Of a DNA stretch of 64,000 nt, positions 1 to 64,000 are shown piece by piece. Positions within the stretch are counted from its first letter, which is position 1, and the number at the start of each line of letters is the position of its first letter. The position numbers and the translations under genes are program-made. Source of the stretch: Acidobacteriota bacterium (GTDB lineage Bacteria; Acidobacteriota; Terriglobia; Bryobacterales; Bryobacteraceae); the NCBI GenBank assembly GCA_029776225.1, contig JAKOTR010000060.1, positions 124,001 to 188,000 of the forward strand. The letters are read 5' to 3'. Below the pieces are notes generated by a model. It was not told where the DNA came from, did not search any database, and saw nothing but the letters and a program-made list of their open reading frames with translations.

Positions 1-1728
1 TTCGCCGACATCTTCGAAGTGCGCGGCATGGAACGTCCGCGCCGGGGCGCCCGCCTGGAGGACAGAGTCGAGAACGGGACCATCGTGCTCTCCTATGAGG
101 GTTTGGACGGGGTGCTCCGCCGCACTCGCGTTTCCGCGTCTCCGGCGCCGTCGGAAATCTGGTCGTCCGGCATGCAGTTTTCCACCCACCTGGACGCGCA
201 GCGCGAGGCCGAGTTCTTCATCACCATCTCTTGTGAAACCGGCCAGGAGCAGAAACCGGGCTACACATATCAGACCGCGCTCATGGAGGCCACCGATGCC
301 CTCAACGCGCTCCGCAGCCAGGACTGCCAGATCTACAGCGCCAATGAGCAGTTCAACGGCTGGCTAAACCGTTCCGCCTCCGACCTCCACATGATGGTGA
401 CCGTCTCCGACAACATGGTCTACCCGTACGCCGGCGTCCCATGGTTCAGCACAGTCTTCGGGCGGGACGGCATCATCACGGCGCTCGAGTACCTCTGGGT
501 GAATCCTCTGATCGCCCGCGGCGTGCTTCTGCACCTCGCCGAGACTCAGGCCACCGAAGTCAACCGCGCTCAGGACGCCGAGCCCGGAAAAATTCTTCAC
601 GAGCAGCGCGGCGGCGAGATGGCCGCCCTGGGCGAGCACCCCTTCCGGCGCTATTACGGCTCGGTGGATTCCACGCCGCTGTTCGTGATGCTGGCCGGAG
701 CGTACTACGAACGCACCGCCGATTTCGAGTTCATCCGCTCAATCTGGCCCAACATCCTGCGCGCGCTCGAATGGATTGACAAGTACGGCGATTCCGACGG
801 CGACGGCTTTGTCGAATACTGCCGCCATACGCAGAAGGGGCTCATCCAGCAGGGCTGGAAGGATTCCTACGACTCGGTCTCCCACGCCAACGGCACGCTC
901 GCCGAACCGCCGATCGCACTCTGCGAGGTTCAAGCCTACGTCTATGCGGCCAAACGCGCCGCCGCCAATCTCGCCGCCGCGCTCGGCGATGCCGACACGG
1001 CGGACCGCCTGATCCAGGAGGCGTTCGAACTCCAGGAGCGCTTCGAGCAGGCCTTTTGGAGCGATGAACTCTCCACGTATGTTCTGGCGCTCGACGGCGA
1101 CAAGCGGCCCTGCAATGTCCGCTCCTCCAACGCCGGGCACTGCCTGTTTGCGGGCATCGCAAGCCGGGATCATGCGGAAATCGCCGCCGAGGTGCTCCTT
1201 TCCTCGGAGATGTTTTCCGGCTGGGGGATACGCACCTTGAGCGCGTCCGAGGTCCGTTACAACCCGATGTCCTATCACAACGGCTCGGTGTGGCCCCACG
1301 ACAACGCGCTGATTGCATTCGGCCTGGCCCGCTACGGCATGCTGTCGAAAGCCGCCAAAATTCTTTCCGGGCTTTTCGACGCTGCGCTCTTTCTGGACCA
1401 GCACCGTCTTCCCGAGCTGTTCTGCGGCTTCGGACGCCGCGTCGGGGAAGGCCCGACCCTCTACCCGGTTGCCTGCTCGCCCCAGGCGTGGGCCGCCGCC
1501 TCACCTTTCCTGCTGCTTCAGGCCTGCCTCGGCCTCAACGTCAGCGCCCTGGATAAGACAGTCCGGTTCCACCACGGATTCCTGCCGGAATTTGTGCCCG
1601 AAGTCGTGCTGAGGAACTTGAGCGTCGGCGGCGCGAAGGTGGACATTGAAATCCGCCGTCACGCCGGCAGCCTGAGCATTAACGTATTGAAGAAACAGGG
1701 CAAAGTCGAAATTTTGGTGGCGCACTGA
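1..1728 (+). CDS. Glycogen debranching enzyme (amylo-alpha-1,6-glucosidase), 5'-truncated by window edge
   Basis: The frame is open from base 1 and reads FADIFEVRG, a motif inside the N-terminal beta-sandwich domain of bacterial debranching enzymes, so the true start lies upstream of the window. The rest is the all-helical (alpha/alpha)6 catalytic domain, with the family blocks VPWFSTVFGRDG (about 436-471), QGWKDSYDS (about 849-875) and YHNGSVWPHDNALIA (about 1273-1317). Family members hydrolyse alpha-1,6 branch points in glycogen or related alpha-glucans in the cytoplasm; the acidic residues of the GRD and WKDS blocks are the likely catalytic-site residues. The C-terminus ends normally at a TGA. 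Whether the natural substrate is glycogen, trehalose-linked or another glucan cannot be told from this part. Confidence 0.88.
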   Translation, partial: FADIFEVRGMERPRRGARLEDRVENGTIVLSYEGLDGVLRRTRVSASPAPSEIWSSGMQFSTHLDAQREAEFFITISCETGQEQKPGYTYQTALMEATDALNALRSQDCQIYSANEQFNGWLNRSASDLHMMVTVSDNMVYPYAGVPWFSTVFGRDGIITALEYLWVNPLIARGVLLHLAETQATEVNRAQDAEPGKILHEQRGGEMAALGEHPFRRYYGSVDSTPLFVMLAGAYYERTADFEFIRSIWPNILRALEWIDKYGDSDGDGFVEYCRHTQKGLIQQGWKDSYDSVSHANGTLAEPPIALCEVQAYVYAAKRAAANLAAALGDADTADRLIQEAFELQERFEQAFWSDELSTYVLALDGDKRPCNVRSSNAGHCLFAGIASRDHAEIAAEVLLSSEMFSGWGIRTLSASEVRYNPMSYHNGSVWPHDNALIAFGLARYGMLSKAAKILSGLFDAALFLDQHRLPELFCGFGRRVGEGPTLYPVACSPQAWAAASPFLLLQACLGLNVSALDKTVRFHHGFLPEFVPEVVLRNLSVGGAKVDIEIRRHAGSLSINVLKKQGKVEILVAH

Positions 1729-1757
1729 ATCAGTTTGAGGAATCTGAGCCGGAGCCA

Positions 1758-1776
1758 TGCTAACGTACTGTTAGCA
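1758..1776 (+). promoter_or_regulatory. Inverted repeat abutting the msrB start codon
   Basis: TGCTAAC and GTTAGCA form a perfect 7-bp inverted repeat around a 5-nt spacer and end 4 nt before the msrB ATG. The only purine-rich ribosome-binding candidate (GGAG, 1751-1754) lies on the far side of the dyad. The element could be an operator, or an mRNA hairpin that shortens the effective spacing between GGAG and the ATG. Function is inferred from position only. Confidence 0.4.
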
Positions 1777-1780
1777 CGTT

Positions 1781-2179
1781 ATGGGCGAGCAAAAACTGGA
1801 ACTCACAGACGAGGAATGGCGCAAGCGCCTCACGCCGGAGCAGTATCGCATCACCCGCCAGAAAGGCACCGAACCGGCTTTCACCGGCGAGTACTGGGAT
1901 AAGCACGACCCCGGAATGTACCGCTGTGTCGCGTGCGGCGCTCCGCTCTTCGATTCCGATGCGAAGTTCGACTCCGGCACCGGCTGGCCAAGTTTTACTT
2001 CGCCTGTCTCCAAGGAGAGCGTGGCCACCCAACCCGACACAAGCCACGGCATGTACCGCACCGAGGTGATTTGCAGCCGCTGCGGCGCCCATCTCGGCCA
2101 TGTCTTCGAAGACGGCCCGGCGCCCACAGGCCTCCGCTACTGCATCAACTCCGCCGCGCTCAACTTCGAACCGAGATGA
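1781..2179 (+). CDS. msrB: Peptide-methionine (R)-S-oxide reductase MsrB
   Basis: This 132-residue protein has the usual length and motif order of MsrB. It carries CVACGAP and [12 protein letters not shown] (two CxxC pairs that bind structural zinc), GTGWPSF, and the C-terminal RYCINSAAL block holding the catalytic cysteine. MsrB reduces methionine-R-sulfoxide in oxidised proteins, using thioredoxin as electron donor, and is normally cytoplasmic; no signal peptide is visible. It lies 52 bp after the debranching gene and is preceded by an inverted repeat rather than a normal ribosome-binding site. No msrA is seen nearby. Identification is firm. Confidence 0.95.
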
Positions 2180-2188
2180 TTCGCTAAC

Positions 2189-2593
2189 TTACCTGTACGC
2201 GGGAAACGACCCCAGGGGCGGATTGCTGAACAGGGTCGTCGTCTCGCTCTTGAGCAGGACCCATAAGCCATAGACCCCCAACGCCGTCCCGAACGGCACG
2301 TTCACCAATTGCAGCGCAGAGAGCACGATCGTCATGATGCGCGCCCACTCGCGGTATCGGAGCAGGCCGATGCCGGCAATGATTCCGGGGAGGGAGAGGA
2401 TGGCGAGGAAGAAGAAAATCGCGCCGCCGATCAGTCCCAGAATCGGCGCCGCGAGCCGCGCGTCGGGTTCCCCCGACATATTCACCACTCCGGCGATGCC
2501 GCCAAAAAGAGCCAGGATCGCCAGCGCGATAAGTACGCCCACTGCTCCGAAAACGATATGCAGGACCGCAAGAATTCGCACGTGACTAGCCAT
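2189..2593 (-). CDS. Small membrane protein (paralogue 1 of a tandem pair)
   Basis: The start is set at MASHVRIL, because GAGGAG lies just upstream of that ATG; a further in-frame start at 2617 is less likely. The 134-residue protein has about four hydrophobic segments: an N-terminal VLHIVFGAVGVLIALAIL stretch, a central ILGLIGGAIFFFLAILSL stretch, a GIIAGIGLL stretch and a C-terminal one after the conserved REWARI motif. No enzymatic motif is present. It is a clear paralogue of the protein at 2788-3186: both carry REWARI, TIVLSAL, LVNVPFGTALGVYGL and a proline near the end. It resembles small uncharacterised membrane proteins of soil bacteria. Function unknown. Confidence 0.75.
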   Translation of the reverse strand: MASHVRILAVLHIVFGAVGVLIALAILALFGGIAGVVNMSGEPDARLAAPILGLIGGAIFFFLAILSLPGIIAGIGLLRYREWARIMTIVLSALQLVNVPFGTALGVYGLWVLLKSETTTLFSNPPLGSFPAYR

Positions 2594-2685
2594 CTCAGCT
2601 CCTCGGGGCGGCTCCATCCCACCCGCTTCCTACGGAATATACTCCATTGTGGCGAACCGTGTTCCGTTGATCCGGCGGGAGTCTT

Positions 2686-2769
2686 GCGTGCTCGAACGTC
2701 AGTTTCTTCCCGTAAGCGGCCTGGCCGAACGCCTGGATGGCCTCCCTGAGGCCCATCTCCGAAAATCAT
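2686..2769 (-). pseudogene. Fossil 3' end of the DUF362 gene
   Basis: On the minus strand this stretch still encodes LREAIQAFGQAAYGKKLTFEHA, almost the same as the last residues of the intact DUF362 protein (LRDAIQAFSQAVYGKKLTFEHA, ending at 3305). The original stop codon is lost and the sequence is not joined to any coding start. It sits just upstream of membrane paralogue 1, exactly where the real DUF362 end sits relative to paralogue 2. It is therefore a by-product of the tandem duplication, not a gene. Confidence 0.8.
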
Positions 2770-2787
2770 GCGCCGGCGCTGGTATCT

Positions 2788-3186
2788 TTACGCGGGAAAC
2801 GAATGCAGGGGCGCATTCCTGAAGAGGCTCGCCGTGCGGTCCTGGAGCAGGACCGACAATCCGTATACACCCAGCGCCGTTCCGAACGGCACGTTCACCA
2901 AGTGCAGCGCAGAAAGCACGATCGTCAGGATGCGCGCCCATTCGCGATACTGGAGCAGGCCGAGACCGGCAACGATCCCGGAAATCGCGAGGATGGCTGT
3001 GAAGAAGAGAAACACGCCGCCGATCAGCCCCAGGATCGGCACGGCGACCGCCGCGTCGGGATCCCCCGAAAATTTCAGCACTCCGGCGACGCCGCCGAAA
3101 AGTAGCACGACCGCCACCGCGGCCAGTATGCCCAGTGATCCGAAAATGATATGCAGAGTGGCAAGAATCCTGACGTGTTTCGTCAT
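2788..3186 (-). CDS. Small membrane protein (paralogue 2 of a tandem pair)
   Basis: This 132-residue, roughly four-helix membrane protein starts at MTKHVRIL, preceded by GAGGAAA. It shares sequence along its whole length with the protein at 2189-2593, including REWARI, TIVLSAL and LVNVPFGTALGVYGL. It follows the DUF362 gene by about 120 bp on the same strand and may be the last gene of that operon. The segment between residues 35 and 60 diverges most from its paralogue (VVLLFGGVAGVLKFSGDPDAA against ILALFGGIAGVVNMSGEPDAR). No catalytic residues are evident; function unknown. Confidence 0.75.
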   Translation of the reverse strand: MTKHVRILATLHIIFGSLGILAAVAVVLLFGGVAGVLKFSGDPDAAVAVPILGLIGGVFLFFTAILAISGIVAGLGLLQYREWARILTIVLSALHLVNVPFGTALGVYGLSVLLQDRTASLFRNAPLHSFPA

Positions 3187-3304
3187 CTTGTTTCCTCGGG
3201 GCAGGCCGGATTGACCGCTCCATAGGAATATACTTCATTGCGGCGAACTTTGTTCCGTTGGTCCGGTGAGGTTCCGTTAATCCGGCGAGAGTCTTGCGCA
3301 GACT

Positions 3305-4213
3305 CTACGCGTGCTCGAACGTCAGTTTCTTCCCGTAAACGGCCTGGCTGAACGCCTGAATGGCGTCCCTGAGGCTCATCTCCGGGAACGTCATGTGGCT
3401 GGATCTGATTTCCCCCAATCCGAGCAGGCCGGCTTCCCACAGGTGGCGGACGGCCTGCGGCTCAAAGCCGAGCAGCCGCGCTCCCACGACGTCGGCCGCC
3501 AGGGGGTCGGTGCTGGCGATCACGATCCCGGTCTCTACCGCGATGCCGCCGAGCGGCCCGGTCCCGACCATAGCCGGATGCCCCACCGTGATCGCCAGGT
3601 CGGGCGGGAACCGGCGCGCCATGGCCGCGATGAACGAGTGCATGTCGCCGAAGAAAGAATGCTCGTGGCGCTGCGCCGACCGCGGGTGGCCGTAGTAGCC
3701 CGCGGCGGGGTACGACATGGCGATGTTCTTCAGCGCCAGCGTGACTGTGGCGATGTCATGCAGTTTGATCTGGCTGAGCGCGATGAGCGTCTCATACTCG
3801 AAAACCCGTGGATTCACCATCACGGATTTCTGCGGGCCGTCGACGTCCACTTCCGGCATGTAGTTCAGCGCCACCTCGAGAAACGGGGGCTGGTTGTGAT
3901 CGAAAAACTCGACCCCCTCCTCGCTGATGACGTCCATCATCCCGCTCACACGGAAGACTTCCTCGGTTTGCACCGCGCCTGCGCCGCCGCTCACCACGAT
4001 GTGTTTCGGCCCGAAGGCTTTCAAATGCCGCAGCACCGCGCGGAGCGTATCCGGCTGCGTGACTCCCGTCGTGTCCTCAGCCGAGGCCCAGGTGTCGTTC
4101 GGTTTCACCGCCACGAGTTTTCCGCGTGCAAGCCGCTCCAGCGGCATGTGCTGAAGCGCCTGCCCGAGCGCTTCCCCGATGTCGAAGTTTTGGGTGATCG
4201 CCACAACGGCCAT
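3305..4213 (-). CDS. DUF362 family protein
   Basis: This 302-residue protein has the layout of DUF362 proteins: an N-terminal VVAITQNF strand, VKPNDTWASA, a TQPDTLRAVLRHL segment, VVSGGAGAV, then VFEYETLIALSQIKLH and a C-terminal GGIAVETGIVIASTDPLAADVVGARLLGF block with the conserved acidic DPLAAD. DUF362 proteins are often found with Fe-S domains; here there is no CxxCxxC cluster, so this is the stand-alone form. The molecular function of the family is not settled. The gene lies 10 bp after the alpha/beta hydrolase gene at 4224-4907 and is probably co-transcribed with it. The family call is firmer than any role. Confidence 0.8.
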   Translation of the reverse strand: MAVVAITQNFDIGEALGQALQHMPLERLARGKLVAVKPNDTWASAEDTTGVTQPDTLRAVLRHLKAFGPKHIVVSGGAGAVQTEEVFRVSGMMDVISEEGVEFFDHNQPPFLEVALNYMPEVDVDGPQKSVMVNPRVFEYETLIALSQIKLHDIATVTLALKNIAMSYPAAGYYGHPRSAQRHEHSFFGDMHSFIAAMARRFPPDLAITVGHPAMVGTGPLGGIAVETGIVIASTDPLAADVVGARLLGFEPQAVRHLWEAGLLGLGEIRSSHMTFPEMSLRDAIQAFSQAVYGKKLTFEHA

Positions 4214-4223
4214 GAGCTTCCGC

Positions 4224-4907
4224 CTATTCCGAGCCCGGCCGCGCGTGCATAGTCGTTCGGCCGGTCAGGTGAAGCTGGAACCACTCGCGCGCGAGCGCGG
4301 CCACGCGGTCGAGCGCTCCCGGCTCTTCGAACAGATGGGTGGCGCCCGGAATGATCTCAAGCCGCTTCTCTCCGGACAGCTTCGCGAACGCCTCCCTGTT
4401 CAGATGCAGCACCGTCGTGTCGTACGAGCCGACGATGAGCAGTGTGGGGGCCCGGACCCGCCCGAGGACTTCGTCTCCCGCGAGGTCCGGCCTGCCGCCG
4501 CGCGATACCACGGCCGCGATGTGATCGGGCCGCTCAGCCGCCGCCACGAGCGCCGCCGCTCCTCCGGTGCTCGCGCCGAAATAGCCGATCCGCAGCGAAC
4601 GGGTTTGGTCCGTGCTGCTGAGCCAGTCCGTAGCCCCGGCAAGCCGCGAGGCAAGCAGGTGGATATTGAAGCGCAGGTGCGCGGTTTGCAGGTCAACCGC
4701 CTCCTCTTTGGGAGTGAGCAGGTCGATGAGCAGGGTGGCGAGGCCGCCCTCGCGGAGTGTAGCCGCCACCCGCCGGTTGCGTGGGCTGTGGCGGCTGCTG
4801 CCGCTGCCGTGCGCAAACAAAACGATGCCCCGCGCTCCTTCCGGAATGCTCAGGTCTCCGTCGAGCACGACCGCGCCCGCCGGAACCTGAACCGACACTT
4901 CGGTCAT
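4224..4907 (-). CDS. Dienelactone-hydrolase-like alpha/beta hydrolase
   Basis: This 227-residue protein has the alpha/beta-hydrolase core. FAHGSGSSRHSPRN forms the oxyanion region, GASTGGAAAL is the nucleophile elbow with its serine, VGSYDTTVL carries the likely acidic member, and GATHLFEE the catalytic histidine. Close relatives are annotated as dienelactone hydrolase-like and are often found beside, or fused to, phosphoribosyltransferases. That fits the phosphoribosyltransferase gene two genes upstream in this operon (5994-6650). The start codon overlaps the BON-protein stop (ATGA), implying translational coupling. The true substrate is unknown; the family name need not imply dienelactones. 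Confidence 0.85.
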   Translation of the reverse strand: MTEVSVQVPAGAVVLDGDLSIPEGARGIVLFAHGSGSSRHSPRNRRVAATLREGGLATLLIDLLTPKEEAVDLQTAHLRFNIHLLASRLAGATDWLSSTDQTRSLRIGYFGASTGGAAALVAAAERPDHIAAVVSRGGRPDLAGDEVLGRVRAPTLLIVGSYDTTVLHLNREAFAKLSGEKRLEIIPGATHLFEEPGALDRVAALAREWFQLHLTGRTTMHARPGSE

Positions 4908-5569
4908 GCCGCCGCCTTTCTGATGATCTTGCGCAGAGTCCCTCCCGCGACACCGCGCGACAGCAATCCCGCGCCGACAATGCGCGCCGCCCGTCCGAGC
5001 GAATCGCCCCGCCTGCGCAGGCCGTATGCGGCCAGCGCGCCGCCTGTCAGGCTCACGATGGTCCGCAGGACCGGCGACGAGCCGGGCTTATGCAGTTCGC
5101 CCTGAAGCTCAGGGACCTGCCCCGGAGTGCGATACACGCGCAGCCGGTTCTCCACTTCCTCAACGCCGCGTACGCCCGAGGCCTCTTTGAGCAAAGCGCC
5201 AGCCTCATCGGCCAGAACCGCGCCGCTCAGGGTCACGTGTCCTTCATGCGCGGTAACCTCGATGGCATCGGGGTGGGAAACGACGCGGCGGATGCGCTTC
5301 TGCACGTGTTTGGCTAATCGTTCGTCGGAGGCCTTCATCACTCCGCTGCGAACCGTGGACGTCGCCGAGGCCGCCATGTCCCGGACCCGGCCCGCGATAT
5401 CCTTCGATTTGCTGCTGACCGTCCCCGAGGCCTCTTCCCAAGCCCCAGCCATCTTGTCCCGCACCGTGGCGCGCCGCTCGCGCCCGCGTTTGGGATCGGT
5501 GAAATACATCGCAGCGCCCCCTAAGGCCGCGGTTCCGAGCCCAGCCAGAATTGCCGTTGTTTTATTCAT
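4904..5569 (-). CDS. BON-domain protein with YtxH-like N-terminus
   Basis: The 221-residue protein begins with a short hydrophobic helix followed by MYFTDPKRGRERRATVRDK, the YtxH-like pattern of small stress-associated envelope proteins. A charged linker, predicted helical, covers about residues 30-80. A BON domain follows at about residues 84-150 (LAKHVQKRIRRV, IEVTAHEGHVTLSGAVL, GVRGVEEVENRLRVY). A Gly/Ala-rich hydrophobic C-terminus is present at about 175-205. BON domains are thought to bind membranes or lipids and occur in osmotic-stress proteins such as OsmY. The gene sits 3 bp after the DUF5335-like gene and overlaps the hydrolase gene by 4 bp. A role in envelope stress is inferred from family and neighbours. 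Confidence 0.8.
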   Translation of the reverse strand: MNKTTAILAGLGTAALGGAAMYFTDPKRGRERRATVRDKMAGAWEEASGTVSSKSKDIAGRVRDMAASATSTVRSGVMKASDERLAKHVQKRIRRVVSHPDAIEVTAHEGHVTLSGAVLADEAGALLKEASGVRGVEEVENRLRVYRTPGQVPELQGELHKPGSSPVLRTIVSLTGGALAAYGLRRRGDSLGRAARIVGAGLLSRGVAGGTLRKIIRKAAA

Positions 5570-5572
5570 TTG

Positions 5573-5977
5573 CTATCCCCCTGCCCCCTTTGTTTTGTCT
5601 TCGTCCGCGATGCGATCCAGCGCCTCGGGAAACTGCGCCGTTCGAAATCGCAGAACGGTTCTCTCGCCCGTCGTGGTCAGAACCTCAAGTCCCTCGTGCT
5701 CTCCCGTTTCGCTGCGCTCGTATGAGAATCTCGCAACGCCGTTGATAATTCGCGTCACCTGGGATTGCGGGCTGGTGCCCACCCTGATCTCGATGGCGTC
5801 CGGATCGCTGCCTTTCAAATCGGCGTTAATGGACTGAAAAGGCAGGTCCGTGGCCTCCTGCTGCCCGCCGAGATCCATGCTGAGCACTTCGAGCGTGGTC
5901 AACCAGCCCTCGTGCTGCCGGCTGAACATATCACAGAAGGCCTGCCACTCACTGCGCGGAATCACGTATGTTGGCAT
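5573..5977 (-). CDS. DUF5335-like small protein
   Basis: The start is placed at the ATG of MPTYVIPRSEWQAFCDMF, which has a good GGGGAG ribosome-binding site; the longer open frame upstream overlaps the phosphoribosyltransferase and is not coding. The 134-residue product has the N-terminal IPRSEW...FSRQHEGWLTTLEVL block that I associate with DUF5335, then a beta-rich region with IEIRVGTSPQSQVTRIING. It has no signal peptide and no catalytic motif. The gene lies 16 bp after the phosphoribosyltransferase and 3 bp before the BON gene, so it belongs to the same operon. Function unknown. Confidence 0.75.
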   Translation of the reverse strand: MPTYVIPRSEWQAFCDMFSRQHEGWLTTLEVLSMDLGGQQEATDLPFQSINADLKGSDPDAIEIRVGTSPQSQVTRIINGVARFSYERSETGEHEGLEVLTTTGERTVLRFRTAQFPEALDRIADEDKTKGAGG

Positions 5978-5993
5978 AACAACTCCCCTGAGC

Positions 5994-6650
5994 TCACGCC
6001 GCCGGATGCAACTGCGCCCCCAGGTTGAGCAGCTCCCGGATTTCCGTATCGGAGGTCTGCCGGAAATCTTCGTACCAGAGTCCGACCGCATGGAACGGCT
6101 CGGGCGTCTCCGCGCAGACCACCTCCTCGACCAGTCCGCGGAAGTCCTCACAGGTGGAGGGAGCGGCTACCGGGACCGCAACTACGATCCGTGCGGGATT
6201 TTTCTGCCGGAGCGCGGCCACCGCCGCGCGCATGCTTGAGCCCGTGGCCAGACCGTCGTCCACCACGATGAGCGTGCGGTCCTGGACCGGAAGCGGCGGG
6301 CGCCCCTGGCGGTAAAGCTGCTCGCGCCGCATCAGCTCCGCCTGTTCCCTCTCCGCCGCACGATCGATCACGTCTGCGGGAACGCGGAACATCTCCACCA
6401 CGTCCGGATTCAGCACGCGCACGCCTCCGGAAGCGATAGCGCCCATAGCCAGTTCCTCGTGCCCCGGCAATCCAAGCTTCCGGACGAGAAAAAGATCCAG
6501 CGGAGCGTTGAGTTCCCGAGCTACTTCGAAGGCAACCGGAATACCGCCGCGCGGCAGCCCCAGAACTACCACGTCGGACCGGTTCTTGTACTTGGACAGC
6601 TTTCCAGCGAGGATACGGCCCGCTTCGGCTCTGTTGCGGAAGAGCTCCAA
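5994..6650 (-). CDS. Phosphoribosyltransferase (PRTase type I fold), TTG start
   Basis: The open frame runs further upstream, but homology begins at LELFRNRAEAG. There a TTG codon is preceded by GAGAGGATGGG, so I chose a TTG start giving 218 residues. The fold is shown by VVVLGLPRGGIPVAFEVA, LDLFLVRKLGLPGHEELAMGAIA and the PRPP-binding loop LIVVDDGLATGSSM. These proteins are predicted PRTases of unknown substrate that commonly accompany dienelactone-hydrolase-like proteins, as here. This is the first gene of a five-gene minus-strand run (PRTase, DUF5335-like, BON, hydrolase, DUF362). It is divergent from glcE with about 90 bp between starts. Confidence 0.85.
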   Translation of the reverse strand: MELFRNRAEAGRILAGKLSKYKNRSDVVVLGLPRGGIPVAFEVARELNAPLDLFLVRKLGLPGHEELAMGAIASGGVRVLNPDVVEMFRVPADVIDRAAEREQAELMRREQLYRQGRPPLPVQDRTLIVVDDGLATGSSMRAAVAALRQKNPARIVVAVPVAAPSTCEDFRGLVEEVVCAETPEPFHAVGLWYEDFRQTSDTEIRELLNLGAQLHPAA

Positions 6651-6740
6651 CCCATCCTCTCTACAATCGGTGACGACGCCCCATCTCGGGCGGTTTCCCG
6701 AACCTGAAGGAACTCGGGTCCGCACGCGCCGCAAACCGGT

Positions 6741-7898
6741 GTGTCGTATATTAGTTGCGTGCTGAGGCCGCAATCGCCGGCAGAACTTGCGGAGGCGCTG
6801 CGCTGCGCCGCCGCTCGAGGCAACACAATCGCCCTCGGAGGCGCGTTTTCCAAGACCGCCATCGCTGGACGGACAACTCCCGCGGATGTAACAATTTCCA
6901 CGGCTTCTCTCAACCGAATTCTGAAGTACGATCCCCGCGATCTCACCGTCAGCGTCGAGGCTGGCATGCCGTTTGACGAACTCAGCCGCGTGCTCGCCGC
7001 CCATCGCCAGATGATCCCGCTCGACCCGCCGTTCTCCAGCCGCGCCACCGTCGGAGGAGTGCTGGCGGCCAATACCAGCGGACCGCGCCGCCTGCTCTAC
7101 GGGACCGCGCGCGACATGGTGATCGGCATGACCTTCGCCACGCTGGAAGGAAAGCTGGTGCAGTCCGGCGGGATGGTGGTGAAAAACGTGGCCGGGCTGG
7201 ATACCGCCAAGCTGATGATTGGTTCGTTCGGCACGCTGGCCGCCATCGCCGTGGCGAACTTCAAGGTGGCGCCCATCCCGCCGGCGTCACGGACCCTGGT
7301 GCTATCTGCCGCCTCCCTGGACGAGGTCATGTCCGCCCGGAACGCCGTAATCCGAGGCGTGCTTCAGCCCACCGCGGTGGATCTGCTCGATCCCCGCGCG
7401 GCGGCCCGGCTCGGATATCAAGGCTACCTGCTCCTGGTCCGCGCCGCCGGTAACCGCGCGGCACTGGAACGCTACAGCCGTGCGCTGCCCGCGGCGTCTG
7501 CTCTGGAAGGAGAACCCGAGGAAGATCTGTGGCTTAGAATAAAAAACTTCACGCCGGACTTTATGTCGGAGCACGCCGGCGCCACGGTCGTACGCGTATC
7601 CTGCCTGCTAACGCAGGTCGGCGAGGTTGTCCGCTCGACCCCTGGGCCAGTCGTGGCGCGCGCCGGTTCCGGAGTGGTCTATGCCTACTTCACGGGGCCG
7701 GGCGCGGCGGGCGAGTGGGTCCGGGAAGCCTCGGCGCGCGGGTGGAAGGTTGTCATCGAGTATGCGCCCGAGGAAGCGAAAAGCAACCTTGAGCTATGGC
7801 CCGCTCCCGCCGACGGATTGGAAATCATGCGCAGGATCAAGCGCCTCTTTGACCCGGCGAACCTGCTGAACCGCGGGAGACTTTATGGCCGGATCTGA
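6741..7898 (+). CDS. glcE: Glycolate oxidase FAD-binding subunit GlcE-like
   Basis: This FAD-binding PCMH/BBE-type oxidoreductase of about 385 residues starts at GTG 6741 or at GTG 6759; homology begins at VLRPQSPAEL. The FAD domain shows TIALGGAFSKT, VSVEAGMPFDEL, VGGVLAANTSGPRRLLYG and GGMVVKNVAGLDTAKLMIGSFGTLA. The shortened substrate domain after residue 190, compared with GlcD, is typical of GlcE. In the GlcDEF complex this subunit carries FAD and passes electrons from glycolate oxidation to the Fe-S subunit. The stop overlaps the glcF start by 14 bp. No glcD lies in the window, so the pair either uses a distant GlcD or oxidises another 2-hydroxy acid. Confidence 0.85.
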   Translation: MSYISCVLRPQSPAELAEALRCAAARGNTIALGGAFSKTAIAGRTTPADVTISTASLNRILKYDPRDLTVSVEAGMPFDELSRVLAAHRQMIPLDPPFSSRATVGGVLAANTSGPRRLLYGTARDMVIGMTFATLEGKLVQSGGMVVKNVAGLDTAKLMIGSFGTLAAIAVANFKVAPIPPASRTLVLSAASLDEVMSARNAVIRGVLQPTAVDLLDPRAAARLGYQGYLLLVRAAGNRAALERYSRALPAASALEGEPEEDLWLRIKNFTPDFMSEHAGATVVRVSCLLTQVGEVVRSTPGPVVARAGSGVVYAYFTGPGAAGEWVREASARGWKVVIEYAPEEAKSNLELWPAPADGLEIMRRIKRLFDPANLLNRGRLYGRI

Positions 7899-9189
7899 AA
7901 CGGTCCGCACTGGGACCGCCCCAGGACCCCAGATCTTCGACCTCGACCGCTGCGTGCATTGCGGTCTCTGCCTGAACGCCTGCCCGACGTACCGCGAACT
8001 CGGCCTCGAAATGGACTCGCCGCGCGGGCGGGTGTACCAAATGGTCAAGGTGGCCGAAGGAGAGATGCCCATCGGGCCGTCGTACATCAAGCACCTGGAA
8101 TTGTGCCTGGCCTGCCGCGCCTGTGAGACGGCCTGCCCTTCGGGCGTTCAGTACGGGCGGCTGATCGAGGCGGCCCGGGCGCAGATCGAAACGGTGAGGC
8201 GCCGCTCGCTTCCCGCAAGGCTGCTGCGCGGCTTTATCTTCAACCGCCTGCTGGTCTCGCCGCGGCTGCTGCGGCTCGCGGGCAATCTTCTCTGGGTCTA
8301 CCAGGCGAGCGGTATGCGCGCCCTGGCGGAATCCACCGGCCTGCTCAAGAGTTTTGGCCGCCTCGGCCGGCTCGCTCCGCTCACGCCGGAGGCCGAGCGG
8401 CCGTTTTTCTTCGACCAAATCGGCAAGACGTTTCCGGCCGAAGGTAAGAGGCGCTACCGGGTGGCTTTCCTGGCCGGCTGCATCGCCAATGTCTGCTTCG
8501 CGCGGCTCAACGAGGCTACCGTCAGGGTGCTTCAGAAGAACGGGTGCGACGTGGTGATCCCGGCGGGTCAGGGCTGCTGCGGGGCGCTCCACGTGCACTC
8601 GGGAATGCGGGAAGAAGCGCGCCGGCTCGCACGCCGGAATATCGACGCCATACCCGCCGCGGACTTCGACGCCATCATCACCAACGCCGCCGGCTGCGGC
8701 TCGACGCTGAAGGAATACCACGAGCTGCTTGCGGACGACTCTGCTTACGCCGCGCGTGCGGCAGCGTTCTCCAGGGCCGTCAGGGACGTCACCGAATTCC
8801 TCGCATCCATCGAACTGAACCGGGACATGCGGCCCGTACGCGCCACCGTGACCTACCAGGACTCCTGCCATCTCGCCCACGGACAGCGCGTGAGGCTGGC
8901 GCCCCGCCGCCTGCTCCAGGCCGTGCCGGGTCTCGAGTTCCGCCAGATGCCGCTCTCGGATCTCTGCTGCGGCAGCGCCGGGATCTACAACGTGGTGCAG
9001 AGCGACATGGCCGCCGCCATCCTCGCAAAGAAGATGGAAAGTATCAACGGCACCGGAGCGGACATCATCGCCACCGCCAACCCTGGCTGCATGTTGCAGT
9101 TGCGCGCCGGAGCCGCCCTGTATGGCCAGGGCCGGCGTGTAGCGCACGTCGTCGAACTCCTCGACGAAGCCTACCGCCGCGAGCCATAA
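7885..9189 (+). CDS. glcF: Glycolate oxidase iron-sulfur subunit GlcF-like
   Basis: This 434-residue protein has two N-terminal 4Fe-4S motifs, CVHCGLCLNACP (near residue 23) and CLACRACETACP (near residue 73), followed by two CCG domains. The CCG domains show GCCGALHVHSGM, an internal YQDSCHLAHGQR, LCCGSAGIYN and NPGCMLQL cysteine clusters. This is the standard GlcF layout; the CCG domains bind Fe-S or act in electron transfer towards quinone. Translation is probably coupled to glcE through the 14-bp overlap. As with glcE, the exact hydroxy acid substrate (glycolate or lactate-like) cannot be fixed without the missing catalytic subunit. Confidence 0.88.
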   Translation: MAGSETVRTGTAPGPQIFDLDRCVHCGLCLNACPTYRELGLEMDSPRGRVYQMVKVAEGEMPIGPSYIKHLELCLACRACETACPSGVQYGRLIEAARAQIETVRRRSLPARLLRGFIFNRLLVSPRLLRLAGNLLWVYQASGMRALAESTGLLKSFGRLGRLAPLTPEAERPFFFDQIGKTFPAEGKRRYRVAFLAGCIANVCFARLNEATVRVLQKNGCDVVIPAGQGCCGALHVHSGMREEARRLARRNIDAIPAADFDAIITNAAGCGSTLKEYHELLADDSAYAARAAAFSRAVRDVTEFLASIELNRDMRPVRATVTYQDSCHLAHGQRVRLAPRRLLQAVPGLEFRQMPLSDLCCGSAGIYNVVQSDMAAAILAKKMESINGTGADIIATANPGCMLQLRAGAALYGQGRRVAHVVELLDEAYRREP

Positions 9190-9247
9190 ATACAACTCCT
9201 GCGCCCCCGCCGCAGCCTGGATACGGTGCGATAGAATTTCACAGATC

Positions 9248-10012
9248 ATGATCCAGGTCCGCAATTTGACGAAGGTCTTCAACGTCCCGAAGCGCGGGGT
9301 GGTACGCGCGGTGGACCACGTTTCCTTTGAGGTCCGCGCAGGCGAGATCTTCGGCCTGCTTGGCCCAAACGGCGCCGGCAAAACCACCACGCTTCGCATC
9401 CTTGCCACCGTTCTGCAACCCACCGAGGGGACCGCGGTGCTGGGCGGGTATGACGTCGTCCAGCAGCCCGAACAGGTGCGCCGCCAGATCGGGTTCCTTT
9501 CCGGCGACATGGGCCTGTACCACCGCCTTACCCCTCGCGAAATCCTGACCTTCTTCGGCAAGCTGAACGGGTTTCGCGGAGCGGAGTTGAAGCAGCGCCT
9601 GAGCGACGTGCTCGCGCGCCTCGGGATCGAGAACATCGCCGACGTCAAGGTGGATAAGCTTTCGACCGGTCAGCGGCAGCGCGTGGCCGTGGCCCGCACG
9701 CTGGTGCAAGATCCGCCCATTCTCATCCTGGATGAGCCCGCCTCGGGGTTGGACGTCCCCACCGCCCGCGTCATCGAGGAATACATTCTCGAAGCGCGCA
9801 ACGCGGGTAAGTGCATCATTCTCTCGACCCACGTAATGGAAGAGGCCGAGTACCTCTGCGACCGCATCGCCGTGATTCACGAAGGCCGCATCACGGCCAC
9901 CGGAACGATGGCGGAACTGCGCGCCGCCACCGGCAAGGAGCGGCTGCGCGAAATTTTCCTGTGCCTGCTCGGCCTGGAATCGCTGGAAAGGAAAACGAGC
10001 CGTGCGATTTGA
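9248..10012 (+). CDS. ABC transporter ATP-binding protein, NatA-like
   Basis: The 254-residue ATPase has Walker A GPNGAGKTTT, signature LSTGQRQRVAVARTL, Walker B ILILDEPASGLD and switch histidine STHVMEE. The N-terminus VRNLTKVFNVPKRGVVRAVDHV and the partner gene fit the NatA group, which with NatB exports sodium in Bacillus; related systems export other substrates. The gene overlaps the permease gene by 11 bp, so the two are co-translated. It lies 58 bp after glcF, possibly in a separate transcript. The ABC ATPase assignment is certain; the substrate is inferred. Confidence 0.88.
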   Translation: MIQVRNLTKVFNVPKRGVVRAVDHVSFEVRAGEIFGLLGPNGAGKTTTLRILATVLQPTEGTAVLGGYDVVQQPEQVRRQIGFLSGDMGLYHRLTPREILTFFGKLNGFRGAELKQRLSDVLARLGIENIADVKVDKLSTGQRQRVAVARTLVQDPPILILDEPASGLDVPTARVIEEYILEARNAGKCIILSTHVMEEAEYLCDRIAVIHEGRITATGTMAELRAATGKERLREIFLCLLGLESLERKTSRAI

Positions 10013-11180
10013 TTCCGTTTCGACGATCTACCGCAAAGAAATGCTGGACTCAGTGCGAGACCACCGCACGTTGCTGAGCATGGTCGTGGTGCCGCTCATT
10101 GCCCTGCCGGTGCTGTCGCTGTTCGTTGTGAAGATGGTTACGGTGGTCGAGCGGAGGGCCGGCGCCAAAGCCCAGACCATCGCCATCTCCGGCGCCGAAC
10201 GGCTCCCCGGCCTGCTCAACGCGCTGGCCGGAGCCGGCTTGAAGTTCGTCCCCCGAGAGGACCTCGAGGCCGCGATCGAGAGCAAAGAATTCGCGGCCGG
10301 CGTCGAGCCCGTGGAGTTGCCTGACGGAAGGAAAGAGGTCCGCATCTACGCCGACCTCACCCGCCAGGATTCCGAGATGGCGGCCCAGAGAATTCGCGCC
10401 GCGCTCGACCAGTTCAAGGAAACGAACGCCAGAATCCGCCTGCGGGAGATGGGGGTCCCGGACGAAGTGCTGACTCCGTTCACTGTCGAGCGCGTCAACG
10501 TCGCTCAGAAGAAGATGGCCGGCTTCATGTGGGGCTCCGTGCTCGGTTACGTTGTCGTCTTCCTGATGTCCAGCGGAGGGATGTATGCCGCCATTGACCT
10601 GACGGCCGGCGAGAAGGAGCGGCGCACGCTGGAAATACTGCTCTCCGCGCCTGCCGGGCGCAGCGAGATTATCCTGGCCAAGATTCTGGCTACCACGACC
10701 GCCGTTTTCGTCACTGCGTTCCTCACGCTGGCCAGCCTCGCTGTCTCGTTCGTGTACATAGGGCGCCAGGTGGCCCAGCCCATGCTGAAAGCGCTGAGCG
10801 AGGGAGTGCCGCTGGATATCGGCACACTCGGGCTGATTCTTCTGGCGCTCCTGCCCACCGCCGTGATGATTGCTTCCATCATGGTTGCAGTCGCGCTGTT
10901 CGCCAAAAGCTACAAGGAAGCCGTGAGCTACCTGACGCCCGTCATGATAGCGGCGATCTTCCCGCTGATCGCCGGACTGCTGCCCGGGACACAGCTTACG
11001 CCCGCGCTTGCGCTGATTCCGTTATTCAATGTCTGCCAGTTGATGAAGGAGATTTTTCTGGGCGACTATAGCCGGCTGAGCCTGGTGATCACGCTCGTCT
11101 CCAACACCGTGTACGCCGCCGCGGCGTATTATTTCGCGGTGCGGGTATTCAAGAGCGAGAGCGTGCTGTTCCGGACGTAG
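10002..11180 (+). CDS. ABC transporter permease, NatB-like (ABC-2 family)
   Basis: This 392-residue membrane protein has an N-terminal transmembrane helix (about 24-45) after STIYRKEMLDSVRDHRTLL. A large extracytoplasmic domain follows (about 46-180), then a C-terminal bundle of five to six helices (about 180-388). The short cytoplasmic motif GEKERRTLEILLSAPAGRSEI is diagnostic of ABC-2/NatB permeases. It partners the ATPase encoded immediately upstream. The likely role is export of Na+ or a small hydrophobic compound. The convergent serine hydrolase gene ends only 4 bp beyond it. Confidence 0.85.
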   Translation: MRFDSVSTIYRKEMLDSVRDHRTLLSMVVVPLIALPVLSLFVVKMVTVVERRAGAKAQTIAISGAERLPGLLNALAGAGLKFVPREDLEAAIESKEFAAGVEPVELPDGRKEVRIYADLTRQDSEMAAQRIRAALDQFKETNARIRLREMGVPDEVLTPFTVERVNVAQKKMAGFMWGSVLGYVVVFLMSSGGMYAAIDLTAGEKERRTLEILLSAPAGRSEIILAKILATTTAVFVTAFLTLASLAVSFVYIGRQVAQPMLKALSEGVPLDIGTLGLILLALLPTAVMIASIMVAVALFAKSYKEAVSYLTPVMIAAIFPLIAGLLPGTQLTPALALIPLFNVCQLMKEIFLGDYSRLSLVITLVSNTVYAAAAYYFAVRVFKSESVLFRT

Positions 11181-11183
11181 GTC

Positions 11184-12305
11184 TCACCGCAGAGCAATTC
11201 CGGCGATGCGGACCGCCAGAGGCCTCAGGTTCACGCCCTCGAGGTTGGCCATCAAACTCACGGCGAACCCTTGTTCCGGATCCATGAATAGAAGGGTGCT
11301 GACGCCGGGCTGATTACCGCCGTGCCCCACCCATTTTCGGCCGTCAATGTGGAACACATGCCAGCCCAACCCGTAGCCGGTGGGTTTGCCGTCCGCGGTC
11401 TTCTGTTCGGTGAACATTTCCTCAACGCTCTTGCGTCCCAGCAGCGTTCCGCCGGCCACGGCCGAGGCGAACTGCACCAGGTCCCCGGCAGTGGAAATCA
11501 TGCCGCCCCCGGGAATCTTGTTGCTGGTATCGGCGAGCGCGCAGTTTTCAATTTCCCCTCCCTGCCCCCGCCGGTAGCCTCGCGCGCGATTCGGGATGAT
11601 GGCATAGACGTTATCGTCGCGGATGCGGTCCATCCTGGCCGGGCCGAAGATGTGCTCGCGCAAGTACTCCATGAAGCGCATCCCCGACGCGCTTTCCACC
11701 GCACCGCCGAGCAGCGTGAAACCATAGGTGGTGTAGAGATAGCGTGTACCCGGCTTGAACAGCAGGGGATCGTTTCCGAACACGTCGAGCGCGCCGAGGA
11801 TTTCCGTATAGTGCTGCGTGCTCTGCACCTCGGCCTGGGACTTGTAGTGCCGCACGCCGCCCAAATGCGCCAGCAGGTCGCGCACCGTGACCGGCCACTC
11901 TTTTTGAGGAAAAGCGGGGACGTAGGTTTGAATCGTCTCGTCAAGCTTCAGTTTGCCGCGCTCGGCAAGCTGCATCACCGCAACCGCCGTGATCGGCTTC
12001 GAGATCGACGCCAAACGGTACATCGTGTGTGCACGGGCAGGCACCGAGTTCTCTATGTCCGCCTGGCCGAAGCCCTCAGACCATACCAACTGCAAGTTCA
12101 GTGCGATAGCGGCCGAGAGACCCGGTATCCTCAGCCGCTCCATCTCCGCGTTGATCGCGGCGCGGATTTCGTGCTGCTTCGACGGCGGAAGCAGAATTTC
12201 GGATTGCGCGGCCGCGCTCCAGGCGCAAGACACCGCAAGCGCGAACAGCAGAACAGCCCCTGCGGCAGGGGGCCGTCCCGCCCTCTTACATCTGTGAAAG
12301 TACAT
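11184..12305 (-). CDS. Exported serine hydrolase, beta-lactamase/class C PBP-like
   Basis: The 373-residue protein has a signal peptide (GAVLLFALAVSCAWSAAAQS) and the fold of class C beta-lactamases and DD-peptidases. YRLASISKPITAVA holds the SxxK nucleophile/base pair near residue 98. RYLYTTYGFTLLGG is the second-motif region near residue 190, with YTT where many relatives have YSN. VGHGGNQPG near 327 replaces the KTG motif. Many such secreted enzymes in Acidobacteria are esterases or peptidases of unknown substrate rather than true beta-lactamases. The gene is convergent with the ABC permease gene. Function beyond serine hydrolase is open. Confidence 0.85.
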   Translation of the reverse strand: MYFHRCKRAGRPPAAGAVLLFALAVSCAWSAAAQSEILLPPSKQHEIRAAINAEMERLRIPGLSAAIALNLQLVWSEGFGQADIENSVPARAHTMYRLASISKPITAVAVMQLAERGKLKLDETIQTYVPAFPQKEWPVTVRDLLAHLGGVRHYKSQAEVQSTQHYTEILGALDVFGNDPLLFKPGTRYLYTTYGFTLLGGAVESASGMRFMEYLREHIFGPARMDRIRDDNVYAIIPNRARGYRRGQGGEIENCALADTSNKIPGGGMISTAGDLVQFASAVAGGTLLGRKSVEEMFTEQKTADGKPTGYGLGWHVFHIDGRKWVGHGGNQPGVSTLLFMDPEQGFAVSLMANLEGVNLRPLAVRIAGIALR

Positions 12306-12329
12306 GCCGAGTAGGAGTATTCTACAACG

Positions 12330-13109
12330 TCAGCGGATTGGCGAGAACGGCAGCCCGCGCAGAATCGAATTGGAAATGTTGGACACGATTTCCGCGTCGG
12401 AGAGGCCCGGCTGCGAGCGCAGCTTTTGCCAGTCCGGGTCGGCGCCGAAGGAGGCCCACGCCTTTTCGCGCGCCGCCATATTGTCAAACGCCAACATGTA
12501 GGTCAGGTTGGGGAGCCTCTCTCCGACCAGGGCCTCGCCGAAGAAGACCGGCAGCATTCCGTTGCGGCGGAAAATGGCGATCTCCCCGATGTCGAACATG
12601 TTCATCTTGCGCCGCAGCGTCTTGACGTTCGGCGACTCGTACATCCGAAGCTCGAATATGCGCCCACCCCGTCCCTCGCGCGCCGGCGGCACTTCCACTA
12701 CCGGCATCGTATCGAAGCCGCGCAGCAGCGAGCTTTCCATGCGGATGTAGTTCAGCTCCGGCGTGGAATTGTACGCGTCGAAGGCGGCGGCGTAATCCTT
12801 GTCCGCCTCCATCTTTTCGAGCGCGGCGCCCATGGCTTCGAAAGAGGGAAAACTCAGCAGGCAGGTGATCGTCGGGCTATGCTGGCCGAACACGTTTGTG
12901 AAAAAGCCCATTGGCCCGATGCCTGCCCTGGTGGCCGCCGGAAGGAAATGCTTGGCCAAAAACTCCTGCGTCCGGCTGACCTGCGTTCCGTTGCGCATTC
13001 GGATATAGCGCAGTTCAAATATGGCTTTCTTCGCTGGTGCGGCTGCGGCCATACCGGCAGTTCCAACAGCGGCGCCGGCGGCCGCCGAGAGCATGTTTCG
13101 GCGTGTCAT
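12330..13109 (-). CDS. Secreted NIPSNAP-family protein
   Basis: I place the start at MTRRNMLSAAAGAAVGTAG, a twin-arginine-like signal followed by an alanine-rich stretch. The mature part contains two ferredoxin-like NIPSNAP repeats: KAIFELRYIRMRNGTQVSRTQEFL at about residues 30-55 and RIFELRMYESPNVKTLRRKMNMF at about 150-175. Each is followed by a block with a conserved pattern of the YMLAFDNMAAREKAW type. NIPSNAP proteins are stress-responsive dimeric alpha-beta-barrel proteins without an agreed enzymatic activity. Acidobacteria often carry Tat-exported versions. It is flanked by a serine hydrolase and a radical-SAM gene without obvious functional link. Confidence 0.82.
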   Translation of the reverse strand: MTRRNMLSAAAGAAVGTAGMAAAAPAKKAIFELRYIRMRNGTQVSRTQEFLAKHFLPAATRAGIGPMGFFTNVFGQHSPTITCLLSFPSFEAMGAALEKMEADKDYAAAFDAYNSTPELNYIRMESSLLRGFDTMPVVEVPPAREGRGGRIFELRMYESPNVKTLRRKMNMFDIGEIAIFRRNGMLPVFFGEALVGERLPNLTYMLAFDNMAAREKAWASFGADPDWQKLRSQPGLSDAEIVSNISNSILRGLPFSPIR

Positions 13110-13152
13110 AGATCTTGAAATTAAATCACACTCGCGGGGCCGCCGCCTCGTG

Positions 13153-14172
13153 TTACCCAAAAAGATCTAACTGCCGCGGCTCGGGCTGCCAGAGTTCCGG
13201 CATGTATTCCACCGGTGCGCCGCTCAACCCGTGCCGCGCCCGGACTCTCTCCACCCGCGCCTTCACACTCCTCGCATACTCGCCCCGCAGAAACGCGGAG
13301 CTTCGGAACAATGCGCGGTAGCGCGGCATCAGCTCCGGGAACCGCTGCTCGATAAACGGAAAGAAAACCTGCTTCGCGCACGGCTTCAGGAAGAGCAGCC
13401 CTCCGCCCATCGACGTCGCACCGGCCCCTGCAGCGGCCGCAGCCAGCGCGTCGAGGCTTTCTTCGCTGTCGGTCAGCAGCGGCATGATCGGATTCGGAAA
13501 GACGTTCACCAGAATGCCGGCCGCGGCCAGCGCGCGTACCGCTCCCAGGCGCAGGGACGGGCGCGGCGCCCTCGGTTCGAGCAGGCGCGCCAGTTCCTCG
13601 TCCAGGGTCGTGATGGTGATGTTGGCGTGGAACACGTTGCGGCGGGCAATCTCACGGAGGAGATCGACATCGCGCGTGATCAGATCGGATTTCGTCGTCA
13701 GGGAGAGCCGGCGTCCGTTCTCACCGGCCATGATTTTCAGGATTTCGCGGGTGACTTCGAACCGGCGCTCGGCGGGCTGATACGGATCGGTCGCGGTCCC
13801 GATCGCAATGGCCTCGTTGCGCGGGACTTTGCGCAGTTCCTCGCGAAGTCCTGCCACCGCCGCCCGCTTGGCATAGATCTTCTCTTCGAACTCGCGCCCG
13901 CCGTCCAGTTCCATGAATTCGTGCGTGTAGCGGGCGTAGCAGTACTTACAGCCGAACTCGCAGCCGCGATAGGGGTTGATGGTCCACTGAAACGGCATAC
14001 GTTCGGTGGTGCGGTTGAGCAGGCTGCGCGCGGGCAGTTCGAAATACTCGACGCGTTTTTTGGCTTCAAGCGTCCGGCTTTCGGCGGCGAGGCGCGCGAT
14101 GCCGACGAGGTTGCTCACGTCCCCATTTTCGCCTTTTGTTCGCTGGAATTCAACCCGCGAAACACGAATCAC
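13153..14172 (-). CDS. Radical SAM protein, spore-photolyase-like (PA0069/Rv2578c type)
   Basis: The GTG start at 14172 overlaps the TolC-like gene's stop (GTGA), which favours it over the longer open frame. The 339-residue protein has INPYRGCEFGCKYCYARYTHEF with the CxxxCxxC cluster for the 4Fe-4S/SAM site. Then come IGTATDPYQPAERRFEVTR, LTTKSDLITRDVDLL and NITITTLDEELARLLEPRAP, the hallmark blocks of this radical-SAM group. A C-terminal LWQPEPRQLDLFG tail is typical. Relatives are often named DNA repair photolyase, but most are unproven for that. Coupling with a TolC-like gene is unexpected and may be accidental. Confidence 0.85.
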   Translation of the reverse strand: MIRVSRVEFQRTKGENGDVSNLVGIARLAAESRTLEAKKRVEYFELPARSLLNRTTERMPFQWTINPYRGCEFGCKYCYARYTHEFMELDGGREFEEKIYAKRAAVAGLREELRKVPRNEAIAIGTATDPYQPAERRFEVTREILKIMAGENGRRLSLTTKSDLITRDVDLLREIARRNVFHANITITTLDEELARLLEPRAPRPSLRLGAVRALAAAGILVNVFPNPIMPLLTDSEESLDALAAAAAGAGATSMGGGLLFLKPCAKQVFFPFIEQRFPELMPRYRALFRSSAFLRGEYARSVKARVERVRARHGLSGAPVEYMPELWQPEPRQLDLFG

Positions 14173-16067
14173 CGGATCGTCCCGCGGAAGGCATCTTCCA
14201 CGGAAATTCCGTTTACCTCCAGCGTCACCCCCAGGGCGCGGTCGAGCGCCGCGCGCGCTTTGGCCCACGCGCCCCGGGCGGCCACTTCGGTCGCCTGCGC
14301 CTGTGCCACGAAGTTCTGGTACTGGATCAGCAGGAAGGTCGTCGAAAGGCCGACTTCGTACCGCTTTTGCTCGGCCGCCAGCGACTGCTCCTGCAACCGC
14401 CGCGTCAGCACGGCCGCTTCGTAGGCCGCGCGCGACCGTTCCAGCCCGATGACGGCGTCCTCCACCTCCAGCCTCACCTGATTCTCAAGCTGCTGCCGCT
14501 GGATTTGCGCGCGCCGCTGCTCGAGTTCGCCGCGGATCGCCGCGGCCTGTGCCACGCGATTCCTGAGCGGCAGCGTCAGTTGGAGGCCAATCCCGTAAGT
14601 GGGAAAATTCCGCCGCAACACCTGAAGGAAGGAAGACCCGAAGCCGCCGAGGAAGTCGGGCGGAGGCGGCACAACCTGCACGCCCGTGAACACCGCGTTC
14701 GGGTTTAACTGACCGGCGAGCCCGCTGTTCTGAAGGAAGCCGACCAGGTTCAGCACCGGGAGCGCCTGGTTGCGCGCGCCTTGCAGGCTGATTTCAGCGT
14801 TGGCCAGTTGCAGCGACGCGGCGTCGAGGTCGGCGCGGTTCCGCAGCGCCTCGGCAATGAGGTCCTGGATGGGGCGTATCTCCGGAACGGGCGGGGGCGC
14901 CGGGATGGGGTCAGTGGGGATAATGCGGGCGTCGCGGATGGCCGGCGAGGCCGTTCCGGTGCGCGAAATCACCGTCTTCAGGATCAGTTCCTGCTCGCGC
15001 GCGAAGCCCTCCGAGTTGACGAGGTCCTGGCGGCTGGCGGCGATCTGCGCCTCCGCCCTCACCAGTTCGATCGGGGCCAGCGTGCCCGCTTCCACCTGCC
15101 GGCGGTTGTCTTCATAGAGCTTCTCCGCGAGCGCGACGGCTTGCCGGCGAACCTTTACTTCCTCCAGCAGGGCGACGAAATCGTAATACAGCCGGATCAC
15201 CCCCGCCACGGTCTCGATCGCCTGTTGGCGAAAGATAAGATCGCTGATTCTCCGCTCGTTGTTCGCGATGCGAATGAAGCGCCGGTTCAAGCTCATGCCG
15301 AAGCCTTGCAGCAGCGGCTGTGTGACCGTGAGAGTCGCGCTGGAAGTCGTGAAGGGAGTTAAGGTGCTGCGCAGCGAATTGGTGTTCTGGTTGTTGCTGT
15401 TGAAGCTGAAGTTGATGGCGGTTCCCGGGCTGAAGCCTTGGATCACTCCCACGTTGCCGGTGGGTCCGGATACAACGAGCGCATTGGTTCCGGTGAGGAA
15501 CGCGGTCGACTGCGGCGTGCTGGTGTGCTGCCACTGCAGGGCGGCGGTGAGCGCCGTATCGTACACCGGGACGGGACTGCCGGGAAGCAACGGCGCCGTA
15601 GACAGGCCGAACGTCTGCTGGCCGGGAACCAGAACGCCGATGTTCAGAACGTTGGTCGGCACGGTCCCGGCGCCAGTCACGGTGGGTTGGGTGGAGGTCA
15701 GCAGCGGGCTGGCCGGACCTCCCAGCCCGACCGGCGGCACTCCCACGTTCAGCGGTTGGCCGAGAACGATCCCTCCGCCCCTCGCCCTGAGCAGCTCCGT
15801 TTCGGCGATCGCCGGTTGGAGCCGCTGGAGTTCCACGTCCAAGTTATTTTCCAGGGCAAGCGCGATCGCATCCCGCAAAGAGAGGTAGAGGTTGCCCGCA
15901 CGGATCAGCGAATCAATCCGCGGGGAATTCTGCATCCTGATGGGCGGCACCCGCCGGACGGTCCAGGGATTCCCCGTATCGCTCACCCAGCGGCCGGCAT
16001 CCGCGGGCAACTGCGCGAACGCCGGCGCCGCCGCCAGCGCCCAGAGGTAGAGTGCTGTTCTGCGCAT
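14169..16067 (-). CDS. TolC-like outer membrane efflux protein
   Basis: The start is set at MRRTALYLWALAAAPAFAQ, a clean signal peptide of about 19 residues. The mature protein (about 610 residues) has two OEP/TolC repeats. NLYLSLRDAIALALENNLDVELQRLQ opens the first, and QDLIAEALRNRADLDAASLQLANAEISLQGARNQ opens the second. Coiled-coil helices with QRRAQIQRQQLENQVRLEVEDAV are present in the C-terminal half. TolC-like trimers form outer-membrane channels for tripartite efflux pumps or type I secretion. An extra Gly/Thr/Pro-rich insert at about residues 85-200 is longer than in typical TolC. No membrane-fusion or pump gene is adjacent, so the partner is elsewhere. Confidence 0.88.
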   Translation of the reverse strand: MRRTALYLWALAAAPAFAQLPADAGRWVSDTGNPWTVRRVPPIRMQNSPRIDSLIRAGNLYLSLRDAIALALENNLDVELQRLQPAIAETELLRARGGGIVLGQPLNVGVPPVGLGGPASPLLTSTQPTVTGAGTVPTNVLNIGVLVPGQQTFGLSTAPLLPGSPVPVYDTALTAALQWQHTSTPQSTAFLTGTNALVVSGPTGNVGVIQGFSPGTAINFSFNSNNQNTNSLRSTLTPFTTSSATLTVTQPLLQGFGMSLNRRFIRIANNERRISDLIFRQQAIETVAGVIRLYYDFVALLEEVKVRRQAVALAEKLYEDNRRQVEAGTLAPIELVRAEAQIAASRQDLVNSEGFAREQELILKTVISRTGTASPAIRDARIIPTDPIPAPPPVPEIRPIQDLIAEALRNRADLDAASLQLANAEISLQGARNQALPVLNLVGFLQNSGLAGQLNPNAVFTGVQVVPPPPDFLGGFGSSFLQVLRRNFPTYGIGLQLTLPLRNRVAQAAAIRGELEQRRAQIQRQQLENQVRLEVEDAVIGLERSRAAYEAAVLTRRLQEQSLAAEQKRYEVGLSTTFLLIQYQNFVAQAQATEVAARGAWAKARAALDRALGVTLEVNGISVEDAFRGTIR

Positions 16068-16182
16068 GTGTGATTTCCCAGTCAAACAAGTGCCCGATTA
16101 CTCCAGTTTCGCATGCAGGCCGGGGCGGACCTCAGAAGAGCCGCAGGGGGCCAGGGCTGAGCGGGCCTGAGTCTGTGACATA

Positions 16183-17463
16183 ATGCGTATCTTTATGCGA
16201 TACCGCCACCGGGTTTTGGTCTTTCTTTTTTTCCTCGCGATCATCACTTATCTCGATCGCGTTTGCGTAGCGGTTGCCGGGCCGGAAATGCAAAAGGACC
16301 TTGGCATCACGCCCGAGCAATGGGGGTGGGTGGTCGGGGTCTTCGCCATCACCTATGCCTTGTTTGAAATCCCCAGCGGCGCTCTCGGCGACCGCATCGG
16401 GCCGCGCAAGGTGCTCACCCGGATCGTGGTCTGGTGGTCGACGTTCACGTTTCTCACGGGGACGGTAAAGAGTTTCAAGTGGCTGCTGGTCACGCAGATG
16501 GCTTTCGGCGCCGGTGAAGCGGGCGCATTCCCGAACGCCTCAGGCACCATCTCGCGCTGGTTCCCGAAGACGGAGCGCGGCCGCGCGCAGGGTGTCGTGT
16601 GGATGGCCAGCCGCATCGGTGGCGCGATATCGCCCTTGCTCGTGATCCCGATTCAGGCAGCCTGGGGCTGGCGCGCTTCCTTCTGGACGTTCAGTGTCGT
16701 GGGCATCATCTGGGCGATCGTCTGGTACATCTGGATGCGCGACACGCCGCGGGAAAAGCCCGGCGTCTCGGCGGCGGAAATCGCGGAGATTGAAGAAGGC
16801 CAGACGCCCGTTCAAGGCCACCGCAGCCTGCCGCTCAGCGTGTTGAGGAGCGCGAACTTCTGGTTCATTCTGGCGATGTATCACACCTACGTGTGGGGCT
16901 CCTACTTCTTCCTCTCCTGGCTGCACACGTTTTTGGCCAAAGGCCGGGGATTCACGCCCGAGGATCTGCAGAGGTGGTCGCCGTTGCCGTTCGTCTTCGG
17001 AATGGCCGCAACCTTTACAGGCGGCCTGGTTAGCGATGCCCTGGTGAAGAGAATAGGCCTCAAGTGGGGGCGCCGGCTGGTGGGCTTTTCCGGACTGACG
17101 TTTTCGGCCATCTGCATGGCGGCGGAAACGCTCGTCACCGGAAAGGTTTCTTCCGTACTCGTTCTTTCGCTGGCCTACTTCGGCTCGGACTTCATGCTGC
17201 CGGTGGCCTGGGCGGTCTGCCTTGATGTCGGCCGCAGATACGCCGGCGCGGTCACCGGGGCGATGAACATGGCCGGGCAGCTTGGCTCGTTCCTTTCCGC
17301 CGTCACCTTCGGGTACCTGATCCGGGGCTTCGGAACGTACAACGCGATTCTGCTGCCCATGGCGGGCACGCTTTTCCTCAGCGCGCTATTGTGGTTGAAG
17401 ATCGACCCGACGAAGGAACTCGTTCCTGAGCCGGAGACCACAGTTTCTACCGCAACCGCCTGA
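16183..17463 (+). CDS. MFS transporter, anion:cation symporter (ACS)-type
   Basis: The 422-426-residue protein has 12 predicted helices. It carries the ACS-family opening ITYLDRVCVAVAGPEMQKDLGI and the MFS loop motif GALGDRIGPRKVLT. AGEAGAFPNASGTISRWFPKTERGRAQG in helix 4 is highly typical of sugar-acid (hexuronate or galactonate) transporters. The ATG at 16195 (MRYRHR) is at least as likely a start as 16183. The next gene, archease, begins inside the stop codon region (TGATG), so the three genes MFS-archease-rtcB may be one transcript. The substrate is likely an organic anion; a sugar acid would agree with the dehydratase at 28635-29792, but that link is weak. Confidence 0.85.
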   Translation: MRIFMRYRHRVLVFLFFLAIITYLDRVCVAVAGPEMQKDLGITPEQWGWVVGVFAITYALFEIPSGALGDRIGPRKVLTRIVVWWSTFTFLTGTVKSFKWLLVTQMAFGAGEAGAFPNASGTISRWFPKTERGRAQGVVWMASRIGGAISPLLVIPIQAAWGWRASFWTFSVVGIIWAIVWYIWMRDTPREKPGVSAAEIAEIEEGQTPVQGHRSLPLSVLRSANFWFILAMYHTYVWGSYFFLSWLHTFLAKGRGFTPEDLQRWSPLPFVFGMAATFTGGLVSDALVKRIGLKWGRRLVGFSGLTFSAICMAAETLVTGKVSSVLVLSLAYFGSDFMLPVAWAVCLDVGRRYAGAVTGAMNMAGQLGSFLSAVTFGYLIRGFGTYNAILLPMAGTLFLSALLWLKIDPTKELVPEPETTVSTATA

Positions 17464-17873
17464 TGTACGAAGTTCTCGAGCACACTGCCGATATCGGCTT
17501 CCGCGCGCGCGGAAGCACGGCGGCCGAGTTGTTCGAACAAGCCGCCGAAGCCCTGATTTCCATCGCGATGGAAATCGACGATGTCTCGCCGCAGCAGACC
17601 TACGAACTCGCGGCCTCCGGCAGCGACATGGAATCGCTGCTGGTGAACTGGCTGAGCGAGGTGCTTTTCTGGATCGACGGCCGGCACATCGCCATGCGCC
17701 GCTTCGAAGTGAGCGGGCTCGCCCCGGACCGCGTGGCCGCGCGCGCCTACGGAGAACCACGGAACCCCGAACGCCACCGTGCGAAACTTGTGGTTAAGGG
17801 AGTCACCTACCACCAACTCAGAATCTGGGAGGATGAGAATGGCTGGTGGGCAGAAGTTTATCTCGACATCTGA
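17463..17873 (+). CDS. Archease
   Basis: This 136-residue protein starts MYEVLEHTADIGFRARGSTAAELFEQAAEAL, the classic archease signature with the HTADIG metal-binding motif. It then has LVNWLSEVLFWID and a C-terminal KLVVKGVTYHQLRIWEDENGWWAEVYLDI ending in the conserved aspartate-isoleucine. Archease is the activator of the RNA ligase RtcB: it speeds guanylylation and allows multiple turnovers. The rtcB gene begins 10 bp downstream. The start overlaps the MFS stop codon by one base. Identification is very secure. Confidence 0.95.
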   Translation: MYEVLEHTADIGFRARGSTAAELFEQAAEALISIAMEIDDVSPQQTYELAASGSDMESLLVNWLSEVLFWIDGRHIAMRRFEVSGLAPDRVAARAYGEPRNPERHRAKLVVKGVTYHQLRIWEDENGWWAEVYLDI

Positions 17874-17883
17874 GCGAGCCTCC

Positions 17884-19314
17884 ATGGAAGTCGAACGCAT
17901 AGACGAGGTACGAGCGCGTATCCCGCGGGATGAGCGGCGCGGTATGCGCACCGACGTGATCGTATACGCCACCGAGCGGCTCATCGATCAGATCCGCAAG
18001 GATCTCTCGCTCCAGCAGGCCGTGAACGTGGCTACGCTGCCCGGCATCGTCGGCCCGAGTCTCGCCATGCCCGACATCCACCAGGGATACGGCTTCCCGA
18101 TAGGCGGCGTGGCTGCGACGGACTGGAAGGAAGGCGTGGTTTCGCCCGGCGGCGTGGGCTTCGATATCAACTGCGGCGTGCGGCTGGTGCGCACGTCGCT
18201 TTCGGCCGACGACGTACGCCCGCGCCTGCGGGAACTCATCAACCAGCTCTTCCGCGACGTGCCCTGCGGAACGGGCGGCGAAGGCCCCATTCGCATCAGC
18301 AAGCAACAGCTCGATCAGGTGCTCGTCAAGGGCGCGCAATGGGTCGTAGAGAACGGTTACGGCGAACCGCGCGACACGGAGTTCACCGAGGAACGCGGAT
18401 GCCTGGCCGGCGCCGACCCGGAGCAGGTTTCCGACCGGGCGGCTGAGCGGGGACGCCCGCAGCTCGGCACCCTGGGGAGCGGGAACCACTTTCTGGAAGT
18501 GCAGCGCGTCGAGAAGGTGTTCGATGCCGAGGCGGCCCGCGCCATGGGCCTCGAGGAGAACGGCGTCGTCGTGTTGATCCACTGCGGATCGCGCGGCCTC
18601 GGCCACCAGGTCTGTACGGACTACCTGGCCCAAATGGGCGCGGCCATGAAGCATTACCAGATCACGCTGCCCGACCGGCAGCTTGCCTGCGTGCCCACGC
18701 AATCGCCCGAGGGGCAGGCCTATTTGGCCGCCATGCGCGCCGCGGCGAACTTCGCCTGGGCGAACCGGCAAACCATCCTGCACTTCGTGCGCGGGTCTTT
18801 TCAGCGCATCTTCGGCAGCGAGACCCGGATCGACATGATCTACGACGTCTGCCACAACATCGCCAAGCGCGAGCGCCATCGCATAGACGGCGAGACGCAC
18901 GACGTGCTTGTGCACCGCAAAGGAGCGACCCGCGCCTTTCCGCCGGGCCATCCCGACCTTCCCGCCGCCTACAAACACATCGGCCAGCCCGTGCTGGTGC
19001 CCGGAAGCATGGGGACGGCATCGTGGGTGCTGGTGGGCGCGGAAGGGGCGATGCGCGAGACGTTCGGGAGCGTGTGCCACGGCGCGGGGCGCCTGCTCAG
19101 CCGCACCGCCGCGCGCAAGGGCCGCGACGCTCGCGAGGTTCAGCGCAAGCTGGAGGAACAGGGCATTCTTGTGCGCAGCGAGACCCGCGACGGAATCCTG
19201 GAAGAAATCCCGGACGCCTATAAGGACGTGGACGAGGTGATCGAAGTCGTCCACCAGGCCGGCCTCGCGCGCAAGGTCGCCCGACTCCGTCCGATGGGAG
19301 TTATCAAGGGCTGA
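17884..19314 (+). CDS. rtcB: RNA-splicing ligase RtcB
   Basis: The ATG at 17884 is chosen over an in-frame upstream extension that overlaps archease. The 476-residue protein has the RtcB blocks AMPDIHQGYGFPIGGVAA, VSPGGVGFDINCGVRLV (metal-binding DINCGV), LGTLGSGNHFLEVQ, IHCGSRGLGHQV, DVCHNIAKRE, RKGATRAFPPG and VLVPGSMGTASWVL. CHGAGRLLSR near residue 398 carries the histidine that becomes guanylylated. RtcB joins RNA ends with 2',3'-cyclic phosphate or 3'-phosphate to 5'-OH ends, using GTP and Mn2+. Paired with archease it forms an RNA repair or tRNA-splicing module. Whether it heals tRNA, rRNA or stress-cleaved RNA here is unknown. Confidence 0.95.
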   Translation: MEVERIDEVRARIPRDERRGMRTDVIVYATERLIDQIRKDLSLQQAVNVATLPGIVGPSLAMPDIHQGYGFPIGGVAATDWKEGVVSPGGVGFDINCGVRLVRTSLSADDVRPRLRELINQLFRDVPCGTGGEGPIRISKQQLDQVLVKGAQWVVENGYGEPRDTEFTEERGCLAGADPEQVSDRAAERGRPQLGTLGSGNHFLEVQRVEKVFDAEAARAMGLEENGVVVLIHCGSRGLGHQVCTDYLAQMGAAMKHYQITLPDRQLACVPTQSPEGQAYLAAMRAAANFAWANRQTILHFVRGSFQRIFGSETRIDMIYDVCHNIAKRERHRIDGETHDVLVHRKGATRAFPPGHPDLPAAYKHIGQPVLVPGSMGTASWVLVGAEGAMRETFGSVCHGAGRLLSRTAARKGRDAREVQRKLEEQGILVRSETRDGILEEIPDAYKDVDEVIEVVHQAGLARKVARLRPMGVIKG

Positions 19315-19321
19315 GCGGCTG

Positions 19322-19492
19322 TTATTCCGTGTCTTCGGGACTGCCGGTAGCTTGCCAGAGGAACAGCATCCCGATCATCATGCACGGCAGGATCAACGAC
19401 TGCGGATGCGGATCGGTCGCCAGCACGCCGATCAGGAACACCACAGCGGAGAGCCAAATCACAACCCACTGAGTCTTAGAAGGGTACCACAT
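19322..19492 (-). CDS. Small two-helix membrane protein, 56 residues
   Basis: The minus strand holds an intact frame from the ATG at 19492 to the TAA at 19322. The product starts MWYPSKTQWVVIWLSAVVFL and has two hydrophobic segments (about residues 9-25 and 33-48) separated by ATDPHPQS, ending in an acidic tail SPEDTE. A weak GGTGA lies upstream. The gene fills the otherwise empty gap between the convergent rtcB and the lhr terminus. Aromatic-rich short membrane proteins with a WYP..TQW opening occur in Acidobacteria, but I cannot name a function. Its predicted topology is the main argument that it is real. Confidence 0.6.
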   Translation of the reverse strand: MWYPSKTQWVVIWLSAVVFLIGVLATDPHPQSLILPCMMIGMLFLWQATGSPEDTE

Positions 19493-19573
19493 TAAACTTC
19501 ACCCAGAACTTAACACGGTAGCACGAGTCGCTTTTGCGGCGTCTTAACGGAAATTCACGCGGGGACGCGTGTT

Positions 19574-22500
19574 TCAGGCGTGTCCGGCGGCGCCCGCCAA
19601 CTCCACCGGCACTCCGTCCACCAGCCGCAACACGCCGCTTGCCAGCGCGCTGACGCGCGGCACCGGCAGCAGAATGCCCGTCAGGTTCAGCGGATCGGCG
19701 TTGGAAATCTCGACCTGCTCGCCGGCTTTTTCTGCGCGGCGCACGGCGCGCAGCACGTCCACCGCTTCGGGCAGGGCGTATTGCTCGCCTGTAAAGCCCG
19801 CTACGAAGCGGCCGCCGCGGATTTCGCCGCGCGCTTCCATGCGGCGCAGTTCAACCAGCAGGTCGCGCCACACCGCGGGCAGCGATTCGCGCACGAGCAG
19901 GTCGCGAAACACCACGCCCCAGCGGCGCAGGAACTGCCGGGCGAGCACGGCGGCGGCATCCGCGCGCTGCGGACCGTGCCGCAGCAGCGCCCACCGTCCT
20001 GCCGCATGGCGCGGGCGCGCGTGGCGGCCCCGGCCCTCTCCGCGCCGCCGCTTCGGGTCGATCAGCGAACGCAGGTTTTCGAATCCGTCCGCCGTCACTA
20101 GCCCGGCAGCCGCAAGCTCCCACAGCGCGTCCTCAACCTCCGACGCCAGCCGCCCCGTGGCGCGCTGCAACTCGAAGAAGAAAGAAGCGCCGCGTTTTTC
20201 GAGCGCTTCGAGCACCTCGCGCCCGGCGTGGGAAAGGTTTTCCCGCTTCTGCCCGGCTCCGGCGTGTGCGAGCAGCGCATCGGCGTCCTCGCGCAGAAAC
20301 AGGCTCACCGGCGCCGCCCGGCTTGGGCGCACTCTGCGCGCGCCCGCCGCTTCTTCAAACGCCGGATGCGGCGACAATCTGCCCCACATCACCTCGCCCG
20401 AGAGGCAAAGGCGGTCGAGATACTCCGGGCTGTAGCGGGCCACGCGCCGCGGCAGGATTTCCGCCTCCCACGCTCCCGCCGGCGCCTCGTAGCCTTGCAA
20501 TTGACGGATGATTTCGAGCGTCCCATCCACGCCGTGCAGTTGAGCGCCACGCCCCACGTGCTGCCAGCGCAACAGGAAGCGAAGGAAGTCCGCCGTCGTC
20601 ACGGGCTCGATTTCGTTCCGCAGCCGGCCCAGCGTCAAGCGATGAATTCGCGCCAGCAGCCTCCGATTGCACCACTCGGTTTCGCCGGTCTTCTCCGCCG
20701 TGAACTGCCCGCGGAGCACCTGGCCTTCGGCCTCCAGCCGCGCCAGCGCGCGCTCGACAAGCGCGGGGTTCATCGCCAGCCGCGCGGCCAATGCAGACGC
20801 CTTCACCGGGCCGGTCGATTCCAGCCAGCCCCGCAGGATGTCCGCCGCCGCGACTTCGTCATCCCGTTCGTAGGCCGCGCGCACGCGCTCGCTGCGTTCC
20901 GCGGCAATCCAAAATGAGCGGAACTCCAGCGCGCGACCCGCCTGCACAAGTTCGGGAAACCAGCCCGCCCATTCCGGGACCGGCGGCAGCACGGAGAGCG
21001 TCAGCAGCGCGTCGTGCAGCTCGTCGGCATCGCGCACGTCCGGCCAGGACTCCTCGGCCACCCGCGCAATGGCTTCCGCATCGAGCGCGCCCACTCCCTC
21101 CGCGAGGTCCGGGGTCAGCGTGCGGCGCAACTGCACCGCCCGCGCGCGCCGCTCCTCCAGCGGAGCGTCGTCGAGGTAGGCGTAAGGATTCGAGTTCAGG
21201 GCTTCGTGCGAACACGGCGAGGGCTCGGCGGTGTCGATCGCCTCGGTGCGGATGGCGCCCGAGCGTATGCCCTCCAGGATGCGCTTCAGCCCCTCCAAGT
21301 CCATCGCCTCGTACAGGCAGTTGTTGATGGTTTCCTTCACCAGCGGGTGGTCCGGGATGCGCGGCTCGCCCACGAGGTTTTCGGCGCACGCCGCCTGATC
21401 GGGAAACACCGCGGCCAGCAGGTCGTCCGACTTCATCCGCATGATCGGCGCGGGCGTCTTGCGCCCGCCCGCGAATCGCAGAATTGCCAGCGCCCGCGCG
21501 GCGTTCCACCGCCACCGGGCCGTGAACATGGGCGAGGCAAGCAGCGCCTGTGTCAGCACGTGCTCCGCCGTCTCCGGTTTGACGAACTCAAAGACGGCTT
21601 CGAGCGGAAACGAGTGCTGCTCGGCCAGCGAGATGACGATGCCGTTATCCGTGGCCGCGGCCTGCAGTTCGAAATTGAACGTGCGGCAGAAGCGCTTGCG
21701 CAGGGCCAGGCCCCAGGCGCGGTTGATGCGCGCGCCGAACGGAGCGTGTATGACGAGCTGCATCCCGCCCGCCTCGTCGAAGAACCGCTCGGCCACCACG
21801 GTTTTCCATGCCGGCAGCGCTCCGAGCGCGGCCCGTCCCGCGCGCACATACTCCACCGCCTGGAGCGCGCCCCGCCGGTCCAGGCCGCAGCATTCCTGAA
21901 GCCACGCCGCGGCGTCTTCCGGCGTGCGGGCCGCAATCTCCTCGCGGACTTCGGAGAACACGCGCGAAAGCTCGGCCGTGCGCCCCGGCGCCTCGCCTCG
22001 CCAGAACGGAATGGTGGGCGCGGCGCCCTGCGCGTCCTCCACCCTTACCCTGCCCGGCTCGACGCGCCGTATGCGCCACGAGTGCGTGCCGAGCAGGAAC
22101 ACGTCGCCCGCCATGCTCTCGACCGCGAAGTCCTCGTCCACCGTGCCGATGGTTGTGCCCTCGGGCTCGAGCACCACGGCGTAGTTCGAGGTGTCCGGGA
22201 TGGCGCCGCCCGAAGTGATCGCGGCCAGCCGCGTCCCGCGCCGCCCCCGCAGCTTCCGGTTGATTGCATCGCGATGCAGAAGCGCTCCGCTGCGGCCGCG
22301 CGCCGTCGAGACCCCCTCGGCAAGCATGGCGATGACGGCGTCGTAATCGGCGCGGCTCAGGTTGCGGTAGGAGTACGTCCCGCGCACCAGCTCGAACAGC
22401 TCGTCCTCGTCCCAGGGGCGGCAGGCCGCCTCCGCCGCGATCTGCTGCGCCAGCACGTCGAGCGGCGATTGCGGAATCTCCAGGCGCTCCAGTTCGCCCG

Positions 22501-23677
22501 TGCGGATTGCCCGCACCACCGCGGCGCACTCGATCAATTCATCCCGCGTCGTTGCGAACAGCCGCCCTTTCGGCAGCGCGCCCACCCAGTGTCCCGAGCG
22601 ACCTATGCGTTGCAGCGCCACCGCGATCGACCGCGGCGACCCCACCTGGCACACCAGGTCCACCGTCCCTATGTCGATGCCGAGTTCGAGCGAGGCCGTC
22701 GCCACCACCGCCCTGAGCTCGCCTCGCTTCAGCCGCTCCTCGGCGTTGAGCCGGAGCCGCCGCGACAAGCTCCCATGATGCGGCAGCACGGCCGCCTCCC
22801 CTAATCGTTCGCTGAGGTGGTGCGAGACGCGCTCGCTCAGCCGTCGCGTGTTGACGAATACCAGCGTGGTGCGGTTCGCGCGGATCAGCTCGGCGAGGCG
22901 GTCGTAAATCTCCGACCACATCTCATTGCTCGCCACCGGCCCGAGTTCGTCCTTGGGGACCTCGACGGCGAGCTCCATCTCCCGCCTGTGCCCGACGTTG
23001 ACCACCTCGGCCGAGGGGCTCAGGAATCGCGCGACTTCCTCGATCGGGTTCACGGTCGCGGACAGCCCGATGCGTTGCGGGCGTGCCCGGCCGGTTTCCT
23101 GAACGAGCGCGTCTAGCCGCGCCAGCGTCAACGCCAGATGCGACCCGCGCTTGTCGTCCACCACGGCGTGTATCTCATCCACGATCACCGTGCGCGTGGT
23201 CCCCAGCATCCGCCGCCCCCGCTCGGTGGTCAGCAGGATGAACAGCGACTCGGGCGTGGTCACCAGTATGTGCGGCGGCTGCTTCAGCGCCTGCTGCCGC
23301 TCCCAGGCCGTCGTGTCGCCTGTGCGCAGCGCCGCCCGCACGGGCGCCAGCGGTATGCCGCGCTCGGCCGCCATCCCCGCGATCTCCGCCAGCGGGATCT
23401 CCAGGTTTTTCCGGACGTCGTTGCTCAGCGCCTTCAGCGGAGACACGTAGACGGCCTCGGTCTCATCGGGAAGCGCACCCGATCGCGCCCGCCGGAAGAG
23501 GCCGTCGAGGCAGATGAGGAACGCCGCCAGCGTTTTGCCCGAGCCGGTGGGGGCGGAAATCAGGACGTCGCGGCCCGTGCGCACCTTGGGCCACCCAAGA
23601 GCCTGCGGCTCGGTCACCGCGGCAAAGCGCGCGCAAAACCATTCGCGGACGAGAGGATCAAAACCCGAAAGGGGCAC
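19574..23677 (-). CDS. Lhr-type large ATP-dependent helicase
   Basis: The 1367-residue protein is an SF2 helicase with Q-motif-like [13 protein letters not shown] at the N-terminus and Walker A APTGSGKT (about 42-49). [13 protein letters not shown] is the DEIH box near residue 167. [24 protein letters not shown] and [11 protein letters not shown] are motifs IV-VI. The Lhr-specific winged-helix and C-terminal extension follow. A second half with further winged-helix-like repeats ([30 protein letters not shown]) brings it near full Lhr length. Lhr proteins translocate 3'-5' on single-stranded DNA and are linked to DNA repair. The gene stands alone, divergent from korA. Helicase identity is certain, the repair role is family knowledge. 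Confidence 0.9.
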
Positions 23678-23742
23678 GCGCTCTTATTTTCGCAAAGAGG
23701 GGCCGTTTCCGAGCCGGGCCTAATGCAAGTTTCCAGCCAGAA

Positions 23743-23773
23743 TTGGCCAGTTCATTCCTTTGTTGCTTATAAT
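23743..23773 (+). promoter_or_regulatory. Likely sigma-70 promoter of korAB
   Basis: A perfect TATAAT lies at 23768-23773. A weak -35 candidate, TTGGCC (23743-23748), lies 19 bp upstream, just outside the lhr coding region. It stands about 50 bp before the korA ATG (23822), which itself has GAGGGA as ribosome-binding site. The -10 box is convincing; the -35 box is poor. Confidence 0.5.
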
Positions 23774-23821
23774 CGAACCGAGGAGGGGGCTTTTCCCATC
23801 CAAACCCAGAGGGAAGAATTC

Positions 23822-25666
23822 ATGTCCACAATCGAAGTCAGCGCGGCCTCGTCCCAGCCCACCCGGACGGATAGCCACGTTACGAATGATTTTTCCATAC
23901 AGGTGGCCACCGTCAATGGTTCGGGCAGCCAGACCGCGAACACCGTTCTCATGCGCGCCCTGTTTCAGATGGGCATCCCCGTTTCGGGCAAGAATCTGTT
24001 TCCGTCCAACATCGCTGGCCTGCCGACATGGTTCACCATCCGCGCGAGCAAGCACGGCTATATCGGCCGGAAAAAGGAAATCGACTTTCTCGTCGCAATG
24101 AATCCGGAGACGGCGCAGGAAGACGTCCGGAAGCTCGAGCCGGGCGCCGCCGTCGTCTATGACGAGCCGTTGAAGCTGAATACGGTCCGCTCGGACCTGC
24201 ACTTCTACCCGGTGCCGTTCGACAGGCTGGTCGGCCCGGTCTGCCCCGAGGCACGGCTTCGGAAGCTGGTCCGCAACATGATCTACGACGGCGTTGTCGC
24301 CCAGCTACTCGGCATCGACATGGAGGAGATGCGCACGGCGCTGTACAAGCAGTTCGGGCCGAGGAAAGCCAAGGCCGCGGAGTTGAACTGGAACGCCGTG
24401 AAAGCCGGCTACGATTTCGCCGCCGCCAATCTCGTCAAGACGGACCGCTACCGCGTCGAGCGGATGAACGCCACCGCCGGGAAGATCATCATCGAAGGCA
24501 ATGCGGCGATCGCGCTCGGCTGCGTGTTCGCCGGAGTCACGGTGGTGAGCTGGTATCCCATCACGCCCTCGTCTTCGGTGATCGAAGCGTTGACCACCTA
24601 TCTGCGCCGCTTCCGCATCGATAAGGAAACCGGGAAAGCCACCTTCGCGGTGATTCAGGCCGAGGACGAGCTGGCTTCGATCGGCATGGTGATCGGCGCG
24701 AGCTGGGCGGGCGCGCGCGCCATGACCGCCACTTCCGGTCCCGGCATCTCGCTGATGGCCGAGTTCACCGGTCTCGGCTATTACGCCGAGGTCCCCGCCG
24801 TGATCGTCAACGTGCAGCGCGTCGGTCCTTCCACCGGCCTGCCCACGCGCACGATGCAGGGCGACATCCTCTCCACCGCCGTCCTCTCCCATGGCGATAC
24901 GAAGCACCCGATCCTGTTCCCTTCCTCTCCAGTCGAGTGCTTCACGATGATGATTTCCGCTTTCGATCTTGCCGAGTACTTCCAAACGCCCGTCTTCGTC
25001 TTCAGCGATCTCGATCTCGGCATGAATAACTGGATGTCCGACCCGTTTCCCTACCCCACCGAGCCGATCAACCGCGGCAAGGTGCTCACAGCCGAGGACC
25101 TCGACCGCCTCGGCGGCTTCGCCCGCTACAAGGACGTGGACGGGGACGGCGTCGGCTACCGCACGCTGCCCGGAACCAGGCATCCCAAGGCCGCGTACTT
25201 CACCCGCGGCAGCGGCCACAACGAAAACGCCGGCTACAGCGAGCGCGAAGACGATTACATGAACAACATGGACCGCCTGGCGCACAAGTTCGAAGCCATG
25301 CGGTCCCGCGTTCCTGCGCCGTACGTGGACATCGACCAGAGGGCCCACGTTGGCATCATCTGCGCCGGTACGTCGCGCTACGCCGTTGAGGAAAGCCGCG
25401 ACCAGTTGCGCGACGAGTACGGCCTCCAGACCAGCTATCTGCGCCTCAAAGCCTATCCGTTCACGCCGCAGCTTTCCGAGTTCATCCGCCGCCATGAGCG
25501 GGTTTACGTCGTCGACCAGAACCGCGACGGCCAACTGCTCCAGTTGATGCGGCTGGAACTCGACCCCGACGAAATCGCCAAACTGCGCAGCGTGCGCTAC
25601 TACGGCGGGCTCCCGCTTGATGCCCGCACGGTCACGGCCGAAATCGCCGCCCAGGAGGGATTCTGA
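23822..25666 (+). CDS. korA: 2-oxoacid:ferredoxin oxidoreductase, fused gamma-alpha subunit
   Basis: The ATG at 23822 follows GAGGGAAGAATTC; the open frame extends far upstream only by chance inside lhr. The 614-residue protein has the gamma domain first (about residues 27-205; VATVNGSGSQTANTVLMRALFQMG, LFPSNIAGLPTWFTIRAS). The alpha (pyrimidine-binding) domain follows (about 225-614) with VVSWYPITPSSSVIEAL, QAEDELASIGMVIGASWAG, TATSGPGISLMAEF and RVGPSTGLPTRT. This is the KorA type that makes succinyl-CoA and CO2 from 2-oxoglutarate, or works in reverse, with reduced ferredoxin. korB follows with a TGATG overlap. Specificity for 2-oxoglutarate is by family resemblance. Confidence 0.9.
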   Translation: MSTIEVSAASSQPTRTDSHVTNDFSIQVATVNGSGSQTANTVLMRALFQMGIPVSGKNLFPSNIAGLPTWFTIRASKHGYIGRKKEIDFLVAMNPETAQEDVRKLEPGAAVVYDEPLKLNTVRSDLHFYPVPFDRLVGPVCPEARLRKLVRNMIYDGVVAQLLGIDMEEMRTALYKQFGPRKAKAAELNWNAVKAGYDFAAANLVKTDRYRVERMNATAGKIIIEGNAAIALGCVFAGVTVVSWYPITPSSSVIEALTTYLRRFRIDKETGKATFAVIQAEDELASIGMVIGASWAGARAMTATSGPGISLMAEFTGLGYYAEVPAVIVNVQRVGPSTGLPTRTMQGDILSTAVLSHGDTKHPILFPSSPVECFTMMISAFDLAEYFQTPVFVFSDLDLGMNNWMSDPFPYPTEPINRGKVLTAEDLDRLGGFARYKDVDGDGVGYRTLPGTRHPKAAYFTRGSGHNENAGYSEREDDYMNNMDRLAHKFEAMRSRVPAPYVDIDQRAHVGIICAGTSRYAVEESRDQLRDEYGLQTSYLRLKAYPFTPQLSEFIRRHERVYVVDQNRDGQLLQLMRLELDPDEIAKLRSVRYYGGLPLDARTVTAEIAAQEGF

Positions 25667-26706
25667 TGAGCACCACTGCTGTTCCGCCGAAAAAAACGAA
25701 CCGCATTGGCCTGGAAATCGCCGCCTACAAGGGAGGCAAGACCACGCTGTGCGCCGGCTGCGGGCATAACTCCGTCTCCGAGCGCTTGGTCGAATGCTTC
25801 TTTGAAATGGGGATCGAGCCCTGGAGCGTGGCCAAGTTCTCCGGGATCGGGTGTTCGTCGAAGTCCCCGGCCTACTTCCTGGGCATGGCGCACGGCTTCA
25901 ACAGCGTGCACGGGCGCGCACCTTCGGTCGCCACCGGCGCCCTGGTAGCCAATCGCAACCTGCTCGGCGTGACGGTGTCCGGCGACGGCGATACCGCCTC
26001 CATCGGAATCGGCCAGTTCGTCCACATGCTGCGCCGCAACGTGCGCCAGATTTACATCATCGAGAACAACGGCGTCTACGGTCTCACTAAGGGGCAGTTC
26101 TCGGCCACAGCCGACATCGGCTCCAAGCTTAAGACCGGCGTGGTGAACGACCTGCCTCCGATCGACTGCTGTCTGCAAGCCATCCACCTCGGCGCGACGC
26201 TCGTGGCGCGCTCCTTCTCCGGCGACAAGCGGCAGTTGCAGGCCATACTTAAGGCCGCCATCGCGCACCGCGGCCTCTCGGTCATCGACGTCATCTCGCC
26301 TTGCGTCACTTTCAACGATCACGAAGGCTCTACCAAGAGCTACTCGTACATGAAGGAGCACGGCGAGCCGCTGCACGAACTGGACTTCATCCCCGCTTGC
26401 GAAGACATCGCTGTGGAAATCGCAGAGGGCGAGATCCGCGAAGTCGAGATGCACGGCGGCGCGCGCCTGCGCCTGAAGAAGGTCGGCCGCGACTACGATC
26501 CCACGGACAAGCTCAACGCCGTGCGCGCGCTGGCGGAGGCCGAGAAGGAAGGCCACGTCCTGACCGGCATCCTGTATGTCGATACTTCGCGCCCAGACTT
26601 CGTCGAACTGCTGAACCTCGTCGACGAGCCGCTGGCGACGCTGCCCGAATCCAAAGTACGGCCCCCGCGCGAGGCGCTCGACCAGATCATGGACGAGTTG
26701 CGGTAG
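25666..26706 (+). CDS. korB: 2-oxoacid:ferredoxin oxidoreductase, beta subunit
   Basis: This 346-residue protein is the thiamine-diphosphate-binding subunit. It has TLCAGCGHNSVSERL (cysteine ligands of the single 4Fe-4S cluster), SGIGCSSKSP, VHGRAPSVATGALVANRNL, VSGDGDTASIGIGQFVH (GDG...N type ThDP motif) and YIIENNGVYGLTKGQFS. A fourth cysteine is in VIDVISPCVTFND. It lacks the delta ferredoxin domain, as usual for KorAB pairs. The ATG overlaps the korA stop by one base, so the two subunits are made together. Ferredoxin-linked KorAB is common in Acidobacteriota central metabolism. Confidence 0.92.
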   Translation: MSTTAVPPKKTNRIGLEIAAYKGGKTTLCAGCGHNSVSERLVECFFEMGIEPWSVAKFSGIGCSSKSPAYFLGMAHGFNSVHGRAPSVATGALVANRNLLGVTVSGDGDTASIGIGQFVHMLRRNVRQIYIIENNGVYGLTKGQFSATADIGSKLKTGVVNDLPPIDCCLQAIHLGATLVARSFSGDKRQLQAILKAAIAHRGLSVIDVISPCVTFNDHEGSTKSYSYMKEHGEPLHELDFIPACEDIAVEIAEGEIREVEMHGGARLRLKKVGRDYDPTDKLNAVRALAEAEKEGHVLTGILYVDTSRPDFVELLNLVDEPLATLPESKVRPPREALDQIMDELR

Positions 26707-26716
26707 CCTGAGGGGG

Positions 26717-26860
26717 ATGCTTCAGCACAAGCGCCTGGCTCTTGCCCTGGGCGCGCCCGCTTGGCTTGTCCTCGAACGGCAGGCCGCGGTTGTGCGCCCC
26801 GATCCGATCATTGAGAGCGGAACTCACAGAGACGGTTCCGCCGTCCGCAAGGTGCGCTGA
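26717..26860 (+). CDS. Possible 47-residue ORF upstream of trmJ
   Basis: An ATG directly after GAGGGGG opens a frame MLQHKRLALALGAPAWLVLE... that ends at a TGA 2 nt before the TTG start of the methyltransferase gene. The purine tract is too close to the ATG for good spacing, and the product has no recognisable domain. It could be a small coupled ORF or simply leader sequence. Little else can be said. Confidence 0.25.
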   Translation: MLQHKRLALALGAPAWLVLERQAAVVRPDPIIESGTHRDGSAVRKVR

Positions 26861-26862
26861 AG

Positions 26863-27606
26863 TTGTCCACCCTCACGCCTGATCAATTGGACCGGCTGCG
26901 GGTGGTGCTCGTCTCGGCGCGAAACCCTCTGAACATTGGCGCCGCCGCCCGCGCGATGAGCAACTTTGGCTTTTCGCGCCTGCGCGTTGTGAACCCGTAT
27001 GAAGTGGCATTCCGCGAAGCGCGCTCGGCGGTGGGCGCGGGCGCGGTGCTCGAAAACGCGGAAGAGTTTTCCAGCGTGGCCGAAGCGGTGGCGGATTGCA
27101 CGCTTGTGGTGGGCACAACCGCACTCGGCAACCGCGAACTGCACCATCCGCTGCGGCAGCTCGCCTATGGAGCCAGGCTCATCCGGCAGCGGCTCGCCTC
27201 AAGCCCGGTGGCGCTGCTCTTCGGATCGGAGAAATACGGCCTCACGAACGAGGACCTCAGCTATTGCCACTGGCTCATGCGGATTCCCACGCGCAAAGAG
27301 CACGGCTCGATGAATCTCGGCCAGGCGGTCGCCGTCGCGCTCTACGAACTGATTCGCGAACCCCGCGCCGCCACGGTGAAGCCCGAACCCATCAAGCCCG
27401 CCGCCGCGGGCGACATCGACCGGCTCACCGCACTGCTGCTCGAAGCGCTCCAGGCCAGCGGATACACGAATCCCCGCACCGCGAAATCCACCGAGGAAAA
27501 AGTGCGCCGCCTGGTGCGCCGCCTGAACCTGCCCGCACGGGATATCGAAATCTGGCTGGGCATTTTTCGCCAGATTCTCTGGAAGCTAAGCGGCGGCGGG
27601 CGCTGA
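26863..27606 (+). CDS. SpoU-class RNA methyltransferase, TrmJ-like
   Basis: This 247-residue protein starts at TTG. It has the SPOUT knot motifs VVLVSARNPLNIGAAARAMSNFGFSRLRVVNP, LVVGTTALGNRELHHPL, ALLFGSEKYGLTNEDLSYC and MRIPTRKEHGSMNLGQAVAVALYEL. A C-terminal helical tail (about 175-247) of the TrmJ/LasT type follows. TrmJ methylates the 2'-O of nucleotide 32 in tRNA using SAM; relatives act on other RNAs, so the symbol is not assigned. It follows korB by 156 bp. The trefoil-knot methyltransferase call is sure, the exact RNA target is not. Confidence 0.88.
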   Translation: MSTLTPDQLDRLRVVLVSARNPLNIGAAARAMSNFGFSRLRVVNPYEVAFREARSAVGAGAVLENAEEFSSVAEAVADCTLVVGTTALGNRELHHPLRQLAYGARLIRQRLASSPVALLFGSEKYGLTNEDLSYCHWLMRIPTRKEHGSMNLGQAVAVALYELIREPRAATVKPEPIKPAAAGDIDRLTALLLEALQASGYTNPRTAKSTEEKVRRLVRRLNLPARDIEIWLGIFRQILWKLSGGGR

Positions 27607-27614
27607 CGCCGCCT

Positions 27615-28346
27615 TCAGCTCATGTACCAGCCGCCGTTGACGTTGATCGTCTGTCCGGTGAGATACCCGTTTCTGGCCAGCATCACCGCCACATCGGACA
27701 CTTCGTCCACGTGGCCGAACCTGCCCACCGGGATCAGATCCGGTTTCGCGCGAGGGTTCACCGCAACCATCTCCGTCGCAATCAGAGCCGGAGCGATCGC
27801 GTTCACCGTGATGCCCTCCTTGGCCAGCAGCGAGGCGTAGGAGTGGGTCAGTCCTATGATCCCCGCCTTGGAAGCCGCGTAGTGCGGTCCCACGACGCCG
27901 CCCGTCTGCGCAGCGACCGACGAGAGATTGATGATCCGCCCCCACTTCCGCGCGCGCATGCCCGGGAGCACCGCCTGCGTCACCAGAAAACAGGATTTCA
28001 GATTGATCGCAATCAGCTCGTCCCAGTCGCGTTCGCTAATCTGTTCGAGCGGCTGGGGACGCGTCACCCCGGCATTGTTCACCAGAATGCCGATGCCTCC
28101 CAGCGCGTCCTCCGAGGTCTTTACCAACCGCTCCGCCTCCGCGCTGTTGGAGACATCGGCGCGAACCGTCACCGCGCGCCGCCCGAGCGCCCGGATCTCG
28201 GCTGCAACGCTCTCCGCTTCCGCCTCGCAAACGCGGTAGTTCACCGCTACGTTCGCCCCGGCACGCGCGAGGGCAATCGCGATCGCACGGCCGATCCCCC
28301 GGCTACCGCCGGTTACGAGTGCTGCTTTTCCCGTAATATCGTCCAC
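27615..28346 (-). CDS. FabG-like short-chain dehydrogenase/reductase
   Basis: The GTG at 28346 (VDDITGKAALVTGG) is chosen because the longer frame runs back through the divergent small gene. The 243-residue protein has the Rossmann motif TGGSRGIGRAIA and NNAG. The catalytic set is serine in INLSSVAAQ, YAASKAG and the upstream asparagine in IAINLKSCF. PALIATEM and INVNGGWYMS complete the FabG pattern. These enzymes reduce 3-oxoacyl-ACP or related ketones with NADPH. It is an isolated gene here, so it may be a secondary paralogue rather than the fatty-acid synthesis FabG. Its start lies 25 bp from that of the divergent gene. Confidence 0.87.
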   Translation of the reverse strand: MDDITGKAALVTGGSRGIGRAIAIALARAGANVAVNYRVCEAEAESVAAEIRALGRRAVTVRADVSNSAEAERLVKTSEDALGGIGILVNNAGVTRPQPLEQISERDWDELIAINLKSCFLVTQAVLPGMRARKWGRIINLSSVAAQTGGVVGPHYAASKAGIIGLTHSYASLLAKEGITVNAIAPALIATEMVAVNPRAKPDLIPVGRFGHVDEVSDVAVMLARNGYLTGQTINVNGGWYMS

Positions 28347-28371
28347 GTGTGCAGTATACTTCGAATAACGG

Positions 28372-28590
28372 ATGACAAAGGTTGAATCGAACTTCCGGCT
28401 CGCGCGGCCGCTCGACGCCGCCCTGCTTAATAACCTGGCCCGCGCACGCAGCATCTACGGAATCGCGCGCATCGAGCCCGCGCCGCAACGCGACGCCCTT
28501 CTCGTCGAGTACGACGCTTCGCGACTCACCCTCGCCGACGTCAGGGCCGCTCTTCTCCGCGCCGGAATACCGCTTGACGTTTCGCGTTAA
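28372..28590 (+). CDS. Small HMA-like fold protein without metal cysteines
   Basis: The 72-residue protein reads MTKVESNFRLARPLDAALLNNL, then SIYGIARIEPAPQRDALLVEYDASRLTLADVRAALLRAGIPLDVSR. The beta-alpha-beta-beta-alpha-beta pattern and the YDASRLTLADVRAALLRAGIPL ending resemble heavy-metal-associated domains, but there is no CxxC. It is probably a stand-alone, non-metal variant. It is divergent from the FabG-like gene with a 25-bp gap, so the two likely share a short promoter region. Function unknown. Confidence 0.6.
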   Translation: MTKVESNFRLARPLDAALLNNLARARSIYGIARIEPAPQRDALLVEYDASRLTLADVRAALLRAGIPLDVSR

Positions 28591-28634
28591 GCGGCCCCTG
28601 AACCGTTACTGTCCGACCCGCGAATGGCCGCTGG

Positions 28635-29792
28635 TTATCGCGCCGCGCGCCCTTCTCTCCGCTCCCAGCCGGGTTTGAACAGCGGAATCGCGTTCTCCTG
28701 CTGGTACGGGTGCTTCAAAATCTCTTCGATGTTCAAATCGATGCCCAAGCCCGGCCGGTCGGGGATTTCAATGTACCCGTTCACCACCTCAACCGGGTTC
28801 GTCACGATCTCCTTCTCCCACGGCTCGTTGAATTCATCGAAGATTTCGTGGATGAAGAAGTTCGGCGTCGCGGCGTTCAACTGCACACAAGCCGCCGAGC
28901 AGACCGGCCCCTGCGCGCTGTGAGGGGCGATCATCCCATAGTGTGCGTCGACCAGATCGGCAATCTTGCGCGTTGCAAACAGGCCGCCCAGGTTCAGCGG
29001 CTCCGGCTGGAGAATGTTCACGCAGCCGTAGCTCAGCAATTCGATGAACTGCTGCCGGTTCGAAAAGCTCTCGCCCGTGGCGATGGGCACCGGACTGCGC
29101 CGCGCCACCTCCGCCACGGCCTTGATGTTCAAATGCGGCACCGGCTCCTCAAACCACGCGGGCCGGAACTCCGCCATCGCCTCGGCCACTTGCAGAGCCG
29201 TCGCGGTGTTGAATCGCGAGTGACCCTCGATCAGCAGGTCGACATCGGGCCCCACAGCGTCGCGCACCGCCCGGATAATGTCCATCGAAAGGTCGAACTC
29301 CCGGCGGGTAAGCATCCGCCAGTTGTTTCCGAACGGGTCGAACTTGAGCGCGGTGTACCCGCGCGCCACCACCGCCCGCGCCTTCTCAGCGAAGCTCTCC
29401 GGCTCGCGCGGCCCGCGATACCATCCATTCGCGTACGCCCGCAGCTTTTCGTGGCACCGCCCGCCCATCAGGTTGTAGACCGGCTGGTTGCAGGCCTTAC
29501 CTATGATGTCCCAGCAGGCGATCTCGATGGCCGCGACCGCGCACATGTGGGTCTGCCCGCCCTCGGTGTACACGTCCCGGATCAGCTTCTGCGAAATGAT
29601 CTCGATCTGGAACGGATCCATCCCGAGGATGAGCGGCTTCAGCTCGTGTATGGAGGCTTCCACTGTCTTGGCGAAGAAGTTGGCCGTGCCTTCCCCGATT
29701 CCATACAGGCCCGAATCGGTGATCACTTTCGCGAACAGCCAGTTCTTCCAGGGATTTCCGGCAATATAGGTCTCAATGGCAGTGATTTTCAT
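28635..29792 (-). CDS. Mandelate racemase/enolase superfamily protein, sugar-acid dehydratase-like
   Basis: This 385-residue protein has the capping domain (MKITAIETYIAGNPWKNWLF, GIGEGTANF) and a modified barrel. ALKFDPFG near residue 149 is on the second strand. EGHSRF near 186, WFEEPVP near 214 and ATGES near 238 give the three acidic metal ligands. IAPHSAQGPV near 287 carries a likely catalytic histidine. The closest named groups I recognise are galactonate/gluconate dehydratase-like (RspA/GalD type) enzymes, which remove water from sugar acids with Mg2+. The aminotransferase gene is divergent 41 bp away. Substrate not determinable. Confidence 0.85.
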   Translation of the reverse strand: MKITAIETYIAGNPWKNWLFAKVITDSGLYGIGEGTANFFAKTVEASIHELKPLILGMDPFQIEIISQKLIRDVYTEGGQTHMCAVAAIEIACWDIIGKACNQPVYNLMGGRCHEKLRAYANGWYRGPREPESFAEKARAVVARGYTALKFDPFGNNWRMLTRREFDLSMDIIRAVRDAVGPDVDLLIEGHSRFNTATALQVAEAMAEFRPAWFEEPVPHLNIKAVAEVARRSPVPIATGESFSNRQQFIELLSYGCVNILQPEPLNLGGLFATRKIADLVDAHYGMIAPHSAQGPVCSAACVQLNAATPNFFIHEIFDEFNEPWEKEIVTNPVEVVNGYIEIPDRPGLGIDLNIEEILKHPYQQENAIPLFKPGWERREGRAAR

Positions 29793-29833
29793 CGTATCTA
29801 TTAGACCAGAGAGGTACGCAGCGTTGGGTTATC

Positions 29834-31144
29834 ATGGTCGAAGCCGTGACCAAGGAAGAGATCATTCTAGCAGGCCGTGAGTACCTGTTCCCAGCCGTTT
29901 TTCACTACTACCGCGAGCCCCTCGTCATAACTCGCGCGAAGGACCAGCACGTCTGGGACGCCGACGGAAACCAGTACCTGGATTTCTTCGGCGGCATCGT
30001 CACGATCAGCGTCGGGCACTGCAACGAAAAGGTTACCGGCAGGATTTGCAGTCAGCTTCAAACCCTGCAACACGCTTCGACTGTGTACGCCACCGCGCCG
30101 CAGGCCGCGCTCGCCGCGAAGATCGCATCTATCACGCCGGATCGCCGCCTTACGAAATCGTTTTTCACCAACAGCGGCACCGAGGCGAACGAGACCGCCA
30201 TTCTGGCCGCGCGCTGCTATACCGGCTCCACCGAGATCATCGCGCTGCGCCACTCCTATCACGGCCGCACGTCGCTGGGTATGACGCTCACCGGACAATC
30301 GAGCTGGCGGCTCGGCGCGCCCGAGCCCGGCGTCGTCTTCGCGCACAACGCGTACTGTTACCGCTGCCCCTTCGGGCTCTCGTATCCTTCCTGCGATCTG
30401 CGCTGCGCGCGCGACGTCGAAGAACTCATCCGTACGGCGACTTCGGGCCGCATAGCCGGCTTCATTGCCGAGCCGCTGCAGGGCGTCGCCGGCTACATCA
30501 CGCCGCCGCGCGAGTACTTTTCCGTCGTCGCCGAGATCGTGCGCAACTACGGCGGGATTTTCATCAGCGACGAGGTCCAGACCGCCTGGGGACGCACCGG
30601 CGGCAGGTGGTTCGGAATCGAGCACTGGGACGTTGTGCCGGACGTGATCACCAGCGCCAAGGGGCTCGCCAACGGCCTGCCCATCGGCGTCACCGTCGCC
30701 ACGCCGGAGGTGGCAAACTCCGTCCGGGGCCTTACCATTTCCACCTTCGGCGGAAACCCGGTGGCTGCCACGGCCGCTCACGCCGTTCTCGAGTTCATCG
30801 AGGAGAACGCCCTGGCCGCCAACGCCGCCGAAACCGGCGCCTACCTGCGGGAATGCCTGCTTGAGCTTCAGGAGAAGCACGAGATCGTTGGCGACGTCCG
30901 CGGCATGGGCCTCCTGCAGGCGATTGAACTCGTCCAGGACCGCAAGACCAAAGTTCCCGCGCCCGCCGCCGCGAACTGCGTGCTCGAAGCAGCCAGGGAA
31001 AACGGCCTGCTGGTGGGCAAGGGCGGCCTCCACGGCAACGTGATTCGCATTTCGCCGCCGCTGAACATCAGCCGCGCCGACGTGGACGAATTCACCCGCC
31101 TGCTGGACGCCAGTCTCGCCCGCGCAAACGCATTGGGAGCCTGA
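29834..31144 (+). CDS. Class III (omega) aminotransferase
   Basis: The 436-residue PLP enzyme has VWDADGNQYLDFFGGIVTISVGHCN, FFTNSGTEANETAILAAR, LRHSYHGRT and FISDEVQTAWGRTGGRWFGIEHW. TSAKGLANGLPIGV holds the PLP lysine near residue 275. A short cysteine-bearing insert (AYCYRCPFGLSYPSCDLRCARD, near residues 174-195) is seen in AGXT2/4-aminobutyrate-like members. Such enzymes move amino groups between omega-amino acids or alanine and 2-oxoacids. The next gene starts 5 bp downstream. A catabolic role beside the divergent dehydratase is possible but unproven. Confidence 0.88.
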   Translation: MVEAVTKEEIILAGREYLFPAVFHYYREPLVITRAKDQHVWDADGNQYLDFFGGIVTISVGHCNEKVTGRICSQLQTLQHASTVYATAPQAALAAKIASITPDRRLTKSFFTNSGTEANETAILAARCYTGSTEIIALRHSYHGRTSLGMTLTGQSSWRLGAPEPGVVFAHNAYCYRCPFGLSYPSCDLRCARDVEELIRTATSGRIAGFIAEPLQGVAGYITPPREYFSVVAEIVRNYGGIFISDEVQTAWGRTGGRWFGIEHWDVVPDVITSAKGLANGLPIGVTVATPEVANSVRGLTISTFGGNPVAATAAHAVLEFIEENALAANAAETGAYLRECLLELQEKHEIVGDVRGMGLLQAIELVQDRKTKVPAPAAANCVLEAARENGLLVGKGGLHGNVIRISPPLNISRADVDEFTRLLDASLARANALGA

Positions 31145-31149
31145 TTTCT

Positions 31150-31449
31150 ATGGAAGAGCGTGCTTTTTTCATCGAGTCGCAGACCACCCGGCCTCTGGAG
31201 CTTCAATGTCCGTTTTGCCGCACCTCCGCTACTTACGAACTTCGCTGGATGGTGCGCAAGAAAAAGAACCGCCCGCCCCAAGGCGCTGATGAACTCGACC
31301 GCGCCCGCTTCGAAAAGGCGCAGAGCTACATGGTGCTGCTCGACGATAAGGTGTCCTGCAAAAACCTGCGCTGCCGCAAACGCTTCGACGTTTCCGGCAT
31401 CAAGACAATGGCCTTCCTCAACGCCGAGGGCGGCCTGCCCAAGGACTGA
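31150..31449 (+). CDS. Small zinc-ribbon-like protein
   Basis: This 99-residue protein has two cysteine pairs, CPFC (near residue 20) and CKNLRC (near residue 75). They are separated by a basic linker, KKKNRPPQGADELDRARFEKAQ. It looks like a split zinc ribbon, a fold used for nucleic-acid or protein contact. The C-terminus KRFDVSGIKTMAFL is hydrophobic but not a membrane helix. It follows the aminotransferase by 5 bp and so is probably in the same transcript. No named family recognised. Confidence 0.7.
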   Translation: MEERAFFIESQTTRPLELQCPFCRTSATYELRWMVRKKKNRPPQGADELDRARFEKAQSYMVLLDDKVSCKNLRCRKRFDVSGIKTMAFLNAEGGLPKD

Positions 31450-31497
31450 GCATGCCCCCTGGCTCTTGTCCAGCCCGCGTCCTCGCTGGTGTACACT

Positions 31498-32331
31498 ATG
31501 AATCTAGGGAGGTGGGTCTTCTCGAGTAGCGACGATCTCCCCAAAGCGGTAGCTTCGGTATTAGAAAAGACTACTGCGGCCCTTCTCGCCCTCTTTTTCC
31601 CCGACGACTGCCGCATCTGCGGCGCACCCCTTCGTAACATCTCGCGCGTCCCCGTCTGCCCCGACTGCCTGAGCCAGCCGGAACCCCTGGCAGCCGACTA
31701 TTTCTGCGTATCCTGCCGCACGCCTTTCGTAAATCCGGCGCCGCTCGGCGCCGACGGACGGTGCGCGCTCTGCCGCCGGGGCTTGCGCGGCTTCGACGCC
31801 GCGTACTCTTACGGCGCCTACGAAGGGGTTCTCCGCGAGCTGATTCACCTGTTCAAGTACGCGCGGATCAGGCCGCTCGCCGGCCCGCTCGGCGAAATCC
31901 TCGCCCGCGCCATTCCGCGCGATCAGAGGTTCGACGCCGTCGTTCCCGTCCCGCTTCACTGGTGGCGCCGCTGGCAGCGCGGCTTCAATCAGTCGGCGCT
32001 GCTCGCCGCGGCCATCGGCCGGAGATACGGTATCCCGGTCCGGGCCGCCCTGCGCCGTGTCCGCGCCACTCCTTCCCAGGCGGGGCTGACGAACGCGCGC
32101 CGCCGCTCGAACGTCGCCGGGGCCTTTCGTGCGCGGAAAGCGCTGGTGGCGGGCCGCCGCATCCTGCTGGTGGACGACGTGATGACTACCGGCGCCACTG
32201 CCAGCGCGTGCGCCGCTGCGCTGAAGAGCGCCGGCGCGAAGTATGTGGCTCTGCTGACGCTCGCCCGCGTGGACAGACGTTCCTGGGTCGAGCCGCTCCA
32301 GGTCCGTCCCGATACGGTGGGGGTTACATGA
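31498..32331 (+). CDS. ComF-family phosphoribosyltransferase-like protein
   Basis: The ATG at 31498 ([11 protein letters not shown]) is preferred to the GTG three codons earlier; neither has a strong ribosome-binding site. The 277-residue protein has an N-terminal double zinc-finger region ([23 protein letters not shown]). A PRTase core follows with [44 protein letters not shown] and the PRPP-loop [17 protein letters not shown]. ComF proteins are needed for DNA uptake in competent bacteria, though many are of unknown function. The stop overlaps the HNH gene start (ATGA). Confidence 0.88.
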
Positions 32332-32858
32332 TGTCCGGCGTGAATGGGTTGCAAAAACCGGTGTTGGTGCTGAATGCCAGCTACGAACCAATTAATATCT
32401 GTGCGGCCCGGCGCGCGCTCGTGTTGATCCTCAAAGGAGTCGCCGCGCCCGAGGAGTTCTCAAACGGCTTTCTGCATTCCGCGAGACAGGCGCTCCGTAT
32501 GCCTTCCGTCATTCGCCTGCTGGAGTACCGCCGCATTCCGCACCAGACCCGCGCCCTTTCGCGCAAGAACATCCTCATGCGCGACCGCTACACGTGCCAG
32601 TATTGCCAGCGCACATTGCCATCCAACGAACTCACGCTCGACCACGTAATTCCGCGCTCGCGCTCCGGAGAGACTTCCTGGGAAAATCTCGTCGCCTGCT
32701 GCCACCGCTGCAACAACCGCAAGGGAAACCGCACCCCCGAGGAAGCCGGAATGCGTCTCCTCCGTCCTCCGCGGCCCTTCACCCTGCACACCAGCCGCCA
32801 CCTCATGCGCCTGCTGGGAAAGAGCGACGACCAGTGGCGCAAGTACCTCTTCTTCTGA
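32328..32858 (+). CDS. HNH endonuclease
   Basis: The first of two adjacent ATG codons overlaps the comF-like stop. The 176-residue protein opens with [30 protein letters not shown], a block seen in a widespread HNH group of Acidobacteria, Actinobacteria and Cyanobacteria. The nuclease core is [48 protein letters not shown], with two CxxC zinc pairs, the DH of motif 1 and the asparagines of motif 2. The role of these stand-alone nucleases is unknown; coupling to comF hints at DNA uptake or processing. It is not accompanied by a methyltransferase or other restriction partner. Confidence 0.88.
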
Positions 32859-32919
32859 GCCGCGGCGCGCGCAGTTTCATCCCGTCTCAATAGCCGGCGG
32901 ATCGTGATAGCCTGAGCGG

Positions 32920-34608
32920 TTGCGTTTGATGCCGTCACACATGATCACGAGGCACAGGGCCGCCGTCATTGCGGCCTGGCTGGCGTTCCTTGTGCGCGGC
33001 GCTTTCTACTGCGTGGAGCAGCCGTTGTGGGAAGGATACGACGAGTGGGCCCACTTCGCGTATATCCAGCATGTCGCCGAGCATGGGAGCCTTCCGTCCA
33101 GACAGGACGCGGTTTCTCCCTTTGTAGCCAGGTCGCTGCAACTCGCGCCATTGCCGCGTTCGGCCGCCGAGGTGTTGCCGGGCACCATCACGCACGATCT
33201 TTTCTGGCAGCTTCCCGAAGACGAGCGCGCCCGCAGGCAGGAAGAGCTGCTCCGGTTATCACCGGCGACGCCGCCTGCGAGAGAGCAACTTAACGCCAAA
33301 CAGTACGAAGCCCAGCAGCCGCCCCTTTACTATCTCCTCCTGGCGCCTGTGTATATGCTCGCCAGGACGTTGCCCCTGCCGGCGCAGGTGCTGTTGCTGC
33401 GGCTCCTGAGCATGGCTATCGCCTCCTGCGTAGTCTTCTTGATGTACTCGATCGCTGACCACGTCCTGCACCGGCAGGATCTCGCCATTCTCACCGCGAT
33501 TCTGGCGGCGTGTCTTCCAGGACTGTACATCGGTGTGTGCAGAATCGGAAACGATCCCCTGGCGATCGTTCTGATCGCGGCGATGGTCCTGGTCTCGATA
33601 CGTACCTGCTACCGGCCGCCCGGCGCTTTTCAGTGGATCGGAATGGGACTTCTTTTCGGCGCCACCGCGCTGGCGAAGGCGTATGCGCTCGCCGTCTGGA
33701 CGCTGCTGCCGCTTGTGGCTGTCTTGTTGCTGGCGAGGCATCCGGAACGATGGAAGCGCACGGCGCTGGGGTTCGGCCTGGCAAGCATCGCCGCGATCGC
33801 CGTCGCGGGCTTCTGGTACGGGCAGAACCTCATCAACACGGGGACGCTCTCGGGAGAGCAGTTGCATGTCGCTGCGGCGCGCCTCACCCTGGCGGAAAAG
33901 CTTGCGGCGCTATTCGCGATGGACTGGCGGCGCGTCGTTGACTCCGCGGCATTCTCGCACATCTGGGTCGGCGGGTGGAGCTTTTTGGTGGTCCGTAGCT
34001 GGATGTACCGCGTGTTCGAGTTAATCGCGTTGCTGGGCGCTGCCGGCCTGGCGGTGCACGCAGTTCGAATCTTCCGGCACTCGTCGTGGAAACACGCCCA
34101 GGATCTGCTGATACCGCTGGCCGCCGCGATCATGATGTACGCGGCGCTCGCCTATCACTCCCTGATGATCTTTCTGGAAAAGAGCATCTCGATGGGCGCC
34201 GGCTGGTATCTCTATTCGGTGATTGCGGCTGAGGTTGTTCTTCTGGCGCTCGGGATCCGCGCCCTGCTTCCCGCCAACGCGTCCCGCTGGGCCTTGGCTG
34301 CCGTGTGTTGGCTCGCCGCCGCCCTGGATCTCTACACAATGCACTTCCTGCTCATGCCCTACCACAGCGGGCTAATCCGTCACGATGCGTCGGGATCGCT
34401 GGCTTCGTTCAAGCTGCCGGTGCTAAAGTCCGCGAGCCTGTTCGAGAGAATCTCCCTAAACAAACCCCTGGATGCCGGACCCATCGCAGCGTTGTGGTTG
34501 GCTTATCTTTGCGCGACGATAGGACTTTTCGTTCTGGCCGCCCTCGCCGCAAGGGCCGGTTGGTTTGAAACCCGTCAGAACGGAAAATCGCGCCGGGCGG
34601 CGGTTTGA
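32920..34608 (+). CDS. Multi-spanning membrane protein, GT-C glycosyltransferase-like
   Basis: The 562-residue protein begins at TTG 32920 or one of the next ATG codons and has about 11-12 predicted membrane helices. Just after helix 1 comes WEGYDEWAHFAYIQHVAEHGSLP, an acidic first extracytoplasmic loop of the kind that carries the catalytic aspartate in GT-C (ArnT/PMT-like) glycosyltransferases. A large loop with QYEAQQPPLYYLLLAPVYML follows, also typical (Pro-Pro-Leu-Tyr-Tyr). Such enzymes transfer sugars from polyprenyl-phosphate donors to proteins, lipids or glycans. The 3' end overlaps the convergent M23 gene by 34 bp. Sugar and acceptor are unknown. Confidence 0.75.
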   Translation: MRLMPSHMITRHRAAVIAAWLAFLVRGAFYCVEQPLWEGYDEWAHFAYIQHVAEHGSLPSRQDAVSPFVARSLQLAPLPRSAAEVLPGTITHDLFWQLPEDERARRQEELLRLSPATPPAREQLNAKQYEAQQPPLYYLLLAPVYMLARTLPLPAQVLLLRLLSMAIASCVVFLMYSIADHVLHRQDLAILTAILAACLPGLYIGVCRIGNDPLAIVLIAAMVLVSIRTCYRPPGAFQWIGMGLLFGATALAKAYALAVWTLLPLVAVLLLARHPERWKRTALGFGLASIAAIAVAGFWYGQNLINTGTLSGEQLHVAAARLTLAEKLAALFAMDWRRVVDSAAFSHIWVGGWSFLVVRSWMYRVFELIALLGAAGLAVHAVRIFRHSSWKHAQDLLIPLAAAIMMYAALAYHSLMIFLEKSISMGAGWYLYSVIAAEVVLLALGIRALLPANASRWALAAVCWLAAALDLYTMHFLLMPYHSGLIRHDASGSLASFKLPVLKSASLFERISLNKPLDAGPIAALWLAYLCATIGLFVLAALAARAGWFETRQNGKSRRAAV

Positions 34609-35453
34609 GTACGGCCCATATAGCGGATGGGGTTTTCCGCCCTGCCCTGCCGCCGTACTTCATAGTGGAGATGCGGCGCCGTGGCGCGGCCCGAGCTCCC
34701 CACCGCGCCGATCATTTCTCCTTGCCGGATCTCCTGGCCTGGCACAACGGCGAAGCTGGAGAGGTGGGCGTATAAGGTCTGTAAACCGTTGCCGTGATCG
34801 ATAATTACCGTGCGGCCGTACCCGCTAATGAATTGCGCTTGCACGACGTAGCCGTCGGCCGCCGCGCGGACCGGCGTGCCCGTCGGCGCGGAGATATCCA
34901 CGCCGCGATGGAAGGCGCCTTCTCCCGAAAATGGATCCGTGCGGTTCCCAAAATACCCGCGCAGAGTGCCCTCCACCGGCCACATCGACGGATAGGTGTT
35001 GACCTGCCAGAACCTGGCAGACCGGCGCGGATAGCGGGTGAGATTGGCGGTCCGCAGCAGGTCGTATTCCTCGATGGATTGCTGCACCGTGGGAAGCAGC
35101 GAGCCTTCCTGGGAAATGTCGGAAGGCCCCTCCAGCAACTGCTTCAGTCCGTAAACCATTGAAATTTCGCTAGCAAGCAGTTGCAGGTTCGCAAGCTGGG
35201 CGTGCGTTTCTTCCTTTTCGCTTTGCAGCTTCTGATATCGCTGCCGTAATGCGGAAATCTCCTGGCGCAACGAGTTGTAATCGGCGACCTTCCAGGCCAT
35301 CCGGGCATAGGACGATATGGCGCCAATCACGGAGAAGCAACCGGCCACGGCCAGGCCGAGAATCAGGTAAACGACGCGGTGTGGGATCTGCACCCTCCGC
35401 AGCCTGCCATGCATCGAGTGGGCAAGCACGAGGATGAAATACTGCTGCTTCAT
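34575..35453 (-). CDS. Membrane-anchored M23 (LytM-type) peptidase
   Basis: The start is set at MKQQYFILVLAHSMHGRLRR. One transmembrane helix follows at about residues 25-45 and a coiled coil at about 55-95 (YNSLRQEISALRQRYQKLQSEKEE). The peptidase domain is C-terminal, with FHRGVDISAPTGTPVRAAADG, IIDHGNGLQTLYAHL and HLHYEVRRQG. The H...D and HxH zinc ligands are intact, so it is likely an active glycyl/endopeptidase acting on peptidoglycan. It ends with NPIRYM, the usual M23 terminus. The layout resembles cell-division-associated or morphology-associated LytM factors. It is divergent from the secreted protein at 35754, with a 300-bp gap. Confidence 0.88.
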   Translation of the reverse strand: MKQQYFILVLAHSMHGRLRRVQIPHRVVYLILGLAVAGCFSVIGAISSYARMAWKVADYNSLRQEISALRQRYQKLQSEKEETHAQLANLQLLASEISMVYGLKQLLEGPSDISQEGSLLPTVQQSIEEYDLLRTANLTRYPRRSARFWQVNTYPSMWPVEGTLRGYFGNRTDPFSGEGAFHRGVDISAPTGTPVRAAADGYVVQAQFISGYGRTVIIDHGNGLQTLYAHLSSFAVVPGQEIRQGEMIGAVGSSGRATAPHLHYEVRRQGRAENPIRYMGRTQTAARRDFPF

Positions 35454-35753
35454 GGAGTTTTCTCGCAATGACGGTGCGGGCCGTACGCGCAGGCACTCCA
35501 CCCGCGTGATTCGTGCAGGACGCGCACGAACTTGGGAATTTATCAATTCCAGCTCTGGGTGTCAAGGATAAGGTGGTCCTTTTAGCAAACCTTAAGGTGG
35601 GCGGCTTAGCCAAGGGGCCCCCGGAGTCACAGTTCCCGGAAACGCAACCTGTGGTATGTACGTCTGAGGGGCTTAGCCGCGCAGTGAAACAGCTTTTTAT
35701 TAGCTGGGCTGCCGCGCCCCTTACGGTTGCTACCCTGGAACCAGGGAGGGACT
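35454..35753 (+). promoter_or_regulatory. 300-bp intergenic leader with strong RNA secondary structure
   Basis: No coding frame is convincing here. The downstream half shows nested inverted repeats on the plus strand. GGGGC (35668-35672) pairs with GCCCC (35716-35720), enclosing CGCG/CGCG and the CAGCT-AGCTG hairpin (35690-35706). A second hairpin, CCCTG-GAAC-CAGGG (35733-35746), overlaps the start of the AGGGAGGG ribosome-binding site of the gene at 35754. GGCTTAGCC occurs twice, near 35603 and near 35671. This suggests a cis-acting leader or riboswitch-like element, but no known class matches. Confidence 0.4.
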
Positions 35754-36383
35754 ATGGCGCGATGGGGGATTTTTTTGTTTGTGGCAGCGCTCGCCGCGGC
35801 GCAACAGACAGCGCCGATCGGCATCGTGCGCGGCACGCTGATCGATCGGGACGAAGCGCAGTCCGGTGAGATGATCGTGCGGCTCAAGGATAACCGGGTC
35901 TACAGTTTCCAGTTCGACGCCAAGACCTACGTCGAAAAAGACAAAAGGTCCGTTCCGGTGACCGCTCTCCGCGCCGGGGACACGCTGGAAATTCTGTCCG
36001 ATGCCGGCAGCGATCCGCAGCGCCGGTACGCCCGTACGGTAAAAGTGGTCGAGGAAGACCCGCCCCCGCCGCCCTATCGCGTGCGCCTGCGGCGCCAGTC
36101 CCCACCACAACGTTCGATCATCGATGAGATCTTCCCGCGCGGGAACCTGACCTTCGCCGGAATCGTCGCTTCGGTGGGCCGCGATTCGCTCCTGCTGCGC
36201 ACGCGCCAGACCCGGACACGGTTTATCCTGCGCCCGGACACGCGCTTTCTCTGCGACGGGTTGCCTGTGGATCCCGGCGGGCTGGCGGTGAATACCAGAG
36301 TGTTCGTCAGGGCCGGCAGGAACGTCTATAACGAGCTGGAGGCATTTCAGGTGATCTGGGGGAACATTCTGAAACCTGACTAA
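35754..36383 (+). CDS. Secreted protein with DUF5666-like repeats
   Basis: The ATG at 35754 follows AGGGAGGG; an upstream in-frame ATG is less likely. The 209-residue protein has a signal peptide (MARWGIFLFVAALAAAQQ). Two beta-rich modules follow: GIVRGTLIDRDEAQSGEMIVRL...VYSFQFDAKTYVEKD at about 25-75, and FAGIVASVGRDSLLLRTRQ...FILRPDTRFLCDG at about 135-180. They are joined by a proline-rich linker (EDPPPPPYRVRLRRQSPPQ). The modules resemble DUF5666 barrels found in Acidobacteria and Proteobacteria. No catalytic motif is seen. Expression may be controlled by the structured leader upstream. Confidence 0.75.
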   Translation: MARWGIFLFVAALAAAQQTAPIGIVRGTLIDRDEAQSGEMIVRLKDNRVYSFQFDAKTYVEKDKRSVPVTALRAGDTLEILSDAGSDPQRRYARTVKVVEEDPPPPPYRVRLRRQSPPQRSIIDEIFPRGNLTFAGIVASVGRDSLLLRTRQTRTRFILRPDTRFLCDGLPVDPGGLAVNTRVFVRAGRNVYNELEAFQVIWGNILKPD

Positions 36384-36475
36384 AGCCTCCGTCCGGCCCG
36401 CGCCCCGGGTGGGATTGTCTGGAAGAGCCAGCGGTGTCTGGCCTGCTATACTAAGGAATTCTGAATTCGCCCATT

Positions 36476-39241
36476 ATGAAGCATTTAGCGGTATTTCTCC
36501 TGGCTGCAAGCGGTATGATGGCAGCCGATTTCGGAACGGGCCAGGCGGCCCGGGCCGTTATTGGGCAGCCGACCTTCACAGCCCAATTACCCGACTCGTC
36601 CGACGTCGTGCTGGGCGGCGTGGGCGGGGTCGCCTACGCCAATGGGAAACTCTTCGTCACGGACGCCAACCGCGTCGCCGCGACGCCGATCAACCACCGC
36701 GTCCTCATCTTCAACGTCTCCGAGTTTCTTCCGCGCCCGGACGCAGAGATACCGCAGACGGATCCGCCCTCTCGCTGCCCGCTGTGCGTGGGCAAGGCCA
36801 GCGTCGTGCTCGGGCAGGAGGACTTCACGGGATCGGAATGGCACATCGGGCCGAGCGGTATGCGCCTTCCCACCGCGGTCGCATCCGATGGCATTCGCCT
36901 CGCCGTAGCCGATACGGACAACAACCGGATCCTCATCTGGAACAGCATCCCCACGACCAATAACGCGCCCGCCGACATCGTGATCGGCCAGCCGGATTTC
37001 AACAGCACCGCGCCGAACGCGGGAACGGGCGATTCCCGCGTGCCCAGCCCGCGCTCGCTCCGTTCGCCCCAGGGTGTCTGGATTCAGGACGGGCGGCTCT
37101 TCGTTGCCGATACTTTAAATAAGCGCGTCCTTATCTGGAACAGTTTTCCCACCGAGAATTTCCAGCCGGCCGACGTGGTTCTGGGCCAGCCGGATTTCTA
37201 CACCGCCATCGAACCGGATATTCAGGCCAGCGCGAAAACGCTGCTGGATCCAGTCTCGGTCACTTCAGACGGCGTGCGCCTGTTCGTCAGCGATCTCGGC
37301 CATCACCGCGTGCTGATCTGGAACTCCATCCCGACGACCAACCAGCAGCCTGCCGACGTCGTTGTGGGGCAGCCAAATATGACGTCCGCGGTGGCCAACT
37401 ACTCCCATACGTTCAAAGTGGACGAAACCGGCAAGATCATCGAGCGGACCAAGGTGCTGTGCGACCCCGACGGCGGAAAGGATGACAACGGTCTTCCCAC
37501 CTACCCGGCGCGCTGCGCCGCAACGCTGGAGTACCCGCGCTTCGCGCTGTCCGACGGGACGCGCCTCTTCATTGCCGACGGCGGCAACGACCGCATCCTC
37601 GTTTTCAACCGCATCCCGACTACAAACGGAGAGGCCGCGGACGTCGTCCTCGGCCAGATCAACGACCACCTGACGCAGACCTCCGACAACCCGGACAACC
37701 CGGACGTCGAGCGCAGGGCAAGTACCGACTCGGTCCGCACGCCGACGTCGCTGGCCTGGGACGGCGAAAACCTGTATGTGAGCGAGCCCTTCAGCCGGCG
37801 CGTGCTGGTGTTCACTGTGGGCGGGCCGATCCTGCCGCTCACTGCCGTTCGCAACGCCGCCAGCCTCGATGTTTTCGCCGTGGGCTCCATCACTCTCGGC
37901 GGAGAGATCCAGGAGAACGACGAAATCACCATAAAAATTCGCGACAAGGAATACAAGTACAAGGTCAAAAAGGACGACACGTTCGAGTTAATCATTAGGG
38001 AGCTCGTAAATCTGATCAACGCCGGAGACGGCGATCCGTGGGTGCTGGCCACCGAAAATCCCACACTGTTGGCCGTCAATCTTACTTCACGGGTAGGGGG
38101 CAAACTGGGCGACGAGACCGAGATTTCCGCTTCCGTCTCGCCCGACACGGCTAGGATCACCGCGAGAGCGAGTGGCAACACTCTGGGCGGCGGCGGCTTC
38201 GCCGCCAAGCTGGCCCCGGGCAGCCTCATCTCCATCTTCGGGAACGATCTGGCGGAAACGACCATGGCGGCGCCGCCGGATGCGGATCCCCTGCCCTCGG
38301 AACTCGGGGGCGTCAGGGTTTACGTCGACGGAAGGGCGGCTCCGATCATCGCGGTCTCGCCCACCCAGATCAACGCGCAGCTCCCGTTTGAGGTGCTGGA
38401 TGCCACCAGCGTCAGCGTCTACGTGCGAACCCAGCGCAGCGATGGCACTGTAACCAACACCACCGCCATCGGCGTGCCGATCATTCCAGCGAACCCCGGC
38501 GTCTTTACTTACGGAGGCACCGACCCGCGCCCTGCAGTGGCCATGCACGGCAGTTCCCACGCAACGGGCACCATCTATATCGAAGGCACTGCTAAAGAAG
38601 GGGACGAGATCACCGTCACGATCGAGGACAGGACTTATAAGTACAAGCTCACCGCGGATGACACCCTCGAGTCGGCCCGGGACAGACTCATTGAGCTGAT
38701 CAACACCGATCCGCAGGTCTTTGCCATCCCGAGCACCCACCACCGGTACATCCGGCTGCGCGCGCGTGTGCAAGGCCCCGCAGGCAATGGCATCCGGTTT
38801 AGCGCCACCGCCGACGGAGGAAACGTTGTCGTGGGCGGCACCAACTCAAGGCTGTGCTGCGCTAACGTCGAGGGCGCGCTGATCACGGAGGACAACCCCG
38901 CGGTCCCCGGCGAAAACATCATCATTTACGCCACCGGGCTCGGCATGGTGCATCCCGACGAGGCGAAATTCGCCACCTACACCGGGTACACGTACAAAGG
39001 ACCTTTCAGCAACGCTCCCGACGAGTTTGTATCGGCGATGGTGGGCGGCAAGACGGCCAACGTGCTCGCGGCCGGTATGAAACCGGGAACGGTGGGCATC
39101 TACGAAGTTCACCTCGAGCTGAACTCGGATCTCCCGACCAACCCGTTAACGCAACTTACCATCGCCCAGGACATTTACGTCAGCAACATCGCGACGATCC
39201 CGCTCTGGAACCCGAACGAGCAGGCGAACCCGCTCCAGTAG
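36476..39241 (+). CDS. Large secreted NHL-like propeller protein with Solibacter-type C-terminal domains
   Basis: The 921-residue protein has a signal peptide (MKHLAVFLLAASGMMAA). Its beta-propeller-like repeats (about 25-440) use the unit NRILIWNSIPTTNNAPADIVIGQPDF, seen about five times with small changes. Two copies of a separate module follow, at about 472-568 (ENDEITIKIRDKEYKYKVKKDD...LINAG) and 702-787 (GDEITVTIEDRTYKYKLTADD...LINT). A Solibacter-named domain (KLAPGSLISIFGNDLAETT ... INAQLPFEVLDATSV) lies between them, with a related piece at the end (IIIYATGLGMVHPDE). The two modules resemble those in the phage tail protein at 46860-49565. Function is unknown; adhesion or polymer binding is plausible. 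Confidence 0.85.
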   Translation: MKHLAVFLLAASGMMAADFGTGQAARAVIGQPTFTAQLPDSSDVVLGGVGGVAYANGKLFVTDANRVAATPINHRVLIFNVSEFLPRPDAEIPQTDPPSRCPLCVGKASVVLGQEDFTGSEWHIGPSGMRLPTAVASDGIRLAVADTDNNRILIWNSIPTTNNAPADIVIGQPDFNSTAPNAGTGDSRVPSPRSLRSPQGVWIQDGRLFVADTLNKRVLIWNSFPTENFQPADVVLGQPDFYTAIEPDIQASAKTLLDPVSVTSDGVRLFVSDLGHHRVLIWNSIPTTNQQPADVVVGQPNMTSAVANYSHTFKVDETGKIIERTKVLCDPDGGKDDNGLPTYPARCAATLEYPRFALSDGTRLFIADGGNDRILVFNRIPTTNGEAADVVLGQINDHLTQTSDNPDNPDVERRASTDSVRTPTSLAWDGENLYVSEPFSRRVLVFTVGGPILPLTAVRNAASLDVFAVGSITLGGEIQENDEITIKIRDKEYKYKVKKDDTFELIIRELVNLINAGDGDPWVLATENPTLLAVNLTSRVGGKLGDETEISASVSPDTARITARASGNTLGGGGFAAKLAPGSLISIFGNDLAETTMAAPPDADPLPSELGGVRVYVDGRAAPIIAVSPTQINAQLPFEVLDATSVSVYVRTQRSDGTVTNTTAIGVPIIPANPGVFTYGGTDPRPAVAMHGSSHATGTIYIEGTAKEGDEITVTIEDRTYKYKLTADDTLESARDRLIELINTDPQVFAIPSTHHRYIRLRARVQGPAGNGIRFSATADGGNVVVGGTNSRLCCANVEGALITEDNPAVPGENIIIYATGLGMVHPDEAKFATYTGYTYKGPFSNAPDEFVSAMVGGKTANVLAAGMKPGTVGIYEVHLELNSDLPTNPLTQLTIAQDIYVSNIATIPLWNPNEQANPLQ

Positions 39242-39266
39242 CGGGTTCCCGGGCAGGCCGGGCCGC

Positions 39267-40328
39267 TTACGGATGGCTGAATTCGTGCGCCCGCGGGATC
39301 AGCTCAAAGTAGGTGTCTGACGGCACGTTTGTGTGCCAGTAGCCTGCCCATTGCGCGTAGGCCACAACGCCCAGGAATACCGCTGCGATCCCGGCCGCCA
39401 TCGCCCAGACGGGCACGCGCCGCTTCTTCACCGTCACCATCTCCAGCGCGCCCTCGGCCGGGCACACCGCCACGCATTCCATGCAAGCCGTGCACTCGGC
39501 CGATTTGACCGTCACCAGCTTGTCCACAGGAAGCAGCGACGGGCACGCCTTCGCGCACTTCGCGCAATCGATGCACAGGCTCTCCTCCCGCCGGATCCGG
39601 AGCGGGCTCAGCAGCGCGGGAAACCCCAGCAGCGCGCCGTAGGGGCACAAGTACCGGCACCAGAAGTTCTGCAAAAAAATCGAGAGCAGAACCAGCACCC
39701 CAATCACCACCGCCGCGGTCACGCTCAGGTAGCGGAAGAAGTTCATCATCTTCACGTCGGCGATCACGCCATAGGGGCCTTCCAGAAACGCGCGAATCGC
39801 GGCCACCGACATCCCGCCTATCGCGTAAAGGAACAACCCAAGCAGGATGTACTTCAAGCCTCGCAGCGGGATATCCGCCCACCGCGGCAGGCGGAAGTTG
39901 CGCCCGAACGTCCGCCGGCCGAACCGCCACAGCATTTCGGAAATCGTGCCGATGGGGCACAGCCAACTGCAAAACGCTTTCCGGAACAGGAACGCGATAC
40001 CCAGAAACGCCATCAGCAGGAACATTCCCGCCGGATGGACCGCCGGAACCTCTCCCGTCAGCAAATACGCCTTCAGGTTCATCAACCCGGCAATGGGAAG
40101 CCAGCCCTCGACCCCCGGCGGCCGTTGTGCCCACACAGTCTGCCCGCCTGTCTCGTAGAACCGGACGAAAAGGTAGAACTCCACTCCAATCCAGAGGTTC
40201 AGAACGAGGAATGCGAACTGCACGGCACGGCGGAGCCGCTGCGAGTAGTCGCCCCGCCGCCGCTTCAAGATTTTTTTCTTCACCCGCTTGATGGCAGTTG
40301 CCTCACTGGGGGTTGCCTGAGCCGCCAT
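39267..40328 (-). CDS. NapH/NosR-like 4Fe-4S membrane ferredoxin
   Basis: The 353-residue protein has about five membrane helices. Two CxxxCP-type membrane-proximal motifs (CSWLCP and CRYLCP) lie in the central part. Two consecutive 4Fe-4S motifs, CIDCAKCAKACP and CTACMECVAVCP, lie near residues 245-300, followed by a further helix. This layout belongs to the NapH/NosR-C/CcoG group that moves electrons across the membrane to periplasmic reductases. It is divergent from the heme-copper-oxidase-like protein at 40462, and two FNR/CRP-like dyads lie between them. A role in anaerobic or nitrosative respiration is inferred from family and promoter. Confidence 0.85.
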   Translation of the reverse strand: MAAQATPSEATAIKRVKKKILKRRRGDYSQRLRRAVQFAFLVLNLWIGVEFYLFVRFYETGGQTVWAQRPPGVEGWLPIAGLMNLKAYLLTGEVPAVHPAGMFLLMAFLGIAFLFRKAFCSWLCPIGTISEMLWRFGRRTFGRNFRLPRWADIPLRGLKYILLGLFLYAIGGMSVAAIRAFLEGPYGVIADVKMMNFFRYLSVTAAVVIGVLVLLSIFLQNFWCRYLCPYGALLGFPALLSPLRIRREESLCIDCAKCAKACPSLLPVDKLVTVKSAECTACMECVAVCPAEGALEMVTVKKRRVPVWAMAAGIAAVFLGVVAYAQWAGYWHTNVPSDTYFELIPRAHEFSHP

Positions 40329-40363
40329 AAGCCCCAGATTAATGCGGCCGTTGACGGTATGCA

Positions 40364-40415
40364 GTGACCTGTATCACGAGGGCGTAAGCAGCCCGGCCCC
40401 CGTGACCAAAGTCAC
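40364..40415. promoter_or_regulatory. Two FNR/CRP-family-like dyads in a divergent promoter region
   Basis: GTGAC-CTGT-ATCAC (40364-40377) and GTGAC-CAAA-GTCAC (40402-40415) both fit the spacing of CRP/FNR-superfamily sites (GTGA, 6 nt, TCAC). Their centres are 38 bp apart. The second is a perfect 5-bp inverted repeat around four bases. They occupy the 133-bp gap between the divergent NapH-like gene (start 40328) and the small membrane protein gene (start 40462). The protein that binds cannot be named from the sites alone. Confidence 0.55.
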
Positions 40416-40461
40416 AGGCCGGCCCCGCCGGGGTGCTATCGTCCCGATGGGGGGGCTCTCC

Positions 40462-40896
40462 ATGGATCTCGGGATCAGGCTCATTCGAATTGCGTCGGTC
40501 TACATGCTGGTTGGACTGGCCGCAGGCATTGCAATGGCAGTGTCAAAAGACTACACATTCCTCTCGGTGCACTCGCACATCCTGTTGCTGGGCTGGACTA
40601 CCATGGCGCTCACCGGCCTCGTATATCGTGTGCTGCCCCACTGCACGAATACCAGGCTGGCCGGCTTCCACTTTTGGGCTCACAATACCGGACTGCCGCT
40701 GATGATGATCAGCCTTACGCTTACCCTTCTCGGTAACGATGCCGCCGAACCGCTAATCGGGATCGGCTCGATCCTTGTGCTGGCATCCTTGGCCGCCTTC
40801 ACCCTCAACGTGTTTTCCGCCCGCCGCGCCGGAACGGATCAGAACGAAATGTTGACGATCTCGTCGCCGCCCGCCGCCGCGCGCACCCGTACGTGA
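40462..40896 (+). CDS. Small heme-copper-oxidase-subunit-I-like membrane protein
   Basis: The ATG at 40462 follows a GGGGGGG tract; the longer open frame upstream would cover the regulatory dyads. The 144-residue protein has four predicted helices. Conserved histidines are in SVHSHILLLGWTTMALTG, RVLPHCTN and FHFWAHNTGLPLMM. This pattern resembles the first helices of cbb3 oxidase subunit I or NnrS-like proteins. It is far too short for a full oxidase, so it may bind heme or copper alone, or be a sensor or assembly partner. Its 3' end overlaps the GH31-like gene by 58 bp on the opposite strand. Confidence 0.7.
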   Translation: MDLGIRLIRIASVYMLVGLAAGIAMAVSKDYTFLSVHSHILLLGWTTMALTGLVYRVLPHCTNTRLAGFHFWAHNTGLPLMMISLTLTLLGNDAAEPLIGIGSILVLASLAAFTLNVFSARRAGTDQNEMLTISSPPAAARTRT

Positions 40897-42407
40897 AGAT
40901 TGCCTGACGCCTTATCGTAAAACCACCTGCCGGGCGCAAGCCGGTCGCGGCTGGAGACCTGAACGAACAGCTTCGTCCCCATCTCCACCTTCCGGCACGG
41001 AGGGCTGTGGTGCACGACCCATTCGTACGTCCGCGCCTTGAGGCTCTCGGTCTCCAACCGCATGAACTCTCCCGCCGGGGCCGCGTGAACCTGCGAGATG
41101 TCCCGCAGGTCCTCCTCGTAAAGGAAGAACTCGGCCGCGAGTTTCGGGAAGTAGTGAAGCTCCATCGGGCCTCCCGCCTCCGCCGCCGCCAAGGGCAGAA
41201 TCGAGCCGTTGCGCACGAATATGGGCATCTCTCCGGGGACCACAGGCACCGTGGCCACCTGCCTCCCGTTGTACGTTTTGTTCGTCCGCAGGTCCGTCCA
41301 GATCCCCTGCGGAAAATAGACCTGGACGCTGTCCACGTTCCCAAGCACCGGCGCAACCAGCAGCTCGTCTCCCACCATGAACTCGTCGGTGTACTTCCAC
41401 GCCTCCGCGTCTTTCGGGAACTGCATGACCAGCGGATGAATCACGGGGATGCCGCGCGTCGCCACCTCGTATCCATACGCGAGCATGTACGGGACCAGCC
41501 TCGTTCGCCAGGTCTGCATGGAGCGATACGGCGCGCGCGTGTCGCTCGTCGCGCCTGCCAGAGGGATGAACGCGGCAAGCTGCGCCGCACGCTCATAGAC
41601 GCCGCCGCCCGCGGCCTGATACGGCGCGAGGTTGAACTCCGGAACCTGCATTCCCGACATGCTCTCGTGCTGGAGCCTGTATACGGTCTTCCGCAGATCC
41701 TCCCACGATGCCGCCGCCGGCGCTGCGGCTGCCTTGCGCACCGCAAGCTCCTTTGTTCCGAAGTCCTCGTACTCGCCCGTCGCCTCGTAGTGCTCCTCCA
41801 TGATCTGCTTCGGCGTCGGGCCGTGATAATAGAAGTACTCGATGCGATCGCCCGGAACCGTCACCCGCCGGATTTCCTTGTCCGTCGATCCAAGGTCAAA
41901 CCTGTATGTTCCCGGGGTGCGGAAGTACTCGCCATAGCCGCGCGTCGATACCAGAAACGGCCGCCTTGTCTCGACAACCGACCCCCGCCGGTCCAGATTG
42001 GCGCCGGTATGCGGCCCCAGGCCATAGAACCGCTCGGTTGCGGATACACCGCTCTCCATCCGCACGACTCCGTCCGCCCGGGTGAAGACGGCCCATGTGC
42101 GCCGTCCGCCTGAGCTCGTCACGTCGATGCGGTTGCCGCTCTTGTCCACCTCGACCGTCAGGTAGCCGGTCTTGAACCGTATGCGCTCCCCGAGGTCCTC
42201 GACCGTCACGTCTACCCGTTCGGCGCTCACTCGCCTCGATTTGCCAGGAGCCGCGCCCCACGCCCGCGAGTAGCGGAACGTGCTCGTGCTCACCCATTCC
42301 ACTTCCGCCCAGCCCTCCGCCGGGCTCAGCTCAAACGTATTCGTCCGTCTCGTCTGCCCAGGCAGACATACCGCCAGCAGCGCTACTGCAAAGATGGATC
42401 TTGACAT
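40839..42407 (-). CDS. GH31-family relative lacking most of the catalytic barrel
   Basis: The 522-residue protein has a signal peptide (MSRSIFAVALLAVCLPG) and an N-terminal GH31 mutarotase-like domain to about residue 215 (ATERFYGLGPHTGANLDRRG, YYHGPTPKQIMEEHYEATG). Then it jumps straight to the late barrel and C-terminal part: SWEDLRKTVYRLQHESMSG, RTRLVPYMLAYGYEVATRGIPVIHPLVMQFP, DEFMVGDELLVAPVLG. Strands that should carry the nucleophile (the WxDMNE type motif) and the acid/base are absent, and there is no frameshift. It is probably not a glycosidase any more, or has a binding role. The start is adjacent to the M24 stop (TAA ATG), so co-transcription is likely. Confidence 0.8.
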   Translation of the reverse strand: MSRSIFAVALLAVCLPGQTRRTNTFELSPAEGWAEVEWVSTSTFRYSRAWGAAPGKSRRVSAERVDVTVEDLGERIRFKTGYLTVEVDKSGNRIDVTSSGGRRTWAVFTRADGVVRMESGVSATERFYGLGPHTGANLDRRGSVVETRRPFLVSTRGYGEYFRTPGTYRFDLGSTDKEIRRVTVPGDRIEYFYYHGPTPKQIMEEHYEATGEYEDFGTKELAVRKAAAAPAAASWEDLRKTVYRLQHESMSGMQVPEFNLAPYQAAGGGVYERAAQLAAFIPLAGATSDTRAPYRSMQTWRTRLVPYMLAYGYEVATRGIPVIHPLVMQFPKDAEAWKYTDEFMVGDELLVAPVLGNVDSVQVYFPQGIWTDLRTNKTYNGRQVATVPVVPGEMPIFVRNGSILPLAAAEAGGPMELHYFPKLAAEFFLYEEDLRDISQVHAAPAGEFMRLETESLKARTYEWVVHHSPPCRKVEMGTKLFVQVSSRDRLAPGRWFYDKASGNLHVRVRAAAGGDEIVNISF

Positions 42408-43574
42408 TTATAGAGTGACCAGCCGTTGTTGAATTTCGCCTGTAACGCGCGCTCCGTCCTCTCCCACGAACACGTTCACCTCGGAGCGTATGCCGAATTT
42501 GGGAAGATAGATTCCCGGCTCCACGGAAAAACATGTCCACGGAATCACGCGGCGCTCGTCGTGGGTTTCCAGATTATCCATGTTCGCCCCGGCGCCGTGA
42601 ACCTCCGTGCCGATCGAGTGCCCCGTCCGGTGTACGAAATATTCGCCGTACCCCTGCTCGCGGATGAACCCGCGCGCCGCGTCGTCCACTTCATACCCGC
42701 GCAGCTCGCGCCCCGCGCTCACCGCCTCCTGAACCGTCTTCACCGCGCGGTCGCGCGCTTCACGCACCACCTCGAATACTTTCACTACCTCGCCGGGCGG
42801 CTCGCTGCCGCAGAACCCGGTCCAGGTGATGTCGTAGTAGACGCCGCCGGGCGCGTCCGTCTTCGCCCACATGTCGATCAGCAGAACGTCGCCCCGCCGT
42901 ATCTCGCGATGCGCGTCTTGCTCCGGCTCATAGTGCGGATTCGAGCAGTTCTCGTTCACCGCCACGATCGGGCCGTGGTCCGTCGTCAGCCCCGCCTGCT
43001 TGAAGCCGTCGAGAATAAACCGCTTCACATCGAACTCGGTCACGCGCCGGCCGTTCCGCAGGCAGTCCGAAACCAGCCGGAATGCATCGCGCCGTAGTTC
43101 ATCGATCTTGCGCCCCGCCTCGAGATGCCGCTCCAGGTTCACCGGCGTCCACCGCGCCTCGAAGTACTGCACCAGGTCCGCCGAACTCACCACCTCCACG
43201 CCCGCGCCGCGCACGAGTTCCACCGTCCCCGCATCCACCATCGATACGTACGGAATCGCGCACTGCGGCGAATACTGCATCGCTATGCGGCGGCAGCCCT
43301 CCAACAGGCGCCGCAGACCCTCCACCTGTTCCGCCCAGCTCGCATACCGCGCAACGCTCCCGGGCAATCCCTCGAGCACCGATGCCTCGATGCGGTGCAC
43401 CAGTCCCCGCGGCTCACCGTTCGCCGGGATCAGGTAATACCAGCGCCGGGTTGCCGCCCGTTGCGGCAATCCCAAAATGCGGTACGCCAATGGGTCGCGC
43501 TGGTGATGGTCGAAAAACAGCCATCCATCCAGTCCTTCTTCTTTCAAATGCTGCTGAATCGCGGTCAGGTCCAT
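42408..43574 (-). CDS. M24 family metallopeptidase (Xaa-Pro aminopeptidase-like)
   Basis: The 388-residue protein has a creatinase-type N-terminal domain and a pita-bread catalytic domain. The five metal ligands are visible: aspartates in LLIDMWAK and YYDITWTGF, histidine in VHRTGHSIGTEVHG, glutamates in FSVEPGIYLP and IRSEVNVFVG. These enzymes use two metal ions to remove an N-terminal residue before proline, or cleave related substrates. It sits between the SSS symporter and GH31-like genes, with 3-bp and 0-bp gaps. A peptide or amino-acid scavenging role beside a transporter is plausible. Cytoplasmic, since no signal peptide is seen. Confidence 0.9.
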   Translation of the reverse strand: MDLTAIQQHLKEEGLDGWLFFDHHQRDPLAYRILGLPQRAATRRWYYLIPANGEPRGLVHRIEASVLEGLPGSVARYASWAEQVEGLRRLLEGCRRIAMQYSPQCAIPYVSMVDAGTVELVRGAGVEVVSSADLVQYFEARWTPVNLERHLEAGRKIDELRRDAFRLVSDCLRNGRRVTEFDVKRFILDGFKQAGLTTDHGPIVAVNENCSNPHYEPEQDAHREIRRGDVLLIDMWAKTDAPGGVYYDITWTGFCGSEPPGEVVKVFEVVREARDRAVKTVQEAVSAGRELRGYEVDDAARGFIREQGYGEYFVHRTGHSIGTEVHGAGANMDNLETHDERRVIPWTCFSVEPGIYLPKFGIRSEVNVFVGEDGARVTGEIQQRLVTL

Positions 43575-43577
43575 AGC

Positions 43578-44975
43578 TCAGGCCTTCTCGAAAAACGGCT
43601 CCCACTTCTCCCGCGGCGGCGCCGCCGTCAGCAGGCTCACCAGGATCAGACTCGAAAGCGACACGCCCAGCGCGGGATAGATGGCGTCGATCCCGAACGG
43701 CGAGCCCGTCACATTCCAAACCACGGTCACCACCGTCCCGAGCCCAATCGAAGCGATCGCGCCTTCCGTGGTCGCCCGCTTCCAGAAGAACACCGCCATC
43801 ACCACCGGCGTCACCGCCGCCCCGTACACCGTGTACGCGTACAGCGCTGCGCCCAGAATCGATTCGAAGTATGCCGCCTGCGCCAGCGCATACCCGCCCA
43901 GCAGGATTACTACCAGCCGCGAAACGACTAACTTCCGCCGCTCCGTCGCCCTGCGGTCGATAAAGCGCGTGTAAATGTCGTGAATGATGTTGGTAGCTGG
44001 AGAGAACAGGTAATTATTCGCCGTCGAGATCACTTTTGCGAACACGCCGCCGAGTAGCAGCGCCCCTAACACCGCCGGCAGTCCCAGCCGCGCGGACATC
44101 GGAATGATCTCCCGCGGATTCTCCGGATGGAACTTCGCGCTTCCCACCACCGCGATCGCCACAATCAGCGTTTCCAGCACCAGCGTGCCCACGATCCAGC
44201 CGGCCACCGCGTACTTCGCGTCCTTCTCCGAACGCGCCGAGAAAAACTTCTGGTACATGCTCTGGTTGCCGATCAGCAGCAGCATCGTAGGGAACATGAA
44301 TCCCAGCGCCTGCCTCAAATTGATCGAACCCAGCGCCTGAAAGTGATTATCCGGCAGCGCCTGCCGCACCTCGCTCCATCCGCCCACGCCGTGCAGCAAG
44401 ACCGGAAACGCCGTTATCACGACGCCGGTCACGAGCGCGCCGATCACCAGGTCCAGGTAGGCCACCGACGCCATGCCCGCCCCGGCCGTGAATGCGATGA
44501 CGAACGCCGCGATCAAATACATGCCGTTCTGCCGGCTCAGCTCCGGAAAGATCAGGTGCAGAATATCGCCGCCCGCTTTGATCTGGTAGCTCGTGATCGT
44601 CGTGTACGCGATCACGATCGCGATCGTGCCCAGCACGCGCGCCGTCGCGTTGTACCGCGCCTCGAGCAGGTCCGGCACCGTGAACTGCGCGAACCGCCGC
44701 GCACGTCCCGCGATCCCCCAGATGATCAGCAGGCCGATCCATCCCCCCGCCGGCTGCCACAGCGCCGCAAAACCGTTCCTGTATGCGTTCTCGCCGCCGG
44801 CAAACAAGCTGCCCGCGCCGATCCACGACGAAAGCAGCGTGAAAACCAGCACGCCCCACGGCAGCTTCCGCCCCGCCACCAGAAAGTCCGCCTCGTTTCG
44901 GACTCTCCTCGCCTTCCAGATCGTCACCGCCGACAAAATCGCGACGACGCTTGTTACTACTATTACGTAAATCAC
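43578..44975 (-). CDS. Sodium:solute symporter (SSS family)
   Basis: The 465-residue membrane protein has about 13 predicted helices and the SSS-family blocks: ARRVRNEADFLVAGRKLPW, SSWIGAGSLFAGGENAYRNGFAALW, FTVPDLLEARYNATARVLG, and GALLLGGVFAKVISTANNYLFSPATNIIHDIYTRF with the sodium-site serine/threonine region. Such carriers take up sugars, amino acids, organic acids or vitamins with Na+. It lies 3 bp before the M24 gene and 3 bp after the ATPase gene, so they probably share a transcript. Substrate unknown. Confidence 0.88.
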   Translation of the reverse strand: MIYVIVVTSVVAILSAVTIWKARRVRNEADFLVAGRKLPWGVLVFTLLSSWIGAGSLFAGGENAYRNGFAALWQPAGGWIGLLIIWGIAGRARRFAQFTVPDLLEARYNATARVLGTIAIVIAYTTITSYQIKAGGDILHLIFPELSRQNGMYLIAAFVIAFTAGAGMASVAYLDLVIGALVTGVVITAFPVLLHGVGGWSEVRQALPDNHFQALGSINLRQALGFMFPTMLLLIGNQSMYQKFFSARSEKDAKYAVAGWIVGTLVLETLIVAIAVVGSAKFHPENPREIIPMSARLGLPAVLGALLLGGVFAKVISTANNYLFSPATNIIHDIYTRFIDRRATERRKLVVSRLVVILLGGYALAQAAYFESILGAALYAYTVYGAAVTPVVMAVFFWKRATTEGAIASIGLGTVVTVVWNVTGSPFGIDAIYPALGVSLSSLILVSLLTAAPPREKWEPFFEKA

Positions 44976-44978
44976 TGC

Positions 44979-46202
44979 TTAGAGAGCCCTCCCCATCACT
45001 TTCCGGTGCCGCACCTCTGTCGGGAAACTGGCCAGCCCTGCGGCGCCTCTCGGATCCACCACCCGGAAGCTTAACACGTCGTCCAGCCAGTCCTGGCTCG
45101 TTCCGTCCCAATGCTGGGTAGCCGCGGTCACCGTGTATTCCTGCTGCGCCAGCAGGCAGTCAAACTCGAATTCCACCTCGAGTTCCTCGCCCGCTGCCAC
45201 ATCGCCTAGCTCGCGCTTTTCCAGCCGTGTATTCGTCCCGAAAACATCGATACCCAGCCGGTTGCGGATCATGATACCGATAATCGGATCGCTCGAGCTG
45301 CGCCGGAATCGCGCCGCCACTCTTATCGACACGCGCTCTCCGCTCAGCACAATTCTGCACGGCTCGCCCGCGCTGTTCACAAGCTCCACGCGCGTGATCT
45401 CGCTCGTCCCGTCGCCGTGCCGGAAACTGCTTGCCAGCGCCGCCGCGCCCGCTTCGTTCCCGCTGCGTTTCTCCCGTTCCACCACCAGCCCCACGTAGCG
45501 GTTCACCACGTCGCGCGGGCTGCCCTCCGCCTCCACGCGCCCGTTCAGCATCAGCACCGCGCGGTCCGCCAGCCGCTTCACCAGGCCGAGATCGTGCGAC
45601 ACGAACAGCACGGTCACCTTCCGCTCTTTGAGTTCTTCAAACTTATGAATGCAGCGGTTGGCGAAAATCGCGTCGCCCACGGCCAGCGCCTCGTCCACGA
45701 TAAGAATCTCCGGCTCCACATGGATCGCCGTCGAGAACGCCAGCCGCACATACATGCCGCTCGAGTACTCCTTCACGGGCCGGTCGATAAAATCGCCGAT
45801 ATCGGCAAAGGCAGCGATCCGCGGGAATGCGCGCTCGATCTCACCGCGCGGCAACCCCATCACCTCGCCGCTCAGAAACACGTTCTCGCGCCCGGTGAAC
45901 TCCGGATTGAACCCCGCGCCCAGCTCCAGCAGCGCCGCCACGCGCCCCTGCGTCGCAACCCGCCCTCGCGTCGGCCGCAAAATCCCGCTCACGATTTCAA
46001 GCAGCGTGCTCTTGCCCGAACCGTTCGGCCCCACGATCCCCAGGACCTCCCCGCGCTCCACCCGCAGGCTCACATCCTTCAGCGCCCAGAAATCGGAATG
46101 CGCCCTCCGCGAACCGAACGGCAGCAGCTCGAAAATGCGGTCGGACGGACGCCGGTACTGGTGAAACACCTTCCAGACGTTCTGTACGACGACTGCGGCC
46201 AA
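44979..46202 (-). CDS. Wzt-like ABC ATPase with C-terminal glycan-binding domain
   Basis: The 407-residue protein has an N-terminal ATPase with the polysaccharide-export opening FHQYRRPSDRIFELLPFG and WALKDVSLRVERGEVLGIVGPNGSGKSTLL. VKEYSSGMYVRLAFSTAIHVEPEILIVDEALAVGD is also typical of Wzt/TagH. A C-terminal domain (about residues 260-400; GTSEITRVELVNSAGEPCRIVLSGERVSIRVAARF) matches the Wzt carbohydrate-binding domain. It should drive export of an O-antigen-like glycan. The partner permease (Wzm) is not adjacent and the neighbours are a symporter and a flavodoxin-like gene. So this is either an orphan ATPase or one partnering a distant permease. Confidence 0.87.
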   Translation of the reverse strand: MAAVVVQNVWKVFHQYRRPSDRIFELLPFGSRRAHSDFWALKDVSLRVERGEVLGIVGPNGSGKSTLLEIVSGILRPTRGRVATQGRVAALLELGAGFNPEFTGRENVFLSGEVMGLPRGEIERAFPRIAAFADIGDFIDRPVKEYSSGMYVRLAFSTAIHVEPEILIVDEALAVGDAIFANRCIHKFEELKERKVTVLFVSHDLGLVKRLADRAVLMLNGRVEAEGSPRDVVNRYVGLVVEREKRSGNEAGAAALASSFRHGDGTSEITRVELVNSAGEPCRIVLSGERVSIRVAARFRRSSSDPIIGIMIRNRLGIDVFGTNTRLEKRELGDVAAGEELEVEFEFDCLLAQQEYTVTAATQHWDGTSQDWLDDVLSFRVVDPRGAAGLASFPTEVRHRKVMGRAL

Positions 46203-46215
46203 TGCGTTCTCCTGC

Positions 46216-46800
46216 CTAACGCGGAACCCCTGAGCGGATCTGTTTCGTCAGCCGCGCGAAGCGCTCCCCAAAGCGCCGCGCCTCTTCCCGTTCCTTCTCG
46301 CTGATCCCTTTGTCTTCTCCCGCCGTCGTCGCCTGCGCGCCCGTCGTTCCGTAGCCCTCTTCATCCACCCCGCCGATCACGATGAAGCGCATCGCCAGAA
46401 ACGCCGCCACCGCCGAAAGCCGCGTCAGATCCTTCCCTGACGCTATTGCGCCGCCGGTGCAGAACACTCCGGCCGTCCGCCCCTCGCCCAGCTCTTTGCC
46501 GGCTTTCGAAAGCGCCTCTCCCACACGCTCCACAAAACGCCGCGCTTCGGCGGACATATCCTGCCAATACACGGGCGTGCCCAGCACAATTCCATCGGCT
46601 CTCAAAATGTCCTCCGCGCTCGCGTCGGACGTCTTGCGCACCATCACTTCAACGCCCGCCACGCGTGCCATGCCCTCCCGGACAGACTTCGCCAGCGTTT
46701 CGGTATTACCTGTTTCGGAGTGATATGCGATCAGTATGCGCACCGGCGCCGCCGCCAAAATCCACGGCGCGAGTGCGAACAGGAGGATCAGTCTCTTCAC
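46216..46800 (-). CDS. Exported flavodoxin-like (WrbA-type) protein
   Basis: The 194-residue protein has a signal peptide (MKRLILLFALAPWILAAAP). A flavodoxin fold follows: ILIAYHSETGNTETLAKSV is the FMN-phosphate loop near residue 23, GIVLGTPVYWQDMSAE is next, and GVFCTGGAIASGKD sits at the flavin edge. WrbA-type proteins reduce quinones with NAD(P)H, but most are cytoplasmic, so an exported form is unusual. The gene is the first cellular gene downstream of the phage-like cassette, 59 bp from it and on the same strand. It may therefore be read through from the cassette. Confidence 0.82.
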   Translation of the reverse strand: MKRLILLFALAPWILAAAPVRILIAYHSETGNTETLAKSVREGMARVAGVEVMVRKTSDASAEDILRADGIVLGTPVYWQDMSAEARRFVERVGEALSKAGKELGEGRTAGVFCTGGAIASGKDLTRLSAVAAFLAMRFIVIGGVDEEGYGTTGAQATTAGEDKGISEKEREEARRFGERFARLTKQIRSGVPR

Positions 46801-46859
46801 ACACTTGCCCTCCCATAAACTCTACAGGCTGGAAGCGTTACAGGACAACTACAGGAAGG

Positions 46860-49565
46860 TTAACCTTGGAAGGAACTTCTGCGGCTGCTCCGCGGCAGGG
46901 GAAGCGGGTATCCGATGAGGCAGAACTGATCCAGCGCGAACAAAATCACCGACTCCACATTCTCGGCCTTCGCCAGGCGCACCTCTTTCATCCACGGCGA
47001 CGTCGGGTCGCTGATGCCGATCAAGTGAGCGCTCTTCTCCCGCGGAAAATTTCTAACCAGCGGAGCCCGGATCGACATGAGGCACTTATCCAAGTTCCGG
47101 CCGTAAGTGAATCCGAAGCTCTCGGTCTTCAAACAGTCGAGCTTTTCCGGTGTCCAGTCGGCCGCGGGATAGTTGACCGCGGTGTTGAGCTCCGTCTCGT
47201 TGACATCCAGCGGGTACAGCACCTCGAAACGGCAGTCCGGAAACGATTCCCGCACGTACGCCATCACCTCGTTGGTGAAATTTCCGATGAGCGTGGAAAG
47301 AAACTCGGCCTCGCGCGGAAACTCCTCCACCGGCGCCGTGTGCTCGGTGATGATCCCCATTTCCGTCCCATACGCCGAGAAGAACGCGGCCTTGGTGTAC
47401 TCGTCGTAGAACGGCATTCCCGACCGGTGGTCGCGGAAGTACCACCACTGGCACTCGCCGAACTGCAAGTAGGGCTGCATTCCAGCGTCGTGCATGATCT
47501 GCGCCAGGTCCCGGAACGCCTCGCGCCAGAATGCGATGCTCGCCGGCGAAAAATTCGTTTGCAGCGCCGGCGTATTCACCCACACGGGGTCGCCCGCCGG
47601 TCCGCGCTGTGCGATCCCCGTCTCCGGCGAGTCGTCCCCGTGCTGCAACTCCATGCTGAGCGCCGCCACCGCGTCGATGCCGCGCGCCTTGAGCGCCGCA
47701 AAAAAGCTCCGCGTCCAGTCGCGTGCGGCGCGGTTCAACCTCGGCGTCGCGTGAAGATCGGTGCGCCACGTCCCGTCCACTCCCCCGGCCAGTGTGGCGC
47801 CGCTCACCTGAACCGTGAACCCTGACGAGGTCGTACTCGCCGATATCGTCACGTTGTTTCCGTCCGTGCCCATCGATCGCGAGTACACCCGCAGCACGTT
47901 TCCCTCCGCCTCCGCCCGGACGGCCATGAACCCGCGGTTGAGCTTCTGCTCCAGGGCCTTCGCAACGGTCTCCGCGGTGTCGCCGATGTAGTGCAGGTGG
48001 CTCACGGTCACCGTGCTGCCCGGATCCCCCACCCGCCCGATGCTGACTTCCGTCCTTTCTCCCGGCCCGAACACCGGCGCGCCCTCGAAGAGGACCGTGG
48101 CCGACGCATACTCGTGCCCGGCGCGAACCAGTTCGTAAAACCACATCGCCCCCACGTAGTGGTTCTGCCGCCCCCGAAATCCCAGCGCATCAATCAACCA
48201 CGCCGTGCGTTCCGGCGCCAGGCAAAGCGAATGGTCCGTGTCCCAGTCCGTGGCCAGCGTTACCTTGTCGTCGGCCTCTATAACCCTCAACTCGGCCGTT
48301 GGAATCGCGATCTCCAAGAAATCGAAGTAGAACGCGCCGCCCGCCGGCCCCTCGAACTCGACCTCCACCGTGTGTATGCCCGGCTCAAGCGTCCCCAGCG
48401 GAGCCCGCACCAGCACGTCTTCGCCGGGAATCAGCAGGTCCATCGCAACCGGTGCGCCGCCATCCACGGAAACGCGGATCCGCCCGCCGTTGTACGCCCG
48501 CCGCGTTCCCAGATAAAGCGAATGCTCCGCCTGTGCCCGGTACGTGCAGCTCAGCCCAGCGCCCGCCGACTCCGTCCATCGGATCGTGCCGCCCGAAAAA
48601 TTGCCCTGCCCCCTGTTCCACTCACCCGTATAACTCACCTCGGGAGCATCGTCCTCGATCCGCCGGCTGCCCGGACCCGCAACAACGTATGTCCTGTTAC
48701 TCCCGGTTACTGTCCAGTTACTAACTTCTACCGAAAACTCAGTTCGCTCAAACGCGCCGTGCTGCAAATCCGCCGCCCACGTCCACCGCATTTTGCGGAC
48801 GTTCGTCGTCGGAATCGCGCGCCCCTCGATGTCGGTCAGGTTTCCGAAATTTAAATGCACGCGCCATTTTGACGGCGACACCCCGCCGCTGAACCGCGCG
48901 TGCCACGGCGTCCAGCGTTCCGTCCGTGCTCCGGATACGAATCCGTACAACCCAACCCGGTTCCAGTTGGCCCCCGCCTCCGTCGCTGTCAGAATCAGCC
49001 GCGCACCCGAAGCCGCCGCCCGGACGGTGCTCGAGCCCGCATTGATCGCATCCGCCAAGCCCGCCACCGCTGTCTCCAGCGTGTCCCAGCCAGCCACCCA
49101 GAAGTTGTACTGCTCCTCGCCCCACGCCACCCCGATGTAATCGCCGCCGGTCGGCGTCCCTTCCAGTTCGAGCTCCGCCGTCGCCGCCACGTAATCGCCT
49201 TCCACCGGAGTCGCATGATCCCGCAGCCGCACGAGGCGCGGCATCGTCTCCCCTTCAATCCAGATGCGCAGATACGGCCACTCCACTGTCGGATACAAGT
49301 CCGAGTCCATCGGCACACAGTTCGTGCGCACTTCGTCGTAGGTGAGTTCAAGCCCGCTGAGGTCTCCATCCGGAAGGTTGCGGAAGACGGGATGTTCAAA
49401 CACATTGTCGCGGTTCCATTCCAGCACCGCCCAGTCGAACTGCTGGCGCCAGCAGCCGGAAATCGTGAACCCCGTCGCGCTCGCGCTGCTTAACGCCGCA
49501 ATCGCCGAGGGTCGCTCGAAATAGCATTGCAGATCCTGATCGGGCCGTAGTTTCTCAAGAACCAT
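46860..49565 (-). CDS. Large tail protein with repeated modules and TIM-barrel-like C-terminus
   Basis: The ATG at 49565 has GAGG upstream and is preferred to GTG 49571; length is about 901 residues. Two copies of a module with a long helix and a 'G(N)NVTISA'-type end lie at about 138-215 and 515-597. The first has LETAVAGLADAINAGSSTVRAAASGA; the second has AETVAKALEQKLNRGFMAVRAEAEGN. The C-terminal 300 residues (RSFFAALKARGIDAVAALSMELQ, AFRDLAQIMHDAGMQPYLQFGECQWW, FTNEVMAYVRESFPDCRFEVLYPLD) look like a glycoside-hydrolase-type TIM barrel, as in some tail proteins. It is probably a tail-tip, fibre or sheath-like component that contacts host glycans. Assignment is tentative. Confidence 0.6.
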   Translation of the reverse strand: MVLEKLRPDQDLQCYFERPSAIAALSSASATGFTISGCWRQQFDWAVLEWNRDNVFEHPVFRNLPDGDLSGLELTYDEVRTNCVPMDSDLYPTVEWPYLRIWIEGETMPRLVRLRDHATPVEGDYVAATAELELEGTPTGGDYIGVAWGEEQYNFWVAGWDTLETAVAGLADAINAGSSTVRAAASGARLILTATEAGANWNRVGLYGFVSGARTERWTPWHARFSGGVSPSKWRVHLNFGNLTDIEGRAIPTTNVRKMRWTWAADLQHGAFERTEFSVEVSNWTVTGSNRTYVVAGPGSRRIEDDAPEVSYTGEWNRGQGNFSGGTIRWTESAGAGLSCTYRAQAEHSLYLGTRRAYNGGRIRVSVDGGAPVAMDLLIPGEDVLVRAPLGTLEPGIHTVEVEFEGPAGGAFYFDFLEIAIPTAELRVIEADDKVTLATDWDTDHSLCLAPERTAWLIDALGFRGRQNHYVGAMWFYELVRAGHEYASATVLFEGAPVFGPGERTEVSIGRVGDPGSTVTVSHLHYIGDTAETVAKALEQKLNRGFMAVRAEAEGNVLRVYSRSMGTDGNNVTISASTTSSGFTVQVSGATLAGGVDGTWRTDLHATPRLNRAARDWTRSFFAALKARGIDAVAALSMELQHGDDSPETGIAQRGPAGDPVWVNTPALQTNFSPASIAFWREAFRDLAQIMHDAGMQPYLQFGECQWWYFRDHRSGMPFYDEYTKAAFFSAYGTEMGIITEHTAPVEEFPREAEFLSTLIGNFTNEVMAYVRESFPDCRFEVLYPLDVNETELNTAVNYPAADWTPEKLDCLKTESFGFTYGRNLDKCLMSIRAPLVRNFPREKSAHLIGISDPTSPWMKEVRLAKAENVESVILFALDQFCLIGYPLPLPRSSRRSSFQG

Positions 49566-49574
49566 GCGCACGCC

Positions 49575-52500
49575 TCACAGGCGAATCGTGACTGTCAAAT
49601 CCCGCCCCGGCGTCGACCCCGGACTCTGCCCTACCGAAAGTATGTTCAACGTGATCTCGTCTCCCGCTGCCAGCGGCGCTACCCCAAAGCAGTTGACGAT
49701 GTTGGAGTACTTCGATCCCGGCTCAATCACCAGCAGGCAATAGCGGCGTCCCCCGACAACAACCTCCATCTCAACCGGCTCCCCCGTCGGCGGTTCGTTC
49801 ACCATCGCGGACACGTTCCGCACTGCGTGTGTCTCTTGCACGATAATCGGCGGCGCCGCTTTCGTCTGGATTGCCAGGTGGCCCTCTACCTGAATCGTGT
49901 ACTGCCCTCCGGACAGCGTCCGGAGTCCCGCGTCAACCGTCCCCGTGTAGCACTCCGTAGTCGTCTTGCTGTTCCCCTTGCTGTTCGTGACGTACATGTC
50001 CGCGCTCGCAACGCGCGCGTCGGCGAGCGCAATCGGGTAGCTGAAATTCCCGCAAGCCGGGCTGCCGAAAAAGTCCCGCGGAAACGGCACGATAAAGGTC
50101 TTCTTGCTGAGGTGATACACCGCCGTCCCCTCTGCATGCGCGTCGGCATCGCAGCCCACTCCGCGCGTCACGCGGTACCGCAAACCTCCGTCCAACACTT
50201 CCTCGACGCGCATCACCTCCCGGTCGATCTGCACAAGCTCGACGCCGCTTCCGCCGTGTGCAGCCGTTAGTTCGATCACCGTGTCTTGCGTTCCCACGGC
50301 GGTCTTGAGCGCCGTCGCCGCCGGGCTGCGCAGCTCATCCCAGTAATTCAATGTCAGTGTCGCCGACGAGATGGTTCGCGTGTTGGCCAAGTCCGTGAAC
50401 GAGACTCCGGTCAACTCGAGAATCCCTTTGCCACGCAGCCAGACGCCGAATAGCGGCTCGCCCGGCACGTCCGTGTCGATCGCCGCGCCGCCCCCCATCA
50501 GCCGCCAGCGCGTCAACGGCGACAGTTCATAGCTGCACTCCCGCCCCAGCGCGTTCGCTGCCCTGCCCGAGACGTGTACCGTCATGCCGGCGCGGTTCGG
50601 AATCTCAAATTCCACCGGGCTGCTGCTTCCTGCGGCCCCAAACCGCCACCCCGATTCCGCAATCACGAATTCGCTTGTCTCATCCGGCGTCACAACCCAA
50701 TTGGAAGCGACCGTCAGCACGCTCGCCGTGTTCGAACTGATCACTCTCTCCTGCCCGGCTCCTCTGCCCCGCGTTATCCTCACGATCATCCCGCGGTGCT
50801 GGTTCTCGAGCATATTCAGCACCGAGCTGCCGATCGTGTTCTCGGAGTAAGTGGTCGCTGCACACTCCGGCTGAAGCTCGAACCGCCAGTAGAACTTCGC
50901 ATGGTCGAAATTCTCGTCCGGAGGCAAGACCAGTTCCGCCTCCAGCCCGCTGTCCACAAAGCTCGAGGCAATCGCCTGATTCGAGGCGATCCGCAGCAAC
51001 TGCTCCGGATTCGTTCCGCGGTAAACATGGAACGCCACGGCGCTCTCGCTGAAGCTCATTTCTTTGAGCCTGACGGCATTCGTATTCGTCCCCGGCGGAA
51101 TCGTCGCCCGCACAATGAATGACGTCTTGCCCTCGCCCCCGAACGCATCCACCGCTGTCACGGCGTAGTACAGCGTCTGATCCCCGGCGAGCGTCCCCCC
51201 ATGCGGGTCGACTTCCGCAGCCAGGCTCAGCACCGGAATGCCGGCCCCCGAAAGCGTCGGCTTTGGCGGCGCCGCAAATCCGACGGACAACGTTACGTTC
51301 GCCGTCGCTTCCGGCGATCCCGCGCTCTTCTCGACAATCTCGAACTGCGGCGTCCCGTCCGCGTCCTTGATTTTTCCCGCCAGAGGCCGCGGCATGCCCG
51401 TCCCAAATCCTGCCTGCCGGCCCGCCCGCGAGTTCTCCAGGCTGCCGTCGTCCGTGTACCACTCATCCCGGTGAATCTGAGCGGTGATTTTGACCGTACC
51501 GTAATTGGCCCCGGGAGCGATCCTTAACACCCGGAACGGCTGCCTGTTCAGCCCCTCTTTCAAGTAAGTCACTGTGATCAGATCCCCTGGACGCAGCGCG
51601 ACCCCTTTTACGCTTGTCTCCAGATCGATGTAACAATTCCCGCGGGTGGACTTATTCAAGAAGTAACTTGCAATCCGAGCCGCCTGGTTGAAATTGGCGA
51701 TCCCAAGCGCCGGCAGCGTCAGGCTGACTTCCTGCCCCACCCTCACCAGGTCGTCCGCGTCCGTCAGCGACAGACTGTCCTGCTGGTACTCGTTGAACGC
51801 ATCCTGGAACTCCACGCTCACGCGGTTCGGCGTCTCCGCCGTCCCCTTCGACCACATCCGCAGCGACGGCTCCCCGTTCTCCTTCCGCAGAATTCCGGAA
51901 AAACCGTTCGTACCGTCTCCGAATTCGTAGCTCGGCCAGCCGCCGTTGAGCGGCTCTCTGCTGTTGCTCCCGTACGGCTTCATCGGTTGCTGCGCCGCAA
52001 TCGTGTCTTCGACTCTCAGCTCCAGCCGCCCGTTGATCCCGTATGTCAGAAGCAGCCGGGCGCTGTTGCGTATCCCGCGGATCAAGTCCCCGGCGCTCCT
52101 CCGCCTCCGCACGACCAGGTTGCACTGGAACCGCGGTATCTGCACCGGGTTGCCGTGCAGATCCCGCGCGGGAATCAACTCGCCGCAGACCTGCGCCGCG
52201 CGCCCGAAACTCGGCAGATCGATCTCCTCCAGCGTCCACCCGGAACGCCTCAGCACGTCCAGCAGCACCCATGCCGGGTTATTTGTAAAACCCTCGCCGA
52301 GGTAACTCCCGTCCGGCCCGTACTGGTCCAGGCGCAGCCCCTCGACCAGCACTTCCACCTGCGGCAACGTACGCCCGGTGCTCACCTTGTTAGGAACCAC
52401 AACTGAGAGCGCCGCCATGCTGCCGTACGGATCGCCCAGCGGATTGCCGGCCGCATCCACGAAGTCCAGGTTGAATCCTCCCGTCCTGCCTCCCATGGTG

Positions 52501-53498
52501 ATCACGTGGAACCAACCCGTCGCGGTCATGTCCACGCCCGCGCGTCCCTCCGGGATTTCCATCCCGTTCACAACCACCTTCAGGACGGACTGCATTTCGC
52601 CCATCCCCAGCAGCACTTCCATGCGCGTCAGGTTGCCGTCGTTCTTCGCGAACACCACCGGAGGCTTGTACCACGCCGTTCCATACACTAGCGGAACATA
52701 GTCGTTGTAGCGCGCCTCGTTACTAAGTGGCTCGGATAGGTGCCAGCCCTTTTCCCCGTAGCTTCTCACCACTGTGCTCGACGGCACGAACTCTATCCCG
52801 CCGTAACGCGCCGTCGGCCGCCCGCTGCTATCTTTGGAAAACATTCCCCGAGCGCGGCACGCCGCAGCCGTGTGATCGCACCACGTGAATGGCGCACCAT
52901 CGTTGAGATTGCCGGCCCCCTCCGCCTGGTCCGCCGAGTAGCCGCAGCGGTACAGCGGCGAGTACTTTCCGCGCTCTCCTCCCCGCACCGCTTCGGCCCG
53001 CTGCGCGGCATTTTCCGGAAACCGCCACGGGCATCGCTTCTCGATGCGAACATCCGGCAGAAACACGCGCTGCAAGCCGAGCCGGTTGTTCACCGTCAGC
53101 CGCATCCTCGACTCGGTGATCTCTTCCGGCGCCTCCACAATCCCACGCAGCAGAACCGCGCTCTCGGACACCGCCGCCCCCTGCTTCAGGTCGAAGAACA
53201 CGAACCGCACCGTAATCTTGCTGCCCTTCCATCCGGTGCTCCGCTCTATTTGGGAACAGTGCGAGTCCGCGTTCGCCAGCTCCAGCGACATCCGCGCCAG
53301 CGCGTCCACCCCTTCTCCGGACCCCGTTCGGAACTCGAACAGGCTGTGCCGCAGCACCCGCGCTTCGTACTGGTGCCCCTCGTAGCTGACCCGGTGCGTG
53401 CTCCACCGCTCCACCGCCCCCGAGGGCAGCTCGCAGTCGAACAGCAGCAACGGCGTTTCCGTCACGCTCCGCTCTTTGATCTCGCTGATAGTCGCCAT
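49575..53498 (-). CDS. Tail-tip protein with phage_BR0599-like N-terminal region
   Basis: The ATG at 53498 overlaps the previous gene's stop (TGATG); 1307 residues. The N-terminal ~250 residues show CPWRFPENAAQRAEA, YSPLYRCGYSADQAEGAGN and WCDHTAAACRARGMF...ARYGGIEFVP, a cysteine pattern like the minor-tail phage_BR0599/DUF2163 group. The middle (about 290-730) resembles baseplate/tail-hub proteins (FQDAFNEYQQDSLSLTDADDL, TSVKGVALRPGDLITVTYLKEGLNRQPFRVLRI). The last third is beta-rich with fibronectin-like and carbohydrate-binding-like sheets (DPHGGTLAGDQTLYYAVTAVDAFGGEGK). It is likely the central tail hub and tip spike, analogous to the giant last genes of gene transfer agents. Confidence 0.7.
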   Translation of the reverse strand: MATISEIKERSVTETPLLLFDCELPSGAVERWSTHRVSYEGHQYEARVLRHSLFEFRTGSGEGVDALARMSLELANADSHCSQIERSTGWKGSKITVRFVFFDLKQGAAVSESAVLLRGIVEAPEEITESRMRLTVNNRLGLQRVFLPDVRIEKRCPWRFPENAAQRAEAVRGGERGKYSPLYRCGYSADQAEGAGNLNDGAPFTWCDHTAAACRARGMFSKDSSGRPTARYGGIEFVPSSTVVRSYGEKGWHLSEPLSNEARYNDYVPLVYGTAWYKPPVVFAKNDGNLTRMEVLLGMGEMQSVLKVVVNGMEIPEGRAGVDMTATGWFHVITMGGRTGGFNLDFVDAAGNPLGDPYGSMAALSVVVPNKVSTGRTLPQVEVLVEGLRLDQYGPDGSYLGEGFTNNPAWVLLDVLRRSGWTLEEIDLPSFGRAAQVCGELIPARDLHGNPVQIPRFQCNLVVRRRRSAGDLIRGIRNSARLLLTYGINGRLELRVEDTIAAQQPMKPYGSNSREPLNGGWPSYEFGDGTNGFSGILRKENGEPSLRMWSKGTAETPNRVSVEFQDAFNEYQQDSLSLTDADDLVRVGQEVSLTLPALGIANFNQAARIASYFLNKSTRGNCYIDLETSVKGVALRPGDLITVTYLKEGLNRQPFRVLRIAPGANYGTVKITAQIHRDEWYTDDGSLENSRAGRQAGFGTGMPRPLAGKIKDADGTPQFEIVEKSAGSPEATANVTLSVGFAAPPKPTLSGAGIPVLSLAAEVDPHGGTLAGDQTLYYAVTAVDAFGGEGKTSFIVRATIPPGTNTNAVRLKEMSFSESAVAFHVYRGTNPEQLLRIASNQAIASSFVDSGLEAELVLPPDENFDHAKFYWRFELQPECAATTYSENTIGSSVLNMLENQHRGMIVRITRGRGAGQERVISSNTASVLTVASNWVVTPDETSEFVIAESGWRFGAAGSSSPVEFEIPNRAGMTVHVSGRAANALGRECSYELSPLTRWRLMGGGAAIDTDVPGEPLFGVWLRGKGILELTGVSFTDLANTRTISSATLTLNYWDELRSPAATALKTAVGTQDTVIELTAAHGGSGVELVQIDREVMRVEEVLDGGLRYRVTRGVGCDADAHAEGTAVYHLSKKTFIVPFPRDFFGSPACGNFSYPIALADARVASADMYVTNSKGNSKTTTECYTGTVDAGLRTLSGGQYTIQVEGHLAIQTKAAPPIIVQETHAVRNVSAMVNEPPTGEPVEMEVVVGGRRYCLLVIEPGSKYSNIVNCFGVAPLAAGDEITLNILSVGQSPGSTPGRDLTVTIRL

Positions 53499-54286
53499 CA
53501 CTGCCTCGCCCGAATCCGAACCGTACACGAGTTGTCGTTTAAGCCGTGCGCGGTCCGCACAAGCTCATCTTGGGCAAACCAGGCGCGATAAACTCCGCTG
53601 CGGCTGGTCGTCTTTTTGTATTTCGATGCCCCGACCTGTGGCTCGACCTGGAACCCGAACAACTCCACCGTGCGCCCCGGAGCGATCCAGGCGCCAAACT
53701 CCACCGTCTCGTCCGCCGCATAGAGGTTCGTGCTCAGTTCCACCCGCCGCCAGGTGGGCCCGATGGCCGCCTCCTTTTCCGCCGCCGCACTCGGCGTGCT
53801 CACGAACAATCTCACCGCGCCCGGCTCCGCGCTCCTTGCGTAAACGCTCAGGCAGTACCCGTACCATCCCGGAGCCGCCAGGACCTGTGACACCTTGCCC
53901 TCACCCACCCCGGCGTTCATCACCGCGCATGCACCCAGTCCGCCCAGCGGATCCTCGTACCCTTTCGCAATACTTACCCCCTGCGACTTCTGCCACACCG
54001 CCGCACTCAAGTCTTCACTCCAACTTAGTAAGTTGCCGAACGGATCCAAGAACGTGAACGTGCCCAGCCTGCCTTCCACAACTTCAAACAAGTTCTCGAT
54101 CGCTTCCCATTCGGAGTCCGCAAGTCCCTTCAGCTCTAAGACCCACTCCACCTCGCCCGCGGCGGCGTCTCCGAGCTTTACCGTCCTCCCGTCTTCGGTC
54201 TCGTTCACAACGGTCCGCCGCCTTATCACCTTCCCGCCAGGAAACTGGCCCACCGCGCCGGTCAGTAACTGAGGAAAGCAAAGCAT
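53498..54286 (-). CDS. Distal tail-like protein with C-terminal beta domain
   Basis: The 262-residue protein begins CFPQLLTGAVGQFPGGK and contains VEGRLGTFTFLDPFGNLLSW at about 85-105. The same pattern opens and closes the neighbouring 118-residue protein (54288-54644), so the two are paralogues. An extra domain of about 150 residues follows (YGYCLSVYARSAEPGAVRLFVSTP, WRRVELSTNLYAADETVEFGAWIAPG), a jelly-roll carbohydrate-binding-like fold. It is likely a distal tail or tail-tip adaptor with a surface-binding domain. It starts one base after the 118-residue gene's stop and overlaps the next gene by one base. Confidence 0.6.
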   Translation of the reverse strand: MLCFPQLLTGAVGQFPGGKVIRRRTVVNETEDGRTVKLGDAAAGEVEWVLELKGLADSEWEAIENLFEVVEGRLGTFTFLDPFGNLLSWSEDLSAAVWQKSQGVSIAKGYEDPLGGLGACAVMNAGVGEGKVSQVLAAPGWYGYCLSVYARSAEPGAVRLFVSTPSAAAEKEAAIGPTWRRVELSTNLYAADETVEFGAWIAPGRTVELFGFQVEPQVGASKYKKTTSRSGVYRAWFAQDELVRTAHGLNDNSCTVRIRARQ

Positions 54287-54287
54287 C

Positions 54288-54644
54288 TCAGGCGTTCTCC
54301 CTCACCACCAGCACCGTCCGCCCGCGCGTTTCTCCGAGCAGTTCCACCTCAAATTCATCGTTCTCCAGGCTGCAATCCGTATGCACATTCCCCGTCCACG
54401 GATCCTCGAAAGAAAAACTCCCCAGCCGCCCCTGCGCCGCGGCAAAAAACTCCTCCAGCCTGGCTAATTCCGTTTCGTCCAGCAGATCCAACCGGATTAA
54501 CCACCGCCGCACCGGCGCGCCCCGCTTGCGGTACCGCTGGTCCGTCCCGTCGACAAACTTCAAGACCTCCGTCGCGTACGACAGCGCTCTGCCCGCCGGA
54601 TACTGCGCCACGGCTCCCGTCTTCAATCTCGGAAACGCGTTCAT
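54288..54644 (-). CDS. Distal tail-like protein (short paralogue)
   Basis: The 118-residue protein has FPRLKTGAVAQYPAGRAL at the N-terminus. LARLEEFFAAAQGRLGSFSFEDPWTGNVHTDC follows at about 60-95. These are the same marks as in the longer protein at 53498-54286. A small beta-rich protein with a conserved 'aromatic-DP-x-(T/F)-G-N' loop is compatible with tail-terminator or distal tail hub proteins such as the DUF2460-like group. Its start overlaps the tape-measure gene's stop (ATGA), so expression is coupled. Confidence 0.6.
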   Translation of the reverse strand: MNAFPRLKTGAVAQYPAGRALSYATEVLKFVDGTDQRYRKRGAPVRRWLIRLDLLDETELARLEEFFAAAQGRLGSFSFEDPWTGNVHTDCSLENDEFEVELLGETRGRTVLVVRENA

Positions 54645-55240
54645 AGATCGTTCACCACGTCGTTGAGCGCGTGCGAGTTCAGCATTGCCTCGCGAACCGC
54701 CCGCGCGATGTCCTCGCTGTGGTCGATAAACGAACGGCTATCCATCGCCTGCACCTGTATGGTGATTTGCTGGCCGCCTGCAACCGGTTGATACTTTCTC
54801 GCCTCGTCTGCCCCGCTTGCGGAAATACTTCCCTCAAAGCTGATCGAGACCGGCTTTGTATAGGGCGTCAGCACGGTTACCGGCTCGGAGTTTCCCCCGC
54901 CGAACAGCTTTGCCAGCCCGCTCACCAGTGGAGCCAGCCCCAGCCCGCTGCCGATCACCTTCGAAAAGACACTGCCAATTCCCCCGCCCGAAGCGCCGCC
55001 CGCCGTCGCGTGCGCGATCGTATTCTGCAGAATCGCCTGCGTGTTTTGAGCCACCGCATCGGCCTGGGCCTGGCTTGTGAGTCTCAGTTGTTCGAGCTGC
55101 GTCACGAGCTGCGAGCCGCCGTCTCCCCCGGTCCATCCCGAACGAGCCGCCACGTCCCTCACCAGCCCGTCCAGCACCTCCGCGATGCTCTGCCCCGAAC
55201 CCGTCACCGGCAGAACAACCTGACTGTTACTCCTGGCCAC
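54641..55240 (-). CDS. Very short tape-measure-like protein
   Basis: The 199-residue protein lies directly after the tail assembly chaperone frame (overlapping it by 14 bp), which is the position of the tape-measure gene in long-tailed phages. It has a polar helical N-terminus (AEVLDGLVRDVAARSG, LVTQLEQLRLTSQAQADAVAQNTQAILQNT). A hydrophobic glycine-rich segment follows (GIGSVFSKVIGSGLGLAPLVSGL, about 98-120), then a beta-rich C-terminus with AVREAMLNSHALND. Tape-measure length sets tail length, so 199 residues implies a very short tail. The call rests on position more than on similarity. Confidence 0.5.
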   Translation of the reverse strand: MARSNSQVVLPVTGSGQSIAEVLDGLVRDVAARSGWTGGDGGSQLVTQLEQLRLTSQAQADAVAQNTQAILQNTIAHATAGGASGGGIGSVFSKVIGSGLGLAPLVSGLAKLFGGGNSEPVTVLTPYTKPVSISFEGSISASGADEARKYQPVAGGQQITIQVQAMDSRSFIDHSEDIARAVREAMLNSHALNDVVNDL

Positions 55241-55918
55241 GCCTCATCTCCTCCGCTAACTCGGCCTCCAGAACAAGCATCGCCTCCACCTGCCGTGCCG
55301 TCATTTCCTCCACTCGCGGATAGCCAAGCCGCTTCCACACCTGAAACTCTTCCACCCACGCCAGGCTCTCCGCGGTGATGTAAGACTTGGGACATTCCTC
55401 CGTCGCCACGTTTCCGCGAGCCCAGACTACCCGCCTCTCAGCCGGCTCGTTCCTTCTCAACCATCCGCAGCGACGCTTCTTTTCCAGCCCGCCTTTCCTG
55501 CATTCGTCGCACTTCCACGCGGCTGGATTGGAATACTGGAAATGGAAGGCGACCCTCAGTTTTTTCGCTCTTCCTCGCTCAACCCGAACTCGCGCTTGAT
55601 CGCCGCCAGCGCTTCGCGGCACAAGTCCTCGGGCCCTGCCTCGATCAGCCTTTCCGGAGTTGCGGGCTCGCCGTCCAGCTCAAGCCCCTCTATCCGTACA
55701 AGCCCCCACCGCAGATACACCTCATCGATTTCGCTGGTGAGCAGGGCCGCCTCCAGCTTCTCCCGCGAATCTCCAGACGCCAGGCACTCCGCCTTGGCGG
55801 CCACGTCGCGCAGCCGCCGCAGCAACTCCATCCGCCGCCCGAACGACGCCCGTGCGATCGTGAACGTAACTCCCGGAATACTCTGCGCTGCGATTCTAAC
55901 TTCGGTCTCGTAGTTCAT
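55227..55918 (-). CDS. Tail assembly chaperone, G-T fusion made by -1 frameshift
   Basis: The first frame (55556-55918) encodes 120 residues, starting MNYETEVRIAAQSIPGVTFT after a GGAAGGA ribosome-binding site. Just before its TGA is the heptamer A AAA AAC. A shift of -1 there leads into the second frame, which runs ...KKLRVAFHFQYSNPAAWKCDEC to a stop at 55227, giving a fusion of about 230 residues. The T-like part has a cysteine cluster (WKCDEC, RRCGW) and a helix YITAESLAWVEEFQVWKRLGYP. This is the lambda G/GT arrangement: both products help assemble the tail and must be in a fixed ratio. The tape-measure candidate comes next, as expected. Confidence 0.82.
55506..55565 (-). promoter_or_regulatory. 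-1 programmed frameshift signal (slippery A AAA AAC plus stem)
   Basis: On the minus strand the heptamer AAAAAAC (55565-55559) sits in the zero frame as CGA AAA AAC directly before the TGA. Five bases later GTCGCCTTCC (55553-55544) pairs with GGAAG-T-GCGAC (55516-55506), a 10-bp stem with one bulged T and a 27-base loop. Slippery heptamer, 5-nt spacer and stem match the classic bacterial -1 frameshift architecture. This is direct sequence evidence, not a similarity call. Confidence 0.85.
55556..55918 (-). CDS. Tail assembly chaperone, unshifted G-like product
   Basis: This is the zero-frame product of the chaperone gene, 120 residues ending FGLSEEERKN. It carries the FTIARASFGRRMELLRRLRDVAAK helix and the DEVYLRWGLVRIEGLELDGEPAT region typical of G-like chaperones. 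It starts at ATG 55918, 8 bp after the tail tube gene's stop, and ends at TGA 55556-55558. Most ribosomes should end here, with a minority shifting to make the longer G-T fusion. See the fusion and the frameshift signal for the rest of the gene. Confidence 0.8.
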   Translation of the reverse strand: MNYETEVRIAAQSIPGVTFTIARASFGRRMELLRRLRDVAAKAECLASGDSREKLEAALLTSEIDEVYLRWGLVRIEGLELDGEPATPERLIEAGPEDLCREALAAIKREFGLSEEERKN

Positions 55919-55926
55919 CGTCCTTC

Positions 55927-57102
55927 CTATCCGAACGCGATGTACATCTCGTCGTCGCCCGTCCCCTGCGCGCGGCAGCCCGAAAACCGCCACTGCAAGC
56001 GGTTATCGCCATCGTCGAATTCCGGCACTTCGGGAACCACGCTCTTCAAGTAACCTCCGAATAACTGCCCGGGCTGTTCCCCAAGCTGCCACATGATGCC
56101 GATCGGCGACACCTGCCGCGCCGCCTGGTAAAGCGCCTTTGTTGCCGTGTCGTCCACCTCGTAGAGGTCGAAGTCCACCAACACCGTCCGCATCCCCGCC
56201 GAGATACACCGCGGTCCGTCGCTCCCGAATTCTTTCCGCTCGGTGTCGATATCGTTATCGAGCGTCAACGTGGCCGCCGTTATCGTGTAAAACCGCTCCG
56301 GCAAATTCCCCAGCCAGGCCTGCCCCAGGTGCCCCGGAATGATCGAGTAGTCGAAGGCCTCCAGCGCCGGCTCCGGAGGAAAGCTCATCAGCTCTCCCTC
56401 GCCTTCAACAAAACTCGCGCTGTCGATGAGATCCCGCGCCGTTCCGCTGAACCTGAACTCGTGATAGTCGCTGTTCACGCGGATCTGCATCCTGTCCACC
56501 GCCGCGCCGCTCAGGATTCGGTGCACCGCCCCCGCCGGACCCCAGTAATCGAAAATACTTACCGTACTTAGATCGGTCGCGAGTCCGTAGGTTATCGTCG
56601 GCCCGATAGGCGTACCCTCGCTCGGCAGCAGGGAAAACGGAGCGTTCAGTTCCACCGTAGCCTCGTCCACGATCGATGCCACGAACCGCAGCTCGCCCCC
56701 GAACGTCACCGCCTGCCCCACCGAAAGCCCGTGGCTGCCCTGAAACGTGAGCAGCTTCGCATCCGTGTTCACCCCCGCAATGCCCCCGCCAAAATAGATT
56801 GGCGGCGCTCCCAGGCTTGCCTGGAACAACGGCCCGTATCCCGGCTCCGCATCCTGTCGCGTCCAGCCCGTCATGTATGTCGTCAGCTCGAAGGTTGTTC
56901 GTTTCCTCAGCCCGGCGGGCCACCCCGGAAAGGTCCGCGTTCCCGTCTTGTCTCTCCGCTCCGCCCGCACGCGCCGCTGCCTGGTAGCTAGCTTCACTGC
57001 CGGAAACCGGTTCGAGCCGTCGATCATCGGCACCTGCCCGTAACTCAGCTCGAGCGCCGCGTACAATCGGTTGTCGTTAGAAGATATATATCCGCACGGC
57101 AT
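55927..57102 (-). CDS. Putative major tail tube protein
   Basis: The 391-residue protein precedes the tail assembly chaperone gene, the usual place of the tail tube gene. It begins MPCGYISSNDNRLYAALELSYGQVP and is beta-rich (KRTTFELTTYMTGW, TITAATLTLDNDIDTERKEFGSDGPRC). An inserted Ig-like/Hyaluronidase-like stretch is seen around residues 100-170 (LLTFQGSHGLSVGQAVTFGGELRF). The C-terminus has LQWRFSGCRAQGTGDDEMYIAFG. The length is greater than lambda's tube protein because of the insert. Assignment rests on gene order and beta content; sequence similarity is not obvious by eye. Confidence 0.55.
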   Translation of the reverse strand: MPCGYISSNDNRLYAALELSYGQVPMIDGSNRFPAVKLATRQRRVRAERRDKTGTRTFPGWPAGLRKRTTFELTTYMTGWTRQDAEPGYGPLFQASLGAPPIYFGGGIAGVNTDAKLLTFQGSHGLSVGQAVTFGGELRFVASIVDEATVELNAPFSLLPSEGTPIGPTITYGLATDLSTVSIFDYWGPAGAVHRILSGAAVDRMQIRVNSDYHEFRFSGTARDLIDSASFVEGEGELMSFPPEPALEAFDYSIIPGHLGQAWLGNLPERFYTITAATLTLDNDIDTERKEFGSDGPRCISAGMRTVLVDFDLYEVDDTATKALYQAARQVSPIGIMWQLGEQPGQLFGGYLKSVVPEVPEFDDGDNRLQWRFSGCRAQGTGDDEMYIAFG

Positions 57103-57124
57103 ATAATCTAGTCCGCTCCCGCCG

Positions 57125-57619
57125 TCAGTAACTTACCTCGACCTCAAACATTACTTTCGCCGTCTGTAGAAAGTTTTTGCCCCCGTGCTTGATCGGGCCG
57201 AACTCCACTTTGTAGCCCCCCGTATAGAACATTCCGCCACCCCAATCGCCCCGGCTCGCATCCAGCACCTCGGTAACCGCGCCGGTGTAGTATTCCAGGT
57301 TGCTCGACACTTTTTCCAGGCGGTCGTGAGTAACCCTCACCTCGACCACCATGTGCGCCTTTCCCGAGAACGTGCGGAATTTTTCTTTTTGCAGGTTCGC
57401 CAGCGTTTCGCAGTAGGTGTAAATGGCCGGATAGGCCGCTCCCGCGGATCGCTCCGCCGTTGCACTCGCAACGTTCAGGGCTATCACCTGGCTTGGGTCG
57501 ATGGGCGCCAGTTCCACGCGCTCCCGCTCCGCGATGGCCGACACCGCATAGGGCAGCCCTGTCGCCGCCGTCATGATGTCCCGCACTCTGCGTGTCACCG
57601 CGCTTCCCAGTACCGGCAT
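57125..57619 (-). CDS. Small tail-terminator or neck-like protein
   Basis: This 164-residue protein starts MPVLGSAVTRRVRDIMTAATG after a GAGGGG ribosome-binding site. A C-terminal region with YYTGAVTEVLDASRGDWGGGMFYTGGYKVEFGP follows. The alternation of small alpha/beta and beta strands fits tail-completion proteins located between the head connector and the tube. It lies 4 bp after the 247-residue gene and 22 bp before the tube gene. No specific family is recognised. Confidence 0.45.
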   Translation of the reverse strand: MPVLGSAVTRRVRDIMTAATGLPYAVSAIAERERVELAPIDPSQVIALNVASATAERSAGAAYPAIYTYCETLANLQKEKFRTFSGKAHMVVEVRVTHDRLEKVSSNLEYYTGAVTEVLDASRGDWGGGMFYTGGYKVEFGPIKHGGKNFLQTAKVMFEVEVSY

Positions 57620-57623
57620 CCCC

Positions 57624-58367
57624 TCACCCTCTCAGCAGTGTGCGCCCGGTCCGCAGAATCGTTTGCGGCTCCTGCCCGTTGCCCGGCAGCGCTCCTTGTA
57701 CGAGGCCTGTCGCCGGCGCCGTCCAGGTTTCGTTCACCCTCAGCGGGCTGGCATTCTGCAACGTCTGCTCCTGCGCCGAAAAACCCACGTAGACGTTCCA
57801 CCCGGCCGCACACGCCGGAGGCCTCACCGGCTTCACCACGAGCGTGTTTCCCGAGGGTACGCTCAATGTTGCAACCTCGCTCGGACTGCCCTCCTCACCC
57901 CTCGTGTTCCGCCACGCCGCCCGCACGTAATACGTCGCCGCTCCTACCCCTGCCGCCGGAATGTAACTGAGCTCGGGCTTCTCCGCTCGCGGAATCGGAT
58001 CGAAGACCACTCCCAGCCCGGTTTGCAAAAGCGCCTCGCGCGCCCGCGCGGCCAGTTTCTCGTACTCCTTCCACTTCCCCTGGTAGCGGTCGTTTAGCTG
58101 CCGGTAATAGGCGTCCCGGTGAATCAGGGCCAACGTGTGAAACACGTGCCATTTGCGCAGCGGCCCGGTCACGACGATGTTTGCCAGCCCCGTTGTTCCC
58201 TGGCGTCCGGCCAGCATGGCTTCCAGCTCGATGCCCAGCTCGTCGTGCGCCAGGTTCAGCTTCACCGTCAGGTCGATCTGCTCGGTCGCCGCCAGCTCGA
58301 GCACTGACGATTCATATGCAATCAAGTCCTCGATTCTGGAAACCGCACCATCCGTAAATAGCGCCAT
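57624..58367 (-). CDS. Head-tail connector-like protein with C-terminal beta domain
   Basis: The 247-residue protein has a helical N-terminal half (DGAVSRIEDLIAYESSVLELAATEQIDL, HRDAYYRQLNDRYQGKWKEYEKLAARAREAL) suitable for a head-completion or connector role. A fibronectin-like beta domain follows from residue 140 (AATYYVRAAWRNTRGEEGSPSEVATLSVPSGN, GWNVYVGFSAQEQTLQNASP). Beta domains of this type on virion proteins often decorate the particle surface. It follows the 106-residue gene by 11 bp. The split into two domains is visible; the function is inferred from position. Confidence 0.5.
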   Translation of the reverse strand: MALFTDGAVSRIEDLIAYESSVLELAATEQIDLTVKLNLAHDELGIELEAMLAGRQGTTGLANIVVTGPLRKWHVFHTLALIHRDAYYRQLNDRYQGKWKEYEKLAARAREALLQTGLGVVFDPIPRAEKPELSYIPAAGVGAATYYVRAAWRNTRGEEGSPSEVATLSVPSGNTLVVKPVRPPACAAGWNVYVGFSAQEQTLQNASPLRVNETWTAPATGLVQGALPGNGQEPQTILRTGRTLLRG

Positions 58368-58378
58368 GGCTTCACCCG

Positions 58379-58699
58379 CTACGCTTTCTGCCGTACGCCT
58401 TTCAAGGCCCGAAGCTCGGCCTCCGAAATCACCGTGATCTGCATGCGCTTCGCTGCGGCCGCCTGCGCCGCGGCTCGGCTCGCCTCGGCCTGCTCCTGCC
58501 GAAAGGCCTTGGTTTCCTCCGCCGTGGCCAGCCTCGCCGTTCCTTGAACCACCAATTCGGCCGCCACCCTGCGGGTAACTTCGGTTTTCACACCGGCGCG
58601 TCCGCCATCCGGCGTTTCCTTGCTCACCACCACCACAAACGGCTCTTCGAGTGTCGCTTCCAGCTCACTTACTTTCTGGTAATAGACCTTTAAGTTCAT
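58379..58699 (-). CDS. Small head-region protein, 106 residues
   Basis: The 106-residue protein follows the coat gene after a hairpin, with the ribosome-binding site GGGAGAGGGAA before its ATG. It is beta-rich first (MNLKVYYQKVSELEATLEEPFVVVVSKE). A helical, alanine- and glutamine-rich region follows (RQEQAEASRAAAQAAAAKRMQ), probably a coiled coil. It could be a head decoration or head-completion protein, but no family is recognised. Confidence 0.45.
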   Translation of the reverse strand: MNLKVYYQKVSELEATLEEPFVVVVSKETPDGGRAGVKTEVTRRVAAELVVQGTARLATAEETKAFRQEQAEASRAAAQAAAAKRMQITVISEAELRALKGVRQKA

Positions 58700-58737
58700 T
58701 TCCCTCTCCCGAATCGGTTTGTCCCCTGTAAAACAAG

Positions 58738-58763
58738 CGACCCGGCTCTGGCGAGCCGGGTCG
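58738..58763 (-). terminator. Hairpin after the coat gene (attenuator-like)
   Basis: CGACCCGGCTC and GAGCCGGGTCG form a perfect 11-bp stem with a TGGC loop. On the minus strand it is followed closely by CTTGTTTTAC. It lies between the coat protein stop (58790) and the next gene start (58699). The stem with a T-rich tail suggests a partial Rho-independent terminator that would make coat mRNA more abundant than tail mRNA. Confidence 0.6.
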
Positions 58764-58789
58764 TCGCTGTAAGTTGCTTGCCCGGACGG

Positions 58790-59701
58790 CTAGCTGTTCA
58801 CCTGAACGCCGAAGGAGTTCCGCAGCACTCCCACGCCATACAGCACGTCCACCGTGAACTGCTGGGCCAGCGTGTTCGGCTGATAGCTGAGCGTCACTCG
58901 CATTCCGAAGTTGCCCACTTCCGCGTATTCGGAGATGGCTCCGGTACCCGGCAGCGGTTGCGGCAACCGGCGAATAACCAAACCGATCGCGCTCCTGGCG
59001 AACGCCAGGTTATGCGTCGTCACCGGAGCGCTCCCGGTCTTTGCCACGAACTGCGAACGGAACACGTAGAAGTCCTTGATCTTGCCGACGGTCCCGTCCA
59101 CCAGCGCCCGCAAGCCCGCGTCACCGGCCTTTTCGTACTCGCTGAACCTCGGGATTTGCCGCAGCGCCGAGTATGTTGCCGAGTCCACAACCAGGTACTT
59201 CGGCTCGCTCGCCGGCACCTTCGCCTCGAAGAGCGCCGTTTCCGCGGCGTCGATGACTTCTTCGGTGATCGGCGTGCCCGGCGTCCCGACCGGCGTGTTG
59301 GCCGTGAACCTGCTATACAGGTTGAGAAGGTCCGTCTCGATCTTCTCGGCCAGGGCGATCATTGCCGGCTGCATGTACAGCTTCAACAGGTCCGGAACCG
59401 CCAGGACTTTCGTTACGTCCGGCACCAGGAAGGTCGCCTCGGCGTGCGTGTCGAGCACGATCTGCGCGTTGCCCAGGCTCGGGTTCTGCGGCTGCACCGT
59501 GCCCCCCTGCGCCAGGTTGTGGGCCTCCAGGACCGGAGGAATCGGCACGTTCACCGTGTCCCCCGACTGGGCCAGGGTTGGTTCGAAATCGCGATTCACG
59601 AGGTTCCCCATCACGAGGTTCCCCATCAGTGCCGGCAAGGCGTCCACCGCCACCATTTTGACGATCGCGTTAGCTACGTTAGTTGAAGTGATTGCTGGCA
59701 T
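58790..59701 (-). CDS. Major coat protein, P22-like
   Basis: The 303-residue protein has an excellent ribosome-binding site (AAGGAGA). The N-terminal MPAITSTNVANAIVKMVAVDAL...NLVNRDFEPTLAQSGDTVNVPIP is characteristic of P22 coat-protein-like subunits. AEATFLVPDVTKVLAVPDLLKLYMQPAMIALAEKIETDLL, KYLVVDSATYSALRQIP and YSYQPNTLAQQFTVDVLYGVGVLRN-like C-terminal blocks follow. It forms the icosahedral shell on the scaffold encoded upstream. There is no separate protease gene, which fits P22-like heads. A 15-bp in-frame duplication gives MGNLVMGNLV near residue 26. Coat identity is strong from pattern and position. Confidence 0.75.
   Translation of the reverse strand: MPAITSTNVANAIVKMVAVDALPALMGNLVMGNLVNRDFEPTLAQSGDTVNVPIPPVLEAHNLAQGGTVQPQNPSLGNAQIVLDTHAEATFLVPDVTKVLAVPDLLKLYMQPAMIALAEKIETDLLNLYSRFTANTPVGTPGTPITEEVIDAAETALFEAKVPASEPKYLVVDSATYSALRQIPRFSEYEKAGDAGLRALVDGTVGKIKDFYVFRSQFVAKTGSAPVTTHNLAFARSAIGLVIRRLPQPLPGTGAISEYAEVGNFGMRVTLSYQPNTLAQQFTVDVLYGVGVLRNSFGVQVNS
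59596..59625 (-). repeat. 15-bp perfect tandem duplication inside the coat gene
   Basis: The plus-strand unit TCACGAGGTTCCCCA occurs twice in a row (59596-59610 and 59611-59625). It encodes the doubled pentapeptide MGNLV-MGNLV (residues 26-35 of the coat protein) without changing the frame. The copies are identical, so the event is either recent or under pressure to stay identical. Confidence 0.85.
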
Positions 59702-59747
59702 TCTGTCTCCTTCTTACTCCTCCTTCGTTCTGATTCCGTTACTTCAC

Positions 59748-60332
59748 TTACACTCCCCGCAACGTCTGCGACGCGATCCTCACAATCTCCTGCCGGATCT
59801 GTTCCGCTTCTTCCGCGCTCATCCCCGGCCTGATCTTGTCCAGGTCCGCCGCCCCACTCCCCAACACCGGCGGTTTCGGCGCCGGCGCCGCGCCCGAGCC
59901 GCCTGCGATCCGCGCCGGCAGAAACTCAGGGTTCTCGCTCAGGAAGTGCGAAAGGTATTCCTTCAATCCCATCTCTCCCTGCTCCCCTCGCGCCACCAGC
60001 CGGCCGTCTTCCGTCCGGTAGATGTCGTCCTTCACCGCACGGAACGCCACGTCGACCTTCGCCACTCCCATCCGCTGCAACTCCGCGCGGATCGTGGCTG
60101 CCCGCTCGGTTTCTTCGGCGATCTGCCGGCTCCGCTTGTTCTCCTCCACCAGCTCGTTGAGCCTGCGCTCCAGTTGTTCCCGGCGCTTCCGCTCCTCGAT
60201 CAGTTCGGCTTTGTAAGCCGGCTCCGTCTTCAACTGCTGTCTCTTGAAGAACTCCTCGATCGTCTCCCGAATAATGCCCCGGATGTCGTCTTGGTTGTTC
60301 CCTTGCTCCAACGTCTCTTTTTGTTCGTCCAT
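59748..60332 (-). CDS. Scaffold-like protein
   Basis: The 194-residue protein is mostly helical and charged: DDIRGIIRETIEEFFKRQQL, ELIEERKRREQLERRLNELVEENKRSRQ (coiled coil, about 42-75), then a proline/alanine-rich linker near 140-160. The C-terminal helix is KIRPGMSAEEAEQIRQEIVRI. Placement between portal and coat genes, together with the coiled coil and acidic/basic alternation, matches scaffold proteins such as the DUF4355-like group. The ribosome-binding site GGGGAGAG precedes the ATG. No protease domain is present. Confidence 0.65.
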   Translation of the reverse strand: MDEQKETLEQGNNQDDIRGIIRETIEEFFKRQQLKTEPAYKAELIEERKRREQLERRLNELVEENKRSRQIAEETERAATIRAELQRMGVAKVDVAFRAVKDDIYRTEDGRLVARGEQGEMGLKEYLSHFLSENPEFLPARIAGGSGAAPAPKPPVLGSGAADLDKIRPGMSAEEAEQIRQEIVRIASQTLRGV

Positions 60333-60359
60333 CTCTCCCCTTTCCTACTCCTTCAGCGC

Positions 60360-61736
60360 TTATAGCGACCCCTCAATTTCCCGCGCGATCTGATCCTTGA
60401 CCTCCTGTCTCGCGTCGCACAGGTACTTGGAGGCGAGTCTCTTGAATACCTCCTTCTTCAGCGTCGGCGACTGTATCCCGAGCTCCAGCAGCCGCCGCGC
60501 GTCCTCCAGCTCGCTGCTGAAATCCCCGATATCGAATTCATCCAGTCCCGTGACCCCGATCGCTAAGCCGTCCTGCCGCGCCGCCTCGATCGCCCGCAGC
60601 ACGCGCTTCATCGTGTCCTTCACCGTGTCCCCGTACCCCCGGAGCACCTCGTTGGTGATTGTGAAGTCGCGCTGCTTGCTCAGCCCGGACTGCGGCGTCC
60701 GAGCGTCCACCGCCTGCGGCATCAGGTAGCACACCCGGTAGATTTCGTCTTTCAGCCGGTTCAGGTTTTCTACCGCAAGCTGGTAAACGTGCCCCTCTGG
60801 CTCCGTCCACCCGAACCGGTCTCCGGGCCCCAGCTGGATGTAATACGAGTCCCCGACAATCTGATTCCACTCGCGGTCCGAGTACACCACCGGCATCGCG
60901 AACAGGCCCATCGTGAGCGCCCACGCCAGCGCGTTCGACTTATTGAAGTGCTCCAGTTGCAGCAGCGCGGCCTTGTTCATCAGCGCCAGGCCCTCCGTCA
61001 CTTTCATCTCGAACAGTGGAACCTGGCGCAGGCCGGCCAGCCCGTGCCGCCCCTCATCCACTAAGATCGGCTTCGCCGTTTGTCCGAGCCCGGTGCTCGT
61101 AGCGCGGTAACTCTGGAAGTGCTCCTTGTCGTAATACAGCCACCGCGTCTCAATAACCCCCTCCGCGCTCCCGTCTCTGCTCTGCGTCTGCCTGGACGTG
61201 CGCAGCACAACCCACTCGAAATTCCCGTCGTCGTCGAAGTCCCAATTGATGAGGTCTTCCGCGCGGTAGTCCACCAGGTACGCCCGCGACGCCCCCATCG
61301 CGTCCTCTTCGGCCCGGTTTGTCGCCGGCCTGGTTATCCGCGGAAAGTCCACCAGGATGTAGGCCGCGCCGGTCACCAGCATCTCCACAAACTGCCGCCG
61401 GAAAAAATCGCTCAACGCAGTTTGCTTCCGGTCGCAGTTTTCGGTGAACTCGCAGAAGAACGCCCGCCCGGCTTCGTTGTCCCCTTCGAAGCTCAGGTGA
61501 GGCTCCCGCCGGAACAGCGTCGCGGCGTACCAGTCGATGATCGAGCCGATGTAGTTCTCGTAATACACCCGGCTGAGCCGTTCCGCGTAGACGTCCGGCG
61601 GCTCTTTCTGCCGTCGCGTCAAGTACACATGCGCGTTTGCCTTAATCTGCTCGCCGCCGGCGTACAGGTCGCGGTAAGTCCGCAATATCGCTTTCCGGCG
61701 CCTGTACTCCGGGTGCTCCCGATCGATGCTCACCAT
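60360..61736 (-). CDS. Portal protein
   Basis: The 458-residue protein starts MVSIDREHPEYRRRKAILRTYRDLYAGG. It shows portal-type blocks: IGSIIDWYAATLFRREPHLSF, FFRRQFVEMLVTGAAYILVDFPRI, YLVDYRAEDLINWDFDDDGNF, WVVLRTSRQ and QLAVENLNRLKDEIYRVCYL. A long helix and tail with RRLLELGIQSPTLKKEVFKRLASKYL follow. The group resembles the DUF4055-type portals of long-tailed phages. It forms the dodecameric channel through which the terminase packages DNA. It follows the terminase gene by 16 bp, in the expected order. Confidence 0.8.
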   Translation of the reverse strand: MVSIDREHPEYRRRKAILRTYRDLYAGGEQIKANAHVYLTRRQKEPPDVYAERLSRVYYENYIGSIIDWYAATLFRREPHLSFEGDNEAGRAFFCEFTENCDRKQTALSDFFRRQFVEMLVTGAAYILVDFPRITRPATNRAEEDAMGASRAYLVDYRAEDLINWDFDDDGNFEWVVLRTSRQTQSRDGSAEGVIETRWLYYDKEHFQSYRATSTGLGQTAKPILVDEGRHGLAGLRQVPLFEMKVTEGLALMNKAALLQLEHFNKSNALAWALTMGLFAMPVVYSDREWNQIVGDSYYIQLGPGDRFGWTEPEGHVYQLAVENLNRLKDEIYRVCYLMPQAVDARTPQSGLSKQRDFTITNEVLRGYGDTVKDTMKRVLRAIEAARQDGLAIGVTGLDEFDIGDFSSELEDARRLLELGIQSPTLKKEVFKRLASKYLCDARQEVKDQIAREIEGSL

Positions 61737-61752
61737 GTTTTTTTGTCCTGTT

Positions 61753-63057
61753 TCAGATCAGCCTCTGGTTCCGGTAGCCCACCGGTGGCTGGGGGCGGCA
61801 TTCTTGCCAAATCAAATACCCCAGCGCGTCCGATAAGTGTGTCCGCCGCGGGTTGCTGTCCTTATCGATTACGTTGCTGTCCGCTTTGTAACTTACTTCC
61901 TCGAAATCCTTGATCAGCTCGACGCACTTTCTATCCACGACTAAGTGCCGCTCCCCAGCCGCCGTCTTCAGCTTCGCGTTGACCAGCGCCACGCGCTCCC
62001 GGACTAAAGGGTTCGAGCGCGGGACTTTGTAACTGACGTTCACGTATCCCGCACGGCGGAAGAACTCGCGGATTATCGTGTAGTCCGTTGTCCCGCATGT
62101 CTGCATCCGGCTCCCCGAGGCGTCCCCGTAGACGCAGATCCCTGCGGCGTGCCTCGGGAACCGCGCCTGGAATTCCGTGCACGCCTCCTCCGTGGTCGCC
62201 CGGCTGATCACGATCTCGTCAACCACCCTCACCACGCCTTCCGAAATTTGCGCCACAACCGAGCACATCGGGTCCACGTTGAAGTCCAGCGCCCAAAGAA
62301 GGGGCAGCCGCGGATCGACCTCCACATCGGTCACGTGCTCCTCCCGCCGGAAGGCGTGATACACCAGGCCGCCGTTTATGTTTAGGTACTCCCCCAGCAC
62401 TTCCTGCCGGTAGAATTTCTCGTCGTAGCTGTACCGCAGCCGCTCGTAGAAGTCCGGAACCCGTTCGAGCAGAAACCGGTTCTCGAACGGCTTCGCCACG
62501 ATCGCTTCGTACCCCTCCACCGGATTCGCCAGAAAGCGACGGTAGACCCAGTCATACCCCTTCGGTGTCCAGACTCCGAACCCGCACAGCCGCTTCGCCT
62601 TTGGGTCCCGCAGCCTGCCTTCGAGCACTACCCAGGCCTGTTCCTGGCAGTAAGTCAGCTCGTCGACTCCGAACCACGCGAGGTTAGTTCCTCTTAGCCG
62701 TTCGAATTCATCCACTGCCCGGAACAGTATCTTCGACCGCGTATCCCGCATGATCACCGTGTTTTCCGCCTTGTTGTGATCGTACGGAATGCGGTTCTTT
62801 TCGAGAATTTCGAACAGTGTGCTCTGCGTCGCGTCACGCAGCATCGGGTAAGTCGGCGCTCCCAGCAACCCGGTCCGCCCGGCGTTGACATAGCTCAGCT
62901 TGATAGCTTCCTGGCACAGCGCCTGGCTCTTTCCCGATCCGATCGGGCCCGAAAATCCTTTGAACCGCGCTGCCGATTTGTGAAACCGCGCCTGCGATGG
63001 CAGCGGCGTATGCTCTATTTCTCGGATGCACAGTCCTTTTCGTCCCGTTCGACCCAT
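61753..63057 (-). CDS. Large terminase subunit
   Basis: The 434-residue protein has the packaging ATPase Walker A GPIGSGKSQ near residue 37 and Walker B AWFGVDELTYC near 130. The C-terminal nuclease fold has LLWALDFNVDPMCSVVAQ (first acidic cluster) and VYGDASGSRMQT (second). RTHLSDALGYLIWQ is a final block usual in TerL. Both the motor and the nuclease residues look intact, so it should be able to cut and package DNA. It starts inside the 3' end of the gene at 63015-63284. This is the best-supported gene of the cassette. Confidence 0.88.
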   Translation of the reverse strand: MGRTGRKGLCIREIEHTPLPSQARFHKSAARFKGFSGPIGSGKSQALCQEAIKLSYVNAGRTGLLGAPTYPMLRDATQSTLFEILEKNRIPYDHNKAENTVIMRDTRSKILFRAVDEFERLRGTNLAWFGVDELTYCQEQAWVVLEGRLRDPKAKRLCGFGVWTPKGYDWVYRRFLANPVEGYEAIVAKPFENRFLLERVPDFYERLRYSYDEKFYRQEVLGEYLNINGGLVYHAFRREEHVTDVEVDPRLPLLWALDFNVDPMCSVVAQISEGVVRVVDEIVISRATTEEACTEFQARFPRHAAGICVYGDASGSRMQTCGTTDYTIIREFFRRAGYVNVSYKVPRSNPLVRERVALVNAKLKTAAGERHLVVDRKCVELIKDFEEVSYKADSNVIDKDSNPRRTHLSDALGYLIWQECRPQPPVGYRNQRLI

Positions 63058-63284
63058 GAAACCCTGATCTCCTTCGGCTGCTCTTTTTCTTCCAGTTCCC
63101 TTTCTAGTTGCAGCAGTCGGATATAGTCCCCTACACTCGCCTTCACCTCGTCGGATTCGAGCTTCTCTTCAATCCGCTCGATCACGTGGCTGATCATTTT
63201 GGCTTTCGATTTCCTGCGTGTACGTTTCTTCCTCGCGCCTCCTCGCGCCGTCTTGTTTGTCTCCCCCCCGCCTTTGGCAACCAT
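63015..63284 (-). CDS. Putative small terminase-like basic/acidic protein
   Basis: The ATG at 63284 (MVAKGGGETNKTARGGARKKRT) is preferred; an in-frame start at 63350 would add a short, poorly supported extension. The 89-residue protein has a very basic N-terminus (ARKKRTRRKSKAK). A helical, acidic C-terminal part with IERIEEKLESDEVKASVGDYIRLLQLERELEEKEQ follows. A DNA-binding head followed by an oligomerising helix is compatible with small terminases. It is the first gene of the cassette and overlaps the large terminase gene by 43 bp. Family similarity is not clear. Confidence 0.5.
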   Translation of the reverse strand: MVAKGGGETNKTARGGARKKRTRRKSKAKMISHVIERIEEKLESDEVKASVGDYIRLLQLERELEEKEQPKEIRVSWVERDEKDCASEK

Positions 63285-63432
63285 GCGTTTCTTTCTCACC
63301 CCAGAACTTACATCCGCCTGCGAGCGGTTTCTCCCCACGCGGATCGCCAACCCTTTGAAAACACGAAGACAAAATTACGCAAATCGGCGTGAACCTCTCA
63401 GCGCCGCGCGGAAAGGCGCCTTGCTTCGGGGG

Positions 63433-63462
63433 TTGACACGCCGCCTCCGGCGTGCAATCTTA
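63433..63462 (+). promoter_or_regulatory. Promoter of the STAS gene with an internal dyad
   Basis: TTGACA (63433-63438) is a perfect -35 box. ATCTTA (63457-63462) lies 18 bp downstream as a weak -10 box. Between them CACGCCG (63437-63443) and CGGCGTG (63448-63454) make a perfect 7-bp inverted repeat with a 4-base spacer, an operator-like dyad. It is about 40-70 bp upstream of the STAS start, in the 220-bp gap shared with the divergent cassette. Confidence 0.5.
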
Positions 63463-63504
63463 GTCATTGCCTGTCTGGCTGGGTTTTATATCCAGGAGGG
63501 AATC

Positions 63505-63867
63505 ATGAGCCTGAAGATTTCTACTCGACAAGTTGGCGATGTCGCGATACTCGATCTCAGCGGCCGTATTACGCTCGGCGAGGCGTCGGGCTCGCTCCGC
63601 GACGCCATTAGAGATCTGATCTCGAAGGGTCAGAAGAACATCATTCTCAACCTTGCGGAAGTCACCTACATTGACAGCTCGGGCCTCGGCGAACTCGTCG
63701 GCGGTTTCGCTACCGTGAGCAATCGCGGCGGGAGCCTCAAGCTGCTCAACGTGCAGAAACGGGTGGACGAGCTGATGCAGATCACCAAGCTCTACAGCGT
63801 CTTTGAGGCGTTCACCGATGAAGCCGCCGCGGTAGCGAGCTTCCAGCCCCGGGCGGCATCTGTATAG
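63505..63867 (+). CDS. STAS-domain anti-sigma-factor antagonist
   Basis: The ATG at 63505 follows AGGAGGG. The 120-residue protein has the STAS pattern VAILDLSGRITLGEASGSLRDAIRDLISKGQKNIILNLAEVTYIDSSGLGELVGGF. It holds the conserved DSSG, whose serine is phosphorylated by an anti-sigma kinase in partner-switching systems. It should therefore bind an anti-sigma factor and free a sigma factor when unphosphorylated. No kinase or sigma gene lies within the window. Its gene is divergent from the phage-like cassette, which may be chance or regulatory. Confidence 0.9.
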   Translation: MSLKISTRQVGDVAILDLSGRITLGEASGSLRDAIRDLISKGQKNIILNLAEVTYIDSSGLGELVGGFATVSNRGGSLKLLNVQKRVDELMQITKLYSVFEAFTDEAAAVASFQPRAASV

Positions 63868-63881
63868 TGGGCGAGTTCGCG

Positions 63882-63903
63882 GGCGCCGCCGCCAGGCGGC
63901 GCC
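63882..63903. terminator. Hairpin between convergent genes
   Basis: GGCGCCGCC (63882-63890) and GGCGGCGCC (63895-63903) form a perfect 9-bp stem with a GCCA loop. It lies between the STAS stop (63867) and the stop of the convergent partial gene (63904). It lacks a clear T-tract on either strand, so it may work as a simple transcription barrier. The call rests on the stem and position only. Confidence 0.5.
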
Positions 63904-64000
63904 TTATCGCAGTTTGTTCAGGAGGGCGACAGCGCTCCGGATGTCCTCCAGCCGCGCCGCGCGATCCTCGGTTTCCCTCTCGATGTTGAGCTGCCCGCGG
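63904..64000 (-). CDS. Partial unidentified gene, C-terminal 31 residues
   Basis: The minus strand has an open frame ending at TAA (63904-63906), with RGQLNIERETEDRAARLEDI then RSAVALLNKLR as its C-terminus. The composition is helical and charged, coiled-coil-like. The rest of the gene lies beyond the window edge, so neither length nor family can be given. Confidence 0.5.
   Translation of the reverse strand, partial: RGQLNIERETEDRAARLEDIRSAVALLNKLR

Follow-up and report, generated by a model that had tools for sequence, protein, structure and literature searches.

A probable gene-transfer-agent-like head-tail cluster in a family of Bryobacterales and the two large tail genes that end it

The two giant tail genes at 46860-53498 of the window (the whole 64,000-nucleotide stretch of DNA analysed here) terminate a collinear head-tail cluster of ~16.2 kb, which is probably a domesticated, gene-transfer-agent-like element of a family of Bryobacterales (Acidobacteriota), one that would package and transfer DNA, rather than an ordinary prophage. 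Its overall appearance is that of an undescribed element of the gene transfer agent (GTA) type. This reading draws on the anatomy, predicted folds and collinearity of the cluster, its distribution, the purifying selection acting on its genes and their largely host-like phylogeny. In such an element, the two large genes would specify the part of a domesticated tailed-phage particle that faces the recipient, its tip. Some cells would produce small particles whose tail is short and non-contractile, and through these particles packaged DNA, mostly that of the host, would reach relatives. The 1307-residue hub would close and open the tail channel, while the 903-residue protein would hang on the tip as a sheath or adsorption module of the N4 gp64 type, its CBM-like domain and TIM barrel binding, and perhaps trimming, the polysaccharide of the recipient surface.

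Anatomy of the head-tail cluster

Both large ORFs are present on the minus strand in the ORF list of the window, where the first-pass annotation had placed them. The hub starts at 53528 in that mechanical list, giving 1317 residues, and at 53498 with the start chosen by the annotation. Because relatives carry full-length orthologues of both (51-70% identity) and the median dN/dS of close pairs is low, at 0.15 for the 903-aa gene and 0.14 for the 1307-aa gene, these are real genes and not chance ORFs. Across seven cluster genes, medians lie at 0.105-0.22 (38-40 closest usable pairs each). The cluster is laid out as follows.

46860..49571, minus strand: TIM-barrel protein, 903 aa
49575..53498, minus strand: tail hub, 1307 aa with the start of the first-pass annotation
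53498..54286, minus strand: 262-aa protein; DUF2460-like N-terminus (PF09343 E 0.007, below cut-off), GTA head-spike-fibre domain at residues 85-230
54288..54644, minus strand: distal tail protein, DUF2460 (PF09343 E 2.3e-10, 40.7 bits against 30.4)
54641..55240, minus strand: short tape-measure-like protein, 199 aa (TMP phrog_3779)
55227..55622, minus strand: overlapping ORF, conserved but with a variable start, likely a frameshift extension of the next
55556..55993, minus strand: ORF resembling a tail assembly chaperone, with slippery A AAA AAC at its end
55927..57102, minus strand: tail protein, 391 aa (phrog_290 'minor tail protein')
57125..57619, minus strand: conserved 164-aa protein, collinear in relatives, no PHROG match
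57624..58367, minus strand: conserved 247-aa protein, collinear in relatives, no PHROG match
58379..58699, minus strand: conserved small protein, collinear; PHROG matches only weak and to families of unassigned function
58790..59701, minus strand: major capsid protein, 303 aa, P22-coat-like, weakly N4-gp56-like
59748..60332, minus strand: 194-aa protein between portal and capsid, collinear, no useful family match
60360..61736, minus strand: portal protein (phrog_145 E 5.1e-51)
61753..63057, minus strand: large terminase (phrog_2 E 7.8e-38; PF03237 26.9 bits against 22)
63015..63350, minus strand: candidate small terminase, overlapping the terminase start, no useful PHROG match

Several of these identities draw on more than the copy in the window. 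The capsid protein matches PF11651 (E 2.2e-17) and the PHROG major head family (8.3e-45), as well as TIGR04387 below its cut-off (7.6e-5). The 262-aa protein exceeds the cut-off of the GTA_spike_fiber model NF048003 (E 6.4e-14, 52.9 bits against 36), while the distal tail protein falls below that of TIGR02217, the Rcc01695 family (E 0.018). For the tape-measure-like protein, TMP phrog_3779 is matched at E<=0.1 by 18 of 20 orthologues, the best of them reaching 5.6e-6 and the copy in the window 0.0051; the called ORFs of relatives range from 123 to 325 aa. All 23 orthologues of the 391-aa protein match phrog_290 (best 2.8e-18); its position suggests the tube protein. By analogy, we take the ORF at 55556..55993 to have the role of a tail assembly chaperone; its slippery heptamer is present in frame at 127 of 131 loci. 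The 194-aa protein, by its position, may be a scaffold or protease. The candidate small terminase ORF is matched in 12 loci, all of them among the 16 that reach the large terminase (TerL).

Recognised cluster genes are structural or packaging genes only. With Pfam, PHROG and NCBIfam profiles, no integrase, replication or repressor gene was recognised in the 16-kb cluster, nor was a lysis gene, a regulator or a tail peptidase. A PHROG search of the small and uncharacterised proteins gave nothing useful, and profiles built from the aligned orthologues of the 391-, 199-, 247- and 164-aa proteins reached no better than E 0.04 against the PDB.

Distribution and inheritance

Of the 121 genomes sampled from the window's family, 104 carry a capsid orthologue (E<=1e-60), usually as a single copy, and 17 do not; 70 of the 76 genera are represented. 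In an order-level sample of 250 Bryobacterales genomes from 84 genera, the same threshold gives 194 capsid-positive genomes in 73 genera; 191 of these positives belong to the window's family, and 188 have a single capsid match. Two or three copies occur in a few genomes. In the sister family f3, the count is 1 of 18 genomes. The element spans the window's family but not the order; carriers in sister families are few.

Sixteen of 24 fetched loci reach TerL and all 16 are collinear; among 80 named loci, 78 preserve the gene order over whatever stretch their contigs cover, and gene lengths are nearly constant among relatives. Host neighbour genes recur between genera: of 72 loci, 26 have Wzt/SSF/M24 genes that start no more than 1.5 kb from the TIM gene. 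The other 46 do not have this flank within that distance, which means that the cluster has moved or its neighbours have. Among the matches listed for 16 genomes, several with short contigs, no integrase lies nearer than ~42 kb. Against 50,697 phage records, the capsid gives 76 matches, all below 60% identity and the top-ranked at 29%, and the TIM protein gives 33, none with 80% cover.

The cluster was compared with a host tree built on two genes, across 19 genomes. Nine of 16 splits are shared, against a mean of 0.34 and a maximum of 3 in 2000 label shuffles, and host and cluster distances correlate at 0.68, where the best of 2000 permutations reaches 0.49. Imposing the host topology on the cluster data costs 84 lnL, versus 2,919-3,979 for 20 shuffled host trees. 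The SH test gives p 0.51 for the host topology; the AU test gives p 0.017 against the exact two-gene topology, from 1000 replicates, which are too few according to the program. In short, the cluster tree is close to, but not identical with, the host tree. Three host groups—G010+G020+G035 (support 1.00), G009+G006+G015 (0.956) and G004+G021 (0.914)—are absent from it, so some transfer or tree error exists. Within the window's family the cluster is largely vertically inherited.

The tail hub and the barrel protein

The 1307-aa protein had been read as a tail hub, and both profile and fold agree. PF13550 (Phage tail hub J / Phage-tail_3) matches at E 2.8e-10 (40.8 bits against a gathering threshold of 23) and is found in 44 of 44 hub orthologues. 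An AlphaFold model of residues 1-720 (pLDDT 86.4) matches the folds of T5 pb3, lambda J and the RcGTA megatron, and in the comparison with the RcGTA tail tip that the first-pass annotation had proposed, chain 6tba_8A gives Z 16.4. T5 pb3, a baseplate hub, shares its layout along model residues 1-697 (Foldseek E 1.6e-31; 568 residues aligned, rmsd 3.8, Z 20.5), but at 15% identity and as part of a complete phage.

The N-terminal cysteine pattern likened earlier to the BR0599 family belongs to a conserved four-cysteine domain. All 44 aligned orthologues have C156, C185, C207 and C214, as in the gpL/RcGTA-hub-type Fe-S tail-tip domain with its four conserved cysteines; in the RcGTA hub, four cysteines bind an Fe-S cluster (PMC7296036). 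The BR0599 model finds no Pfam match at E<=1 in the whole hub or in the first 720 residues of any of the 44 orthologues, and no NCBIfam match with the hub and two N-terminal pieces as queries; membership of BR0599 is not supported. As modelled, the hub is a gpL-like four-cysteine domain fused to a J/megatron-like hub, with a putative metal cluster. The megatron equivalog NF048004 scores E 3.8e-4 and 18.3 bits, far under its cut-off of 800: the hub works like the RcGTA megatron and, by NF048004, is not a member of the RcGTA lineage. PF09931 appears at E 0.01 in the N-terminal part of one of the 44 orthologues.

For the 903-aa protein, the expected TIM barrel is there in a confident AlphaFold model (pLDDT 92.3, pTM 0.91). 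N-terminal beta domains are followed by a CBM-like sandwich (~307-426) and the barrel (~434-895), which carries a sheath-like insert (~493-587). Structural matches listed for the model include N4 gp64 (Z 26.8), GH42 (Z 23.3) and PgaB (Z 21.3), in keeping with the glycoside-hydrolase-type fold that had been proposed. PF23845, the non-contractile tail sheath TIM barrel, matches at E 4.9e-22 (78.8 bits against a gathering threshold of 27); further profile matches are MiXBM at E 0.0015 and a tail sheath at E 0.011. The protein is a relative of phage N4 gp64, with a CBM-like domain.

N4 gp64, the minor subunit of a non-contractile tail sheath, shares the barrel (rmsd 2.7, with 21% of 291 residues identical), and equivalents of E641, E706 and E817 are kept in an N4-like gp64. 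It differs in size and setting: gp64 has 417 aa and forms a heterodimer with gp65, whereas the 903-aa protein adjoins a siphophage-type hub. The identical barrel type occurs in ORF17 of Acinetobacter phage Loki (900 aa) and gp05 of Escherichia phage Halfdan (915 aa), both next to a distal tail gene and Loki's also near a tape measure gene; these, in contrast, are free phages with genomes of 41-43 kb, and their proteins show 22-24% identity over 27-30% of the protein. A literature search on non-contractile sheaths with a TIM barrel found no paper. The GTA_TIM Pfam domain has no match at E<=1 in either large protein. RcGTA chains are not among the best 50 structural matches listed for the TIM protein, and a relation to the GTA_TIM domain may still exist.

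Does the barrel act on glycans? Nine residues are shared without change by the 14 orthologues compared and by six of six phage homologues: E641, Q655, Q703, E706, W709, W710, D723, E817 and Q882. Since those homologues are only 22-25% identical, we judge the invariant residues more site-like than scaffold-like. Acidic residues paired at the barrel ends had been anticipated; conserved acids do sit at strand ends, but E641, E706 and E817 fall on strands 3, 4 and 6, and not at the positions of the clan GH-A pair. That catalytic pair lies on strands 4 and 7, with the nucleophile on strand 7; here strand 7 ends at invariant G852, without a counterpart of the nucleophile. Together with the sheath subunit as closest relative, and with D442, D444, D789 and D881, which the phage homologues do not retain in full, this gives a little under an even chance to a barrel that is purely structural, a sheath or decoration fold like that of N4 gp64 without catalysis. 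Against that stand the nine shared residues, the GH42- and PgaB-type folds and the CBM-like domain. The 903-aa protein would putatively bind a recipient surface polysaccharide through its CBM-like domain and barrel, and the barrel may perhaps trim that glycan.

Nature of the element

Although the AU test rejects exact identity with the host tree and f3 mostly lacks the cluster, this is a head-tail cluster inherited with its host, and among its recognised genes none serves replication or integration. The GTA comparison is stronger than the first-pass annotation, which pointed to the large tail-tip protein that ends GTA clusters, had reason to suppose: the whole cluster is kept across the family with a tree near the host's, even if the barrel is of the N4 gp64 type (PF23845) and not GTA_TIM. 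The same gene content and vertical retention would, however, suit a domesticated DNA-packing particle of the PBSX kind equally well, one kept for killing competitors with its DNA incidental. Its terminase matches TIGR01547, below cut-off (E 2.3e-10, 40.4 bits against 105), and a tip gene that comes and goes would suit target range; the TIM gene is missing from 7 of 10 further clusters examined, 5 of them picked for that absence. Yet the sequence offers nothing specific to killing, neither an immunity gene nor a lysin was recognised in the cluster, and the TIM protein, at 49-70% identity to the window copy across 48 orthologues, is not hypervariable. We regard this reading as unlikely.

Less probable still is repeated infection of the window's family by an ordinary prophage group that is very common, whether intact or cryptic. 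The genes are of phage type, IMG/VR has the cluster among viral contigs, and after the G361 cluster an ORF resembles, by eye, a piece of a recombinase; the genomes without a capsid, the occasional extra copies and the tree conflicts fit repeated infection too. A 16-kb unit with no recognised replication, integrase or repressor gene does not, nor do near-constant gene lengths, host neighbours common to different genera, a cluster tree near the host tree and the want of a close relative among isolate phages. Other identities were rejected: a tailocin, given the conserved capsid, portal and terminase genes; a phage satellite, since a full tail is present and no integrase was recognised; and contamination, since 104 separate genomes out of 121 share the capsid gene. 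The domesticated, GTA-like element that we favour can tentatively be drawn in finer detail, with somewhat less than even confidence, as an independently domesticated, family-wide GTA of soil Acidobacteria that combines a P22-coat-like head, a T5/RcGTA-like hub and a glycan-active N4-gp64-type barrel, its tip lost in some lineages to retune recipients.

If true, a cluster in 70 of 76 genera would be a specific, testable route of gene exchange for hard-to-culture soil bacteria, and the intact tip allows its predicted glycan role to be assayed. IMG/VR entry L159, which from its taxon number we believe to be Candidatus Solibacter usitatus, contains this cluster. A 2011 paper on that bacterium nevertheless reported its genome to have neither intact nor degenerate prophage (PMC3174227), so such elements are easily overlooked. 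In mostly open-access literature on GTAs and conserved prophages in Acidobacteria, as far as the accessible texts extend, no GTA of the phylum is described (PMC5900883, PMC12142844, PMC3174227, PMC13055281, PMC12507015). A 2022 classification recognizes three independently exapted GTA groups and leaves Acidobacteria unmentioned (PMC9662315).

Known GTAs are mostly alphaproteobacterial, with few described in other groups, according to a report on FpGTA of Faecalibacterium (PMC12946183). FpGTA, like the element here, is GTA-like and lies outside Alphaproteobacteria; it differs in being podovirus-like, in its gut host and in having packaging shown by particle-DNA reads. With RcGTA of Rhodobacter capsulatus there is more in common: a short head-tail cluster retained in host genomes, a distal tail protein of the DUF2460 family, a short tape measure, a hub with four conserved cysteines, the megatron fold and the GTA spike-fibre domain. 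Of the features of the RcGTA lineage, NF048003 is present; the NF048004 cut-off and GTA_TIM are not reached. The element also differs in its phylum, its P22-coat-like capsid, its N4-gp64-type barrel and the lack of a recognised tail peptidase. RcGTA has its hub (g13) and its megatron (g15) as separate proteins (PMC7296036), whereas here hub and megatron-like parts are fused in one protein and the barrel sits on a gene of its own.

The hub and the barrel protein of the predicted tail tip

Two large open reading frames lie where the first-pass annotation had placed them:

46860-49571, minus strand: TIM-barrel protein, 903 aa
49575-53498, minus strand: tail hub, 1307 aa

That the larger protein is a tail hub, as had been proposed, is borne out by a Phage-tail_3 domain (Pfam, E 2.8e-10), found in 44/44 orthologues scanned, and by its fold. 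A profile of residues 1-720 matches hub proteins of T1, lambda and T5 type in the PDB, and the AlphaFold model of the same residues (720 of 1307; 44 sequences in the alignment, pLDDT 86.4) was matched by Foldseek to T5 pb3 (E 1.6e-31), lambda J (8k35; 2.1e-17), RcGTA chain 6tba_8A (1.1e-15) and 8iyk_L of the lambda tip (1.3e-7), presumably gpL. VIA-align superposed the model on T5 pb3 (Z 20.5, 568 aligned, rmsd 3.8), whose layout these residues share; on 6tba_8A (Z 16.4, 360 aligned, rmsd 3.0), the RcGTA comparison suggested earlier; and, over residues 3-237, on T1 9l9p_J (Z 12.7, 198 aligned, rmsd 3.6). The cysteine pattern noticed at the start of the hub is sound, since cysteines 156, 185, 207 and 214 are invariant in 44/44 aligned sequences and four cysteines hold an iron-sulfur cluster in the RcGTA hub, according to PMC7296036. 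The attribution of this pattern to the BR0599 family is not supported: at E<=1 its Pfam model matched neither the hub nor the N-terminal 720 residues of 44 orthologues.

The barrel predicted for the ~900-residue protein is present. The protein matches Pfam PF23845 (non-contractile tail sheath TIM barrel) at 78.8 bits, the cut-off being 27, and the AlphaFold model (49 sequences, pLDDT 92.3, pTM 0.91) aligns with N4 gp64 (9yf5; Z 26.8, 291 aligned, rmsd 2.7), the tail-sheath comparison originally envisaged, as well as with GH42 beta-galactosidase (1kwg; Z 23.3), the PgaB C-terminal hydrolase (4p7o; Z 21.3) and beta-amylases. N4 Gp64 was also the sole PDB sequence retrieved by phmmer at E<=1 (1.8e-9); according to PMC12633501, gp64 and the receptor-binding gp65 form the heterodimer of the six-fold N4 sheath. 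A shared fold is by itself no proof of function. Elsewhere in the protein, residues 307-426 resemble a carbohydrate-binding module (MiXBM profile E 0.0015; Foldseek 2.9e-5) and residues 493-587 bear a weak likeness to a sheath domain (profile E 0.011).

Nine residues (E641, Q655, Q703, E706, W709, W710, D723, E817 and Q882) are common to 20/20 sequences, comprising 14 of the 49 orthologues and six phage homologues, and are invariant in 49/49 orthologues; for D442, D444, D789 and D881, invariance is confined to the orthologues. A look for paired acidic residues at the barrel ends had been proposed as a check. The invariant E641, E706 and E817 fall on strands 3, 4 and 6 of the model or immediately past them. 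The site is conserved, though it is no textbook clan GH-A pair.

Gene content and proposed working of the cluster

To the right of the hub in the window, and thus before it in the cluster, lies a spike-fibre protein with the spike-fibre domain also known from RcGTA (NF048003; 52.9 bits against 36), then a distal tail protein (DUF2460), a short tape-measure-like protein (phrog_3779 matched by 18/20 orthologues at E<=0.1), an overlapping ORF pair, a tail protein (phrog_290 matched by 23/23 orthologues), three proteins of unknown type, a capsid protein resembling P22 coat, a 194-aa protein, the portal and the terminase. In 127/131 loci a slippery heptamer stands in frame within the overlapping pair (A AAA AAC in 125, A AAA AAT in two), a layout known from siphophage tail chaperones; the search pattern required A or T in the second triplet, and the other four loci lacked a match under it. 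In the window, A AAA AAC lies within 55556-55622 (minus), just ahead of the stop of the tail-chaperone-like ORF, which the next ORF overlaps in another frame. Pfam identifies host genes past the TIM gene (flavodoxin, Wzt-type ABC transporter, symporter, M24 peptidase and GH31); beyond the terminase lie a xylose-isomerase-like protein and a ROK protein. The start of the terminase gene is overlapped by a short, conserved ORF (63015-63350, minus), possibly a small terminase. Upstream of the terminase, the ORF at 63199-63867 (plus) contains a stretch resembling, by eye, a STAS anti-sigma-factor antagonist; a search of the other loci, which mostly have little upstream sequence, gave no match to this ORF.

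The tail genes encode parts of familiar kinds, and the element looks like a domesticated, GTA-like cluster, of which we found no description in the literature searched. Terminase and portal would fill a small head, with a short tail built on the ~200-aa tape measure and its tube plugged by the hub. Spike-fibre and TIM proteins would hold recipient surface glycans, which the TIM protein may perhaps also cut, giving the hub access to the membrane. Given vertical retention and no recognised replication genes, the packaged DNA would be host DNA. We do not claim membership of the RcGTA lineage, because the megatron model was not matched above its cut-off and no GTA_TIM domain was found at E<=1 in either protein.

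Distribution and inheritance

At E<=1e-60, a capsid orthologue occurs in 104/121 sampled genomes of the window's family (75/86 of good quality; 70/76 genera) and in 194/250 genomes of the order sample (124/163 of good quality; 73/84 genera), 188 of the 194 having a single match by our count. The window's family accounts for 191 of these positives, sister family f2 for two and sister family f3 for one; within f3 the capsid is found in 1/18 genomes and a full-length TIM orthologue in 2/18 (G044, G049). By these counts the element extends across the family, and its members are few in the sister families. Among 297 phylum-wide genomes, only the window's own (G000) and G348, both of its family, gave a full-length TIM match. 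Searches of 50,697 phages gave 33 matching records for the TIM protein, of which not one reached 80% cover, and 76 matches for the capsid, all below 60% identity, the top-ranked at 29%. IMG/VR yielded 225 relatives, of which 80 were kept, on contigs of 8.1-21.3 kb; perhaps virus finders excise exactly this cluster. Four genomes (G387, G033, G496 and G360) have a second or third capsid relative, at 66-73% identity in the first three; related prophages or a second element are possible sources. One capsid orthologue (G005:C548:15720-16625) has one in-frame TAG, possibly decay or an assembly error.

Host and cluster were compared in the 19 genomes in which TIM and hub occur together with EF-G and the C-terminal half of rpoB. 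The host tree shares 9/16 splits with the 12-gene cluster tree (2000 label shuffles: mean 0.34, maximum 3) and 8/16 with the TIM+hub tree, while distances correlate with those of the host at 0.68 and 0.58, respectively (best of 2000 permutations, 0.49 and 0.50). Imposing the host topology on the cluster data costs 84 lnL, against 2,919-3,979 for 20 shuffled host topologies, with AU p 0.017 (from 1000 replicates, which the program called too few) and SH p 0.51. The match is not perfect: G010, G009 and G004 are placed differently in the two trees. Where at least 2.5 kb follows the TIM gene (72 loci), Wzt, symporter or M24 starts within 1.5 kb of it in 26, and in 29 at least one of these genes or GH31 is found in the first 10 kb; five other loci have another common neighbour at 1.25-1.29 kb. 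The nearest integrase match on cluster contigs, among the matches listed, is about 42 kb away (G006; 16 genomes, several contigs short).

Sixteen of 24 loci fetched from relatives reach the terminase, and 16/16 are collinear; L035 and L042 have no match for the 199-aa tape-measure-like gene, and the terminase match of L042 is partial. Among 80 named loci, all but L134 and L086 retain this order up to the contig limits, some having no match for one gene, mostly the variable 199-aa gene. Near 9.8-12.3 kb of L134, a terminase piece directly adjoins the C-terminal end of the TIM gene, and Wzt and M24 still come next, apparently a decayed cluster remnant; L086 is missing the genes to the left of its tail protein, and its Wzt match is on the opposite strand. 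In both clusters from f3, additional sequence separates the tape-measure-like gene from the distal tail gene (L047, 10.6-14.5 kb, on the same contig as L112; L048, 10.6-12.1 kb). Lengths are near constant for most genes. Seven genes have dN/dS medians between 0.105 and 0.22, taken from closest usable pairs that are non-independent. In L133 (12.8-17 kb), the usual neighbours GH31, M24 and Wzt are inverted beside the cluster, which suggests a local inversion.

Presence and absence of the TIM gene

Ten further clusters were read to the hub end, five from genomes chosen for having no TIM orthologue (G014, G027, G029, G030, G034) and five drawn from the phylum-wide and order capsid/TIM surveys; L297, L304 and L306, whose contigs end before the TIM position, stand outside the ten. 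The gene is present in three (L298, L303, L305) and absent from seven (L295, L299, L300, L301, L302, L307, L308). Because a Wzt-type gene starts about 50-105 bases past the hub stop in 4/7 TIM-less clusters, in the place that TIM followed by Wzt occupies in other clusters, the same locus occurs with and without the TIM gene, which is a removable part. In TIM-less L307 (G361:C12), the start of the first ORF after the hub (195 aa) resembles, by eye, a tyrosine recombinase N-terminal domain. The window's genome also has four more distant TIM relatives outside the cluster, at 30-34% identity (L290 on contig C2, L292 on C11, L293 on C18 and L294 on C45); as an integrase match also lies on C2, this genome may in addition harbour prophages whose tips are related.
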